Assembly: GCA_963681505.1 (NCBI GenBank)
Contig: OY811987.1
Location: 1,695,066-1,759,065 of the forward strand
DNA length: 64,000 bases
Origin: Eunapius fragilis
Taxonomy: Eukaryota; Porifera; Demospongiae; Spongillida; Spongillidae
Direction: 5' to 3'
Below, one piece after another: positions 1-64,000 of this stretch (position 1 is the first letter of the stretch; the number at the start of each line of letters is the position of its first letter). The notes beneath the pieces are model-generated. The model was not told the origin of the DNA, did no database searches, and was given only the letters and a program-made list of their open reading frames with translations. Position numbers and translations under genes: made by a program.

Positions 1-2700
1 ACTGCACATCTCAATCCTGGGCAGATTCCTGTTACAGCATTTGACCAGCCTTTGTTTGCACTAGCAAAATATGTGCAGTGGCAATTTCCTGACATCTATG
101 GAGAGCAACATTATGTTGTGATGTTTGGTGGTCTGCACATTGAAATGGCCTTGTGGAACACAATTGGAGAACTTCTGGAGGACTCTGGCTGGACAAATGC
201 TTTGTGTGAAGCAGCAGTGGCAAATCCAGGAACTGCTGACTCATTTTTGAAAGCATCACATTTGAGCAGGACAAGGCATTGTCACCAAATCACATCTCTT
301 GCCTTATCAAAACTCCAGAAGGATGCCTGGCAGCTTAGAGTGGACATGGCAAATGAAACCTACATATCATTTGAGATGTGGAAAGAAACCATGATAAAGA
401 AAAGTCCAACGTTTCATTTTTGGAATATTGTCATGAAATTTGAGATGCTGGTTCTTATGTTTATACGAGCACACAGAATCCGAGACTTTGCTTTATATGT
501 CTATGCTTTAGATCCTCTAGCACCCTGGTTCTTTTCCTCGGATCGAACCAATTACTCAAGATGGATTCCAATTCATATTTGTGATATGAAATCACTGCCA
601 GCAAGCATTAAAGAAGATTTCTCCAAATTCTGGGTACTTCCAAAGACAAAAAACAAGTTTTCCTGCATGCCACTTGACCAGGGGCATGAGCAGAATAATG
701 AAATTGTGAAAGGATCTGGTGGGGCAGTGGGACTAACAGAGAATCTAGATGCATTTCGAAGATGGATGGTTGCAGGGCCTGAGCAGGCCCGACTCCTTTT
801 AGATTTTGAAGCACAGTATTTAGAAAAAGAGACCTCTGTTGGCAAAAATCAGCATCATGAACAGAGTTTATCATGTCAGAAAACCTTCAAAACGCAAGTT
901 ACAAGTTTATCTGATACTATATTGCAAAAATGGGAAACCCTTTTTTAGACGAATGCCCTGAGCTTCTGGTTTTAGATTCTCGGAATTGTGCTAATGAGGA
1001 TGTAGTTAATACTGTTAACACCATAGAGGAACTAGGCTTTGTTCAATACCAGAAGTATGATTCATGAAAGCATCAAGAAAAATAATTTGCCTCTTTTTAT
1101 GACTCGGACAAAGTTTATTCCAAAGAGCAAACAGCAAACAGCAAATCTGAAAAGTGACTGCAACCTCTTTGGGCAACTGTACATTGCCAGCATGTTTCAT
1201 GGTGGAAACCTTGAAGAATTTTTTTCACATGAAAATCATTCATGGCCTCCAGCTTTGTCTAACATCTATCTTCCAACAAAGAAATCAGACCTTCTTAACC
1301 AGCTAATCGTTCGAGATCCCGTCCAAGCTCCATTATTCTATAATGCCAAAATCTTTGATGGTGCAGCCATAGTGCATGCTCTACCCACACAACAAGTGTC
1401 CACCTTGGAGAATACGCAGATTATGTATTCATTCGTTGGATAGAGCAGCAGCTGCAGAATTGCAACAGAGTAGACATTGTGTGGGATATATACAAAGAGG
1501 ACAGTATCAAGGAATCTACCAGGGAAAAAAGAGGTAAAGGAATCAGATGGAAGGTAGGAGAGGGTGTCAAGATCCCTTCCAATTTTCAGGATTTTCTTAA
1601 GGACCCAAAGAACAAAGAGGAGCTTTTCAACCTGTTGACCGAAAAGGTTTCTAGTCACATGTATCAAGATGAAAAGATCGTCTACATTATATCCGGTTAG
1701 TGCCTTATAATATTAATGCAATTTAAAGAAATCCTTATTCTATTTATTTATATTGTAGGTCAGTCCACTCTGTGCAATGGCACTCCTCAGCATATGCTGC
1801 AATGTGATCACGAAGAAGCTGACACCAGAATGTGTATTCACTTTAAAGATGCTCTTGAGAAAGGTGCAAGGAATATTCTTATAAGAACAGTAGACACAGA
1901 TGTTGTTGTCATTCTGGTGGGTTTATTCTTCGCACTCCTTACAGAGTACCCTAGTTTTGAGCTATGGGTGGCCTTTGGCATGGGCAAAAGCTATCAGGAG
2001 ATCAGAATAAACAGTGTGTATGATAAACTAGGCAAAGATAAGTCAATTGCACTGCCATGTTTTCATGCCTTTACTGGATGTGACACCACTTCACAGTTTT
2101 TTGGTAAAGGAAAGTCATCTGCATGGGTAGCTTGGGAATCATTTCCTGAGGCAACAGAGGCATTCAGTTTAATTACCCTTCATCCATTTGTATCACTTGA
2201 TACCACTTCTGCTGCATTTCAACTTCTTGAGAGATACACCTGTGTTCTGTATGACAAAACTACAAATATCAGTTTGGTCAATGAGCTGAGAATGAATCTT
2301 TTTTCCCAGAAGTCAGTTTCCATGGAAAACATGCCCCCTACACACAGGTATATAGTATCTTATAATTACAAAATGTGTCAGCTATTATACTTTACTTTCT
2401 TTTTCTAGGCTGCACTCCTTGAGCATTGTAATCGAGCAGTGTACCAAACAAGTATCTAGGCGAAAAGCCTCACATCACAGCAATCTGCACCATGACCAGA
2501 AGGATTTGGCTGGACAAGGAGCAGTAGTACATGGATACCTCATTGGACACTTCTACCTGAAGCTGCTCAAGCATGCAGAGAACTATTGAAGTGTGGCTGC
2601 AAAGCACTGCCTCTCTGCTCAAGAAAGTGTCGATGTCATAATGCCGGTCTTTTGTGCACTGCATTGTGTAGCTGTACCGGCTCATGTGATCCAGAGGAAT
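1..2700 (+). pseudogene. Broken PIN-like nuclease gene with Cys-rich tail (transposon-associated family), 5' end outside the window
   Basis: I recognise a protein family that is common in cnidarian and sponge genomes and has no firm function. Conserved blocks appear in order: MFGGLHIEMALWNTIGELL near 140-210, GTADSFLKASHL near 230, an Asp/Glu block HEEADTR near 1815, RTVDTDVVVI near 1890 and FTGCDTTS near 2070. The spaced acidic residues resemble a PIN/FEN-type metal-nuclease core (inference). Two short introns fit GT-AG rules: about 1697-1758 and 2348-2408. The last 120 bases (about 2575-2697) encode a C-rich tail with pattern CGCK, CxxxCxC, LCTxLCxC, like Tesmin/CXC tails. The coding frame is broken about four times in this copy, so it is probably not functional. 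The product could belong to a mobile element rather than to the host. Confidence 0.6.
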
Positions 2701-2989
2701 AGAAATAAATGCACATTGATGCATGCATGTACGAATATACTTGTATACTCATGCAGCGTACTTGATTCACTTCACTTACACTGTCCCTCTCTCAATTTTT
2801 GGGAAGGAGGCTACTTGATTCACTGAAATACGTTCATTTCAGCTATAATTTCACAAAGAGTTCACACTGATCCGTCATTTCTTACTTGTATCTCGGTTGT
2901 TCGGTGCTGTGGAGCGATGCGGGTGCTATGGAGCGTCGCGAAGCTGCGGATATATATGGCTTCTCCCGCTAGTTATCAATCCTGCTGTG
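2701..2989. other. Spacer without a recognisable gene
   Basis: This stretch lies between the nuclease-like gene and the tyrosine-recombinase remnant. It is AT-rich, and I see no coding frame with family resemblance, no terminal repeats and no structured RNA. Its right part may be the upstream part of the recombinase element. Confidence 0.4.
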
Positions 2990-3813
2990 TATGTCGACTC
3001 GGATAAGAAATTGTCAATGGCACCCCTTTTAGAATGATTCTACACATGATGGCAGGGATAGAGTCGCCTACAGAGTCACGATTAGTCCAGTCCGTGCTAG
3101 AGGGTTTGAGGCGAATACTAAGCAAGCCTAAGGTTTGGAAGGAGCCAGTGTCCTTAGAACTGTTGCAAGCCATGGTATAATAGAGGCGGCTGGGTCGGCT
3201 CCTTCCCTCTCTGATGTTAGGGTGCTTACAGTGTGTTTGGTAGCATTTGCTGGTTTTCAGCGGTGTGATGAGTTGATAAAGCTAAGATGTAAGGATATGT
3301 CCTTCAATGAGCAAGGCATGGTTATTAATATTGTATCCAGTAAAACAGACCAGTACAGGGAGGGGGCATCCCTTGTTATTGCACGTACTGGCACACCCAC
3401 ATGCCCTGCATGTGACTATGATGCAGAAATATTTCAGCATGGCAGGTTTGTCTCACACATCAGATATGTTGTTTAGGGCTATTGTATCTACCAAGGGTGG
3501 CGATTGCTAAAGAAGAGGGGGCAGTTTTAGTTACAGTCGTTTGAGGGAGTTGTTGTTGGCCAAGATTGAGCAATTGGGCATGGACCCCAAGTTGTTTGGC
3601 ATGCATAGCTTGCGAGCAGGTGGAGCTACAGCTGGAGCTAATGTCAGGGTGCCAGATAGATTGTTCAAGCGCCATGCATGGGCGTTGGAGGTCACAGTCA
3701 GCTAGGGATGGCTACTTAAAGGACTCTGTGGAGCGGAGGCTCTCTGTTTCCAAAAGCCTGGGTGTGTAGAGATGTGTTTGGATGTGTGTGTGTTTGTGTG
3801 CCTGTTCTTTGTT

Positions 3814-3917
3814 ACCTCTATGTTGTGTGTGTGTTGAAGCTTGCTGCGTGCACAGGCGACCCTGCACAAAGTTTGTTGTCACATCATGGGATGGCGGAAT
3901 GTTTAAGGAGGGAGATA
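3814..3917 (+). repeat. Direct repeat, copy 1, downstream of the tyrosine recombinase
   Basis: This block shares over 100 bases with 4465-4574, including the common segment CACAAAGTTTGTTGTCACAT and the end GGAGGGAGATA. The position just after the recombinase suggests the first B repeat of a split-direct-repeat element. Confidence 0.65.
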
Positions 3918-4464
3918 CACGTTTCTGTCGGTTGAACAAAGTAAATTAGACGGGAACAAAGTGAATTAGACGGAAACTAAGCTCCTCCGGTAGGCCTAAT
4001 TGGAGTAGCCATGTGGTGGGGGGTACAAATGGATGTGAAGGTGTGATTATTGTCATTCTAAACGCCGTGCACATGAGCAAGTTCCGTTGTTTTTTATTTA
4101 TATTTATTTTATCGGTGGTTGGTGCGGTGTTTTTGTGTTGTTCCTCTCTTTGCTTAGAGATATTGCAGCCGGGTTGTCCTTTGGTGTTTTCTAGTGGTCC
4201 TGCACCGAAATGAAGCTATGCTGAAGGCTGGAACTGGACAAGAGTGTTCTGTTTGTACATGTATGTGCATGCTGAGCAGTGCTTAGTTAGCAGGTTATTT
4301 CCCCCCCAAAAAGTTGATTTTCCCCTGGTAGAGGGTTTGCCACAGGGGTTTTCTTTCCTGGTGGAGGTGTGGGCGCACCTCTTCCGAATTAGGTGTTAGT
4401 TTGCCCCCTGTTCAGTTATGTGTCCAGGTTGTCTGTGGTTGTGATGTCAGGATCTTGTGTGTTG
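3918..4464. other. Spacer between the two direct repeats
   Basis: It contains a short internal duplication (AAAGTAAATTAGACG / AAAGTGAATTAGACG near 3940-3970) and GT-rich sequence. No gene is visible. It could correspond to the A2 part of a split direct repeat, but the matching A1 copy is not in the window. Confidence 0.35.
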
Positions 4465-4574
4465 TACTCTATGTTGTATGTATGTGTGTGATGAAGCTTG
4501 CTATGTACACAGGCGACGCTGCACAAAGTTTGTTGTCACATCATGGGATGGCGGAATGTTTAAGGAGGGAGATA
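4465..4574 (+). repeat. Direct repeat, copy 2
   Basis: Second copy of the repeat at 3814-3917, with a few substitutions and the same right end. It lies about 225 bases from the end of the minus-strand ATE1 gene. Confidence 0.65.
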
Positions 4575-4801
4575 TCATTGAACAACGCAGATCGAGCCAT
4601 TCACTTTTTAGGTGCATGTGCACATATGTGATAGGCTGCGATAAGACCCATCAGATCTTGCTAACCGTTTTGGTAGATCAATACAAGCACACACACAGTA
4701 GAGGGTAGACCATCAAAATAAAAAAATGTTAGCCCCAATGACAAATAAAAACTCATTATTACACACTGCATTGACACTGAAAAAAAAATAAAATAAAAAC
4801 A

Positions 4802-7800
4802 TCACGTTTCTATGGAAGTAATCTTCAGATCAATTACTAGGTTTGAACCCAGCTCTGGGCCTATGGCTACAATAAGTTCCTCAAATCTTCTCTCCATTAG
4901 CTCTCTCTGAATCTTGTCTACACCAAACCTTGAGAACACCTCACCAAGGTACATGTATGTGGCATAGTTCAAACAGACCACCATCTTGCTAACATCAGGC
5001 CTGTGCCCTGTCAGTTGCTGGTACTTTGCTCTGTCATTCTCAAATGCTGAACATGGCACATCAGGTGATACTTTTTTGCCCTTGTCTGCAGTCTCCGAAA
5101 CAACTATGGGTGAAGTGGCATTACTAGATGAAAGGCCATTTTTATCATGTGTGTGTTCCCTGAGGTACTTCTCTGTAGCCTCTTTCACAGCCTCCAAGGA
5201 TGGAAGCCACTCTGGTGTTATACAGGCGCAGTAAAATGATTCAGGAGAGTAGTTGGTCTTGTAGGCAAGCTTCTTGTTATTTACATTCCATCCCTCGAGG
5301 TAGTAATACTTCATCTCTGGATTCTTCTTGCTCAGTTCTCGAACAAACTCTATCTCTTTGAGAGCAGAATAAACTCCAAGTGAGTACTTGGACACTTCCT
5401 TCTCCAGACTGTACCACATGTACAGACTGACAATGCCCTTTGGGACTATATCAATCAGACTAACAGCTACAAGCCTTCCATCCAATCGATACAATTGGTG
5501 AAAACTACCGTACTTAATCCCATCCACTGTCTGATTCCTAATAGGGCTATCAACAGCATGCTCTCGATAATGATAATCCGAAGCCGGATGCTTATCATGG
5601 CGTCCCACCATGTAACTATTGTACAGCTCATGGGATTCTTGAGAGTACTGTGCTGGCACTGTCTCCACAGTTAGACGGCCAACTGGCATCCTCCTCATGA
5701 CCTTAGCGAAGCTCTTGTGTGAATGATAGTCAAAATCCCTCACCAGAACCCTGGTCTCCCACACAGAACACCTGACATCATGACACTGAGTGTTCCGGTA
5801 CAGCTTGACTCCGCCTCTCCTAAACCACCCGTAGTCGATGAGTTGTTGATACTGCTCGAGGGTAAGTCCATGGGGACGTACCGTCAGGTTGTCATACTGA
5901 CTCTCGTTGACATGGCAGCTGCACGAGATGGCCTGGGTACCGTCAATCTGCCCTATACGCAGTAGTGGTTTGTGCATGCTCAGTCCAAGAGAAGTCAGCT
6001 GTTGTATGCAGGTCTGGTCCAGCACAGGTGCAAGAGGAATGCACTGGCCCAGACCACTAGCTGCTGGGTCAGAGCTGACCTTTGGGGGCCAGCAATATTG
6101 TGTATCAAGAGCCAAACAACCAGGTATGGGTTCCCCCTGGGATGTTATGCAGTTGAGGAAAAGCCGTTCTACGAGTGTGGTGGCAACGGCACTCAGACCT
6201 TGCACATGTGTGTTGTTCTTGGCTCTGACGATCACATTGATATCTACAGCCTTACGGATAACTGGGATCATATGGTCCAGCTGGATCAACTGTAAGAACA
6301 CGAGGGCTGCATTCATCAGGACGTAACCATCCTGTTTATCATGCAGAAACTCATTCACCGTGTGCACAATACTAAAAACATCCTCAACAGCACACTTGAT
6401 GTCAGAAGGCAGCCCCATTAGATTGGCCAGTAAACCAAGCGCACATGAGACCAAGTAGGAAATGCTGTGGTGAACTACCAAGACGCTCATGAGTGCTTGG
6501 GTACAACCCGATGCTACAAGTATTTTCTTAACAGTGTCATCCTGTGACAAAACCATCAGCATGAAATAGCATGCAGTCATGACATTGGTGTCTTCTGTCA
6601 TCGGCGGATTATTCTTCATCAGATCTAAACAGATATGGTGGTAGTTCTTCTCTATCAGGTATGCCTGTACCTTGCATATATAGCATGCAATATTGGAGAG
6701 GGCAGTGACAATGCACCTGAGGATCAAACGAGAGTCGACCCTTTTGATTTGTACAAGCTTCTCAACGTAGCCCACCCTGTAAAGTTCCAAGCAGGTTTCC
6801 TTATCCAGTATGATGTCGAACAGTGTGACGCATAGATTGGTGACCACGTTAGGCGAATTGACTGTCTTCTGCAGATTTGCAGTTCTCAGGTGATCAGCAA
6901 TGAAGTCACAGAGGCCACATTTCACGACAACAGTCATGTCCACCTTGGTGTCCTTGTACAACTGCACGAGACCAGCAAGCAGACAGGTGGCATTGGTGAG
7001 CAGGATCTCATCCACCATATTGACCATCCGAGGCAGCACCTTCGTCAGTGACCCGTGGAACGCACAGGCGTGAAGTGTCTCGGCCACGCCCTTGGCATTG
7101 TCTTTGGGGGGCAGGTAGCTCAGCCACATGTTTATCACCGCCTCTGCACAGCTGGGCAAAGTAAAATCACGCTCAAAAAATTTTATAAGAGAAGAAAGGA
7201 ATTCACGGCTGTACAGGTTTGTGTTGGAGCCGCCTTTCAGAACAAGTGTGAGAGTCGCATACACTGATTTCAACCGTACTTCATTGGAGTAGACCACTTC
7301 ATGAGACAGTGCCTCTGCGAAGAAGGCAGAACTGTCACACCTGTAAAACTCTTTCTTAGCAAGACGTTCCGCCACTGTATATGACAAGGAAATGATTTCA
7401 CGTATTGCTTTGCAGGTGGGATCAACACAAACATCCAGATTTAGCCTTGCACAATCTAAAAACATGCCAATGATACTGAAACCCGCTGTTACAGACTTAG
7501 AGGGGGCTATAGGTATCATCATGAACAGCAAACTGAAAGTGCATTCCATTGTGCTGCTCCAGGAACCTGACCTGACGAATGGGATGAGGGCACCTACAAA
7601 GCCGGGATAATTGACACATCTCCATGTGACGTCTGTGTTGGCTCTGCAAGCATCCCTCAAAAAGGAAATGACTAAATCTGAGAGGGAGGAGCTGCCACAC
7701 CCCAGTGCTGAAACAGCTGCACACATGATGTCATCAGATACTCGGGCCTGCTTGCCCATACGCCGGCTGTGGACGGCCAACAGCCTCCACATGTGAATCT

Positions 7801-9132
7801 GCACAGCTATGGACGTCGAGGTAGGCTGCATGCAGATAATGGTGGCCAAGGAGTTAGCCAAGGTCTCGTTCCAGGCGGTGGTGATGGATGCTGTGCTGGC
7901 CTCTGCAATGGTCACCATGCATGCCAGCAGGGCCTCTAGTTGGACCAGGTCCATTTGAGTGTACTGCTCAAGAAGTTGATAAAGCTGACACTCGATGCCC
8001 ATCTGCTCAAGCTCTTTCAGCTGGTTCCTGTCCAGCACTGCCAAGATGGCTCTCAGAAATGTGTTGCAGCTGCTGAACACTATGGTGTCATTTTTATTCT
8101 TCTCTAAATCAAGGGCCACCTTAATCAAAGGTGACAGTACGTTGATGCCCACTGCCATAGGTACTCCAAGGTCACCCCACAGGAACGCAGCAAAGACAAG
8201 TGCCTTGTGACAAAGGATGGGGCTTTTGGTGACCACTGTACTCAAGGCTTCTCTTTGGAGGGTGGTGAATGTTTCAGTGTTGTCTGGAGTGATAAGGAAG
8301 GGCTTGCAGAGTGGCATGGCATCAAAGACCAGGGTGAAAACACTTTCATCTCCAGGATATGTTTTCAGAAGTTTCGGCATAGCATCAAGAAGCCTGAGAG
8401 TTTCATAAGGCAAGTGGGAGGATACGAAGAAAGAGTGGGTGGAGGGTACAGGGAGGAAGAGGAAAATGAAGGAAGGAGGAAGGGTGGGAAGGTTAGGGGA
8501 TGGGAGGAGAGGGGAAGGAGAGGTGGGGGAGTTGACAGGTTAGGGATTGAGAGGGAAGGGGAGGAGGGTGGAATGTTAAATCATGGGAATTAGGCCACTC
8601 CAAACTGGTCTTTAGTTTCCTGTCCACCCGCAATCTAAATAGCCCACGCCTAAAACTTATATTATTGCTATATAAGGCCATGCGTTTGTGTTATTAAATG
8701 TCAACTTTAGTTATTCATCTGCTTATTAAAACCATGTGCCATTTTGCAATTGTCAGCCAATTGCCAATTGAGATTGAAAAAGAACGAAACTTAACTCTGA
8801 TGGTTGTATTTGTATTTTATCCTATATCCACGGTTACGGTTATTATAATCCTTTTGTAGAGACGGTTATATAATTTGGCGAATTTCAACTGTCTCCGTAT
8901 AAAGAAAGGATTACCCGCTACAACAAAATATGTTTCCAAACCTTTGCACTTGTCGATTGTCATATAATCCGCCATGGTTATGGTCCTGTAAGAAACTGAC
9001 CAGTAGCTCGCGGTCCTCATCCTGCTGTACGTAAGGAAGCGCAGGGACGGGTAAATATGGCGACCGCAAGGTATATGAATCTCTCACTTGAGGTTTCGAC
9101 GAAAAAGGCCCACTCGGTGCATCGAGCTGCAT
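4802..9132 (-). CDS. ARM-repeat/arginyl-tRNA--protein transferase (ATE1) fusion protein, left-arm copy
   Basis: Two-exon model: exon 1 is 9132-8942 (63 codons plus 2 nt), intron 8941-8394, exon 2 is 8393-4802; about 1260 aa. The long frame has no ATG at its 5' end. Joining the donor AAAG/GT to the acceptor CTCAG/G keeps frame and rebuilds an Arg codon, and an in-frame TAA sits just before the exon-1 ATG. Residues about 65-870 are Leu/Val-rich helices like ARM/HEAT repeats (for example LVSCALGLLANLMG). The last 375 residues match ATE1, which moves Arg from tRNA to N-terminal acidic residues in the Arg/N-degron pathway: YGSFHQLYRLDG, SLIDIVPKGIVSLY, YSLGVYSALKEIEF. The N-terminal cysteines differ from classical ATE1. 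The frame is open throughout. I do not know this fusion from any described ATE1. Confidence 0.82.
8394..8941 (-). other. Intron of the left ATE1 fusion gene with an exceptionally long polypyrimidine tract
   Basis: On the minus strand the last 180 bases before the acceptor are almost pure C and T and free of AG, then TTATGAAACTCTCAG/G. This is a strong acceptor context and argues that the codons before the AG are not translated. The intron is 548 bp, the same as in the right-arm copy. No other gene was seen. Confidence 0.7.
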
Positions 9133-9930
9133 TTATCCAGAACCTACAATTTGAAGAAGGAAGACGGTTAGCACGCAAGACGCTAGTACACATCATTAGG
9201 CGGTGAACGAGAGCGGTAGTGAGGGCCCTGTGTGCCACGCCCTACGCGCACTTACCCCAAACAGTCGTTTCTGAGCGATTGCCTTGTACGGTAATTGCGA
9301 TATGAATTGGTAAATATTTTTATTGTTGGTCACCACGCCACTACACTATCGTTGCATTAATGCTGAAGCGTAGCACGTGGTTATGAATTTCACTAACCAG
9401 TATTACTGAACGATCATTGGAAGGTACGGTTTGACTGACCCAGGCTATAATGACGTAAGCATTAGTGTCCAGCAAAATCACCCTTCTGGATAGTTTTTCA
9501 AGTTTTCAAATTTTTGGATTTTCAGTGAACTCCAAAGAGTTTCTATCAAATGGTCCTTACGCATCCAAAATTGGGCTATCCGTCATAAAGTTATAAGGTA
9601 CTGAATTTATAATTAGCCATACATTTCAATGCGAGCGTTACTTTTCTTTTGCTTGTCCTGTAAAATTTGATATCATAGGGGTGATTTTGCTGGGCACTGT
9701 TCCATATCATGATAGCAAGTCGATAATTATGGTCGGATTTTGCATGACCTTCTTACCAAGTGAATCTGGACAGTGGACGGTGTAGCGTAAGGTCTGGAAA
9801 TTGTTGACCAACATGTATCTTTTTGCATGCCTAGACCACATTGCAGCGTAATTGATTGTACACATAATTTCCGAGTTCATGTTAAATCGCCGTTCCATAT
9901 ATCATCTACGCGTAGACGATTCAGTGTATA
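9133..9930. promoter_or_regulatory. 5' flank of the left ATE1 fusion gene
   Basis: About 800 bases upstream of exon 1, conserved in all three loci (here, 42915-43712 reversed, and 57501-58319). No TATA box is evident close to the start. A MITE occupies 9464-9698. The flank ends where the A1 Helitron-like element begins, next to the sequence GTGTATA. Confidence 0.5.
9464..9698. mobile_element. MITE with CCAGCAAAATCACCC inverted ends (left arm)
   Basis: The terminal inverted repeats read AGTGTCCAGCAAAATCACCC on the left and AGTGCCCAGCAAAATCACCC on the right (reversed). It is 235 bp with no coding capacity. The same element sits at the same place in the other two ATE1 upstream flanks, so it predates their duplication. 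The superfamily was not determined. Confidence 0.7.
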
Positions 9931-9934
9931 TCCT

Positions 9935-9954
9935 GAACCTGCGGCAGCAGGTTC
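9935..9954 (+). repeat. Short 5'-terminal hairpin of element A1
   Basis: GAACCTGC-GGCA-GCAGGTTC, an 8-bp perfect stem with a 4-nt loop, four bases inside the element's TC start. Family B has the same geometry with different bases. Confidence 0.7.
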
Positions 9955-10337
9955 ATTATAGGATTGATTGAGGGTTGATGAATGTCATTAATCTAGCGTA
10001 TGGAGGGACAATGGAGAAACGGATCGCTTATCTCTTTATCGCGATGGAATGAGAGCACAACGATCTACAGTTCTACGTTGGTTCCGTGTCATTAAACGGT
10101 GTGGTTATAGAGAAACAAACAATTTCCTGTTTCTCGTGCCCATTCCTAAAATAATTCTTGGTTGTCGTCTTCTTCTTCTTAGGAAGGTGTAATTCGAGCT
10201 ACGAACGGTTTTGAAGAACAGTAATAGTACCAATCGCTTCGAAATTTACCGGCACGTTATCCTTACATGTTATATAGACACATATATATCAAGTTCTAAT
10301 TAATAACGATATATAATAGATTTTTATTAATAATTGT

Positions 10338-10640
10338 AGCGGGATTGTCAGCTGGGGCAGCCGCCTTGTCCACTGAAGATCGAAAGCATACTGACAATGA
10401 CCCCAAATGCAATGCTTTGGGCTGGTGTTGTGTATCTCTGCATGGTCACGGAGTCCTATGGTGCTTGGGGAAAGGAAGTCGTGGGCTCGTTTAAGATGCT
10501 TGCCTCCCGTCTTGCCATCATATCGGGCAAACCAAAGTCAGTTGTGCTGTCTGAACTGTATAACAAGCTCAACTTGCATCTGGTGAGGGCAAGTGCGACA
10601 GCAATCCTTTCCAGGTGGCTCCCATATAAAGTTTATTGAA
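10338..10640 (+). pseudogene. LINE-type reverse transcriptase C-terminal fragment (left arm)
   Basis: The translation contains STEDRKHTDNDPKCNALGW and then, after one frame shift, TESYGAWGKEVVGSF, LASRLAI and YNKLNLHLVRASATAILSRW. From memory, the pattern (V)ETYG-WG-EA...LASRLA...LYGRLNL-LVR is the tail of non-LTR reverse transcriptase proteins in invertebrates. Only this tail is present. It sits between the 5' hairpin of element A1 and its gene, which suggests an insertion into, or capture by, A1. An equal fragment is in the right arm at 42205-42507. Confidence 0.5.
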
Positions 10641-10856
10641 CTGTAGCATGATTTATTAATAATTCATGCATGTTGTTTCTCCTCCAATAATAATAATAAT
10701 CCCTGTACGTGCATTTATTCCCATTCGTGTATTCCTCTATATCTTATTCTTGTTACTATTATTTTAAATAATTTTAGGCAGTATAAATACTCTAACCTGC
10801 ACTATTATTGGTGCAGTTTAGTTGTTACTTTGGCAAGTGAAGTATTTTTTCTAAAA

Positions 10857-12182
10857 ATGCAAAAGAAGAGATCTAAGCAACTAGCGGAATACTTCCAAAA
10901 GCAAGACGAGAACAAAGCTAAAGCCCGAGCGCTCTACAAGACCAATCCCGAAAAAAAGAAGGCCTCTGTACGCACAGCTACAAGGCCGATCGCGAAAAGA
11001 AGAAGGCCTCTGTACGCGACAGCTACAAGGCCGATCCCGATAAGAAGAAGGCCTCTGTACGCGACAGCTACAAGGACGATATTGAATCTAAGCGATCTGC
11101 TAAAAGGTGGCGATATGAAGAGGACCTCGAGAAGAACCGTGCTGCTCGGTATGTAGAGAACCACGAGGAGAACGGTGCTGCTAAAAGACGCCGATATGAA
11201 GAGGACCTTGAGGAGAACCGTGCAGCTAAAAGGCGGCGATATGGAGAGGACCTCGAGGGAAACAGCGCTGCTTAAAGGCGAGGACAATTCAGCTGCCATT
11301 AAAGCATCTGAAAGGAGTCGGTATTGGAATGACCCCGCTGTCCGATTGGCTAAATGTGCTGCCGAGAGGACGCGGTGCCGCAGGGGTCAGAGACAGCCCC
11401 AATGAGAGGGGGGGCAAAATCCCTGGGCCCGGGCCTTTAGAGCCACGCCCTTTATTAGTTACTAGGCACGCCCCTCAGGCCTGGTCGATAATGAATGGCT
11501 TAGTTGCTAATTAGTTTCGAGGCTCAGACCGTTGTAACCAATCAGCGTCATGGTTTACACTTTCTATTTAACGAGCGGCAAGAATGAGCTACCATCACAA
11601 ATCAGGCGCCTAGAAAAGAAAGGAAAAGGCAATGCGTGCCGAAGGGGTCAGAGGGCAGAATGCGCTAAAACAAAATGGGTTTGATGTAAGTGATAGCGTT
11701 TAAAAAGATTTAATGAGAATTATGAGATTGATGAGATTCGTGATAATCAGGGTCCGGGTTACAGTTGTAGCTGATGCAGAACGATCTTTTGGTATTATAA
11801 AAATAAATTAGAACTATCTCCGATGAACTATGTGCCAGATGTCTGACATGTGGTTGACTTCTTTAGGAACATTGACTGTCGAGTCAGAGTTGGCGAAGCA
11901 ACTAGATTTTAATGAAATAATAGAAACAAAAAAGCGCACAAGGCTGCTGTCGGCACTCCCTTCAATTGATGATTTGTACGTACTGTATGTTTATGTTCTT
12001 TTTTAAAATTTGCTTTGTACATAAAACAAATGGCAAACAACACATCATGAATATATACAGTATTGTACACTAATGTATTATTAATTCAATAGCTGAGGCT
12101 AGGGACCCGAGAAAAAACTTTGCCCCGGGCCCGGGCTGGCTCTTGGCGGCCCTGGTCAAAGAACTACCACTACCACCCAAAG
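10857..12182 (+). pseudogene. Exon 1 of the A-family K/R-rich repeat gene, element A1, interrupted by a hAT-like insertion
   Basis: It starts at ATG 10857 (MQKKRSKQLAEYFQKQ) and encodes basic repeats of the type YKxxPEKKKASVR and RRYEEDLExNRAA. Compared with element A2 it lacks the PSRNQ segment after Met, and its frame is shifted inside the first repeat block. A 761-bp hAT-like element (11394-12154) splits the exon near its end. The splice donor AAAG/GTATG at 12182 is preserved. No exon 2 follows. It is a dead copy. Confidence 0.65.
11394..12154. mobile_element. Non-autonomous hAT-like element, 761 bp (left arm)
   Basis: Ends are CAGCCCC... and ...GGCGGCCCTG, with related G/C-rich inner ends (GGGCCCGGGC). 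It is flanked by an 8-bp target duplication with one difference: GTCAGAGA (11386-11393) and GTCAAAGA (12155-12162). An 8-bp duplication with CAG-starting ends fits the hAT superfamily. No transposase frame is visible. The right arm holds the same insertion with the same two flanks at 40685-41445, so it predates the inverted duplication. Confidence 0.7.
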
Positions 12183-12244
12183 GTATGTTATGGCATGTTG
12201 TAGGCTTTTAACATTAAAAAGTTGTGCATGCAACATTTGTACAG

Positions 12245-12316
12245 CATAGTCGGGCGGCCCTACTACCGCGTTTGGTTGGGCTTGTCACCCTAGGTAGTAG
12301 GGCCCGCCCGACTATG
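12245..12316. repeat. Hairpin repeat in the intron of element A1
   Basis: The arms ATAGTCGGGCGGCCCTACTA and TAGTAGGGCCCGCCCGACTA are nearly self-complementary around a short loop. The related hairpins in A2 (24137-24219), A2' (32247-32333) and A1' (40523-40594) lie at the same intron position, so it is part of the family or an old MITE. Confidence 0.65.
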
Positions 12317-13053
12317 TACTGCACGGATCTGCACAAAACCATTCACTTCACATGTAAAGCATGCATGGTGACTCACTGTGTGTACAGTATAGTGTCTTTT
12401 GTTTTAAACCAATGTATAAAAAGGTTTCCTTATCTGAAGGCTTCCTTATCTGAAGCCTTGTCTAGCCATGTACTATGTATGTTGCAACTGTACACAGCTT
12501 GGAAGAAGGGGCATTCAACTCCTTTTATCGCACAATACTTATTAAACATTCGAATGGCAAATGTATTCGTGACTTTCAGATATTTTTCTCTAATCATTTT
12601 TCGAATGTGAACATTCAAAACCATTTGAATGCTTGGAGAGGAGTATCATCTCTGGTAATGTGTAACTTTGCAAGATCAAATCGCGAGATACCTCTGAGTT
12701 TTGTTCAGATGTGTATTTGTGCGTGATTTACTGACACGCGGGTCAAAAACTTGGGCTATGTACGTATTCGATGGTTCGACCTATCTCTGGTTCGATCCAA
12801 TGCTCACGCTATAAATATACATATAGTCAGTTAACCCAGAGATACGTACCTCTTCACGCTTAAGCACGTGCATGGGCGATTAGCGTGTCTATATAAATCC
12901 TCCCCCCCACCCCCCCCCCCCCCCCCCCCCCCCCCAATGCAACACGATAATCAGACCCAGAGTACGGGTATACATAAGAGCTTAAGCGAGTCGACTGTGG
13001 GGCAACCGCTGAATACAGTACACGTTGAAGCCCCTCCCCCTAATGAAAGGTAA
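12317..13053. other. Distal part of element A1 or its flank, no gene, with a C34 tract
   Basis: The part up to about 12480 matches the intron of A2. Beyond it are short inverted motifs around ACATTCGAATG (12540-12640), a region repeated in the right arm, and a C-only run at 12902-12935. I see no protein-coding frame with family resemblance. Confidence 0.45.
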
Positions 13054-14038
13054 TCTGAACCTGCGGCAACAGGTTCAATACAGGATTGATTGAGGGTTGA
13101 TGAATGTCATTAATAAAACTTCACTAGCGTCTGGAGGGACAACGGAGAAACGGATCGCTTACCTCTTTATCGCGATGGAATGAGAGCACAACGATCTACA
13201 GTTCTACGTTGGTTCCGTGTCATAAAATGGTGTCGTTATAGAGAAACAAACAATTTCCTGTTTCTCGTGCCCAGTCCTAAAATAATTCTTGGTCGTCGTC
13301 GTCGTCTTCTTCTTCTTAGGAAGTTATAGCTCGAGCTACGAACGGTTCTGAAGAACGGCAATAGTACCAATCGCTTCGAAATTTATCGGCACGTTATCCT
13401 TACATGTCATATAGTCACATATATCAGGACCTACGTTAGTAGGTCCTATGTAGGATTTGAAGTGTGATGAATACGATTAGCGAAACACCATATTCCACTA
13501 TTGCCGCTGCACCGTAGAATCAGTTGGCCTTTAGCGGGCGTATTTGGATACAGCCAACAATTACCTACAATGTAATAAAACTGCCGACGCTTAGAAAGCT
13601 CAGACAACAGAGATAACGCTCTCTCGTTCCCACACTCGAACCTGAAAAAAAGTTTCTCCATCTTCTTCCGGATCTGATAAGATAAGATTTGCTCGGATAA
13701 GAGGTTTATTGCATTGCATCTTTGTCACGATTGAAGTATAATGTTAGCCGTTATGCGGAAGCACTAGAACCAACAAGTTAGAAACTTATTGTCGAGTTGG
13801 ATTTGTTTTATTATGTTAGTAACGAGAGTTATGCTTGACACAAATTTCAATCTCTAGCAAACTTAGTTTTGTTAGTATAGCCCACAACAGATTTTATCGG
13901 CCTTTGGAAGACATAAAAGTGGGCGGGAACGTGTGGTTGAACACGTTCTATATTTCATATAGTGCGCTACAGTTATAGTATTCAATTGTTGTCACGGTTG
14001 TACCAAAAGCTTGACGTGTCTGGTTTGTTTTCTTCAAA

Positions 14039-15724
14039 ATGCCGTCACGTCGATCGCGAAGAGAAAAGAATCGTGCAAAGAAGATCGCAAAGTTAAATGA
14101 CGACTGTTGTGTTGGCGAGTCGCAAGATATTGAGGAGCGTAACAGTTTTCAAGAAGCGCATGAAAAAAAGAAGACTTGCGACAGGAAGCGCTACAAAGCC
14201 GATCCTGAGAGTAAAAAGGATAGCATGAAGGCCCAATACTGGCTTGATCCGGAATGTAAGAAGGAGAGCGCTAAGGCCCAATACTGGCTTGATCCGGAAA
14301 GTAAGAAGGATAGCATGAAGGCCTACTATGATCAAAATAGAGAACTAATTTTAGCCTCCAAACAAGATCAATATCAGGCAAATCCAAAGGCCAAGAGAGA
14401 TATCTCAAGGATAAACAGCCGCAGGAAAAGAAATCCTATGAGGTAGGAGTGTTTGCAATGTTTGGGTGCAATATGTCCTACATGCAAGGGACCGATATAT
14501 TGTATCGTGTGCGTGTGTTCTTGCGAGTCGTCTGTGAGTTACATGTAGATAGGAAAACGAATAACGCCCACAATACATATGGGGCAGTGCAAGAGAAAAT
14601 TGGGCTTTTGCTTTTCAAATTTAACAGTTTTAGGATACTGGATAGCGCTCTCATAGCCATACGTATCAATGGCAAGCATTACTTTCTTTTAGTTGTCCTA
14701 CATAAGCCCAAATTTCTATTGCACTGCCCCATATACTCCATACCTTGTGCGTGAATAATTCATGCTTTAAAATTTGGTAAACATACCTCAATCAGAATAA
14801 CAAAACGAGGGTGCGCATATAATATCTAAAACATAAAATATTCATATTTAACTTCTGTTTTTCTATTCTTCTCCCTTTAGATACTCTCTGTTTGAGCCTA
14901 GTCCTAGTGTACAGGGTACATACAAGGGTGAGCTAAATAAAGCCCTTCATAACAATAGCTCATTACTTGGACAGTTGAATGATGCCTTCAATAAGGTTAA
15001 TCCCTGTCTAGCTAAAAAGGTGCTCACACGAACTGCTATTGAAGCAGTAGCTGAGATTTGCACAAATGCTTTGGTAAGCAAAGCTTTGAGCCTGCGTAGA
15101 GTACATGCTGGGGCGCTCATTAAAGGTGCGCGCTCCATCAATGCCTTGAGTTTTTCGCATTCCAATGTAGACAGTTGGGAGCGTTGTCACTCTGTGGGTT
15201 CAGAGCCGTATTTTTATGATAGTTCTTACACACCAGTTAAACACGTACAAGCCATGCCAGTAGACCAGCATGGTCGCTGTGTTGTCATTAAGGAGATAGG
15301 GACAATGAGCATGAGGCCACTAAAGTGGGAATGTTCTAGTGAGTGCAGACAGCCCAGTAAAGAGGAGATAGAGGTAATATGTACCACAAAGTCCCTCTTT
15401 AAAAAGTCACACGATGAGATACGACAAGGGCTTGACAAAATAGACAGAGGTTGTACTTTAGTTCAACAGGCACAGGCTACTATTCCTGACACTCCAGATG
15501 ATGGAGAACAGCCTAGGGTCAGTGAACTGCATGGACATCCCATATCTTGTGAGATGCTGTCATGTGCATGTCCACTAAGAGTAATTCGAGCAGCCTCAAC
15601 ACACTATCCAATGCTGAGAAGATTTCTGTGGCTTTTGTACTCTGTGCGCAAGAGTCACTTTGCAGTGGCCGTTACAGTTACATGCAGCTCTTTTTTACAA
15701 GAGCTACAGTTTCAATTTGGATAA
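14039..15724 (+). CDS. Two-exon K/R-rich repeat protein of element B (415 aa), unknown function
   Basis: Exon 1 is 14039-14442, intron 14443-14880, exon 2 is 14881-15724. The donor GAG/GTAGGAG and the acceptor CCCTTTAG/A join in frame through AG+A (Arg). Residues 1-135 are very basic, with about four repeats of 14-15 residues based on AQYWLDPESKKDS. Residues 136-415 start YSLFEPSPSVQ and contain LAKKVLTRTA, LVSKALSLRRVHAGALIK, CHSVGSEPYFYD, VKHVQAMPVDQHGRCVV, KWECSSEC and IRAASTHYPML. I remember this second part from predicted sponge proteins of unknown function. The basic repeats could bind DNA or RNA (inference). This copy has no visible break. A short MITE sits in the intron. Confidence 0.7.
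14577..14734. mobile_element. MITE in the intron of the element B gene
   Basis: Inverted ends of ATATGGGGCAGTGCAA enclose 158 bp. The inner halves (TTGGGCTTTTG / AAATTTGGGCTTATG) are also partly complementary. It is absent from B' at the matching place (about 35015), so it inserted after the two copies separated. Confidence 0.6.
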
Positions 15725-16372
15725 GTGATTAATGCTTTGTAGGACTAACCATGATTCCATGTATGGTGTCCCAGCATGTGGTCTTAATATCTCTATGGCT
15801 GCAAACCTGAACATCCCTGTGTTGTCAAGTACATCATTGTAATTTATGCTTTACAAGATCTATCAAATGGCCAATTAGGGTTGCAGCTGTGACCTTGGGG
15901 TACCATGTAAATTAATGGCTCTGGGTCTACAGCTGCAAGGCATGTGAAAAGGTTCTTCTGCGTCAACTTTTTGTACAACTTGCAGCTGTAATAAAACCAC
16001 AGCAAGCCTGCCTCCTTCCTGTGTGCATAACACACATGGTATATCCCAACATGTGGTCTTACATGTACTAGATGTCATCAGGTACAAGAGAGAAATCAAT
16101 GTTTTTACCCACAATTATTCAATACATGTATCTCTGATAGTATAATTTTAGCTTATTACCAGAGGCGGATCCCAGCTTACATGTAGCTGGGAGTAGGCGT
16201 GCCCTGCTCCACCCATTGCACCTCACCCTTCCCCACTGTTCGATTGCATGTGAGCAGATCAAACGATCTCTTGTACTACGATAGAGTATGATTCTTAGGT
16301 TGCCCAATACATGCCTCAATAAGCATATATACTTCCTCCTTCGTTTATTCTCATGCATAAAAATGTGTGAAA
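15725..16372. other. 3' region of element B without a gene
   Basis: It contains blocks such as GATTCCATGTATGGTGTCCC and GCCTGCCTCCTTCCTGTG that recur several times in B' (35.1-36.25 kb). The small proline-rich gene seen in B' is missing here. Near 16160 there is a CAGAGGCGGATCCC segment that resembles a transposon end, without a partner. Confidence 0.5.
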
Positions 16373-16674
16373 CAAGATATAAAAATTTAATTAAAATAAA
16401 ATTGGTGATGTAGGATTTGTAGACAGCAATTGAGTAAAAAGTAAGGAAACAAGGAATTACGGATTTTAGGCATTCATTTAATTATAAATATTACAGACCT
16501 ACATTTAGCACAGAATTTTCAAGGAAGTAGATTTGCTAAATAATGTAGGTCTGTAATATTTATTATTAAATGAATGCCTAAAATCCGTAATTCCTTGTTT
16601 CCTTACTTTTTACTCAATTGCTGTCTACAAATCCTACATCACCAATTTTATTTTAATTAAATTTTTATATCTTG
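16373..16674 (+). repeat. 3'-terminal hairpin of element B, about 300 bp
   Basis: The first 125 bases from CAAGATATAAAAATTT are repeated in inverted order at the right end with only a few mismatches. The centre holds CCTACATTTAGCAC. B' ends in the same hairpin (37255-37556) with the loop sequence in reverse orientation. Confidence 0.8.
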
Positions 16675-16757
16675 TATCAAGTTCTATTTAATAATGATGT
16701 ATAATAGATTTTTTAAAATAATTATAGGCTGTATAAATACTCTAACCTGCAATGAAG

Positions 16758-16926
16758 TTTAGTGCATAGCTAAACGCAGTTAATTAAAGGCCGGCAGCCC
16801 CGGCCCGCGCAGGCGCCCCCGAGCTAAGGAGGGCCGGCCTCTCGTATACTACGATATAATACACGCATCGGCCTCACAAGGGCTTAGTCGTGCCACGTGT
16901 AGGCGGTCAACGGATTCGAAATCTGT
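16758..16926 (+). repeat. Split direct repeat A1 of the Ngaro-like element
   Basis: 169 bases, almost identical to 23134-23302, starting TTTAGTGCATAGC and ending GAAATCTGT. Confidence 0.85.
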
Positions 16927-19679
16927 AGATGGATCTCGCTGAGGAGCAACGGCAGCATCTTGAACGACAGCTGCTGCAGATTTTTGGAATGGTTCAGCCC
17001 CAGGAGACGGCAGCGAGTGGGGTAGAGGGCCCATCGTCTGATCCCCAAACTAGTGCGGGAGAGGTTCGAAGCCAAGCCCAAGGGCCTAGTGGTAAGCGAG
17101 TCCTGCTCCATGTCACTAGGGCCTAGGCCGTAGTCGTCGTAGCCGACCAGTGTTATGCGCGAATTATTATAGGCATGCATTATAGTCGTAGATCGGTAGA
17201 TCGCATCGGAGCGGACGGCGATGGACGGACTCGGTATTCGGGCATCGGACGACGGGCGGACGCCAATCGGGGCGTGATAGCCGTAACCGTGCATGCTGCG
17301 GTTGTGTCGATCGAACTCTCATACCTACCCCCCCCCCCCCCCCCCCCCCCCCCCTCCCTCCGTAGGAGGTGCTCGAGCGAATCCGTCGGGGTCTCAACCG
17401 TTTCCGTCGGGTCTGCAAATTCCACTGTTTGCGCCGTCGGAGGCACTGGCGGGCGCGGATGTGCACTCCGTGGCCACGTTGACGGACGTGGGCCGGCAAG
17501 GGGCGAGCGGTACTGTTGTGCTGTCGAACGCCTTCAACCCGGCAGCGAGGTTCCCCGCGAAGGTTGTGGCCCGCATTGAAGGCCTCGAATACGTCGAGAT
17601 GTCCGAGCTCCTTCAGGAGGCATGGGCAGTCGAGAGCACCGATGCAAACCCGCTGCTGAAACTCCACGGCCGCAGGGCGCCGGTCACTGACATCCTGGTG
17701 TGGACCGAATGCTACGCGAGTATGGCGGCCATCCTGGCTCGAAGGTACCCTCAGAAGGCCCCGGAGCTCTTCGCCTACCTTCGGAGGATAATTAACGCGG
17801 CCCAAAAGTACGAGGGAGCTGCCTGGGTAACTTACGACAGGGTGTTCCGAAGGCAGGCGGCCGCGAGGGGAACATTGGACTGGTCCCAGGAAGACCAGGC
17901 CCTATACAATGAAGTATTCGCGGGCCGGGCGAGGCAGTGCACGCGGTGCCGGCACTGCCTGAGTGAACACCATGCCACCGAAACGTGCCCGGACACCCCC
18001 GTCTTCCCGTTCGCCTTCCCTCAGTTATCGATGACATCGGCGGCACCGATGGGGAACATGACTCAGACGCGCCCGCCGCTGGCACGCAGTGGGGAGCTCT
18101 GCCGGAAGTTTAACGAGAACCGGTGTTTTTACCGGCAATGTAAACACACCCATGCATGCAGCGTGTGCAATGGCCCGCACCCAGCGGAATCGTGCTCCCA
18201 CAACCGTCGTGGCGACCCTTACCCGCGAAGGGACCCCAAGCCGGCGGGGCCACTGTGATCGCCAGGGTGTCATCTGTTTGTCTCCTAACGTGATTTTGGG
18301 GGGGGGGGGGGGGGGGGGGGGATCAACTAGGCCATGATCGTTGTCTTCATGCTCAAGTGTCATATCTACTCATTCTTTATAATCAGAGTCAATCTGTCAT
18401 TTCGTGTTGTCGTCCTGGTTCCGCCCCCAAGGGTGTGATACTGCGCCGGGTACGATAATAGGCATACATTTCATTCATGGGTGGGCTGGCACATGCATGA
18501 TTTGTAATTTGTCTATCATATAGAGATCGGTGGTCGCTACCCTTACGCATACGCCGAACACCTCCGGCAGCTGCAGCAACCCCCTCCCACCACTACCCGC
18601 GGCCTTGTGTTGGGCGACCGGGGGGATTGTTTCTCCCCACTTCGGGTACCGGCATGGGCGATAGCATTGTGTGGCCACCCCGACCCGGAGTTCGTTGAAG
18701 CAATTGTGCGGGGCCTGAGAGACGGGTTTCGGATCGGCTTTGACAGGGCAAGCCCCCTAGTCCGGCTCCGCGGTCAGGAACATGCCGTCCGCAGCGGAAC
18801 ACGACGATGCCGTGTCTGAATATGTCGACACTGAGCTGCGGAAGAGGCACTTAATTCCTCGGCCCGTACTCTACGGAGGAGTTTGCCGGGGGACACATTA
18901 ACAGAATTGGTGTTATCCCCAAAGGCCACACCCCCGGGAAGTGGAGGATAATTACCGACTTATCGTTCCCCACGGGAGGGAGTGTCAACGATGGGATCGA
19001 TCCCTTGCTGTGCTCTCTGTCGTATGTTTCGGTCGACGAAGTGGCAGCTATTGCTGCTGGGCTAGGCCGAGGGGCGCTGTTGGCCAAGATAGATATAGAG
19101 TCGGCGTACGTACCGTCTGGTCCCAGTCCACCCTGACGACCGTTACTTGTTGGGGGTTCGATGGAAGGGCAAGATTGTGGTCGATGGCATGCTCCCCTTC
19201 GGCCTCCGTTCGGCACCTAAGATATTCACACTGATAGCCGACGCTCTCGAATGGGTAGTCCGCAAGGCAGGGGTCCGGCAGATTGCTCACTACCTCGATG
19301 ACTTCGTGGTCATCGGGCGACCGGCCTCTGACGAGTGTGCGGAGAGCCTACGGAGGATGACGGAGTTGTGCGCGATCCTGGGCGTTCCGCTCGCAAAGGA
19401 AAAGTCCGAAGGCCCCTCAACCTCCATCACATTTCTTGGCATCCAACTGGACACCGAATCGGGTACACTTGCCCTTCCACCAGCGAAACTCCAGCGAATC
19501 TGCGACCTGCTGAACGAGTGGGGTGATAAGAAGGTATAGTCTCGTCCCCAGACCCATGTTCCCAACAGCTGCGGGTGGATTACATCACCGCTACGTGGAA
19601 AGTGGGTCTGGGAAATAAGAACGACGCACTTGTTCCGAGCGTCCTTCAATGTTTATGTCCAAAAATAGTACGGCAATCT

Positions 19680-19970
19680 AAATTTAGAACTAATCTCGCA
19701 CAATTAGAACGCAATAAGCGCTATCATTTACGCGTGTTATCTATCGTTGCTTTTGGCCGTGCTGCTTCGGAGGACTGGGTGTGCTCTCCTCTCCCTTTTT
19801 CAGGCAGGGTATTAGCTTGTAAGCAAGGCAAAAATTCCGATGAAGTGAAAGAGTTCTCGGAAGGTTACGCCTGTATTAGCTGTTTTCGAGCAGTCAGCAG
19901 ATATGTAATGCAGTTTGTGAACAAGCTTTCTGTGTCACAGCCCGTGGAAGTGTTTGGAGAAGACAGCTGA
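19680..19970 (+). other. Unrecognised short reading frame inside the MULE-like element
   Basis: The open stretch encodes about 95 residues with a plain globular composition (NLAQLERNKRYHLRVLSIVA ... LSVSQPVEVFGEDS) and ends at TGA. It resembles no transposase that I know. MULEs often pick up gene fragments, so it may be captured host sequence, or it may be chance. Confidence 0.25.
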
Positions 19971-20063
19971 AACAGTGTGTCACTTTAACCCTTTCCAACT
20001 CCTCCAAGTGCAATAACGAACAGCTCCATGACAACATTTTATTACCTTTATGCATAACCCACA

Positions 20064-20066
<3 letters not shown>

Positions 20067-20128
<62 letters not shown>
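20067..20128. repeat. (CA)n microsatellite
   Basis: About 30 uninterrupted CA units inside the MULE-like element. Confidence 0.95.
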
Positions 20129-20130
<2 letters not shown>

Positions 20131-20597
20131 AAGGCTGCACACATATTGTGCCTACACACAACCTTTTCCTCCCTCTAGCTGATGCAGTCTGGGGATGTGA
20201 TTCCTTATATCCATATCAGGCTCAGGGACTGATGTTATTTCCTCATGTGAAGCGGCCGACTAAATAGGATTACAGGATGGCACACTATGCTTATGACCAT
20301 AGCAGCACAACACACACTACCATCTCGCTTAATACACCTTTCTCTCATAGGTCCATCTGCTTCACTGCTTGCTTGGAAAGCTGTGAACCTTTCTTAATTC
20401 AGTCCATAGAGGGTTGTGAGGAGGCAGGGTGAAGTCCTTGGGTGTGGCCAGTCCATAGGTCTGCTGAGATCGCTCCAGTTCCGGCATTCCTCAGGGGAGA
20501 AAATGGCCATGTATCGTATAAACCAGTCACATGGGTGCAAACCACTCACATGTGACCATTTATATGGTGCAAAGTATGGCACCGAAGACACCCTTCT

Positions 20598-20872
20598 CCA
20601 CGTTGTGCGCCCACAATGGCATCCTTGTCCACGTTGTGCGCCCACAATGGCTGTCCACGTTGTGCGCCCACAATGGCTGTCCACGTTGTGCGCCCACAAT
20701 GGCTGTCCACGTTGTGTGCCCACAATGGCATCCTTGTTCACGTTGTGTGCCCACAATGGCTGCGCCCACAATGGCTGTCCACGTTGTGCGCCCACAATGG
20801 CGCCCATGTCCACGTTGTGCGCCCACAATGGCGCCCATGTCCACGTTGTGCGTGGCGCCCTTGTCATGTTGT
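20598..20872. repeat. Minisatellite with CCACGTTGTGCGCCCACAAT unit
   Basis: About ten copies of a 24-32-base unit, with variable spacers TGGCTGT, TGGCATCCTTGT and TGGCGCCCATGT. The open frames seen here on both strands follow from the repeat and are not genes. Confidence 0.9.
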
Positions 20873-22981
20873 GCGCCAGCCTAGCTCATCCTAGTCTTTG
20901 AACCGCACGCAAAAAAAACCTCCTCAATACGTGTATCTTGCTCGCACATTCCCACTTCGATGTCTATTAATTGAACCACACCTTCCACTTGAAATCAGGT
21001 AATCAGCAACTTGCATGTGTTATTAAGGTTACGTCATCGTCATTACGTATATACACATCCGTCCCAATGTTTTGGGACGCTCGGAACAAGTGCGTCGTTC
21101 TTATTTCCCAGACCCACTTTCCACGTAGCGGTGATGTAATCCACCCGCAGCTGTTGGGAATCTGGGTCTGGGGACGAGACTAAAGAAGGTATGCTCAAGA
21201 AGAGAACTAGAGTCACTCATCGGGGTGCTCAACCACGCCTGCAAGGTGGTGAGACCCGGTCGTTCGTTCTTGCGACGGCTAATCGACCTGCTGGCAGAAT
21301 CGCGAGTTACGTTTGCTAGAAGGCCACACCATAGCATCCGGCTTAATCGGGCATTTAGATCGGATATTGCCTGGTGGCGCTCGTTCATCGTGGAGTGGAA
21401 CGGCGTTGGATTCTTTCCGCGGGTTAACATGGATGGCGAGCATCGGGTGACGTTCGTCACGGACGCCTCAGGCGCGTGGGGATGTGGCGCTCGATGGGGG
21501 ACCCATTGGTTTCAGCTGGCGTGGGATGCTAAGTCTAACCCCTCCCCCATCGCGGTCAAACTGAGGACTCATTCCGATCGTATTGGCTGCCGCTGTGTGG
21601 GGGAAGGAGTGGCGGGGCGGATCTGTCACGTGCCGGTGTGACAATCAGACCGTGGTGTCGGTACTGGCATCTCGGTCCAGTCGCAATGCAGAGATAATGC
21701 ACCTCCTCCGGTGTCTCTTCTTCATCGAGGCCCGCATGCAGTTCACACTCCACTGTGTCCACCTTCCGGGAGTGGAGAACACGGTTGCGGATGCCCTCTC
21801 CCGTAATGACTTAGTCTCGTTCCGTTCACAGGCTCCCGAAGCCGACCGGGACCCGCAGGTCCTGCCCGAGTCGTTGGTGGAGGCGCTACTCCTATTCGAC
21901 CAGGATTGGCTCTCACCGACTTGGAGAAGACTGTTCGGTTTTATTTCCATCAAGGCCTAGCCGAGTCGACCCACCGTACATACAGCTCGGGGATGAAACG
22001 GTTCTATAGGTTTTGCACTATGTACTCGGTGTTCAACCCGTTTCCTGTAACGGAAAGGCTGTTGTGTTATTTCGTTGCACACCTGGCGGAGGAGGGGCTG
22101 GCGTACCAAACTGTGAAGACATACTTGGCGGCGGTACGAGACACGCACGTTTCGTTGGGGTTCCCCGATCTCCGATCGTCTGACAATCTCCCGCGGCTAA
22201 CAAAGATCCAAGCGGGGATCCGCCGAGTTCAAGCCCTCAAGAATCAACCCAAGAGGGTCCGCCTTCCTATAACCCCAGCAATTTTGGAGCGGCTGCGAGT
22301 CCACTGGTCGTCCGACAGAGACGGGGGCCTATTCTGGGCGGTATAGCGTCTCTCTGCTTCTTTGGCTTCTTTCGTCTCGGGGAGCTCCTGGCTCCCAGTG
22401 CCGATAAGCTGTTGTATCTGTCGTGGGGCGACGTGTCATTCGACCGCGCCCCCCACCCATCGATCATGAAGGTCCACTTGAAGACCTCCAAATGCGACCA
22501 GTTTGGTAAGGGAGTGAACATCTTCATCGGCCGGTCCAAGGACTCCATCTGCCCAGTGGAGGCCTGCCTGGCTTACATCACCGTTCGAGGGTCGGACCCC
22601 GGCTACTTTTTCAGGGACAGGGAGGGCAAATGGTTGCTGAAACCCCGCTTCATCTCCGAGATGAGGAAGGCTCTTGCGGCCATCGGCTTGCACCAGGAGA
22701 CGTATGCGGGCCATAGCTTTCGAATCGGTGCGGCCACGACGGCAGCGGCGGCGGGTTTGGAGGACTCAACCATCCAGCTGCTAGGGAGGTGGAACAGCGC
22801 AGCATTCCTGGCCTACATCAGGACGCCGGGTATCCAGCTGGCGGCTCACACGGCCAGACTGGCAAAGCGGCAGTAACAGTGTGGCCGTTGTTTGGTGTAA
22901 TTGTATTACTGAAAAGCAACACACACCCACTCTAATTAGTAGTTACCTTGGAGGTGTGTGTCTCGGGTTCCCCTCGACCAT

Positions 22982-23132
22982 TGGGAAGCTGATCCGCCCA
23001 CCTGTCGACCTCGTCGCCCGAGGGGCGGATCTTCGTCACACCCCCACGGTGGCTAAAGGGGGCGGAACCCAGACACCCTCCAAAGCACTAAGTAGATAAT
23101 GGCGTAAACGACATTCTACGTGCTGGCTCGGT
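22982..23132 (+). repeat. Split direct repeat B1 of the Ngaro-like element
   Basis: 151 bases, nearly identical to 23362-23512, starting TGGGAAGCTGATCCGCC and ending GTGCTGGCTCGGT. It follows the recombinase region by about 105 bases. Confidence 0.85.
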
Positions 23133-23133
23133 G

Positions 23134-23302
23134 TTTAGTGCATAGCTTAACGCAGTTAATTAAAGGCCGGCAGCCCCGGCCCGCGCAGGCGCCCCCGAGC
23201 TAAGGAGGGCCGGCCTCTCGTATACTACGATATAATACACGCATCGGCCTCACAAGGGCTTAGTCGTGCCACGTGTAGGCGGTCAACGGATTCGAAATCT
23301 GT
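23134..23302 (+). repeat. Split direct repeat A2 of the Ngaro-like element
   Basis: Matches 16758-16926 and directly follows B1. Confidence 0.85.
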
Positions 23303-23361
23303 CCACCACCGACCCCGACCTCTGCTGCCTCACTCCATTACCTATGTGAGGTGATCTAGTC

Positions 23362-23512
23362 TGGGAAGCTGATCCGCCCACCTGTCGACCTCGTCGCCCG
23401 AGGGGCGGATCTTCGTCACACCCCCACGGTGGCTCAAGGGGGCGGAACCCAGACACCCTCCAAAGCACTAAGTAGATAATGGCGTAAACGACATTCTACG
23501 TGCTGGCTCGGT
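23362..23512 (+). repeat. Split direct repeat B2 of the Ngaro-like element
   Basis: Matches 22982-23132 and ends the element just before the host element sequence resumes. Confidence 0.85.
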
Positions 23513-24136
23513 AATTAACTAAATTTATTGGTGTTCCTATCGCTTGTTACTTTGGCTAGTGAAGTTGTTTTTCTAAAAATGCCTTCGCGTAATCAAAAGA
23601 AGAGATCTAAGCAACGAGCGGAATACCTCCAAAAGCAAGACGAGAACAAAGCTAAAGCCCGAGCGCTCTACAAGGCCGATCCCGAAAAGAAGAAGGCCTC
23701 TGTACGCGACAGCTACAAGGCCGATCCCGAAAAGAAGAAGGCCTCTGTACGCGACAGCTACAAGGCAGATATTGAATCTAAGCGATCTGCTAAAAGGTGG
23801 CGATATGAAGATGACCTCGAGGAGAACCGTGCTGCTAAAAGGCGGCGATATGAAGAGGGCCTTGAGGAGAACCGTGCTGCTAAAAGGCGGCGATATGAAG
23901 AGGACCTCGAGGGAAACCGCGCTGCTAAAAGGCAGAAATACGAGGACAATTCAGCTGCCATTAAAGCATCTGAAAGGTGTCGGTATTGGAATGACCCCGC
24001 TGTCCGATTGGCTAAATGTGCTGCCGAGAGGACGCGGTACCGCAGGGGTCACAGAACTACCACTACCACCCAAAGGTATGTTATGTCATGTTGTATTAAC
24101 ATTAAAAAGCTGTGCATGCATCATTTGTACGTACAG

Positions 24137-24219
24137 CATAGTCGGGCGGCCCTACTACCGCGTTTGGTCGGGCTTGCACCCTACTACCTGACCAAACGCG
24201 GTGATAGGGCCCGCCCGAC
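24137..24219. repeat. Intron hairpin of element A2, cut by the CACTA insertion
   Basis: The arms CATAGTCGGGCGGCCCTACT and its complement form a hairpin of about 85 bp. The CACTA-like element inserted at the TA of the outer stem (24218-24219). Confidence 0.65.
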
Positions 24220-24720
24220 TACACAACCAGTTTTCCACACTTCTGAATCTCTCGTGATTTAATGATCTCGTGTGTTACGGTTGTGATATTAAGGACGTAA
24301 CGGAGGTGATTTCCCAAAGGGTCCGATTCAGACATTATATGTGCGGTCTGAATCACCTGGATTATTATAACCATTGCTAGTAACAATTAATTTTAACTAA
24401 CAAACGATACACGGCTGGTTTTCACCTATGAATCGCTCGTGTTAATTGCAAATATCGTATAATTAGAATAAGGACATAACTTATACACAGCCAGTTTTTT
24501 GACAGCGAATCAGAGCTGTTAATTCACGCGGCGCTCTGCCGTGAAGATGAAAAAGATTGAAGCGTGATCCTTACGTATCAGTTTGATTCAAATTATATAA
24601 CTTGCACAAAAATGCTTACATTGTTAAAAAATGATTTGAATCACAGGTTGGTTACAGGAAGATAATGATGAGGATGTCAAATGATGATGAAATGCATTGA
24701 TAAATAAGGCTGATCAGCAG

Positions 24721-24744
24721 GGGGGGGGGGGGGGGGGGGGGGGG
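24721..24744. repeat. Poly-G tract
   Basis: Twenty-four G in a row just inside the left end of the CACTA-like element. Confidence 0.95.
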
Positions 24745-24759
24745 AAGGTTACAAGGTGA

Positions 24760-25888
24760 TTAATTTGTAGTTTCAGGCAAAATTTCAATCCCATGGCCAA
24801 AAGTTGGGTAGTCATACAACATGTCCTCCTGCATCACAGCATCCCATTTCTCATCATCCATGTCTGAGTAGTAAAGCCCTACCCATCTGCGATACTCAGC
24901 ATGAGTTGCCATCTTGCAACAGGTACAGTGTCGAATAAATAGTCGCTGCAATATAACAAAACATGAAATTCATTTGTTAAAAAAATAATAATACATACAA
25001 ATAAAGCCAGATGGCGAGAGTAAACATTCAGCAGGTCACCATCACTCACAACACCCATGCTGTTGATGATACTTGCAGCTAGTTCCTTGGTTGGCATAAA
25101 TTTATGCCTAGGATATGGATGTTTTCCAAGACACTGGAATACAGTATTATAACCTGTACTGTGCTTTATATGGTTAACAACAAAACCTTTCTTCTTTCAT
25201 CTGTCCTTGTATCAGCTAGCTTAGCTTTGCTGTATCTAAGTGCTTCATCCACCTTGTGCTTTTCATCTCTCACCACTTGAGGTGATAGCACCGTGGACAC
25301 TGCCATCTTTAATATGAGACCAGAGATTAGTAAATTAAAATGACAGAGATAAACAAACATATATACAAACCCTTATGACATCATCTGAGGGCTCACGAAG
25401 CAGAGAGCTACAGAACAGCTTACACATTTCAGCTTTCAGAGGTGACTATTAAAATTTTTATAAATTCATGCAGCAATATCAATTCATCATGTATGTACCT
25501 CATACGCACTTCCCTTGATTGAAAAGCCATGTGTACTGGTAGATTTCACAATTGATGAAAGCTCCTTTACAGCTGCCTCAACAGTACCTAGTTTACTTTC
25601 GATGGTTGTAAACTTCTTTTCAATGCTGTCTGTAGATACTTTTATCACCGATTTCACTTCTTTCATGACAGCTTGAATAAGTGCATTGTGATCTGTACAA
25701 GTAGGCCTATTCGTCGCAGTTGCATCTGATTCGAACTGCGAGTGCTCAGCTGTTTGGTCACTTGTGTAAGACGATGCACTACTACTACTACTACTACCAG
25801 ATCTAGGAAGCGATGTGCTCGAAAAGGTCCCTACTGCTGCAGGACTTTGAACGGCGTTTCGTGGAGCTCTTGCGTGCGGTTGCTGCAT
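24760..25888 (-). CDS. Accessory multi-exon protein of the CACTA-like element, unknown function
   Basis: The gene reads right to left from ATG 25888. Five exons can be proposed: 25888-25499, about 25434-25372, 25308-25189, 25138-25001 and 24945-24763, with GT-AG borders. The first exon (MQQPHARAPRNAV...) is Ser-rich and then forms a likely coiled coil (LIQAVMKEVKSVIKVS, IEKKFTTIESKLGTVEAAVK). Later exons contain LSPQVVRDEKHKVDEALRYS, MPTKELAASIINSMGVVSDG, LLNVYSRHLALF and WVGLYYSDMDDEKW. The conserved-looking C-terminal part may be a DNA-binding or accessory domain, but I cannot name it. The start lies next to the start of the oppositely oriented transposase gene, so both probably share a promoter. 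Confidence 0.5.
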
Positions 25889-25916
25889 GTTTGATCACGT
25901 GACCACGATTGCAATG
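25886..25916. promoter_or_regulatory. Overlapping divergent start region with TCACGTGA palindrome
   Basis: The minus-strand ATG (25888-25886) and the plus-strand ATG (25914) face away from each other across 25 bases that contain TCACGTGA (25895-25902), a perfect E-box palindrome. A shared bidirectional promoter with transcripts overlapping at their 5' ends is likely (inference). Confidence 0.5.
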
Positions 25917-28900
25917 TCCGAGAAAGCGCGCTTTTATTGTCCATCGTGTAAGCTTGAATTCGAGTTCAGAAGCAGGTATTTACGTCATCTGAAAGCGGCT
26001 GGTCACGAAGCATACCTGGAGTGTGTCAAAATAGGCGAAGAAACAAACACAGCCGCGTTAGTGCCTCCACATGTGCAGCCAACAGATTGTGGTTCAACCT
26101 CTCCAGATGCTAATAGTTTGGATATTGGCCCTTTTGCCACAGAGGGTGAATCCTGCTCTAGTAAGTAGCAGTGTAATGAGATTTTGGACACTTTTTTAAA
26201 GAATTTGTAGGCCTAGGCGACGATTTCGAAGGTGCTGTCGTCGAGAATACTCTACCAGCTGTAGTCAGTTCCGGTTCCGAAAGAGAAGAGACTCTACCAG
26301 CTGTAGTCAGTTCCGAAAGAGAAGAGAGTGCTGTTGGTAAGATAACCATTGCACTTAAGTAAACGTGTCTTTGTATACTATCATGCATGGTAGATTCTAG
26401 CTTGAGCCACCTAAGTGAAGCAAACTCATACAAGCCTTTTGCATTGAAGCTACTTGCAATGGCCTACCTCATAGTTCATAGCCCAAGACCAATGGTACGG
26501 TTAGTTTTGCATGCCTGCTATTTTGATCTCATAATGAGATCACATATAGGGACAGTCGAACTTGAAATTTATACTCCATACTTTGAGGATGTCATGTTCG
26601 GCGGTGCCAAGTTTATCTCATCTAGCCAAATACAGGTTGCCTGGATATTTTGCACCAAAAATGGTACAAACACACATTAAAGAATTCACTTAACTATTTC
26701 TATATTTTATTTCACAGCACCTCACCAGCAGTGGCATACCATTTTATACCAATTCAGTCTCAAACAGCATTAAATTGTGTTTTGGAATTCAGGAAATAGG
26801 CAAAAATCTTGTTTGCTTTCCAGTTATACCAAAGGGAGAATTTAGGTATTGATGAATAATAATAATATGTAAATTTTTCATGTGATTTGTTTTTAGGGAA
26901 GTGTACCATGGATTATGCTGGAGAAACGACAAACGGTTTTTTGCACCTATGGCTATCGCACCTTGTGGCAATGTATTTGTGGGAGATTTTGTTCAGTATA
27001 GCATTTCTGGAATCACATCAATTGGCCATGTTCTCCAGTTTGTTTGTCAGGTAACGTGCACATTGACCAAGTTTGTGTTTGTTACTTGACACTCCTCTTC
27101 CAGGAAGGTAAAGATGGCATTTATGCTAATCTACACAGGCTAGAGCACCATTCTGGTGTTCCTGTGGATGGATATGTGCTTTCAGAAGCAGTGTGTGTAG
27201 CAGTGTGTGCCATTAAAGCTGTGTTACCGGAATTGAAAACTTGGGCTCCGAACATATTCCAATATCGCGATGGTAGCCTTGTGCAACTTACTGATGATGT
27301 AAGCAAATAAATTATATTGTGCATTTGTCAATTTGTGAAGCATTATTTCCTTAGGAGTACATCACATTATCATCACCTCATCCCATGAAGGCAAAGTCCA
27401 TCGGACTCGGGGGACTGCCTGTTATTATGGTACCAATCTCCATCTTCTCTGATGACACAAGTGGAAATAAGTCCAAAGTGTGGAACAAGTTTGACTCCTG
27501 GAATTTTCTTTTAGCAGGACTTCCACAAAAAGAAAATGCCAAGCTGCACAACATTCATTTCCTTTGTGCCTCCAACAAGGCACCACTCATGGAGATGGCA
27601 GTTCCACTAGTGCAGGAGTTTAATGCACTAGAGCGTGAGGGGATTGTCGTATTTAATGCCTTTTTGCAATGCAAAGTGATTGTTGTTGCACCAATTTTAA
27701 GTTTTCTTTGTGACAATCCTCGTGGAGCAGAGATATGCAGTCAGCTGGGAGCAACAGCGGTGATGTATTGCAGGATTTGCACAGTAAGTGCTACATTTAT
27801 ATCCAGATGGCTCTTACCTAGTTGTTGTCAAGGTTGATGTTTCCACTGGTCTCCAAGGCATTGACAATCTCAGAACGAAGGCAGATACTGTAGCCCAAAT
27901 TGAGATCATAAAGTCTCTGTCAACTAAGAAGGAGCAGAAGCAGATGCAGACGCAGTTAGGAACAAGTTGCAAACCAAACCCAATGCTGGAGCTAGCTGTG
28001 GATTTAAATCAGTAGGTGATTTTGCTTATACAATGCAATTTCATTAATTTCAATACACGTAGGGCTACACCAGTGGAGGTTTTGCATACTCTACTTCTGG
28101 GCCCTTACAAGTATCTACTTAGGTTCCGGATGGCTCGGTTTTCATCACAGCAACGCAAGGAGGTTTTGGCTCGCATCAACTCATTTAATTTCTCTGGCTT
28201 TGCATTGCGTCTCTCACGAGATATCTCTAAGTACTATAAATCATTTGTGGGGCGTGATTTCAAAACTTTGGCACAACTAGCACTGTTTGTGTTTTCACCT
28301 TTGTTAACACCTAGTGAAACAGAAGTATGGCTGGCTCTTTCAAAGGTATGTGTTACACATTGATGCATGTGTCTTCATTCGTATCATCTATCAGGTGTTC
28401 AAGCTGGTATATTGTGAGAAGTTTACACCCGACAAAGTTGAATCCATGAAGTCTGTGTGTCTTGAATTTGCTCGAGCAGTTGACAGACACTGTTCGGAGC
28501 TAAGGAAAAAGCTCAAAATCCATCTCCTCCTTCATCTACCTGATCACATGCTTCAGTTTGGACCTGCATCAGGGTTTAACACTGAAAGGTAAGACTTAAT
28601 TCTGGCTCAGAGTCTGTGACATTGCTAATCATTCTTTAGATGTGAGAGCTATAATGGTGCGATTAGGTCTCGTAACATATACGGCAATAAACATGCTCCG
28701 AGCAAAGACATTGCCAACAGTTTTGCAATCCAGGAGAGCATACGATTTTTCTGTTCAGGAGGTCATTTTGATCCGTCAGAAATGCAGTGAGTATTGGTTT
28801 TTTGCCGTTTATTTATAATAATGACTCCTCATCAGGTGTGGTGATGGCCTGCTACAGTTGTATCAGTCGCCAGAAGTTCTTGAGTTCCTGACAGGAACGT

Positions 28901-29623
28901 CACCTACTAGTGATAAAGCCATCTATAGTCATGGGGCACTTCGTAAGGTGATCTTTCGTTTTCACTGTGTTGCTACATTATGGTATTACTCTGCAACCTT
29001 AGATCAGTGTACGTAAGCCAACTAAGTTGGGATCTGTGTTGCTTCAAGTACATGGACTGGGGGAGATGTCTATCACATCTCTGATGGATGAACATGTTGA
29101 ATACAGGCTGCTTCTCCCGCCCACCATTAACCTGCAAACTCATGTCACCTGGGGCAAAGCAACAGTGACAGCTGAACGTGACACTGTTAATGTGGGTGAC
29201 TTTGTGCTCTATAAAGACAGAGCTGGGTCTCCAGTAAGTCCTCCAGATAGTGTATTCTTTATTACATGTGCAGTACTATAGATGGAGGTAGGGATCCTAC
29301 TGAGCTGCTTTCAAAGTAACAGCACCCGCTACTGTATAGTACAACATATGGATCGTGAAATGGCCAGTGGACAGCCATGCCTCAACGAGTTTGATTGCCC
29401 ACTTCTGACGCTTACAAAGGTCCTTCGGGTTCTTTCTCCTACAGCCATCGTTCGTGCAGTTTCAGTGATTCATCAGTGCACCTCAACATGTGTTGTGGAT
29501 TTCATGCGTATTGCTACCAGGACAGAACGACAGGGAGTAACTGAAAACACACTGCGTTTGAAACATGACTGGAGTAATACTATGTATTGTTATAATGTTT
29601 ACTGCATTGCAAATGATATTTAA
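25887..29623 (+). CDS. Multi-exon transposase-like protein of the CACTA-like element
   Basis: About 13 exons with short introns. The start is ATG 25914, or in frame 25887. Exon 1 (to 26160) has a C2H2 finger: CPSCKLEFEFRSRYLRHLKAAGH. Exon 2 (26211-26336) carries a tandem duplication (TLPAVVSS). Later exons include FREVYHGLCWRNDKRFFAPM (26897-27051), the signature DDTSGNKSKVWNKFDSWNF (27355-27782), TPVEVLHTLLLGPYKYLLRF (28062-28346), KLKIHLLLHLPDHMLQFGP (28395-28589) and CESYNGAIRSRNIYGNKHAP (28640-28786). The DDTSGN...WNK block and the H-x-LLHLP block are known from fungal Plavaka/CACTA-type transposases. The last exon ends in a Cys-rich segment at 29623. No obvious break was noticed, but splicing is not proven. 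Confidence 0.62.
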
Positions 29624-29885
29624 GAAAAAATTAATAATAATAAAAGCGATAAAGAAATAAACATATGCAATGAATGCGCTCAATAAGGGATACGGTATGC
29701 TTTGATCTTCGTTGATGATTCATCAGCTATACGGACATGATTCAGGTGCGGTTGATAATGATTCACCCGAGATAATTTAAGAAGCGTATCACCGCGCTGC
29801 CAAAAGGATCTGATTCACCCGCGTGCTAATAGAGACGTTACGCAAGCGTTAACAGCTCTGATTCGTTGTCAAAAAACTGGCCGTG

Positions 29886-30042
29886 TATGTACAGCACGGA
29901 TCTGCATGTCATTGTTTTAATCTGATGTATAAAAAGGCTTCCTTAAAAACGCCCTTTGTCTAGCCATGTACTGTATGAATATAATTGCAGTTGCAATGGC
30001 TGAGAATGAAAATAACTGTAACCATATCCTTCTCCCATATAG
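29886..30042 (+). other. Intron of A2 gene resuming after the CACTA-like element
   Basis: This segment continues the intron and matches 32093-32250 reversed almost base for base. A short in-frame ATG (29966) precedes the acceptor but is intronic in the model. Confidence 0.6.
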
Positions 30043-30480
30043 CTACTCCTTGTATGAACCCAAATCTCATGCACTAATGGAGTATAATGGTGGTCTTGAA
30101 AAAGCTATTCTTAGGGATAGTGAGCTTCTAAGTGAAGTAAATGATGCCTTTTGTAAGTCTCATCCATTGCTAGCTCAAAAGGTTGTTACTAGATCTGCCC
30201 GTGCAGCAGTAAGTAAGATTGGGGCAGAGGCATTGGTTTCTAAAGCACTAAGTGTACGTAGAGCAAAAGCAGGGTCATTGCTAAAAACTATCTTCCCACA
30301 CTATCCATCTTTACTGCTTGTAGGCTACATGTGCATGTTTACTGCATGTAGGCTACACCTCCATGTTTAGATTGGAGCATTTTCAAATTTGACCAATAAA
30401 GTTTTAGCACATGCGGTTAATATGATGGAATTGGACCAATAGAATTATAGCACAGTCTGCACACGTGTTAAGGCTTTGCA

Positions 30481-31593
30481 GGTATAAAAGTCAGTCATGC
30501 ACCCGCTGAATTATAGTGCACTTTGAAAAAAGAGGTAAGAGTTTAATAATATACTCTATGTGGATTCACGTGTAAACTTGCTTGAAAAAAGAATTAGGTA
30601 AAAAAATTTAAAATCATACTCTCTGTCTCTGTCACGTACATGTAGATGGCAGCTGAAGACCTAACTGGTTTTTTTAATCAAGAGGGGTCGGAGGAGGAAG
30701 AGGATGACATACATCCTCCGACTTCTCTCCCCTTCACCCCGCCACCTCCAGAAGCCCCGCCACTCCTACCACCACCAGCAGCACTGCCCCCACCACCACT
30801 ACCAGCAGCGCTACCCCCGCCGGCACCACCAGCGCTGCCCCCGCTGGCACCACCAGCGCTGCCCCCACCGGCACCACCAGCGCTGCCCCCGCCGGCACCA
30901 CCAGCGCTGCCCCCGCAGGCACCACCAGCGCTGCCCCCACCGGCACCACCAGCGCTGCCCCCGCCGGCACCACCAGCGCTGCCCCCGCTGGCACCACCAG
31001 CGCTGCCCCCGCCGGCACCACCAGCGCTGCCCCCGCAGGCACCACCAGCGCTGCCCCCACCGGCACCACCAGCGCTGCCCCCACCGGCACCACCAGCGCT
31101 GCCCCCGCCGGCACCACCAGCGCTGCCCCCGCCGGCACCACCAGCGCTACCCCCACCGGCACCACCAGCGCTGCCCCCGCTGGCACCACCAGCGCTGCCC
31201 CCACCGGCACCACCAGCGCTGCCCCCACCGGCACCACCAGCGCTGCCCCCGCAGGCACCACCAGCGCTGCCCCCACCGGCACCACCAGCGCTGCCCCCGC
31301 AGGCACCACCAGCGCTGCCCCCACCGGCACCACCAGCGCTGCCCCCGCCGGCACCACCAGCGCTGCCCCCGCCCGCACCACCAGCGCTACCCCCGCCGGC
31401 ACCACCAGCGCTGCCCCCGCTACCACCGCCGCCTGTGCTCCCTCCCTGGCCTGCATGGCCACTGCCACCCTGGCAGAACGCAGCATGGCGGGGAGGCCGA
31501 GGAGGAGGACGTCCCCGCAGGAGACGAGGGCGCGGGCGAGGACAACTAATAATTAATACTACAAATTCATATAATTATAATTATTATTATTAA
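30481..31593 (+). CDS. Acidic/proline-rich/Arg-Gly protein of element A2 (315 aa), own promoter
   Basis: A TATA box (GGTATAAAAG near 30480) and a likely 5'-UTR intron (donor GAG/GTAAGAG near 30534, acceptor CATGTAG just before the ATG) lead to the CDS 30646-31593. Residues 1-30 are acidic (GSEEEEDD). Residues about 50-265 are repeats of ALPPPAPP, encoded by a 24-bp minisatellite with third-base and P/L/Q variation. Residues about 285-300 are an Arg/Gly box (RGGRGGGRPRRRRGRGRG), and the tail is Asn/Tyr-rich. B' has a shorter relative at 36521-37007 with the same acidic start (AEEAENLF, SGEEGPPYSP), so this is a real second gene of the family. Function unknown; RGG boxes often bind RNA (family knowledge). 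Confidence 0.6.
30800..31425 (+). repeat. 24-bp coding minisatellite (ALPPPAPP unit)
   Basis: About 26 tandem copies of a 24-base unit around CCAGCGCTGCCCCCGCCGGC. The open frames in the other phase and on the other strand at the same place follow from the repeat. Confidence 0.95.
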
Positions 31594-31834
31594 AGTTATT
31601 TATTGAAAATGATACTACATACAGTTTTAAGCTACGCAATTTTACTAAACAAAAACAATACACTGGAACGGAGAAGGTGAGGAGACTAACATCCTGTTGC
31701 CATTGAACGGGACAGCAGAGCTCTGGCATTCGCTCTAACTAGGACCAGGTTTAACCTGCCATAGAGAGCCGAAGTGACCTGGGACTTGCAACAATTTGAT
31801 CTAATTGCCTACGGTGAAAAAAAAACCTATGAAA
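31594..31834. other. Sequence between the proline-rich gene and the axis hairpin
   Basis: AT-rich 3' UTR-like sequence with no gene. It leads into CAAGTAAATAAAAACATTCT, the start of the A-type 3' hairpin. Confidence 0.5.
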
Positions 31835-32033
31835 CAAGTAAATAAAAACATTCTCTAACGAGAGAGTTGTTGGTAAATAGGATTGACCAATGGTGGTGTA
31901 AAAAGCACGGAAACAAGAGTGACAGAAATTTTACTCGAAAATTGAAATTGGCCTATATTTAGCACGCTCACAAAATAACAGCGCATGCCTGAGTAATGTG
32001 CTAAATATAGGCCGATTTCAAATCGGAATAGCT
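31835..32033. repeat. A-type 3' hairpin at the axis of the large inverted duplication
   Basis: The left half starts CAAGTAAATAAAAACATTCT and reaches GAAATTGGCCTATATTTAGC, then a 32-base loop. The right half returns as GCTAAATATAGGCCGATTTC and then runs directly into the reversed exon 2 of A2'. A complete relative lies at 48592-48862. The arms of the 43-kb inverted duplication converge on this loop. Confidence 0.7.
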
Positions 32034-32246
32034 TTTTCAAGACCACCATTATACTCCATTAGTGCATGAGATTTGGGTTCATACAAGGAGTAGCTATATG
32101 GGAGAAAGATATGGTTGCAGTTATTTTCATTCTCAGCCATTGCAACTGCAATTATATTCATACAGTACATGGCTAGACAAAGGGCGTTTTTAAGGAAGCC
32201 TTTTTTTACATCAGATTAAAACAATGACATGCAGATCCGTGCTGTA

Positions 32247-32333
32247 CATAGTCGGGCGAGCCCTATCACCGCGTTTGGTCAGGTAGTAGGGTGCAAGCCC
32301 GACCAAACGCGGTAGTAGGGCCGCCCGACTATG
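32247..32333. repeat. Intron hairpin of A2', empty CACTA target site
   Basis: Mirror copy of 24137-24219 with uninterrupted stem CATAGTCGGGCG...CGCCCGACTATG. The TA at 32249-32250 is the unoccupied target of the CACTA-like element. Confidence 0.7.
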
Positions 32334-33169
32334 CTGTACGTACAAATGATGCATGCACAGCTTTTTAATGTTAATACAACATGACATAACATACCTTTGG
32401 GTGGTAGTGGTAGTTCTGTGACCCCTGCGGTACCGCGTCCTCTCGGCAGCACATTTAGCCAATCGGACAGCGGTGTCATTCCAATACCGACTCCTTTCAG
32501 ATGCTTTAATGGCAGCTGAATTGTCCTCGTATTTCTGCCTTTTAGCAGCGCGGTTTCCCTCGAGGTCCTCTTCATATCGCCGCCTTTTAGCAGCACGGTT
32601 CTCCTCAAGGCCCTCTTCATATCGCCGCCTTTTAGCAGCACGGTTCTCCTCGAGGTCATCTTCATATCGCCACCTTTTAGCAGATCGCTTAGATTCAATA
32701 TCTGCCTTGTAGCTGTCGCGTACAGAGGCCTTCTTCTTTTCGGGATCGGCCTTGTAGCTGTCGCGTACAGAGGCAGTGTTGCCGCGATCCGGAAACGATC
32801 TCGTGATCGTCGATGCATATCCTGTATCGCATCCGGTATCGATAATCGGCGATGTTTAATAAGTAGGTATCGGCGAGGCTCGACGATACCGCCTTTTATT
32901 CATAGCGACACTCACTAATTTTACTTAAAATGACAATGTCTGAAGGGAGTGTGCAGTGGATCGTGAGTGTTGTACATGTAGCAGTACGACCTCAAGGAAT
33001 GCGCAAAGCTGTGAGTGGAAGCACTTCACAATAGAACGGCAGCCTGCTGCGAGATTCCCCTCCCGCCAAGTAAGCTGTGTCATAACGTTGTGTCACGTGC
33101 GCGCGGAACAACACATCCAAAAGAAACTGCTTGCTATAAGTCATCAAATTTGTTTGCTGTTATTCCTTC

Positions 33170-33506
33170 TTGGTGATGTGTGGTGCACGATTTTTCAGGC
33201 CAGAACTTTCAAAGCCTCTCATTGGCAGCTCCGAGATATGTTTTGGCTTGCCACCTAATTTTAGCGAGGAAAGCGTGAAGCAAGCAAATGACCTATTAGT
33301 GGATGCCATTGTGTGGGGTCTTTTCGACAGTTTATTCAGAAATTTCACGCACGAGGTTCTTGTACTGCCACAGAGTTGAAACTAAATATGAGGAGGTGAA
33401 AGACCTGGTAGATTCACAGCTAAAGAAAAGTCTTGCACAGGCATCTTCAGTAACCATCACAACAGATGGAGCCACAATGAAGAACACAGGTGATTCCTAC
33501 ATATAA
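33170..33506 (+). pseudogene. hAT transposase fragment, N-terminal and first RNase H-like part
   Basis: The translations contain FSEESVKQANDLLVDAIVWG and, in another frame, EEVKDLVDSQLKKSL followed by SVTITTDGATMKNTGDSYI. The TTDGxTxxxxxSY block is the first strand of the hAT RNase H-like fold with its catalytic Asp. The two pieces are in different frames, so the gene is broken here. The middle of the transposase is interrupted by G-tracts and element B'. Confidence 0.6.
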
Positions 33507-34099
33507 TGTATAGCTATCACTGGCCATTGGTAGTGTGTGTGTATGGGGGGGGGGGGGGGAAACAAAATGGAAGCTTGTCCAGGGGGCAGGCATTTACAAG
33601 TCTGTCATGGGGTGCATGGGGGAGAGACATAGTGGTGCTTAACCTGGGGGGGGGGGGGGGGTTATTTGCAATTATTGTCATCCATAGAGATGATGGAATA
33701 GCACAACAGCGTTTACCTGCTCTGGTTATTTATGTTAACAGCCTGCAACTACAATTTTTATAGTCACTTTGTACTGTTCTTCAATTCAGTCTAGCCGTGG
33801 TTCACGCATGTGCAGGGCGCTGATTGTCTTAACCGGTCACATCTAAGTGTGGACACAATGCAACTACACCTGAGCTACGGAAACAAATTGAAAATGCAGC
33901 AGGTACATGTATGTACATAGATTGCTGCACAATTTGTAAAAATGAAATAACGGATCCACATTTTCCTGCAACAAGTCACCCACTACCGTGTCCATCCTGG
34001 AATCATCAAGCTAATCCACAGGACTACAATCAAATCTTAAGAAGAATTCATTTCATTCGTATCTTTATTGCAATACAAGTTTGTTGCAGAGTCGAATCA
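33507..34099. other. hAT interior without clear coding sequence, two G-tracts
   Basis: G runs at about 33546-33560 and 33648-33661. Short intron-like segments may separate further transposase exons, but none could be supported. Confidence 0.4.
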
Positions 34100-34643
34100 T
34101 CAGGACCTACGTTAGTAGGTCCTATGTAGGATTTGAAGTGTGATGAATACGATTAGCAAAACACCAGATTCCACTATTGCCGCTGCACCGTAGAATCAGT
34201 TGGACTTTAGCGAGCGTATTTGGATACAGCCAACAATTACCTACAATGTAATAAAACTGCCGACGCTTAGAAACCTCAGACAACAGAGATAACGCTCTCT
34301 CGTTCCCACACTCGAACCTAAAAAAAAGTTTCTCCTTCTTCTTCTTCTTCTTCTTCCGGATCTGATAAGATAAGATTTGCTCGGATAAGAGGTTTATTGC
34401 ATTGCATCTTTGTCACGATTGAAGTATAATGTTAGCCGTTATGCGGAAGCACTAGAATCAACAAGTTAGAAACTTATTGTCGAGTTGGATTTGTTTTATT
34501 ATGTTAGTAACGAGAGCTATGCTTGACACAAATTTCAATCTCTAGCAAACTTAGTTTTGTTAGTATAGCCCACAACAGATTTTATCAGCCTTTGGAAGAC
34601 GTAAAAGTGGGCGGGAACGTGTGGTTGAACACGTTCTATATTT

Positions 34644-34918
34644 CGCAAAGTTAAATGATGACTGTTGCATGTGTTGGCGACTCGCAAGATATTGAGGAGC
34701 GTGACAGTTTTCAAGAAGCGCATGAAAAAAAGAAGACTTGCGACAGGAAGCGCTACAAAGCCGATCCTGAGAGTAAGAAGGATAGCATGAAGGCCCAATA
34801 CTGGCTTGATCCGGAAAGTAAGAAGGATAGCGCGAAGGCCCAATACTGCCTTGATCCGGAAAGTAAGAAGGAGACCGCTAAGGCCCAATACTGCAGGAAA
34901 AGAAATACTATGAGGTAG
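34644..34918 (+). pseudogene. K/R-rich repeat gene remnant of element B'
   Basis: It encodes ERDSFQEAHEKKKTCDRKRY and three AQYWLDPESKKDS-like units up to the donor ATGAG/GTAGGAG. A deletion just upstream removed the promoter, start codon and first 20 codons seen in element B. No exon 2 follows. Confidence 0.65.
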
Positions 34919-36470
34919 GAGTGTTTGCAATGTTTGGATGCAATATGTCCTACACGCATGGGACCGATGTATTATATCGTGTGCGTGTGTTCGTCTGCGA
35001 GATAGGAAAACGAATAACGCCAGATCAATTTGCATTGGATTATATGCTTGCCAGCTTTGATACTCTATGAGGGGAGTTTTATACCACATTCACACTACAT
35101 GTCTGTGAATGTTGACTATTATATTTTTGCAAGGATAAAACCACATGCCTGTCAATGGATACCATATACAGTATGGTGGCCCAGCATGTGTCTTTTAAAC
35201 CTTGCCATACAGGATGTAGCATCAATGGTTGCTAATCCCTAGATTCTCTGTGTAAACAATATTTTATCTTACAGCTGTACAGTCTATAAAACCACATGCC
35301 TGCCTCCTTCCTGTATGGATACCATATTTGGTGGCCCAGGCCAGTATGTGTCATAGCTTCTATGGCTGCTAAAACATGCAGGATCATGATGATCTCTAAT
35401 TTTCAGCTGGAACCTATTACATGCACCTCTCTTAAGAGCTATCTATCTGCCTCGCTTTGCAGGACTAACTAACTTCCTGCATGATTCCATGTGTGGTGTC
35501 CCAGCATGTGGTCTTAAACTTTGACACATATACTGTGGCTGCAAACCTGAACATGGAGCAATCCTTCCCTGGGTTCTGCAGTACATCATCTGGAACCAAT
35601 TACAGCTCTTTTAAGAGCTGTCACTCTGACTAAGAGATTATGGTTTGCAGGTTTATCAAATGGCAAATGGGGTTGCAGCTGTGATCTTGACTGCATGTAA
35701 ATTAATGGATCTGTCTCTATAGGCCCTAACCCCGGAATATGCATGACTTCACACAATTATATGTTGTACTTAACTCACAATCCAATCCTTATATCAGTTG
35801 ATGTACGTTCTCTATACAAAACTGCTCTTAAAAATAGGCTTGCCTTCCTCCCATGTATGTGTTCATATGTCAAGGAGTCTACAGCTGCATGGCATGTGAA
35901 CATGTTTCTCTGTGTCAACATTTATCTTGCAACTTTGCATTCATAAAACCACAAGCCTGCCCCTTCCTCCATATATGGTGGCACAGTGTGTGGTCTAAAA
36001 GCTAGCTTCTATGGCTGCTAAAACATGCACATGGACCACCAATCATCCTCCATGATGTTCTCCTGTTTTCAGCTGGAACCAGTTACCTATTACATGCAGC
36101 TCTTTTCAATTTGGATAAGCGATTTATGCTTTGCAGGACTAACTAACTTCCTGCATGATTCCATGTATGGTGTCCCAGCATGTGGACTTAAAATCTCTAT
36201 GGCTGCAAACCTGAACATTCCTGTGTTCTCAAATATATCATTGTAATTTATATATTTTTACCCATGCATAAGTTAAAGTGGCAGCAACCCTAGGCCTCTC
36301 TCTACACATGATTGTGTGCAGTTTCACATACATCAGCAAATACTAGCCATTTGAAATGCAGGCCGTCTTAATTCAGCCCCACCCCCACCACCGCATATAT
36401 AGTTGGTTTGTTCAACACATTTATTATGGGAGGCCATTCCAATAATTTAATACTTCCCTCGTATTAGATC
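34919..36470. repeat. Diverged repeat blocks in element B'
   Basis: Blocks such as GATTCCATGTATGGTGTCCC, CTATGGCTGCAAACCTGAAC and AAACCACATGCCTGCCTCCT recur two to four times with 70-90 percent likeness and also occur once in element B (15725-16060). No protein-coding sequence was recognised. Confidence 0.55.
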
Positions 36471-36479
36471 AGTTTTGGT

Positions 36480-37007
36480 TTGTATAAAGCAACTTTCTCA
36501 CTCACTCTTTACTTTAAGATATGGAAGAGGTATGCATGTGTACATAGGATTTGCATGCATGGCATTATATCTATATAATATATATTATTACCCTTGTAGG
36601 TCACAGCAGAAGAAGCTGAGAATCTGTTTGCTGTTGACTCGGGTGAGGAGGGCCCTCCCTACTCTCCGATACCATTCTTGGTCCCTGCTCCGGTCCTGCT
36701 TGCCCCAGCTCTGGCCCCAGCTCCGCCGCTGCCCCCAGCTCCGCTGCTCCCACCTGTGCCACTGCTGGCCCCTGCTCTGCTTGCCCCAGATCCGCCGCTG
36801 GCCCCAGCTCCGCTGCTCCCACCTGCGCCACTGCTGACCGGCTCCAGCTCCGCCACTGCTCCACTGGCTTCAGCTCCGCCACTGCTCCACTGGCCTCAGC
36901 TCCGCCACTGCCCCGAGCTCCACCTGCGCCATTGCCCGTACTGGGGGCCTCTCGGAGCTCGGCCGTATAGAAGGCTTTATTATAAATTTACAACTAATGT
37001 TTTTTGA
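36480..37007 (+). CDS. Small acidic/proline-rich protein of element B' (about 138 aa)
   Basis: A TATA box (TGTATAAAG at 36481) precedes exon 1 at 36521-36529 (MEE). The donor GAG/GTATGC and the acceptor CTTGTAG/G lead to exon 2, 36600-37007, in phase 0. The protein starts MEEVTAEEAENLFAVDSGEE, then has about 60 residues of Pro/Ala/Leu repeats and ends with an Arg/Tyr-containing tail. It is the relative of the 315-aa protein of element A2, shorter in the repeat. The frame is open. Function unknown. Confidence 0.55.
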
Positions 37008-37254
37008 ATGCTATATAGCAGGGCTACCGATTGCGCCGTATCGATCTTCCGACCAAGTTAAAACAGTTTAGTTAAGAGCATGCATATGATTGCGCAGGGA
37101 TGAATACTTCCTCGCCATGCGAAGTAATCTTGCATTACACGGCACGATTATTCAATACATGTATCTCTGATATAATACATGTTTATAATTTTAGCTTATT
37201 ACCACAGGCGGATCCCGGCTTACATGTACAGCGCTTAGCATAAAAATGTGTGAA

Positions 37255-37556
37255 ACAAGATATAAAAATTTAATTAAAATAAAATTGGTGATGTAGGATT
37301 TGTAGACGGCAATTGAGTAAAAAGTAAAGAAACAAGGAATTACGGATATTAGGCATTCATTTAATTATAAATATTACAGACCTACATTATTTAGCAAATC
37401 TACCTCCTTGAAATTCTGTGCTAAATGTAGGTCTGTAATATTTATAATTAAATGAATGCCTAATATCCGTAATTCCTTGTTTCTTTACTTTTTACTCAAT
37501 TGCCGTCTACAAATCCTACATCACCAATTTTATTTTAATTAAATTTTTATATCTTG
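37255..37556 (+). repeat. 3'-terminal hairpin of element B', about 300 bp
   Basis: The arms CAAGATATAAAAATTTAATT and complement pair over about 125 bases. The loop is the reverse complement of the loop in element B. Confidence 0.8.
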
Positions 37557-37949
37557 TAACATCTATCAATGACAAGCAACACAGCAATATCAGTGGTCCC
37601 TTTGTGTGCCGTTTGTGTTCTTTATATGTTTTTCAAATCTTTTTTACCCAGTTTTGTGGTGTACTGCATGCATGCAAGCTAGGTGCATGCATATTAATTA
37701 ACATCTTCACCACAAGGTTTATATGGCTGACTTCAACCTCGTGAAAGGTTGTAACAAGCTGGCAAAACATGACAGTGACAATCTTTTACCATGGCTGTCA
37801 CCAGCTTGCCATTTTTACTTGCATGGGTGTGTATATGTGCGTATGTGTGTATGTGTGTACATGTGCACATAGTACATTCTTATAGATACCTCAATGAACC
37901 TGAAACTGATAGACCATTTAAAAAAAAAAAAAAAAAACCTCTGATGTGG
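37557..37949. other. hAT interior right of element B'
   Basis: AT-rich, with A17 at about 37920-37937 and short TG-rich sequence; no clear gene. Confidence 0.35.
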
Positions 37950-38165
37950 TGGACAACACATCCGGCTGCATACACACGTTGCTGCTCTGGCTCGCAAGTA
38001 CCTTGCTATTATTTCAGCCTCATCGGCACCATCCGAGCGTGTTTTCTCAACCACAAAGAGCATACAGCAGAGAAAAAGATGGTGGATTTTGCCCTGCCAT
38101 CTTCACCAAGTCTTATTTTTACGACACAACCGTACAATTTTAGCAGACTTATGAGAGTCCTTTTG
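37950..38165 (+). pseudogene. hAT transposase C-terminal dimerisation fragment
   Basis: The translation reads LAIISASSAPSERVFSTTKS, which matches the hAT C-terminal signature (SSAPSERVFS). It is in two frames, so broken. It lies 400 bases from the right hAT end, as expected for the 3' end of the transposase gene. Confidence 0.65.
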
Positions 38166-39308
38166 TAAGTCACAAATTTCCCGTAATTGTATTACAACTT
38201 CATCATAAGAGATCAATATGAACAAAACTCGTTTATTTCTTATATGCGTGGTTTGTGCGCGCGTGCACTTCGTATGGTTCAAAGAAGCCATTTTTACAGC
38301 ATCAAACATCTGTTTACAACAAATACAGTGGCAGTACAATCATTATACGCTTACTGCTTAGTCTTTACTAGGCAAATTCCCTACACTGCTATAGCCACTG
38401 CCCTATGAAGCCATTTTTGATTAGATCGTCGATTAGGCTCGTGTATCGACGATTTAATGAGCTATGAATATTCGTCGATATAGTGACTCGACGATGCATA
38501 CTAATTGCGATCCATTAATTCGTAATCGACGATATAATTAGAATCGCGGCAACACTGTACAGAGGCCTTCTTCTTTTCGGGATCGGCCTTGTAGAGCGCT
38601 AGGGCTTTAGCTTTGTTCTCGTCTTGCTTTTGGAGGTATTCCGCTCGTTGCTTAGATCTCTTCTTTTGATTACGCGAAGGCATTTTTAGAAAAACAACTT
38701 CACTAGCCAAAGTAACAAGCAATAGGAACACCAATTGATTTAGTGCAGGTTAGAGTATTTATACAGCCTATAATTATTTTAAAAAATCTATTATACATCA
38801 TTATTAAAGAGAACTTGATATATATGTGACTATATGACATGTAAGGATAACGTGCCGATAAATTTCGAAGCGATTGGTACTATTGCCGTTCTTCAGAACC
38901 GTTCGTAGCTCGAGCTATAACTTCCTAAGAAGAAGAAGACGACGACGACCAAGAATTATTTTAGGACTGGGCACGAGAAACAGGAAATTGTTTGTTTCTC
39001 TATAACGACACCATTTTATGACACGGAACCAACGTAGAACTGTAGATCGTTGTGCTCTCATTCCATCGCGATAAAGAGGTAAGCGATCCGTTTCTCCGTT
39101 GTCCCTCCAGACGCTAGTGAAGTTTTATAATGACATTCATCAACCCTCAATCAATCCTGTATTGAACCTGTTGCCGCAGGTTCAGATTACCTTTCATTAG
39201 GGGGAGGGGCTTCACCGTGTACTGAGTTCAGCGGTTGCCCCACAGTCGACTCGCTTAAGCTCTTATGTATACCCGTACTCTGGGTCTGATTATCGTGTTG
39301 CATTGGGG

Positions 39309-39754
39309 GGGGGGGTGGGGGGCAGGCCCATTGAGAGCGGCACGGAGGCCCGGGGTATTTAAGTTAATGAGGCCCCTCACCCATGCCAAGCATAGCCGCG
39401 GATCCAGGTTATAGGGGGGGGGGGGGGGGGGGTGGGGCACGGATGGTGGGTGTGGCTGGGGAGGGGGGTGCTTTTGGCTTCTGGCCCGATACGAAAAGCG
39501 GGGGGGGGGTGTGTGGGGGGGGGGGTGTGGTGGGTGCTGTCGGTTTCTAGCCCAATATAAAAAGTGGGGGAAGGGGGGTATGATCGCATATCGGGGGGCC
39601 CAGGATATAGTACACTAGTAGAGTTAATGCGTACGGGTATCAATAGGTGGCGCAAGCATGCGGCTATTATTATAAAATGCAGCCCAAAAAGTTATAAATT
39701 TATATTTGGAAGGGGGGGGGGGGGGGGGGGGGGGGAGACACGTGCACTGAGTTA

Positions 39755-39787
<33 letters not shown>

Positions 39788-39940
39788 GATCCGCCGCTGA
39801 AGCATCACATTTGATGATGATTCCTTCAACCCCCCAATTGTAGGAATAACACTTTCTGGACCCGGAGGCCCCTTTACACCCTGAGGCCCGGGGTAATTTA
39901 CCCTGCTTACCCCCCCTCTCTACGGCCCTGGTGGGGGGGA
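39309..39940. repeat. G-rich expansion with facing long G and C tracts
   Basis: Several runs of more than ten G (39417-39432, 39500-39530) and a G run of about 25 (39713-39735), faced after 26 bases by a C run of about 27 (39756-39782). The left arm has only a single C34 tract at the same place. It includes a CGGATCCGCCGCTG segment like a hAT end. No gene; the open frames here are low complexity. Confidence 0.7.
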
Positions 39941-40522
39941 GGATTTAAATAGACACGCTAATCGCCCATGCACGTGCTTAAGCGTGAAGAGGTACGTATC
40001 TCTGGGTTAACTGACTATATGTATATTTATAGCGTGAGCATGGGATCGAACCAGAGATAGGTCGAACCATCGAATACGTACATAGCCCAAGTTTTTGACC
40101 TGCGTGTCAGTAAATCACGCACAAATACACATCTGAACTAAACTCAGAGGTATCTCGCGATTTGATCTTGCAAAGTTACACATTACCAGAGATGATACTC
40201 CTCTCCAAGCATTCAAATGGTTTTGAACGTTCCATTCGAAAAATGATTAGAGAAAAATATCTGAAAGTCACGAATACATTTGCCATTCGAATGTTTAATA
40301 AGTATTGTGCGATAAAAGGAGTTGAATGCCCCTTCTTCCAAGCTGTGTACAGTTGCAACATACATAGTACATGGCTAGACAAGGCTTCAGATAAGGAAGC
40401 CTTCAGATAAGGAAACCTTTTTATACATCGGTTTAAAACAAAAGACACTACTGTACACACAGTTGAGTCACCATGCATGCTTTACATGTGAAGTGAATGG
40501 TTTTGTGCAGATCCGTGCAGTA

Positions 40523-40594
40523 CATAGTCGGGCGGGCCCTACTACCTAGGGTGACAAGCCCAACCAAACGCGGTAGTAGGGCCGCCCGACTATG
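40523..40594. repeat. Intron hairpin of element A1'
   Basis: Mirror copy of 12245-12316. Confidence 0.65.
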
Positions 40595-40656
40595 CTGTAC
40601 AAATGTTGCACGCACAACTTTTTAATGTTAATAGCCTACAACATGCCATAACATAC

Positions 40657-41988
40657 CTTTGGGTGGTAGTGGTAGTTCTTTGACCAGGGCCGCCAAGAGC
40701 CAGCCCGGGCCCGGGGCAAAGTTTTTTCTCGGGTCCCTAGCCTATTGAATTAATAATACATTAGTGTACAATACTGTGTATATTCATGATGTGTTGTTTG
40801 CCATTTGTTTTATGTACAAAGCAAATTTTAAAAAAGAACATAAACATACAGTACGTACAAATCATCAATTGAAGGGAGTGCCGACAGCAGCCTTGTGCGC
40901 TTTTTTGTTTGCGATGGTTTCTATTATTTCATTAAAATCTAGTTGCTTCGCCAACTCTGACTCGACAGTCAATGTTCCTAAAGAAGTCAACCACATCTGG
41001 CACATAGTTCATCGGAGATAGTTCTTAATTCTTTTTATAACACCAAAAGATCGTTCTGCATCAGCTACAACTGTAACCCGGACCCTGATTATCACGAATC
41101 TCATCAATCTCATAATTCTCATTAAATCTTTTTAAACGCTATCACTTACATCAAACCCATTTTGTTTTAGCGCATTCTGCCCTCTGACCCCTTCGGCACG
41201 CATTGCCTTTTCCTTTCTTTTCTAGGCGCCTGATTTGTGATGGTAGCTCATTCTTGCCACTCGTTAAATAGAAAGTGTAAACCATGACGCTGATTGGTTA
41301 CAACGGTCTGAGCCTCGAAACTAATTAGCAACTAAGCCATTCGTTATCGACCAGGCCTGAGGGGCGTGCCTAGTAACTAATAAAGGGCGTGGCTCTAAAG
41401 GCCCGGGCTCAGGGATTTTGCCCCCCCTCTCATTGCATGGGGCTGTCTCTGACCCCTGCGCATGCGGTACCGCGTCCTCTCGGCAGCACATTTAGCCAAT
41501 CGGACAGCGGGGTCATTCCAATACCGACTCCTTTCGGATGCTTTAATGGCAGCTGAATTGTCCTCGCCTTTAAGCAGCGCTGTTTCCCTCGAGGTCCTCT
41601 CCATATCGCCGCCTTTTAGCTGCACGGTTCTCCTCAAGGTCCTCTTCATATCGGCGTCTTATAGCAGCACCGTTCTCCTCGTGGTTCTCTACATACCGAG
41701 CAGCACGGTTCTTCTCGAGGTCCTCTTCATATCGCCACCTTTTAGCAGATCGCTTAGATTCAATATCGTCCTTGTAGCTGTCGCGTACTGAGGCCTTCTT
41801 CTTATCGGGATCGGCCTTGTAGCTGTCGCGTACAGAGGCCTTCTTCTTTTCGCGATCGGCCTTGTAGTTGTGCGTACAGAGGCCTTCTTTTTTTCGGGAT
41901 TGGTCTTGTAGAGCGCTCGGGCTTTAGATTTGTTCTCGTCTTGCTTTTGGAAGTATTCCGCTAGTTGCTTAGATCTCTTCTTTTGCAT
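40657..41988 (-). pseudogene. K/R-rich exon 1 of A1', split by the hAT-like insertion
   Basis: Mirror copy of 10857-12182: ATG 41988-41986 (MQKKRSKQLAEYFQKQ), same missing PSRNQ segment, same early frame shift and same 761-bp insertion. The donor is preserved at 40657. Shared damage shows that the gene was already dead before the inverted duplication. Confidence 0.65.
40685..41445. mobile_element. Non-autonomous hAT-like element, 761 bp (right arm)
   Basis: Same length and ends as 11394-12154, with the same imperfect target duplication (TCTTTGAC and TCTCTGAC on the plus strand). Confidence 0.7.
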
Positions 41989-42204
41989 TTTTAGAAAAAC
42001 AACTTCACTTGCCAAAGTAACAACTAAACTGCACCAATAATAGTGCAGGTTAGAGTATTTATACTGCCTAAAATTATTTAAAATAATAGTAACAAGAATA
42101 AGATATAGAGGAATACACGAATGGGAATAAATGCACGTACAGGGATTATTATTATTATTGGAGGAGAAACAACATGCATGAATTATTAATAAATCATGCT
42201 ACAG

Positions 42205-42507
42205 TTCAATAAACTTTATATGGGAGCCACCTGGAAAGGATTGCTGTCGCATTTGCCCTCACCAGATGCAAGTTGAGCTTGTTATACAGTTCATACAGCA
42301 CAACTGACTTTGGTTTGCCCGATATGATGGCAAGACGGGAGGCAAGCATCTTAAACGAGCCCACGACTTCCTTTCCCCAAGCACCATAGGACTCCGTGAC
42401 CATGCAGAGATACACAACACCAGCCCAAAGCATTGCATTTGGGGTCATTGTCAGTATGCTTTCGATCTTCAGTGGACAAGGCGGCTGCCCCAGCTGACAA
42501 TCCCGCT
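42205..42507 (-). pseudogene. LINE-type reverse transcriptase C-terminal fragment (right arm)
   Basis: Mirror copy of 10338-10640, with TESYGAWGKEVVGSF and LYNKLNLHLVRANATAILSR. Confidence 0.5.
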
Positions 42508-42914
42508 ACAATTATTAATAAAAATCTATTATATATCGTTATTAATTAGAACTTGATATATATGTGTCTATATAACATGTAAGGATAACGTGCCGGTAAA
42601 TTTCGAAGCGATTGGTACTATTACTGTTCTTCAAAACCGTTCGTAGCTCGAATTACACCTTCCTAAGAAGAAGAAGACGACAACCAAGAATTATTTTAGG
42701 AATGGGCACGAGAAACAGGAAATTGTTTGTTTCTCTATAACCACACCGTTTAATGACACGGAACCAACGTAGAACTGTAGATCGTTGTGCTCTCATTCCA
42801 TCGCGATAAAGAGATAAGCGATCCGTTTCTCCATTGTCCCTCCATACGCTAGATTAATGACATTCATCAACCCTCAATCAATCCTATATTGAACCTGCTG
42901 CCGCAGATTCAGGA

Positions 42915-43712
42915 TATACACCGAATCGTCTACGCGTAGATGATATATGGGACGGCGATTTAACATGAACTCGGAAATTATGTGTACAATCAAATACGCT
43001 GCAATGTGGTCTAGGCATGCAAAAAGATACATGTTGGTCAACAATTTCCAGACCTTACGCTACACCGTCCACTGTCCAGATTCACTTGGTAAGAAGGTCA
43101 TGCAAAATCCGACCATAATTATCGACTTGCTATCATGATATGGAACAGTGCCCAGCAAAATCACCCCTATGATATCAAATTTTACAGGACAAGCAAAAGA
43201 AAAGTAACGCTCGCATTGAAATGTATGGCTAATTATAAATTCAGTACCTTATAACTTTATGACGGATAGCCCAATTTTGGATGCGTAAGGACCATTTGAT
43301 AGAAACTCTTTGGAGTTCACTGAAAATCCAAAAATTTGAAAACTTGAAAAACTATCCAGAAGGGTGATTTTGCTGGACACTAATGCTTACGTCATTATAG
43401 CCTGGGTCAGTCAAACCGTACCCTCCAATGATCGTTCAGTAATACTGGTTAGTGAAATTCATAACCACGTGCTACGCTTCAGCATTAATGCAACGATAGT
43501 GTAGTTGCGTGGTGACCAACCATAAAAATATTTACCAATTCATATCGCAATTACCGTACAAGGCAATCGCTCAGAAACGACTGTTTGGGGTAAGTGCACG
43601 AAGGGCGTGGCATATAGGGCCCTCACTACCGCTCTCGTTCACCGCCTAATGATGTGTACTAGCGTCTTGCGTGCTAACCGTCTTCCTTCTTCAAATTGTA
43701 GGTTCTGGATAA
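42915..43712. promoter_or_regulatory. 5' flank of the right ATE1 fusion gene
   Basis: Mirror copy of 9133-9930, including the MITE. No obvious TATA box. Confidence 0.5.
43147..43381. mobile_element. MITE with CCAGCAAAATCACCC inverted ends (right arm)
   Basis: Mirror copy of 9464-9698, 235 bp. Confidence 0.7.
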
Positions 43713-46700
43713 ATGCAGCTCGATGCACCGAGTGGGCCTTTTTCGTCGAAACCTCAAGTGAGAGATTCATATACCTTGCGGTCGCCATATTTACCCGTCC
43801 CTGCGCTTCCATACGTACAGCAGGATGAGGACCGCGAGCTGCTGGTCAGTTTCTTACAGGACCATAACCATGGCGGATTATATGACAATCGACAAGTGCA
43901 AAGGTTTGGAACCATATTTTGTTGTAGCGGGTAATCCTTTCTTTATACGGAGACAGTTGAAATTCGCCAAATTATATAACCGTCTCTACAAAAGGATTAT
44001 AATAACCGTAACCGTGGATATAGGATAAAATACAAATACAACCAACAGAGTTAAGTTTCGTTCTTTTTCATTCTCAATTGGCAATTGGCTGACAATTGCA
44101 AAATGGCACATGGTTTTAATAAGCAGATGAATAACTAAAGTTGACATTTAATAACACAAACGCATGGCCTTATATAGCAATAATATAAGTTTTAGGCGTG
44201 GGCTATTTAGATTGCGGGTGGACAGGAAACTAAAGACCAGTTTGGAGTGGCCTAATTCCCATGATTTAACATTCCACCCTCCTCCCCTTCCCTCTCAATC
44301 CCTAACCTGTCAACTCCCCCACCTCTCCTTCCCCTCTCCTCCCATCCGCTAACCTTCCCACCCTTCCTCCTTCCTTCATTTTCCTCTTCCTCCCTGTACC
44401 CTCCACCCACTCTTTCTTCGTATCCTCCCACTTGCCTTATGAAACTCTCAGGCTTCTTGATGCTATGCCGAAACTTCTGAAAACATATCCTGGAGATGAA
44501 AGTGTTTTCACCCTGGTCTTTGATGCCATGCCACTCTGCAAGCCCTTCCTTATCACTCCAGACAACACTGAAACATTCACCACCCTCCAAAGAGAAGCCT
44601 TGAGTACAGTGGTCACCAAAAGCCCCATCCTTTGTCACAAGGCACTTGTCTTTGCTGCGTCCCTGTGGGGTGACCATGGAGTACCTATGGCAGTGGGCAT
44701 CAATGTAATATCACCTTTGATTAAGGTGGCCCTTGATTTAGAGAAGAATAAGAATGACACCATGGTGTTCAGCAGCTGCAACACATTTCTGAGAGCCATC
44801 TTGGCAGTGCTGGACAGGAACCAGCTGAAAGAGCTTGAGCAGATGGGCATTGAGTGTCAGCTTTATCAACTTCTTGAGCAGTACGCTCAAATGGACCTGG
44901 TCCAACTAGAGGCCCTGCTGGCATGCATGGTGACCATTGCAGAGACCAGCACAGCATCCATCACCACCGCCTGGAACGAGACCTTGGCTAACTCCTTGGT
45001 CGCCATTGCCTGCATGCAGCCTACCTCGACGTCCATAGCTGTGCAGATTCACATGTGGAGGCTGTTGGCCGTCCACAGCCGGCGTATGGGCAAGCAGGCC
45101 CGAGTATCTGATGACATCATGGGTGCAGCTGTTTCAGCACTGGGGTGTGGCAGCTCCTCCCTCTCAGATTTAGTCATTTCCTTTTTGAGGGATGCTTGCG
45201 GAGCCAACACAGACGTCACAAGGAAATGTGTCAATTATCCCGGCCTTGTAGGTGCCCTCATCCCATTCGTCAGGTCAGGTTCCTGGAGCAGCACAATGGA
45301 ATGCACTTTCAGTTTGCTGTTGATGATGATACCTATAGCCCCCTCTAAGTCTGTAACAGCCGGTTTCAGTATCATTGACATGTTTTTAGATTGTGCAAGG
45401 CTAAATCTGGATGTTTGTGTTGATCCCACCTGCACAGCAATATGGAAAATCATTTCCTTGTCATATACAGTGGCGGAACGTCTTGCTAAGAAAGAGTTTT
45501 ACACGTGTGACAGTTCTGCCTTCTTCGCAGAGGCACTGTCTCATGAAGTGGTCTACTCCAATGAAGTACGGTTGAAATCAGTGTATGCGACTCTCACACT
45601 TGTTCTGAAAGGCGGCTCCAACACAAACCTGTACAGCCGTGAATTCCTTTCTTCTCTTATAAAATTTATTGAGCGTGATTTTACTTTGCCCAGCTGTGCA
45701 GAGGCGGCGATAAACATGTGGCTGAGGTACCTGCCCCCCAAAGACAATGCCAAGGGCGTGGCCGAGACACTTCACGCCTGTGCGTTTCACGGGTCACTGA
45801 CGAAGGCACTGCCTCGGATGGTCAATACGGTGGATGAGATCCTGCTCAGCAATGCCACCTTTCTGCTCACTGTTCTCGTGCAGTTGTACAAGGATGCCAA
45901 GGTGGACATGACTGTTGTCGTGAAATGTGGCCTCTGTGACTTCATTGCTGATCACCTGAGAACTGCAAATCTACACAAGACAGTCCATTCGCCTCAGGTG
46001 GTCCACAATCTATGCGTCACACTGTTCGACATCATACTGGATAAGGAAACCTGCTTGGAACTTTACAGGGTGGGCTATGTACGCAAGGTACAGGCATACC
46101 TGATAGAGAAGAACTACCACCATATCTGTTTAGATCTGATGAAGAATAATCCAATGTCAGAAGACACCAACGTCATGACTGCATGCTGTTTCATGCTGAT
46201 GGTTTTGTCACAGGATGACACTGTTAAGAAAACACTTGTAGCATCGGGTTGTACCCAAGCACTCATTAGCGTCTTGATAGTTCACCACAGCATTTCCGAC
46301 TTGGTCTCACGTGCGCTTGGTTTACTGGCCATTCTAATGTGGCTGCCTTCTGACATCAAGTGTGCTTTTGAGGATGTTTTTAGTATTGTGCACACGGTGA
46401 ATCAGGTTCGGCATGGTAAACAGGATCGTTACGTCCTGATGAACGTAGCCCTCTGGTTCTTCTTACAGTTGATCCAGCTGGACCACATGATCCCAGTTAT
46501 CCGTAAGGCTGTAGATATCAATGTGATCGTCAGAGCCAAGAACAACACACGTGTGCAAGGTCTGAGTGCCGTTGCCACCACGCTTGTAGAACAGCTTTTC
46601 CTCAACTGCATAACATCCCAGGGGGAACCCATACCTGGTTGTTTGGCTCTTGATACACAATATTGCTGGCCCCCAAAGGTCAGCTCTGACCCAGCAGCTA

Positions 46701-47956
46701 GTGGTCTGGGCCAGTGCATTCCTCTTGCACCTGTGCTGGACCAGACCTGCATACAACAGCTGACTTCTCTTGGACTGAGCATGCACAAACCCCTACTGCG
46801 TATAGGGCAGATTGACGGTTCCCAGGCCAGCCCATGCGGCTGCCATGTCAACAAGAGTCAGCATGACAACCTGATGGTACGTCCCCATGGACTTACCCTC
46901 GAGCAGTATCAACAACTCATCGACTACGGATGGTTTAGGAGAGGCGGAGTCAAGCTGTACCGGACCACTCAGTGTCATGATGTCAGGTGTTCTATGTGGG
47001 AGACCAGGGTTCTGGTGAGGGATTTTGACTATCATTCACACAAGAGCTTCGCTAAGGTCATGAGAAGGATGCCAGTTGGCCGTCTAACTGTGGAGACAGT
47101 GCCAGCACAGTACTCCCAAGAATCCCATGAGCTGTACAATAGTTACAACGTGGGACGCCATGATAAGCATCCGGCTTCGGATTATGGTTATCGAGAGTAT
47201 TCTGTCGATAGCCCAATTAGGAATCAGACAGTGGATGGGATTGAGTACGGAAGTTTTCACCAGTTGTATCGATTGGATGGAAAGCTTGTGGCTGTTAGTC
47301 TGATTGATATAGTCCCAAAGGGCATTGTCAGTCTGTACATGTGGTACAGTCTGGAGAAGGAAGTATCCAAGTACTCACTTGGAGTTTATTCTGCTCTCAA
47401 AGAGATAGAGTTTGTTCGAGAACTGAGCAAGAAGAATCCAGAGATGAAGTATTACTACCTCGAGGGATGGAATGTAAATATCAAGAAGCTTGCCTACAAG
47501 ACCAACTACTCTCCTGAATCATTTTACTGCGCCTGTATAACACCAGAGTGGCTTCCATCCTTGGAGGCTGTGAAAGAGGCTACAGAGAAGTACCTCAGGG
47601 AACACACACATGATAAAAATGGCCTTCCATCTAGTAATGCCACTTCACCCATAGTTGTTTCGGAGACTACAGACAAGGGCAAACAAGTATCACCTGATGT
47701 GCCATGTTCAGCATTTGAGAATGACAGAGCAAAGTACCAGCAACTGACAGGGCACAGGCCTGATGTTAGCAAGATGGTGGTCTGTTTGAACTATGCCACA
47801 TACATGTACCTTGGTGAGGTGTTCTCAAGGTTTGGTGTAGACAAGATTCAGAGAGAGCTAATGGAGAGAAGATTTGAGGAACTTATTGTAGCCATAGGCC
47901 CAGAGCTGGGTTCAAACCTAGTAATTGATCTGAAGGTTACTTCATTAGAAAACTAA
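43713..47956 (+). CDS. ARM-repeat/arginyl-tRNA--protein transferase (ATE1) fusion protein, right-arm copy
   Basis: Exon 1 is 43713-43903, intron 43904-44451 (548 bp), exon 2 is 44452-47956; about 1231 aa. Exon 1 (MQLDAPSGPFSSKPQV...) ends in AG. The acceptor CTCAG/G restores AGG and continues LLDAMPKLL. The ARM-like part and the ATE1 part are as in the left copy, with scattered substitutions. Relative to the left copy about 30 residues of the ARM region are missing in frame, after YRVGYV (near 46080). ATE1 blocks YGSFHQLYRLDGK, LIDIVPKGIVSLY, YSLGVYSALKEIEF, MKYYYLEGW and YKTNYSPESFYC are intact. No stop or frame shift was seen, so this copy may be active. Confidence 0.82.
43904..44451 (+). 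other. Intron of the right ATE1 fusion gene with a long polypyrimidine tract
   Basis: GT at 43904 and AG at 44450-44451, preceded by about 180 bases of nearly pure pyrimidine (44270-44435). Confidence 0.7.
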
Positions 47957-48104
47957 GCCAGACATGTTTTGAAAAGAAAAAATTATTTGTGTGTCGTTGT
48001 GTCCAAGCTATATGTGTGTGAAATAGTATAATGATGAGTTTCATTTCCAGAAATGTGAATTGACAATAGTCCCATAATGCTGGATATGGCATGTTATTTG
48101 TGCC
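47957..48104 (+). other. 3' flank of the right ATE1 gene, shared with the third copy
   Basis: About 130 bases match 62945-63076 reversed. No AATAAA signal was found close to the stop codon. Confidence 0.55.
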
Positions 48105-48330
48105 ACATCGATCGCACAATCGATACGCAGCGCGCACACGCGACCACAATAGCACGCAGCACACGCACGACGTCACGGCTTGTGAATACTATTACTAACT
48201 TGCAGCACACGCACGACGTCACGGCTTGTGAATACTATTACTAACTGTAAGCACACGCACGACGTCACGGCTATGAATATTACACGCCATTACGGCAATT
48301 CTTTCTCGCACAACGTCGCGGCTATAGACG
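48105..48330. repeat. CRE-like tandem repeats downstream of the right ATE1 gene
   Basis: The unit CACACGCACGACGTCACGGC (containing GACGTCA) recurs about four times with spacers GAATACTATTACTAAC or ATGAATATTACAC. The same repeats lie at 57130-57430 next to the third ATE1 locus. GACGTCA is close to the ATF/CREB site. Confidence 0.7.
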
Positions 48331-48591
48331 TCCAGAATCGAGACGCTCGACGAGTTAGAGTCCTCCCGCAATTCGGTACATGCTGATCCTGAACAAAAGC
48401 GGGCGCCTCGTCGTGACGGTAATTGAAGTTGGGGAAGTGGGGGAAGGGGAGGGGGGGAGGGGGGGGGGGGGGCATATTATAAGTGCCCGATCTTCAATTG
48501 ACGAGGCAACGCGTCATAGCTATAACTTGTCAATACTTGCCAGTGTTTGCAGATATCATCGACAATAAAATTAAAATTAGAGGAAACAATG
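48331..48591. other. Spacer with G-tract flanked by an inverted repeat
   Basis: GCCTCGTC...AATTGAAG near 48405-48430 is mirrored by CTTCAATTGACGAGGC at 48491-48506 around a G-rich tract. No gene. Confidence 0.4.
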
Positions 48592-48862
48592 CAAGTAAAG
48601 AAAAACATTCTCTAACGAGAAAGTTGGTGGGATATAGGAATTGGAGTCAAAGGTTGTTTAAGAAGGAAGGGAACAAGGTTGAAAAGTGAGACAAAAACGA
48701 TATATTTCTTTTGGTTCTGTTACATTTACATGTGCTAAGTATAGGATTCTTGTCTCATTTTTCTTTTCCCCAAAACCTTGTTCCCTTCCTTTCTACACCA
48801 CCTTTGCCTTCAATTCCTATATCCCACCAACTTTCTCGTTAGAGAATGTTTTTCTTTACTTG
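48592..48862. mobile_element. Stand-alone A-type 3' hairpin, 271 bp
   Basis: It starts CAAGTAAAGAAAAACATTCT and ends with the complement AGAATGTTTTTCTTTACTTG, followed by T. The centre holds GTGCTAAGTATAGG. It is the complete form of the hairpin at 31835-32033. No 5' element part was found next to it, so it is either a solo hairpin MITE or the end of a decayed element. Confidence 0.7.
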
Positions 48863-49429
48863 TTATTGTTATGCCTTCATACGATTGTTAACATTGAAAT
48901 GCATATCCTTGGCTGCCTGCAATGCGTATGAAACAATGGATTCTCGTTTCACTTGTATTATGTTTTACCTGGCTATTATTGATTTTGGGTTGTAGATGCG
49001 CAATTATTTAGAACAAAGAAATGAAATGCATAAAACCCCTATACAACAGCCATTGAAGTTTCCGTGTTGCCCAGAACCCCACCACCACAGCCCACCAAGC
49101 CTAATATGTAACTAAACTTAACTATACTAAACACTTATTTGTGTTATTTAATGTTATTTTATATTGACACTTAGAATAATTGAGACAGTACAATAAACAG
49201 TGTTATCAGATTATGTCACGAACGTTCTTGCATTGGATGCAAGTAGTGCAAGGTTCATTGTAGGCTGGGGAAATGAATTTGTGCATCTCCATTGAAAGGA
49301 TAAACAGGGTGCAAAATTTGAAAACAGGTATACTCATCCGCAGGTGGATTACATCACCGCATTTCCTATCGAACGTGCAGTGATGTAATTTATGTTATGG
49401 ACTGGGGCTGTGATTGTACATTATTTAAC
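48863..49429. other. Gene-free stretch with a MULE end remnant
   Basis: Near 49340-49360, GCAGGTGGATTACATCACCG matches the inner TIR of the MULE-like element at 19537. Nothing else was recognised. Confidence 0.4.
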
Positions 49430-50724
49430 TAGCTTGCACCCGCGCCGTGAAAAATCAGGGGCTGATTATTTTAAATTTACTACCAACAGGTTCTAGTATA
49501 CGGTTACAACGCAACCTCTATAACATGCCCACACAATACAAATACTTCATGGAATTTCTAGTAACTACATGTTTTCGGCCTGTACTATGAGACATGAGAG
49601 TGAACCACCACAATAGCGTTGCTTTATTAATTGTTACTGTACAGGCATGTATAGGTTTTCTGGCAAGCATGGTCGCAAAGTACGCGTTGCTATGTACTTT
49701 TTGTGGGAGGTGGTCGTTCCTATTGGTTGCTAGGTACGCGAACATACCTATAGCAACCAATAGGCGCTAGGCCGAGTGTATAAATAAGTTACGCGGACTT
49801 ACGACGTACGTACGTACGTTGGAAATTATTTTTAACTTACCACCTGTTCTAGCATACGGTTTACTACGCAACCTCTATATTATTAGTATATAACATGCCC
49901 AAGCAATACAAGTACTTCATGGAATTATTAGTAACTACATGCATGTTTTCGGCCTGTACTATGAGACTTGAGAGTGAACCACCACAATTGCGTTGCTTTA
50001 ATTGTGATGGCATTAGGTTTTGTGCCGGGCAAGCATGCATGGTCGCTAAATACGCGTTGCTATGTGGGAGATGGTCGTTCCTATTGGTTGCTAGGTACGC
50101 GTACATACTTAGCAACCAATAGGCGCTAGGCCGAGTATAGAAATAAGTTACGCGGACGTATTACGTAGGAAACTAATACTATACGTCCTAACTCATCTAC
50201 TCGGCCTAGCGCCTATATTGGTTGCTAGGTAAGCGTACCTTACCTAGCAACCAATAAGAACGACCACCTTCCACAAAGGTACATAGCAACGCGTACTTAG
50301 TGACCATGCCTGCCACAAAGCCTACATGCCTGTACAGGTATAATAATGCAGAAAAAATAAAGGCAACGCTATTGTGGTTCATACTCAAGTCTCATCGTAC
50401 AGGCCGAAAACATGTATTTACTATCTGACATAATAATTCCATAAAGTAAATGGAATAAATGCACATACAGATATTAATTAATATATCCTACCCATGCACT
50501 ATCGTTTCCCCACTTATGTATCAGTTTGTATTGCGCGGGCATGCATGTTATATATAGGTTGCGAGTGCGTAGTAACCATATGTTCAGTAGAACAGGTGGT
50601 AGATTATATTGCACCATTGAGTAAAACAGTAAAAAAAGAGAAGCTAGGAGGTAGACCAACTGTTCATCTGGCTAATGAACAGCGAGACGAATAACAACCC
50701 GTGATTTTTCACGGGGGCACGCTA
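49430..50724. mobile_element. TIR DNA element of unknown superfamily, 1.3 kb
   Basis: The left end TAGCTTGCACCCGCGCCGTG and the right end, reversed, TAGCGTGCCCCCGTGAAAAA share TAGC-TGC-CCCG and then GTGAAAAATCA[GC]GGG. Inside, a block of about 320 bp occurs twice in direct order (from 49480 and from 49830) and once more in inverted order (50190-50430), marked by AACCAATAGGCGCTAGGCCG. No transposase was seen. Confidence 0.55.
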
Positions 50725-52500
50725 TTTGTATTATAGTATTTTGAATACCATTAGCAACAGGTTGGAACACCTCCTCCTGTAAAGTGACCGAGCTTAGGAA
50801 ATCAGATTGCCTATCTTAGCTATATGTATGTTGTGTACACACATCACTGTGCTAAAAGTGTGGAATACGCAAACTGACATACGCCTGAGTAAGTATAAGA
50901 TGGCGTATATTCAAGAATCCGCAGGCGTAAAATACGCCACTGTTTATGTAGGCAGGTCTTCGATAGATGAAGTATACGCCCGTGAGTATATTACTGTGTA
51001 TAATCAAGTTTCACATATTCAGTTTTGTGTGTATTTTTTATAAACAATAAATAAAGAAATAATAAAATGATGAAAAAGTTTTGCATTGCTGAAAGGTTGA
51101 CCTTGGATGATTCAAAGAGATGTTGTGGCCTGTGGTATGATGAGCGGGAATCCCTGAAGGCACATGACAGCTGATCTTACGAGGGAGAAGCTCAATTTGC
51201 AACGAAACCAGAATAATGTTTTTCTGTATGGCTGCTCCTGCTTGTCTGCGTTTATACTTGTCTGCAAGTATACGCTTTATTAAGCATGCAATAATTACTA
51301 CTGCACTGAAAGAGCGCTTAGGGATTACTAAGAGAAAAAAAACACCCATTGTGGCGATCAGAAGCGTTCAAAGATCTAATCCAAGATGCGGATTCACGCT
51401 GCTGTGACACGGAGAGCAGTTCCAAGCGTCTGAAGAAAAAACGCGTCGACGCGGAGAGCCGCTTCCCACCTCTGCCCCAACAAACGCCGAGCCTTGGATG
51501 GTACATACAGCGTCACCAGAGTTTTGACTTTTTGTCCAACTTTACTTTCTAGTCCACTTGTCCTGTTCACATGCATGTAGCCGTTGCTCGAGGCTCGAGC
51601 GCGACTTGTATCAATCATTTAACAGAAGAAATTAATCAACTACCACACCCACTGGTTGAATTTTATGTTTACAACACGTGTTTCGAAGTTATAGTCTACG
51701 GATGCTGCTGGGCGTCAATGAATGGTGCTATGTCTGCTAGGACTTTCAGTAGAGGAAGTCCCTGCAGACGTTAAGTTTTGTGAGCGGGTCCCTACTAAAG
51801 CCCATATCGATCACTCAGGCCCCTAGTTGAGTTTGGTCACATCTTATATACATGTGAACAAATGGAGCAACTGAGTGCCTGCACTATGGATCCATGTTCA
51901 AATCTGGGATGTGAACAACGCAAGTAAGTCGCCTAATTTTGAAAGTTCTTGTCAATCTAAGCACACATAGTCCAGTCTAAACGAGGCTCAGTGTGCTTGG
52001 GTAGCAGCCAAAGAGCGCGATAGGCCTATGCGTGTAAAGTACTGCACTTGCATGACGCTCTGAGCACATTTTATAAAAGCGTGCCTGCTTGTATTAACCC
52101 TACGTGTTTGTATCTTCAGCATGTGCAGGAGGGAGTGCTGCTTCTGGCCCTTGTTTTTATAAACGTTGAAACTACCACTCACAATGGTTACACCTGAAGA
52201 AACCTGTGAACAGAATGAGGTGTTCACAACCAGCTTAAGGTATTGTAAACTGGATGAATAATATATGGAAAGGAAGTATTTATATAAATAATAATTATTA
52301 TTATAGCTCGTTATTTTTAAGGTGCAGGTGGTGGTAGTGACGTATATATGTGTATGTGTACTTGCATGCGTATGCATATACATTGGTGTGTTGAATTGCA
52401 TTTGCCATTGTAGTGTGTGGGTTTGTTATTGCTCCCATGCACCTCCAGGTTTGACAAACCCACCCCCTGGTCTACAGGTACCATGTTAGGAAGAATTGGG
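50725..52500. other. Gene-poor stretch
   Basis: I find no recognisable protein, terminal repeats or RNA gene. The short open frames here have no family resemblance. A weak segment near 51350-51550 is charged (SSSKRLKKKRVDAESR) and could be an eroded transposase N-terminus, but this is not supported. Confidence 0.4.
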
Positions 52501-52520
52501 AATAGTAACTAGTACTCCTT

Positions 52521-52678
52521 AGTGTGTGTATGTGTGTGTGCATGTGTGTGTATGCCTATGTGTGGACATCTGTGTGTGTGGTGTGTGTGTGCATGTGTGT
52601 GGACATCTGTCTGTGTGGAAAATCTGTCTGTGTATGTGGACATCAGTCTGTATACATGCAAGTGTGTCTGTGTGGACA

Positions 52679-52712
<34 letters not shown>

Positions 52713-52765
52713 TGTGTGGACATCTGTCTGTATGTGCATGTGTGTCTGAGTGTGTGTGAACATCA
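52521..52765. repeat. TG-rich microsatellite/minisatellite
   Basis: Runs of TG with the unit TGTGTGGACATCTGTCTG, the same motif as the large array at 53.4-55.5 kb. Confidence 0.9.
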
Positions 52766-52879
52766 ATCTGTGTACCAGTGGTGGCAGAATGGGGTGGGGT
52801 GGGGGGGCTGGAGGGTCTTTAGCCTCCCTAATGGGGGCGAAGGTGGGGCTGAGCCCCCCTAATTGAGTGTGCCTTATAA

Positions 52880-53267
52880 TTAATAAATTAACATCGAACA
52901 ACTAGGAGTTCTTATAGATGCTATTCATGTTGCTCTGCCTCATGTGAAGAAGGTCACAAGTATTCAGATGATATCTGAAGCAATGTGCACTTATGCCAAC
53001 AGGCAAATGTTTACAGAAGTGCATAACCTTTTGAGGTTGTCTTTCACGATCCCTGTAACTTCTTCCATGTCAGAAAAAAGCTTTTCAGCTTTGAAGCGAT
53101 TGCTAATATATCTAAGATTGACCATGACAGAGAAAAGATTGAACAATTGCTTTTTACTACATGTTCCCAAAGATACTACTGAAGCTATTGATTTGGTAGA
53201 GGTTGCAAAGGATTTCATCGCGTGCAACGATGAATGCAGAGCATGTTTTGGAACGTTTAAGTGTTAG
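52880..53267 (+). pseudogene. hAT transposase C-terminal fragment (ZMYM/TTF-type)
   Basis: The translation reads EVHNLLRLSFTIPVTSSMSE, then KSFSALKRLLIYLRLTMTEK and RLNNCFLLHVPKD. The block SxxSE-SFSALKRLKTYLRxTM--RLN is the dimerisation end of hAT transposases of the TTF-type/ZMYM-like group. Only the last about 110 codons are present, and the frame is open to its own stop at 53265-53267. It lies between two arrays of the same minisatellite and is probably a leftover fragment. Confidence 0.7.
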
Positions 53268-53359
53268 CCAAGTAGTATTAATATTTATGAATTTCATTGA
53301 CTATATTTATATAGCGCCACCCCACCCCACTCCCAATAATTTTGACCTTCCGCGTACAT

Positions 53360-53373
53360 ATGCAAGTGAGTGA

Positions 53374-53411
<38 letters not shown>

Positions 53412-55530
53412 ACATCTGTCTGTGTGTGTGTGGACATCTGTCTGTGTGTGTGTGGACATCTGTCTGTGTGTGTGTGGACATCTATCTGTGTGGGTGGACA
53501 TCTGTCTGTGTGTGTGGACATCTGTCTGTGTGTGTGTGGACATCTGTCTGTGTGTGTGTGGACATCTGTCTGTGTGTGTGGACATCTGTCTGTGTGTGTG
53601 GACATCTGTCTGTGTGTGTGTGTGTGGACATCTGTGTGTGTGGACATCTGTGTGTGTGGACATCTGTCTGTGTGTGTGGACATCTGTCTGTGTGTGTGTG
53701 GACATCTGTCTGTGTGTGTGTGGACATCTATCTGTGTGGGTGGACATCTGTCTGTGTGTGTGGACATCTGTCTGTGTGTGTGTGGACATCTGTCTGTGTG
53801 TGTGTGGACATCTGTCTGTGTGTGTGGACATCTGTCTGTGTGTGTGGACATCTGTCTGTGTGTGTGTGTGTGGACATCTGTGTGTGTGGACATCTGTGTG
53901 TGTGGACATCTGTGTGTGTGGACATCTGTCTGTGTGTGTGGACATCTGTCTGTGTGTGTGTGTTTGGACATCTGTGTGTGTGGACTTCTGTCTGTGTGTG
54001 TGGACATCTGTCTGTGTGTGTGGACATCTGTCTGTACACATGCAAGTGTGTGTGTGGACATCTGTCTGTGTGTGTGTGGACATCTGTGTGTGTGGACATC
54101 TGTCTGTGTGTGTGGACATCTGTCTGTGTGGGTGTGTGTGGACATCTGTGTGTGTGGACATCTGTCTGTACACATGCAAGTGTGTGTGGACATCTGTCTG
54201 TGTGTGTGTGGACATCTGTGTGTGTGGACATCTGTCTGTGTGTGTGGACATCTGTGTGTGTGTGTGTGGACATCTGTGTGTGTGGACATCTGTCTGTGTG
54301 TATGGACATCTGTCTGTACACATGCAAGTGTGTGTGTGGACATCTGTGTGTGTGGACATCTGTCGTGTGTGTGGACATCTGTGTGTGTGGACATCTGTCT
54401 GTGTGTGTGGACATCTGTCTGTACACATGCAAGTGTGTGTGTGGACATCTGTGTGTGTGGACATCTGTCTGTGTGTGTGGACATCTGTCTGTGTGTGTGG
54501 ACATCTGTCTGTGTGTGTGTGTGTGGACATCTGTGTGTGTGGACATCTGTGTGTGTGGACATCTGTCTGTGTGTGTGTCTGTCTGTGTGTGTGTGTGGAC
54601 ATCTGTCTGTGTGTGTGGACATCTGTCTGTACACATGCAAGTGTGTGTGTGGACATCTGTCTGTGTGTGTGTGGACATCTGTGTGTGTGGACATCTGTCT
54701 ACACATGCAAGTGTGTGTGGACATCTGTCTACACATGCAAGTGTGTGTGGACATCTGTCTACACATGCAAGTGTGTGTGTGGACATCTGTCTGTACACAT
54801 GCAAGTGTGTGTGTGGACATCTGTCTGTACACATGCAAGTGTGTGTGTGGACATCTGTCTGTGTACACATGCAAGTGTGTCTGTATGGACATCTGTTGGT
54901 TTGTATGTGAAGGTGTGTCTGTGTGTGAACACCTGTCTGTGTACACACGCACGCAACTGTGTGTCTGTGTGGACATCTGTGTGTATGTGCATGTGTGTTT
55001 GTGTGTGTGGACATCAGTCTGCAAGTGTGTGTGTGTGGACATCTGTCTGTATGTATGTGCTTGTGTTTCTGAGTGTGTGGACATCAGTCTGTGTACACAT
55101 GCAAGTGTGTGTATGTGTGGACATCTGTCTGTATGTATGTGCTTGTGTTTCTGAGTGTGTGGACATCTGTCTGTAAGTATGTGCTTGTGTTTCTGAGTGT
55201 GTGGACATCAGTCTGTGTACACATGCAAGTGTGTGTATGTGTGGACATTTGTCTGTGTGGACATCTGTCTGTATGTATGTGCATGTGTGTCTGTGTGTGG
55301 ACATCAGTCTGTGTACACATGCAAGTGTGTGTATGTGTGGACATCTGTCTGTATACTCATGCAAGTGTGTGTCTGTGTGGACATCTGTCTGTATGTATGT
55401 GCTTGTGTTTCTGAGTGTGTGGACATCAGTCTGTGTACATGCAAGTGTGTGTATGTGTGGACATCTGTCTGTGTACACATGCAAGTGTGTGTATGTGTGA
55501 ACATCTGTCTGTGTGTATGTGCAAGTGTGT
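53360..55530. repeat. 2.1-kb minisatellite, GGACATCTGTCTGTGTGTGT unit
   Basis: About 90 copies of an 18-26-base unit with TG-length variation. From about 54000 rightwards a second unit with TACACATGCAAGTGTG is mixed in. Several reading frames stay open for up to 600 codons on both strands only because the units lack stop codons. Confidence 0.95.
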
Positions 55531-55539
55531 ATTTATGTG

Positions 55540-56416
55540 ATGTTAATGATTTTCATTCTTACCATTACTGTTCTATTTGGCATGGATACATTGGTTGTGG
55601 GAATTTCATGCAGGTTTATAAGTCTTGTAGTGCAGAGTAGATATTGTTTAAAGGATTTTGATGCCAGTTCAAGAAACTGGTGAATGCTTGATAATAGGTT
55701 AGTTCTGTTATATTGTAATCGTAAAAGTGCACCTTGAATTAGAGTATGCCGACATTTGCATCGCATGTGATGGATAATTTTGGTGGGTTCCTGTGTAAGT
55801 ATGGCCTGGAAAGGTACGTGTTAGTTACCTGGATTACAAAGTACAAAGTTCATCAACCCATCAGGCTAGAAATGATTGTGGGTTGTGTAGTCATTCAGAG
55901 AGTTGAAATGAATGCTATGGGTATTGCTGTACAAATTTAGTACCCATTTTCCAATTCACAATATGATCTAAACAGTGTTCTATTTTTGATGCATGATACA
56001 TATGCATGTGACCGAATCATTGGTATGAATGAAGCAACAGAGGTTTTCATAAATGATAAAATTAAATGGCTACAGGGCACATGCGTAGGACTGTAAGTGG
56101 ATGTGTTTTGTAAAACTACAACGCTCAAGTGCACAGTAACTGATTCCTATAGAGAAAAGGTTTGGGAACAAGTGTAAGATTTTTTAAAAAAGTAGCCTAG
56201 CATGGTTGCAAACATGTTTTCACATGTATATAGCATGCAATTTTATAGTGATAAAATTATACCCAGAAAGATGATTTTGCTGGACATTGTATCATATATA
56301 TGGACAGTTTTCTCTCATATTGCCTCTGCTTTAAATGGGAATAATGTTTGTATGTTTGTGTTGTTTTGGTACCTTTTTCACCCAAATGGTTTATCACTGT
56401 CATTATTCTTATTTAG
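55540..56416. other. Stretch with weak coding-like pieces
   Basis: Short open pieces (55746-55940 and 55940-56090) could be exons of the gene that ends at 56573, but no family was recognised. Confidence 0.3.
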
Positions 56417-56720
56417 GATGCAATATCGTCATGTGGCATTGAATTTTCTGAAGGTTGTGATATTGAGAGTGTTGAGGTTCCAGACACAAATTTGAGCTAT
56501 GACATGGTGATGGCAGCACTCAGGGAAAACTTTGACCCTTTATATCCATGCGATGACTATGGAATATCTTTTTAGGTCAATGTCAGAGACTTCTTAATGC
56601 GACTAACAGTAGTCCGTGATAATCAAAGTTTATTCCATGTTCATTGAACTGCATGTTCTTGCATTATCCTTTCTTGTTATACATTTGCACATCACGATGT
56701 AAATAAAAGGGACAAACCAA
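56417..56720 (+). other. Possible terminal exon and poly(A) signal of an unrecognised gene
   Basis: After a good acceptor (CTTATTTAG/G) the frame reads DAISSCGIEFSEGCDIESVE and PDTNLSYDMVMAALRENFDP to a stop near 56573. AATAAA follows at 56702. The composition looks coding, but upstream exons are uncertain. Confidence 0.3.
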
Positions 56721-57129
56721 AATGCACTACTATATATGTTGGATAGTTGGAGTGTGTCTCAGGGTTCAATGTTCTCAGATCCACGTTGTGAAGTGATAAG
56801 GTTGGCTGTACTGCAATTACCTCTTGTCAGTCAATGGCCACACAGCTTTAGGGAGAAAGGAAGCTGACCCGTGCTCATATGTTCTCTGTGCATGACGCTA
56901 ACTAGAAGATTAAAATTGAATGTAACGACACATACTGAGAAATAGATAGATTCAGTACGTACTGCACCTCGCCAAGCTAGGGGAAGGGCATTATCAGTTC
57001 GACAAAAATACCCATCGTGATTGAGCATATCAACATATATGACAGTTCTTTCTTTTTTACTACATCATTCCTATTACGGGGATTTTTTTTTTGTGTGTGA
57101 AATCGAAGTGTGAATTTGAATTTCATAGC

Positions 57130-57430
57130 CGTTACGTAAGAGTTGCCGTTATATGGGCCATGTAAATATTCATAGCCGTGACGTCGTGCGTGTGCTTACA
57201 AGTTAGTAATAGCAGATATATGATCTCTGGTAATAGTATTCACAAGCCGTGACGTCGTGCGTGTGCTACAAGTAAGAATTACCGTATATGGCATGTAAAT
57301 ATTCATAGCCGTGACGTCGTGCGTGTGCTACAAATTACCGCATATGGCATGTAAATATTCATAGCCGTGACGTCGTGCGTGTGCTACAAGTTAGTAATAG
57401 TATTCACAAGCCGTGACGTCGTGCGTGTGC
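57130..57430. repeat. CRE-like tandem repeats, third locus
   Basis: About five copies of AGCCGTGACGTCGTGCGTGT, separated by GCTACAAG, ATTCACA and TATGGCATGTAAATATTC spacers. They match the array at 48105-48330 in reverse. Confidence 0.75.
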
Positions 57431-58319
57431 TGCGTTCCACATGTGGTCGTGTGCGCGCTGCGTATCGATTGTGCGGTCGATGTGGCACAAATAACATGCC
57501 ATACCAATTTGAAGAAGGAAGACGGTTAGCACGCAAGACGCTAGCACACATCATTAGACGGTGAACGAGAGCGGTAGTGAGGGCCCTATATGCCACGCCC
57601 TTCGTGAACTTACCCCAAACAGTTTTAATTAATCGTTTCTGAGCGATTGCCTTGTACGGTAATTGCAAACTGGGCGTATGAATTGGTAAATATTTTTATG
57701 GTGGTCACCATGCAACTACACTATCATTAATGCTGAAGCGTAGCACGTGGTTATGAATTTCACTAACCAGTATTACTGAACGATCATTGGACGGGCAGTT
57801 GGGTACGGTACGACTGAATATGGTGGGCCCAGGCTATAATGACGTAAGCATTATAGTGTCCAGCAAAATCACCCATCTGGATAGTTTTTCAAGTTTTCAA
57901 ATTTTTAGATTTTCCGTGAACTCCAAAGAGTTTCTATCAAATGGTCCTTACGCATCCAAAATTGGGCTATCCATCATAAAGTTATAAGGTATTGAATTTA
58001 TAATTAGCCATACATTTTAATGCGAGCGTTACTCTTCTTGTAAAATTTGACAAGTATCATAGGGGTGATTTTGCTGTTTCATATAATGCTATCTATATTG
58101 GCTGGACAGCAAGTCGATGATTATGGTCGGATTTTGACCGTCTTACCAAATGAATGTGGACAGTGGACGGTGTAGCGTAAGGTCTGGAAATTGTGGAAAG
58201 CAGTACCTTTTTACATGCCTAGACCACTTGCAGCGTCATTGATTGTTACATAATTTCCGAGTTCATGTTAAATCGCCCGGCGTCCATCTATCAGCTACGC
58301 GTAGACGATTCAGTGTATA
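57431..58319. other. Gene-less ATE1 unit: 3' flank joined to 5' flank
   Basis: Bases to about 57500 match the ATE1 3' flank (48080-48120 reversed). From 57501 the sequence continues as the ATE1 5' flank (compare 9147 onward). The whole gene between is absent. The flank ends at the Ginger insertion. Confidence 0.6.
57855..58076. mobile_element. MITE with CCAGCAAAATCACCC inverted ends (third locus)
   Basis: Third copy of the MITE at 9464-9698, with small deletions near the right end. Confidence 0.65.
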
Positions 58320-58939
58320 TGTCAAGGCCCGATTTCTAACCGCTGGCCCGCTTTGAAGCGAGCCACCCCATTTTAAAGCGGGCCATCTGGACCGTTTTAA
58401 AGTAATACATGAAAGTACGAACATTAGCATTCTAGTTTCGATTTGTGATAACTATCACGCTTTAGAAGTAAGCAGAACGTCAGTAGCGTTAAATCGGGCT
58501 GGCTGGCCCGATTCAAAACCGACCAGCCCATGGGTCCGCATGCGCACATTAAGGTGTTTATTGCCTGCACATGGCGGCCTGTAGAGTGCGTCTTTCGAGG
58601 TTTTGGTCGTTGTTGTGGTTTGAAATGTCGAAGGACAATTTCGAGGAGTATTTGGCCAGGACGTTCGCTGACGATGATAAGTGATATACTAGTGGTGTCA
58701 TACACAGGAATCTAGGTCAGAAAATCAAGGGTTGTCTTCTAGGAAACGGGTCTTTTGATAAGAACTTCAGATGCATGGTAAAGAGACGTGAATTTTCGTT
58801 GTTGAATTTGCCGAGTGTTGGTATGAGGGATGTACTGGTGGTGCCAGCAAAAGATGAAAAGGTGCAGCTCAGTTGACTCTACAGGCATGCACTTTTCACT
58901 TTTAAAATATATCATAGATTTAGGATAATTCGCTTCTTG

Positions 58940-60820
58940 GGAAATTCCGCATGGTAATTTATGTTGAAGACTATTGGAACACCCTTATGGAAGTTCATGA
59001 CAAACAATTGTTTCATGCTGGTTACAGGAAAACCTTCCATAAGGCATGCCACAGTAGTATTGTAACTGTGATTGAGATAGTAAGCGTATTTCTGTATAAA
59101 TTAATTCAGGTGCAAAGCATGTATTGTGGAATTCCTCAAAGTGTCGTTCTACAGTTTGTGAAGGCCTGCACAACATGTCAGCTGCGCAGACCACAACGAA
59201 TTTCAGCTCCATTGAAACCAATCCTTGCTTTGGGATTCATGAGTCGATTACAGGTATTTTTTGTCAGTTGCTTATTGCATTGAGTTATGTTCAGTTACAT
59301 TTGTAGATTGATCTCATTGACATGAGGCACTTGCCCAGTGGTGAATATCACTGGGTTTTGCACTGCATAGATCATTGGTCTAAGTTTAATTTTGCCTACC
59401 CTATTCCATCAAAACATGCAAAATGTGTAGCAGAATGCCTAGATAAAAATGTGTTCCCATATTTTGGCATTCCACGTATTCTGCAATCAGATAATGGAAG
59501 AGAATCATGTCATTCAAGAGCTTATAGATCAATGGCATTCAAACATTCAGCTTGTAAATGGACGACCTCACCACCCACAATCACAGGGAGTGGTTGAAAG
59601 AGCTCATGCCACACTGGAAAGAAAATTGCCAGCAGAAATTAGCAATGGCAAAACTCTGATCTCTCCACCCTGGGCCAAACTACTTCCAAAAGTCATATGT
59701 AAGTTTATAAGATAATTTGTATAATTAATCATACTGAAATGTTTAAATAGATCCTATGAACACCCATGTTCATGACACTACTGGCAGATCTCCGTATGAG
59801 TTGGTGTTTGGTCAGATGCCCAGAAGTTGAATTTCTGTCAAGCAAAAAATCTGCTATTATTTTGGAGGAGGACTTGGAAGCTGATGGTGTTATCCTTGAC
59901 AGTGTTGATTGTCACAATAGTGCCATAAGTTCCAAATGTACAAACGAAACTGAAGAACCTTGTCAGGAAGATAATGTCTGTATTGGTGAGAATCCAGATG
60001 TATCTAAATGTGATGATGACGATGATGACGATGATGGTGATGGTGAGCCTGAGTGTCTTCAAAAGGATGATGATGACCAGTATGATGAAACCAGTGGTGT
60101 TAATGATGGTTTTAGAAATCCTGATGGAGATATGGATTGCGGTAATGATGGTGATGGGGAATTTCCTAATGTAATTGGGGATGCAGATGGGGAGCATGAC
60201 AACGATGAAGCAGCAAGTGATGTACATGTAATTGATGCAGATGGAGTAATTCATAATGAAATCGAGGATGTGCACAGTCTGATACATACCAGTGATTGTG
60301 AAGTTGACGACGGAGTTGCTACAGATGTTGATGATATTGGTGATGAAAAAAGAGGTGGATACAAATTCTGATGGTTTGGTGCTAAGAAGGTCTAAGCATT
60401 TAGCAATTACCAAAAAACACAGTCAGGTATACTAAGTTATGGTTATGAATATTAATACCTGTACATCCCTTTCATCTCAGGTACGACAAGCAGCTGATAA
60501 AAAATATCTGACAGCGGCCCAGAGAATGGCTAACCGTTACAACAGGAAGAAATGTGTGAAGTCATTTGGTGTGGGGGATAAAGTATCAGAGAGGATACCA
60601 CGAATTGACTTAGGTTACCATGTTGTATATATAGTTGAAGTATTAGGAGGTGTCCAGGGTGTCTATTGTTTAAATTTTGAATTTTTATATGGTGGAATGA
60701 CTTTTTTTTATTACTTATATTTTAGGAGTGAACATGGAATACTGTCAACATGTTATCCTGCCAGTCAGCTTGAGGATTTTGGTGGTCCCTTTGTTGTGAA
60801 TTTAATGGAAGGAAAGAGAT
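58940..60820 (+). pseudogene. Ginger integrase/transposase region (multi-exon)
   Basis: In order: HHCC zinc region (HDKQLFHAGYRKTFH, then FVKACTTCQLRRPQ), catalytic DDE core with IDLIDMRHLPSGEYHWVLHC (first Asp), PRILQSDNGRE (second Asp) and HPQSQGVVERAHATLERKL (Glu), then GRSPYELVFGQMPR. A very acidic stretch of about 120 residues (59990-60370, DDDDDDDGDGE) follows, then a basic tail (QRMANRYNRKK, FGVGDKVSERIPR). Introns lie near 59252-59306 and 59699-59751. The order matches KRBA2/SCAND3-like Ginger integrases. The frame changes in several places, only some of which are introns, so it is likely inactive. Confidence 0.65.
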
Positions 60821-61950
60821 GAAGAAAACATCATTACGAGAAGCAGCCAAGCACCAGGCACCACGGAATTTATTTACAGCAAATGCTTGTAAACGCACCA
60901 CTGGCTGTCGAACAAAACAATGCCAATGTTTGAAAAAGAATCTTGGTTGTACCAGTCACTGTCATGCTGGGAAACAATGATCTAATCAACGATTAAGATA
61001 CCAAGCTTTGTTGTGCAAATGAATCAAAGGTGCAACAAAAAAACTGTGATATTAAGAGAAAAAAATGAAATGGCAAGTAAAAAAAGAGTTACGTGTGTAA
61101 GTAAAAACTACATGTGTATTGATGGCATCCTCTAATACAGATGCCCTAGCTCAAATCATTGGATCTCATGCAAAATGATAAGTTAACCTTGGAAGCAAAA
61201 CAGTGCTTGAATGACAAACACATCCATGCTGCCCATAAGATAATGCATCAACAATTTGATAAACTTCATGGGCTTCAATCAACTCTCCTGGAACAGGTTG
61301 GTACAGCCCCATGATTTTCTCCAGTTGATGGAAGAGGTGAAGGTAAATACAGATTGAAAATAATGAGGGATAACTAAATATTGATTTATATGCTCTGATT
61401 TTTTGACAGCAATCCAGATATTATATGATCGCGAATGAGGACATTGGGTTACCACATGGTTTTCAAATGGTAAAGTATATTTGATGGACTCTCTATTTGC
61501 TGAGCAGCTATCACAAAGCATCGAAATGCAAATATCTGTAATATTTTGAAATGCTGACAAGGGAAATGGAATACCAGTCACTGCCATTCCTGTTCAGCAG
61601 CAATGTGATTCAACAGTCTGTGGTGTGATGAGCATTGCATTTGCATACCACCATGCAGCTGCGAGGAACAATGTAGCTGAAATAACATTTGATCAATGTT
61701 TGATGTGGCATCATCTCGTCGCTTGCTTTGAAAAGGGTTCTTTTAGCCCTTTTCCAGCTGCATCAAACACCAATAAAATCAAGAGAAACGTGTGGAAGGA
61801 ATCATCATTCTGCTGCATTGCCATTGCAATCTACCTGAGTGTTATGATAACGTGATAGAGTGTGAAGTATGTGGCAAATGGTTCCACTACAGATCAGTAC
61901 AGCTGAAAAAAGCACCTAAAACCGTGTGGAAATGTTCCAATTGCTAATTC
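60820..61950 (+). pseudogene. Ginger C-terminal part: Cys-rich, Ulp1-like protease and PHD-like finger
   Basis: 60840-60980 encodes a Cys-rich motif (CKRTTGCRTKQCQCLKKNLG, then CTSHCH). About 61190-61790 resembles a C48/Ulp1-like protease: LNDKHIHAAHKIMHQQFDKL, LHGLQSTLLEQ, then CDSTVCGVMSIAFAYHHAA with the likely catalytic Cys and FDQCLMWHHLVACFEKG. About 61810-61945 encodes a PHD-like finger (LPECYDNVIECEVCGKWFHY ... WKCSNC). Several frame breaks divide it. Ulp1 and PHD additions are known from Ginger1-type elements. Confidence 0.6.
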
Positions 61951-62099
61951 AATCTTCGACAGTCACTTCGCATTTATCAACTACTTCATATTACATTATA
62001 ATCGAACTATACACAATGCTATAAAATAATTTAAAAAGATAATGCTTGTATATGATCATTTTTGTCTTGTTATTAAAAACTGGTTAGATAGCTGAAATT

Positions 62100-62300
62100 A
62101 AAGTGGGCTAGGCGGCCCACTTTAAAGCCGGCTGAATGGACAGTTTTAAAGCCGGCTATGTGGCCCGCTTTAAAACCGGCTGGCCCGGTTTAAAGCGGGC
62201 CGGCCCGGTTAATGCAGACCAGCTTGCCGGCTTTAAAGCGGGCCGGCCCGGTTAAAGCAGGCTAGCTAGCCGGCTTTAAAGCGGGCCGGCCAATATTCAA
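62100..62300. repeat. Subterminal array of GGCCCGCTTTAAA motifs in Ginger
   Basis: At least eight direct or inverted copies of GGCCnGCTTTAAA, with the palindromic core TTTAAA. A smaller group lies at the left end (58345-58400, 58495-58525). These are probable transposase binding sites. Confidence 0.7.
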
Positions 62301-62314
62301 ATCGGGCCGTAACA

Positions 62315-62944
62315 TATATAGTATTGCTGCTATCGCATATATCAATGGGGTAAAGTTTTAAATGCTACCTCTCCCTAACCTGTTTACTTGAGATGGCTCA
62401 GTATGAAAATGGATTTCTTTTGGAGGATATTAATACCCGAAAATTGCTCTGAAGTAGTCTCTGCGAGTAGATGATTTTGACTTACTTCGTCTAAGTGTAG
62501 ATGGTCCGTCGATTTAATTTTAAGGTGTGGTGACTGTGGTCTCATTATTAGTAATTCCATGTGAACATGAATCGCGTGAATAATGGTTTTTCCATTTGTA
62601 ATTGTGAACGTCTTGGACCGAAAACTCCAAAGGTCGGACGCTCTGGGAGATATACATGCCGTTAATTTGAATTCATATTCATAACGTGGGATCGTGGCAG
62701 CGAAAAGGGACCTAGCCCATATTTTTTCAAGTTTTCCAATTATTTCACACTCTAGAGACACCTATGTCCCCAACAACTTCTTTCTACCGCATTGGAAATT
62801 AGATGGAGTTACGGGTACATTTTAATTGCACGCGTCAAACTTCGATGCTCTTTCCTGGAAAATTTTAATATTATAAATATGCTCTAGGTCCATTTCGCTG
62901 CCACGACCCACGTCATCAATAAACCCATGAAATGCTTTCACGCT
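62315..62944. other. Unique spacer left of the third ATE1 copy
   Basis: It begins with the Ginger target duplication and should continue the old 5' flank of the gene-less unit. No gene, repeat or RNA was recognised. Confidence 0.4.
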
Positions 62945-63076
62945 ATCCAGCATTATGGGACTATTGTCAATTCACATTTCTGGAAATGAAACTCATCATT
63001 ATACTATTTCACACACATATAGCTTGGACACAACGACACACAAATAATTTTTTCTTTTCAAAACATCATGTCTGGC

Positions 63077-64000
63077 TTAGTTTTCTAATGAAGTAACCTT
63101 CAGATCAATTACTAGGTTTGAACCCAACTCTGGGCCTATGGCTACAGTAAGTTCCTCAAATCTTCTCTCCATTAGCTCTCTCTGAATCTTGTCTACACCA
63201 AACCTTGAGAACACCTCACCAAGGTACATGTATGTGGCATAGTTCAAACAGACCACCATCTTGCTAACATCAGGCCTGTGCCCTGTCAGTTGCTGGTACT
63301 TTGCTCTGTCATTCTCAAATGCTGAACATGGCACATCAGGTGACACTTTCTTGTCCTTGTCTGTTATCTCCACAGCTATGGGTGAAGTGGCATTACTAGA
63401 TGGAAGGCCATTTTGATCATGTGTGTGTTCCCTGTGGTACTTCTCTGTAACCTCTTTCACAGCCTCCAAGGATGGAAGCCACTCTGGTGTTATACAGGCA
63501 CAATAATATTCCTCTGGAGGATAGTTGGCCTTGTAGGCAAGCTTCTTATCATTCCCACCCCATCCCTGGAGGTAGTAATACTTCATCTCTGGATTCTTCT
63601 TGCTCAGCTCTCGAACAAACTCTATCTCTTTGAGAGCAGAATAAACTCCAAGTGAGTACTTGGACACTTCTTTCTCCAGACTGTACCATATGTACACGCT
63701 GACAATGCCCTTTGGGACTATATCAATCAGACTAACAGCCACAAGCTTTCCATCCAATCGATACAACTGGTGAAAACTTCCGTACTCAATCCCATCCACT
63801 GTCTGATTCCTAATTGGGCTATCGACAGCATGCTCTCGATAATTATAATCCGAAGCCCGATGCTTATCAAGGCGTCCCACGTTGTAACTATTGTACAGCT
63901 CATGGGATTCTTGGGAGTACTGTGCTGGCACTGTCTCCACAGTTAGACGGCCAACTGGCATCCTTCTCATGACCTTAGCGAAGCTCTTGTGTGAATGATA
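63077..64000 (-). CDS. ARM/ATE1 fusion protein, third copy (3' part, cut by the window edge)
   Basis: The minus-strand frame is open from the edge (HSHKSFAKVMRRM at 63960-64000) to the stop at 63077, about 308 residues. It carries the ATE1 core YGSFHQLYRLDGK, LIDIVPKGIVSVY and YSLGVYSALKEIEF, with its own substitutions (YPPEEYYCACITPEW, YYYLQGWGGNDKK). The end (VTSLEN) and the 3' flank agree with the right-arm copy rather than the left-arm copy. The ARM part lies outside the window. Confidence 0.78.
   Translation of the reverse strand, partial: YHSHKSFAKVMRRMPVGRLTVETVPAQYSQESHELYNSYNVGRLDKHRASDYNYREHAVDSPIRNQTVDGIEYGSFHQLYRLDGKLVAVSLIDIVPKGIVSVYIWYSLEKEVSKYSLGVYSALKEIEFVRELSKKNPEMKYYYLQGWGGNDKKLAYKANYPPEEYYCACITPEWLPSLEAVKEVTEKYHREHTHDQNGLPSSNATSPIAVEITDKDKKVSPDVPCSAFENDRAKYQQLTGHRPDVSKMVVCLNYATYMYLGEVFSRFGVDKIQRELMERRFEELTVAIGPELGSNLVIDLKVTSLEN

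Follow-up and report, generated by a model that had tools for sequence, protein, structure and literature searches.

We have identified two copies, B and B', of one transposable element family in a single 64-kb stretch of DNA (the window), whose unusual trait is a 3' hairpin of about 300 nt extending to the terminus itself. We consider it rather likely that B, B' and the A-family elements of the same window represent rolling-circle transposons built like Helitron2, non-autonomous and with internal deletions, and that their 3' palindrome is recopied as a unit in transposition or repair. The two copies and the empty site of B are located as follows.

13424 to 16674, plus strand: element B, with termini common to B' and an empty site
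34100 to 37556, plus strand: element B', with termini common to B, sitting inside an element with hAT-like ends (32774-38557)
38744 to 38880, minus strand: empty site of B, within the inverted duplicate of its target, with the junction at 38820/38821 (137 bp, 99.3%, gapless)

B (3251 bp) and B' (3457 bp) have in common the 5' start TCAGGACCTACGTTAGTAGGTCC and the 3' finish ATATCTTG, and both lie between A and T, the flanks reading CATATA/TCAGGA...ATCTTG/TATCAA for B and GAATCA/TCAGGA...ATCTTG/TAACAT for B'. Homology between the two covers the 5' 0.5 kb (521 of 544 aligned positions), one coding stretch, shorter interior stretches and the last ~320 bp; the remaining interior is different. The exact sequence TCAGGACCTACG occurs twice in the window, at 13424 and 34100, and exact CAAGATATAAAAATTT four times, as the two arms of each of two hairpins. 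On its own the 12-mer TCAGGACCTACG proves little about shared 5' ends; allowing up to two mismatches, it is matched three times in the window, the chance mean being 3.2.

The inverted copy of the target (38880-38744) aligns gaplessly with the joined flanks of B over 137 bp, with a single mismatch, and two older paralogues (10227-10339 and 42618-42506) do so, again gaplessly, over 113 bp at 91%. A TA duplication at the B insertion is excluded. Because B begins with T and a T comes after it, insertion at A^T with no duplication would leave the same sequence here as a 1-bp duplication of T. No empty site for B' was found within the window. An A precedes TC at all four independent 5' ends (B, B', A1 and A6), and a T comes after CTTG at all three 3' ends (B, B' and the hairpin E, whose orientation is assumed). 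The original prediction had given B and B' identical ends, placed B between A and T without duplication, and described a TC start with an 8-bp hairpin and a 300-bp 3' hairpin finishing in CTTG. Each of these claims is upheld by our measurements, with the 5' stem corrected to 9 bp and the 3' hairpins of B and B' set at ~302 nt.

The 5' plan of B is repeated in a second family, A, two members of which lie close to B.

13424 to 13447, plus strand: 5' terminus of B, in which TC leads into a hairpin with a 9-bp stem and 4-nt loop (matched in folding by 0 of 200 shuffles)
9931 to 12450, plus strand: A1, an A-family element, its 5' end backed by a homologous flank and its other end approximate
13054 to 13423, plus strand: 5' part of A6, with inferred continuation at 16675-16751, 23518-24221 and 29877-31958

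TC followed directly by a hairpin of 8-9 bp is present at B, B', A1 (9931), A6 (13054) and the inverted duplicates of the latter two, that of A6 lying at 39186. The B 5' hairpin folds at -8.9 kcal/mol against a shuffle mean of -1.9, and all three of the 5' ends that were folded (B, A6 and A1) fold better than 200 of 200 shuffles. When aligned with the first 50 nt of B, the A1 and A6 5' ends beat 2000 of 2000 shuffles by a narrow margin, with scores of 42 and 39 where the shuffles peaked at 39 and 38. A looser 5'-end pattern, itself badly spaced, returned eight matches in the window, with 12.2 expected by chance; it missed the known ends and was discarded. The flank of A1 is homologous to 57505-58320 as far as the terminus; this region was considered as an A1 empty site and rejected, its continuation finding no match after A1, and a 3' end of A1 was looked for and not found. 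The A family had been predicted to share the whole plan of B, from the TC start and hairpin to a 3' hairpin ending ACTTG before T. The 5' part of that plan stands (TC, the 8-9 bp hairpin and the alignment to B) and the 3' part does so partially, A6 having a left arm, a loop and a right-arm stump; the predicted ACTTG ending in front of a T occurs at E (48862), for which no 5' end was found.

The long 3' hairpins of the window are as follows.

16373 to 16674, plus strand: 3' terminal hairpin of B, with 133-nt arms and one mismatch
16506 to 16541, plus strand: loop of the B hairpin, inverted with respect to B'
37256 to 37556, plus strand: 3' terminal hairpin of B', with identical arms and its loop at 37389-37423
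31839 to 32025, plus strand: 3' hairpin of A6, comprising left arm, loop and right-arm stump, at the centre of an inverted duplication
48592 to 48862, plus strand (orientation assumed): E, a third homologous long hairpin, finishing ACTTG/T

The arms measure 133-138 nt in B (99% complementary, one mismatch) and 133-134 nt in B' (100%), and the B hairpin folds at -145.5 kcal/mol compared with -21.85 for shuffles, none of 100 being as good. After B and B' themselves, a profile of their arms finds E in the window (E=0.027 and 0.048) and then A6 (0.93); a profile of the E arms finds the A6 left arm (E=2.2e-13), then B (0.021) and B' (0.92). The hairpins of B/B', E and A6 are thereby mutual best matches in the window, albeit with modest single E-values, and between families their arms are 53-66% alike in alignment. 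The orientation of E is an assumption from ACTTG/T. Its palindrome seems to run past CAAG/CTTG (AACAAT...ATTGTT), and by eye its borders carry no direct repeat.

It is conceivable that the long hairpin began as, or remains, a separate palindromic MITE-like repeat that became a new terminator by read-through, with E representing the MITE itself. Helraiser and bat Helitrons provide published examples of read-through 3' ends (PMC4778049); in addition, the sequence immediately upstream of E yielded no TC-hairpin 5' end, and the apparent extension of the E palindrome would also fit. Nevertheless, A6 and B both terminate in homologous hairpins, so any capture would have to be older than the families, and a direct repeat bordering E is lacking to the eye. 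We regard this explanation as unlikely, and it bears on the origin of the hairpin more than on its mechanism.

The hairpin arms of B, B' and E change together. Three substitutions distinguish the arms of B from those of B', each in both arms; a fourth site is changed in a single arm. In the B/B'/E alignment 95.3% of the 382 cells are paired. Two-sided changes are seen at 34 of 133 pairs; shuffles give 11.4, none of 500 reaching 34, and sliding the partner gives between 1 and 6, a comparison that favours the unslid version in that the structure used for counting is B's own. Three of these 34 pairs separate B from B' and the rest separate E from both; seven fall at columns of at least 113, where E aligns loosely. 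Furthermore, the loop (35-36 nt) is inverted between B and B', 34 of 36 positions matching in the inverted and 21 of 36 in the direct orientation; this is one comparison, joined by E with its assumed orientation. The motif TTAGCAC stands beside the loop on the left only in B, and on the right only, as its complement, in B' and E. In A6 the stem bears the motif on its left side and the complement on its right, which tells little about orientation.

Reads shorter than the 133-nt arm cannot fix the orientation of a loop, and an assembly artefact could accordingly produce both the flip and the identical arms. This ambiguity is real for arms of such length. We nonetheless find the explanation decidedly improbable, since the window is free of N and inverted repeats that stay identical for 400 bp or more have been placed in it, which suggests long reads; moreover, B has an arm mismatch of its own, and the substitutions between B and B' are copy-specific.

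Host recombination is a serious rival as the source of the arm matching and loop inversion. According to this explanation the element is Helitron2-like, and palindrome symmetry and flip arise from host processes (gene conversion or crossing-over between arms, cruciform cutting or replication slippage) with no role in transposition chemistry. Long inverted repeats are reported to be fragile (PMC3855049, PMC4319165), and the large inverted duplication centred on the A6 hairpin is one that host repair alone could make. Conversely, the base of the hairpin is the terminus in B, in B' and apparently in E, and a long hairpin persists across families in spite of the dissimilarity of the arms, which suggests use. 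Possible though somewhat doubtful is how we would describe this explanation; the B family has two certain copies in the window, B and B', too few to separate transposition from host recombination as the cause of the footprint.

The inverted duplication in question dominates the context of these elements. B is inserted in A6, and the host of B' (32774-38557) shows hAT-like signs in its inverted ends, CAGTGTTGCCGCGAT, and in a duplication of 8 bp, TACAGAGG; two frames of this host were tested and contain no hAT domain. A6, which starts at 13054, is interrupted by B, by a retroelement at about 16752-23517 whose domains are of the reverse transcriptase and phage-integrase-like types, and by an element at about 24222-29876 that has TA flanks and short inverted ends. 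A single inverted duplication takes up the window from about 4.8 to 48 kb; its two sides, at 4807-30110 and 32026-47951, are 92-100% alike by segment. The arms are 25 and 16 kb long today and about 9.6 and 10.1 kb when later insertions are subtracted, and the A region is confounded by this duplication of about 10 kb. At its centre is the A6 3' hairpin (31839-32025), the right arm of which ends after about 27 nt and is succeeded by the complement of 30110 and upstream. A snap-back copy begun at the A6 hairpin, with a later central deletion, would yield this arrangement; ordinary repair of a hairpin-capped break would do likewise. Arginyl-transferase ORFs (4802-8413 and 44432-47956) were considered as part of the A transposon and rejected, the right-hand stretch being absent from the homologous 57-58 kb region. 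That right-hand ORF stretch adjoins the inverted duplicate of A1, and a third partial copy lies at 62944-64000.

Both ends of B carry a copy of an asymmetric inverted repeat.

13448 to 13459, plus strand: 5' copy of the 12-nt repeat ATGTAGGATTTG (2 of 2000 shuffles reach 12 nt)
16628 to 16639, minus strand: 3' copy of this 12-nt repeat, separated from the end of B by 35 nt

ATGTAGGATTTG is found 24 nt in from the 5' end of B, behind the 5' hairpin, and its inverted copy sits inside the long 3' stem; the same holds in B'. In the A family the A1 5' end and the A6 3' arm share 10 nt, ATAGGATTGA (7 of 2000 shuffles), at offsets similar to those of the B family though the sequences differ. A6 shares only 8 nt between its own 5' end and its own 3' arm (162 of 2000 shuffles). 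Other pairs share fewer, namely 7 nt for A1-E, 5 nt for A6-E, and 6 and 7 nt for two A6-B cross pairs. The longest matches fall within families, as expected for paired ends. An alternative repeat, the terminal CAGGACCTACGTT of B against CAGACCTACATT in the inner stem, was rejected on its absence from A, a comparison made by eye with no control.

Between its ends B encodes a putative protein in two exons.

14039 to 14443, plus strand: predicted exon 1 (MPSRRSRRE..., basic 15-residue repeats), from reading frame and GT/AG borders
14444 to 14880, plus strand: predicted intron, from reading frames and GT/AG borders, a prediction only
14881 to 15724, plus strand: predicted exon 2 (YSLFEPS...), apparently shortened by internal deletion

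Exon 2 has 52% identity over 84 aa with A6 (30035-30286), and B' carries a degenerate exon 1. Intron-like gene organisation, together with the kinds of transposon found in the window, suggests a eukaryotic source. The exon-2 protein has no Pfam match at E up to 10 and no match in a PDB sequence search, and AlphaFold, run with a two-row alignment, returned a mean pLDDT of 35 and no usable fold. The end of the B frame resembles a stretch near the B' 3' end (15710-15847 versus 36104-36251), and for this reason we read B and B' as deletion derivatives. B, B' and A6 all look like deletion derivatives that carry part of one gene lacking a Pfam match. In viral contigs the exon-2 protein gave seven pattern matches, none confirmed, and two hairpin-arm patterns and two 5'-end patterns gave none each; the two-row protein alignment gave 100 pattern matches in genome contigs, again none confirmed. 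The sole 5'-end pattern match in genome contigs, in a Prevotella MAG (L001), was judged to be chance, the subsequent AGGATT being missing.

With Pfam, no RepHel, DDE or recombinase domain was detected in the tested frames of B (5), B' (4), A1 (3) and A6 (2), and no Rep/helicase in the 40 frames scanned across the window (of 149 of at least 90 aa) or in 10 further ORFs; in Rfam no family reaches its gathering score in the window. The reverse transcriptase, phage-integrase and rve domains of the window are located in other elements, the rve integrase core at 59307-59594 and an H2C2 domain at 58924-59280 lying far outside B, B' and the A elements. Hence the autonomous partner with a DDE transposase, which the original prediction had named as counter-evidence, did not appear in these frames. 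DDE elements without target duplication do exist, Spy being the precedent, and a cut-and-paste element of that kind might leave a site such as that of B. The termini of B (TCAGGACC... and CAAGATAT...) are not, however, inverted repeats of one another, and with no DDE domain in the frames above and the rve core so distant, such an element is extremely unlikely. B has neither the terminal inverted repeats nor the target duplication of a typical DDE transposon.

Terminal hairpins without target duplication also fit other HUH single-strand transposons of the IS200/IS605 type (PMC3627910), and Replitron-like elements or a YR element such as Crypton may be considered alongside them. We hold this group of alternatives to be improbable: no enzyme was seen in the element frames tested; the two junctions share only one T and therefore lack a short direct repeat as in Crypton; and a Helitron-type element is what the A^T target and the asymmetric inverted repeat indicate.

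The preferred reading, a rolling-circle transposon of Helitron2-like design, allows a mechanism to be proposed. A RepHel-type enzyme encoded elsewhere in the genome would nick at the TC end. One strand would be peeled off as far as the 3' end, the place where base pairing between the 5'-subterminal sequence and its inverted copy is possible; the process would stop there, and the single strand would then be joined between A and T. The paired arm changes and the two loop orientations suggest that, during transposition or repair, the palindrome folds, is nicked and is copied anew as one piece. In the simplest version the 3'-OH at the hairpin base would prime second-strand synthesis; a nick at the hairpin base would then allow the hairpin to be copied again, with one arm rewritten from the other and the loop inverted, as in parvovirus terminal resolution. 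The inverted duplication centred on the A6 hairpin is such as a snap-back copy would leave. It is tempting to speculate further that these are eukaryotic rolling-hairpin transposons, in which the folded 3' hairpin primes the second strand, a Rep-like nick resolves the closed end and the loop is inverted each round; we advance this only tentatively. To our knowledge, how a Helitron-type single strand becomes duplex DNA is not settled. A terminal hairpin with matched arms and a flipped loop would offer a natural record of the second-strand step, readable from genome copies. If true, the rolling-hairpin proposal would link Helitron-type transposons mechanistically with parvovirus replication, and the position of a hairpin at the centre of a large inverted duplication indicates that such ends may matter for genome rearrangement.

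Among known systems, Helitron2 elements are described as beginning with T, carrying a hairpin at either end and possessing asymmetric inverted repeats (PMC3627910, PMC5148889). B resembles Helitron2 (PMC3627910) and FoHeli1/2 (PMC5148889) in its 5' T(C) with an immediate hairpin at the extreme end, its asymmetric repeat, its 3' hairpin and the existence of non-autonomous derivatives; indeed, FoHeli1 starts TCAGCC GAA GGCTG (PMC5148889). The empty site of B agrees with the absence of target duplication, although duplications do occur in some Helitron2 (PMC3627910). In the published accounts the asymmetric repeats are 8-15 bp, with the 5' copy 0-2 bp from the end and within the hairpin, and the 3' copy about 20-30 bp from the end with a short hairpin downstream (PMC3627910, PMC5148889). 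Here, in contrast, the 12-nt repeat lies 24 nt from the 5' end, behind the hairpin, and 35 nt from the 3' end inside the stem of a ~302-nt hairpin that encloses it and reaches the terminus; a short 3' hairpin was not recognised, the 3' end is CTTG, the loop is inverted between copies, and RepHel was seen in none of the window frames tested. Because the 5' plan is close and the 3' end is a long palindrome instead of a short hairpin, we propose that the element works like Helitron2, and do not claim that it is one. The original prediction had gone further in suggesting a distinct rolling-circle-like group: a rolling-circle-like reading is the best one (no terminal inverted repeats, no duplication at B, A^T, two hairpins, no DDE or recombinase domain in the tested frames), but TC with a 5' hairpin is already known from Helitron2, and the element is probably a variant of the known group. 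The original prediction had not noted the asymmetric repeat, the coupled arm changes or the inverted loop. No description of a long terminal hairpin in such elements was found in the literature searched, which took in few subscription papers.

Helitron1, as represented by Helraiser (PMC4778049), likewise has 5' TC, A-T insertion (here at 4/4 5' ends and 3/3 3' ends) and a hairpin as likely terminator. It differs in ending with CTRR and a short hairpin about 11 nt upstream, where B ends with CTTG at the base of a far longer, terminal hairpin, and B has a 5' hairpin in addition. Helraiser circles form without its hairpin (PMC4778049), and a hairpin-primed step would thus be an addition to that pathway. 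Helentron, DINE-1 and HINE elements share subterminal inverted repeats, of 12-15 bp, and a 3' stem-loop (PMC4067079); their target is TT rather than A^T, and neither endonuclease nor RepHel was seen in the frames tested here. The parvovirus AAV provides a parallel to the hairpin itself, with a terminal hairpin, matched arms and an inner part in two orientations (PMC8195378). In AAV the folded 3' end is extended and then nicked at the terminal resolution site, which predicts flip and flop (PMC8195378). The element described here is genomic, with one long hairpin end and no Rep gene in the frames tested, and the mechanistic likeness is by analogy; in these terms the loop inversion and matched arms of B and B', the two certain copies, are a footprint of the same kind as AAV flip and flop.

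The inverted duplication of about 10 kb has at its centre a terminal hairpin of the A family (elements whose 5' ends consist of TC plus a hairpin), and the later insertions differ between its two arms.

Features located in the window
4807-30110 and 32026-47951: arms of the inverted duplication
4802-8413, minus strand: ATE_C ORF, 1203 aa
44432-47956, plus strand: ATE_C ORF, 1174 aa
63077-63970, minus strand: ATE_C ORF, 297 aa
24222-29876: element flanked by TA, its inverted ends (CACAACCAGTTTT and AAAACTGGCCGTG) short and imperfect
16752-23517: retroelement encoding reverse transcriptase plus tyrosine-recombinase-like domains
58924-59594: matches to Integrase_H2C2 and to the rve integrase core

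All three long ORFs matched the C-terminal domain of arginyl-tRNA-protein transferase (ATE_C; E about 1e-24). The plus-strand ORF sits within a stretch of ~4.4 kb (43699-48084) that is absent from the homologous 57.2-58.3 kb region and whose border, TCCAGCATTATGGG, also occurs in the copy at 62944. At 1-948, a DUF6589 match was weak (E about 4e-4) and under the family cut-off.

By eye, proline-rich, repeat-coding stretches are seen in A6, an A-family member broken by later insertions (30645-31544), and in B', a copy of the family with a long 3' terminal hairpin (36678-36960), each preceded by similar acidic sequence. These stretches may represent a last exon common to both elements, belonging to the predicted gene without a Pfam match of which each appears to carry a part.

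Six frames of the TA-flanked element were searched for domains, and none gave a convincing match. Runs of 24-29 C or G occur at 12910, 17328, 39755, 24720 and 39712.

The integrase matches probably mark another retroelement. In the retroelement at 16752-23517, the direct repeats are split, 16757-16926 pairing with 23133-23302 and 22982-23132 with 23362-23512, and its layout resembles the Ngaro/PAT plan.
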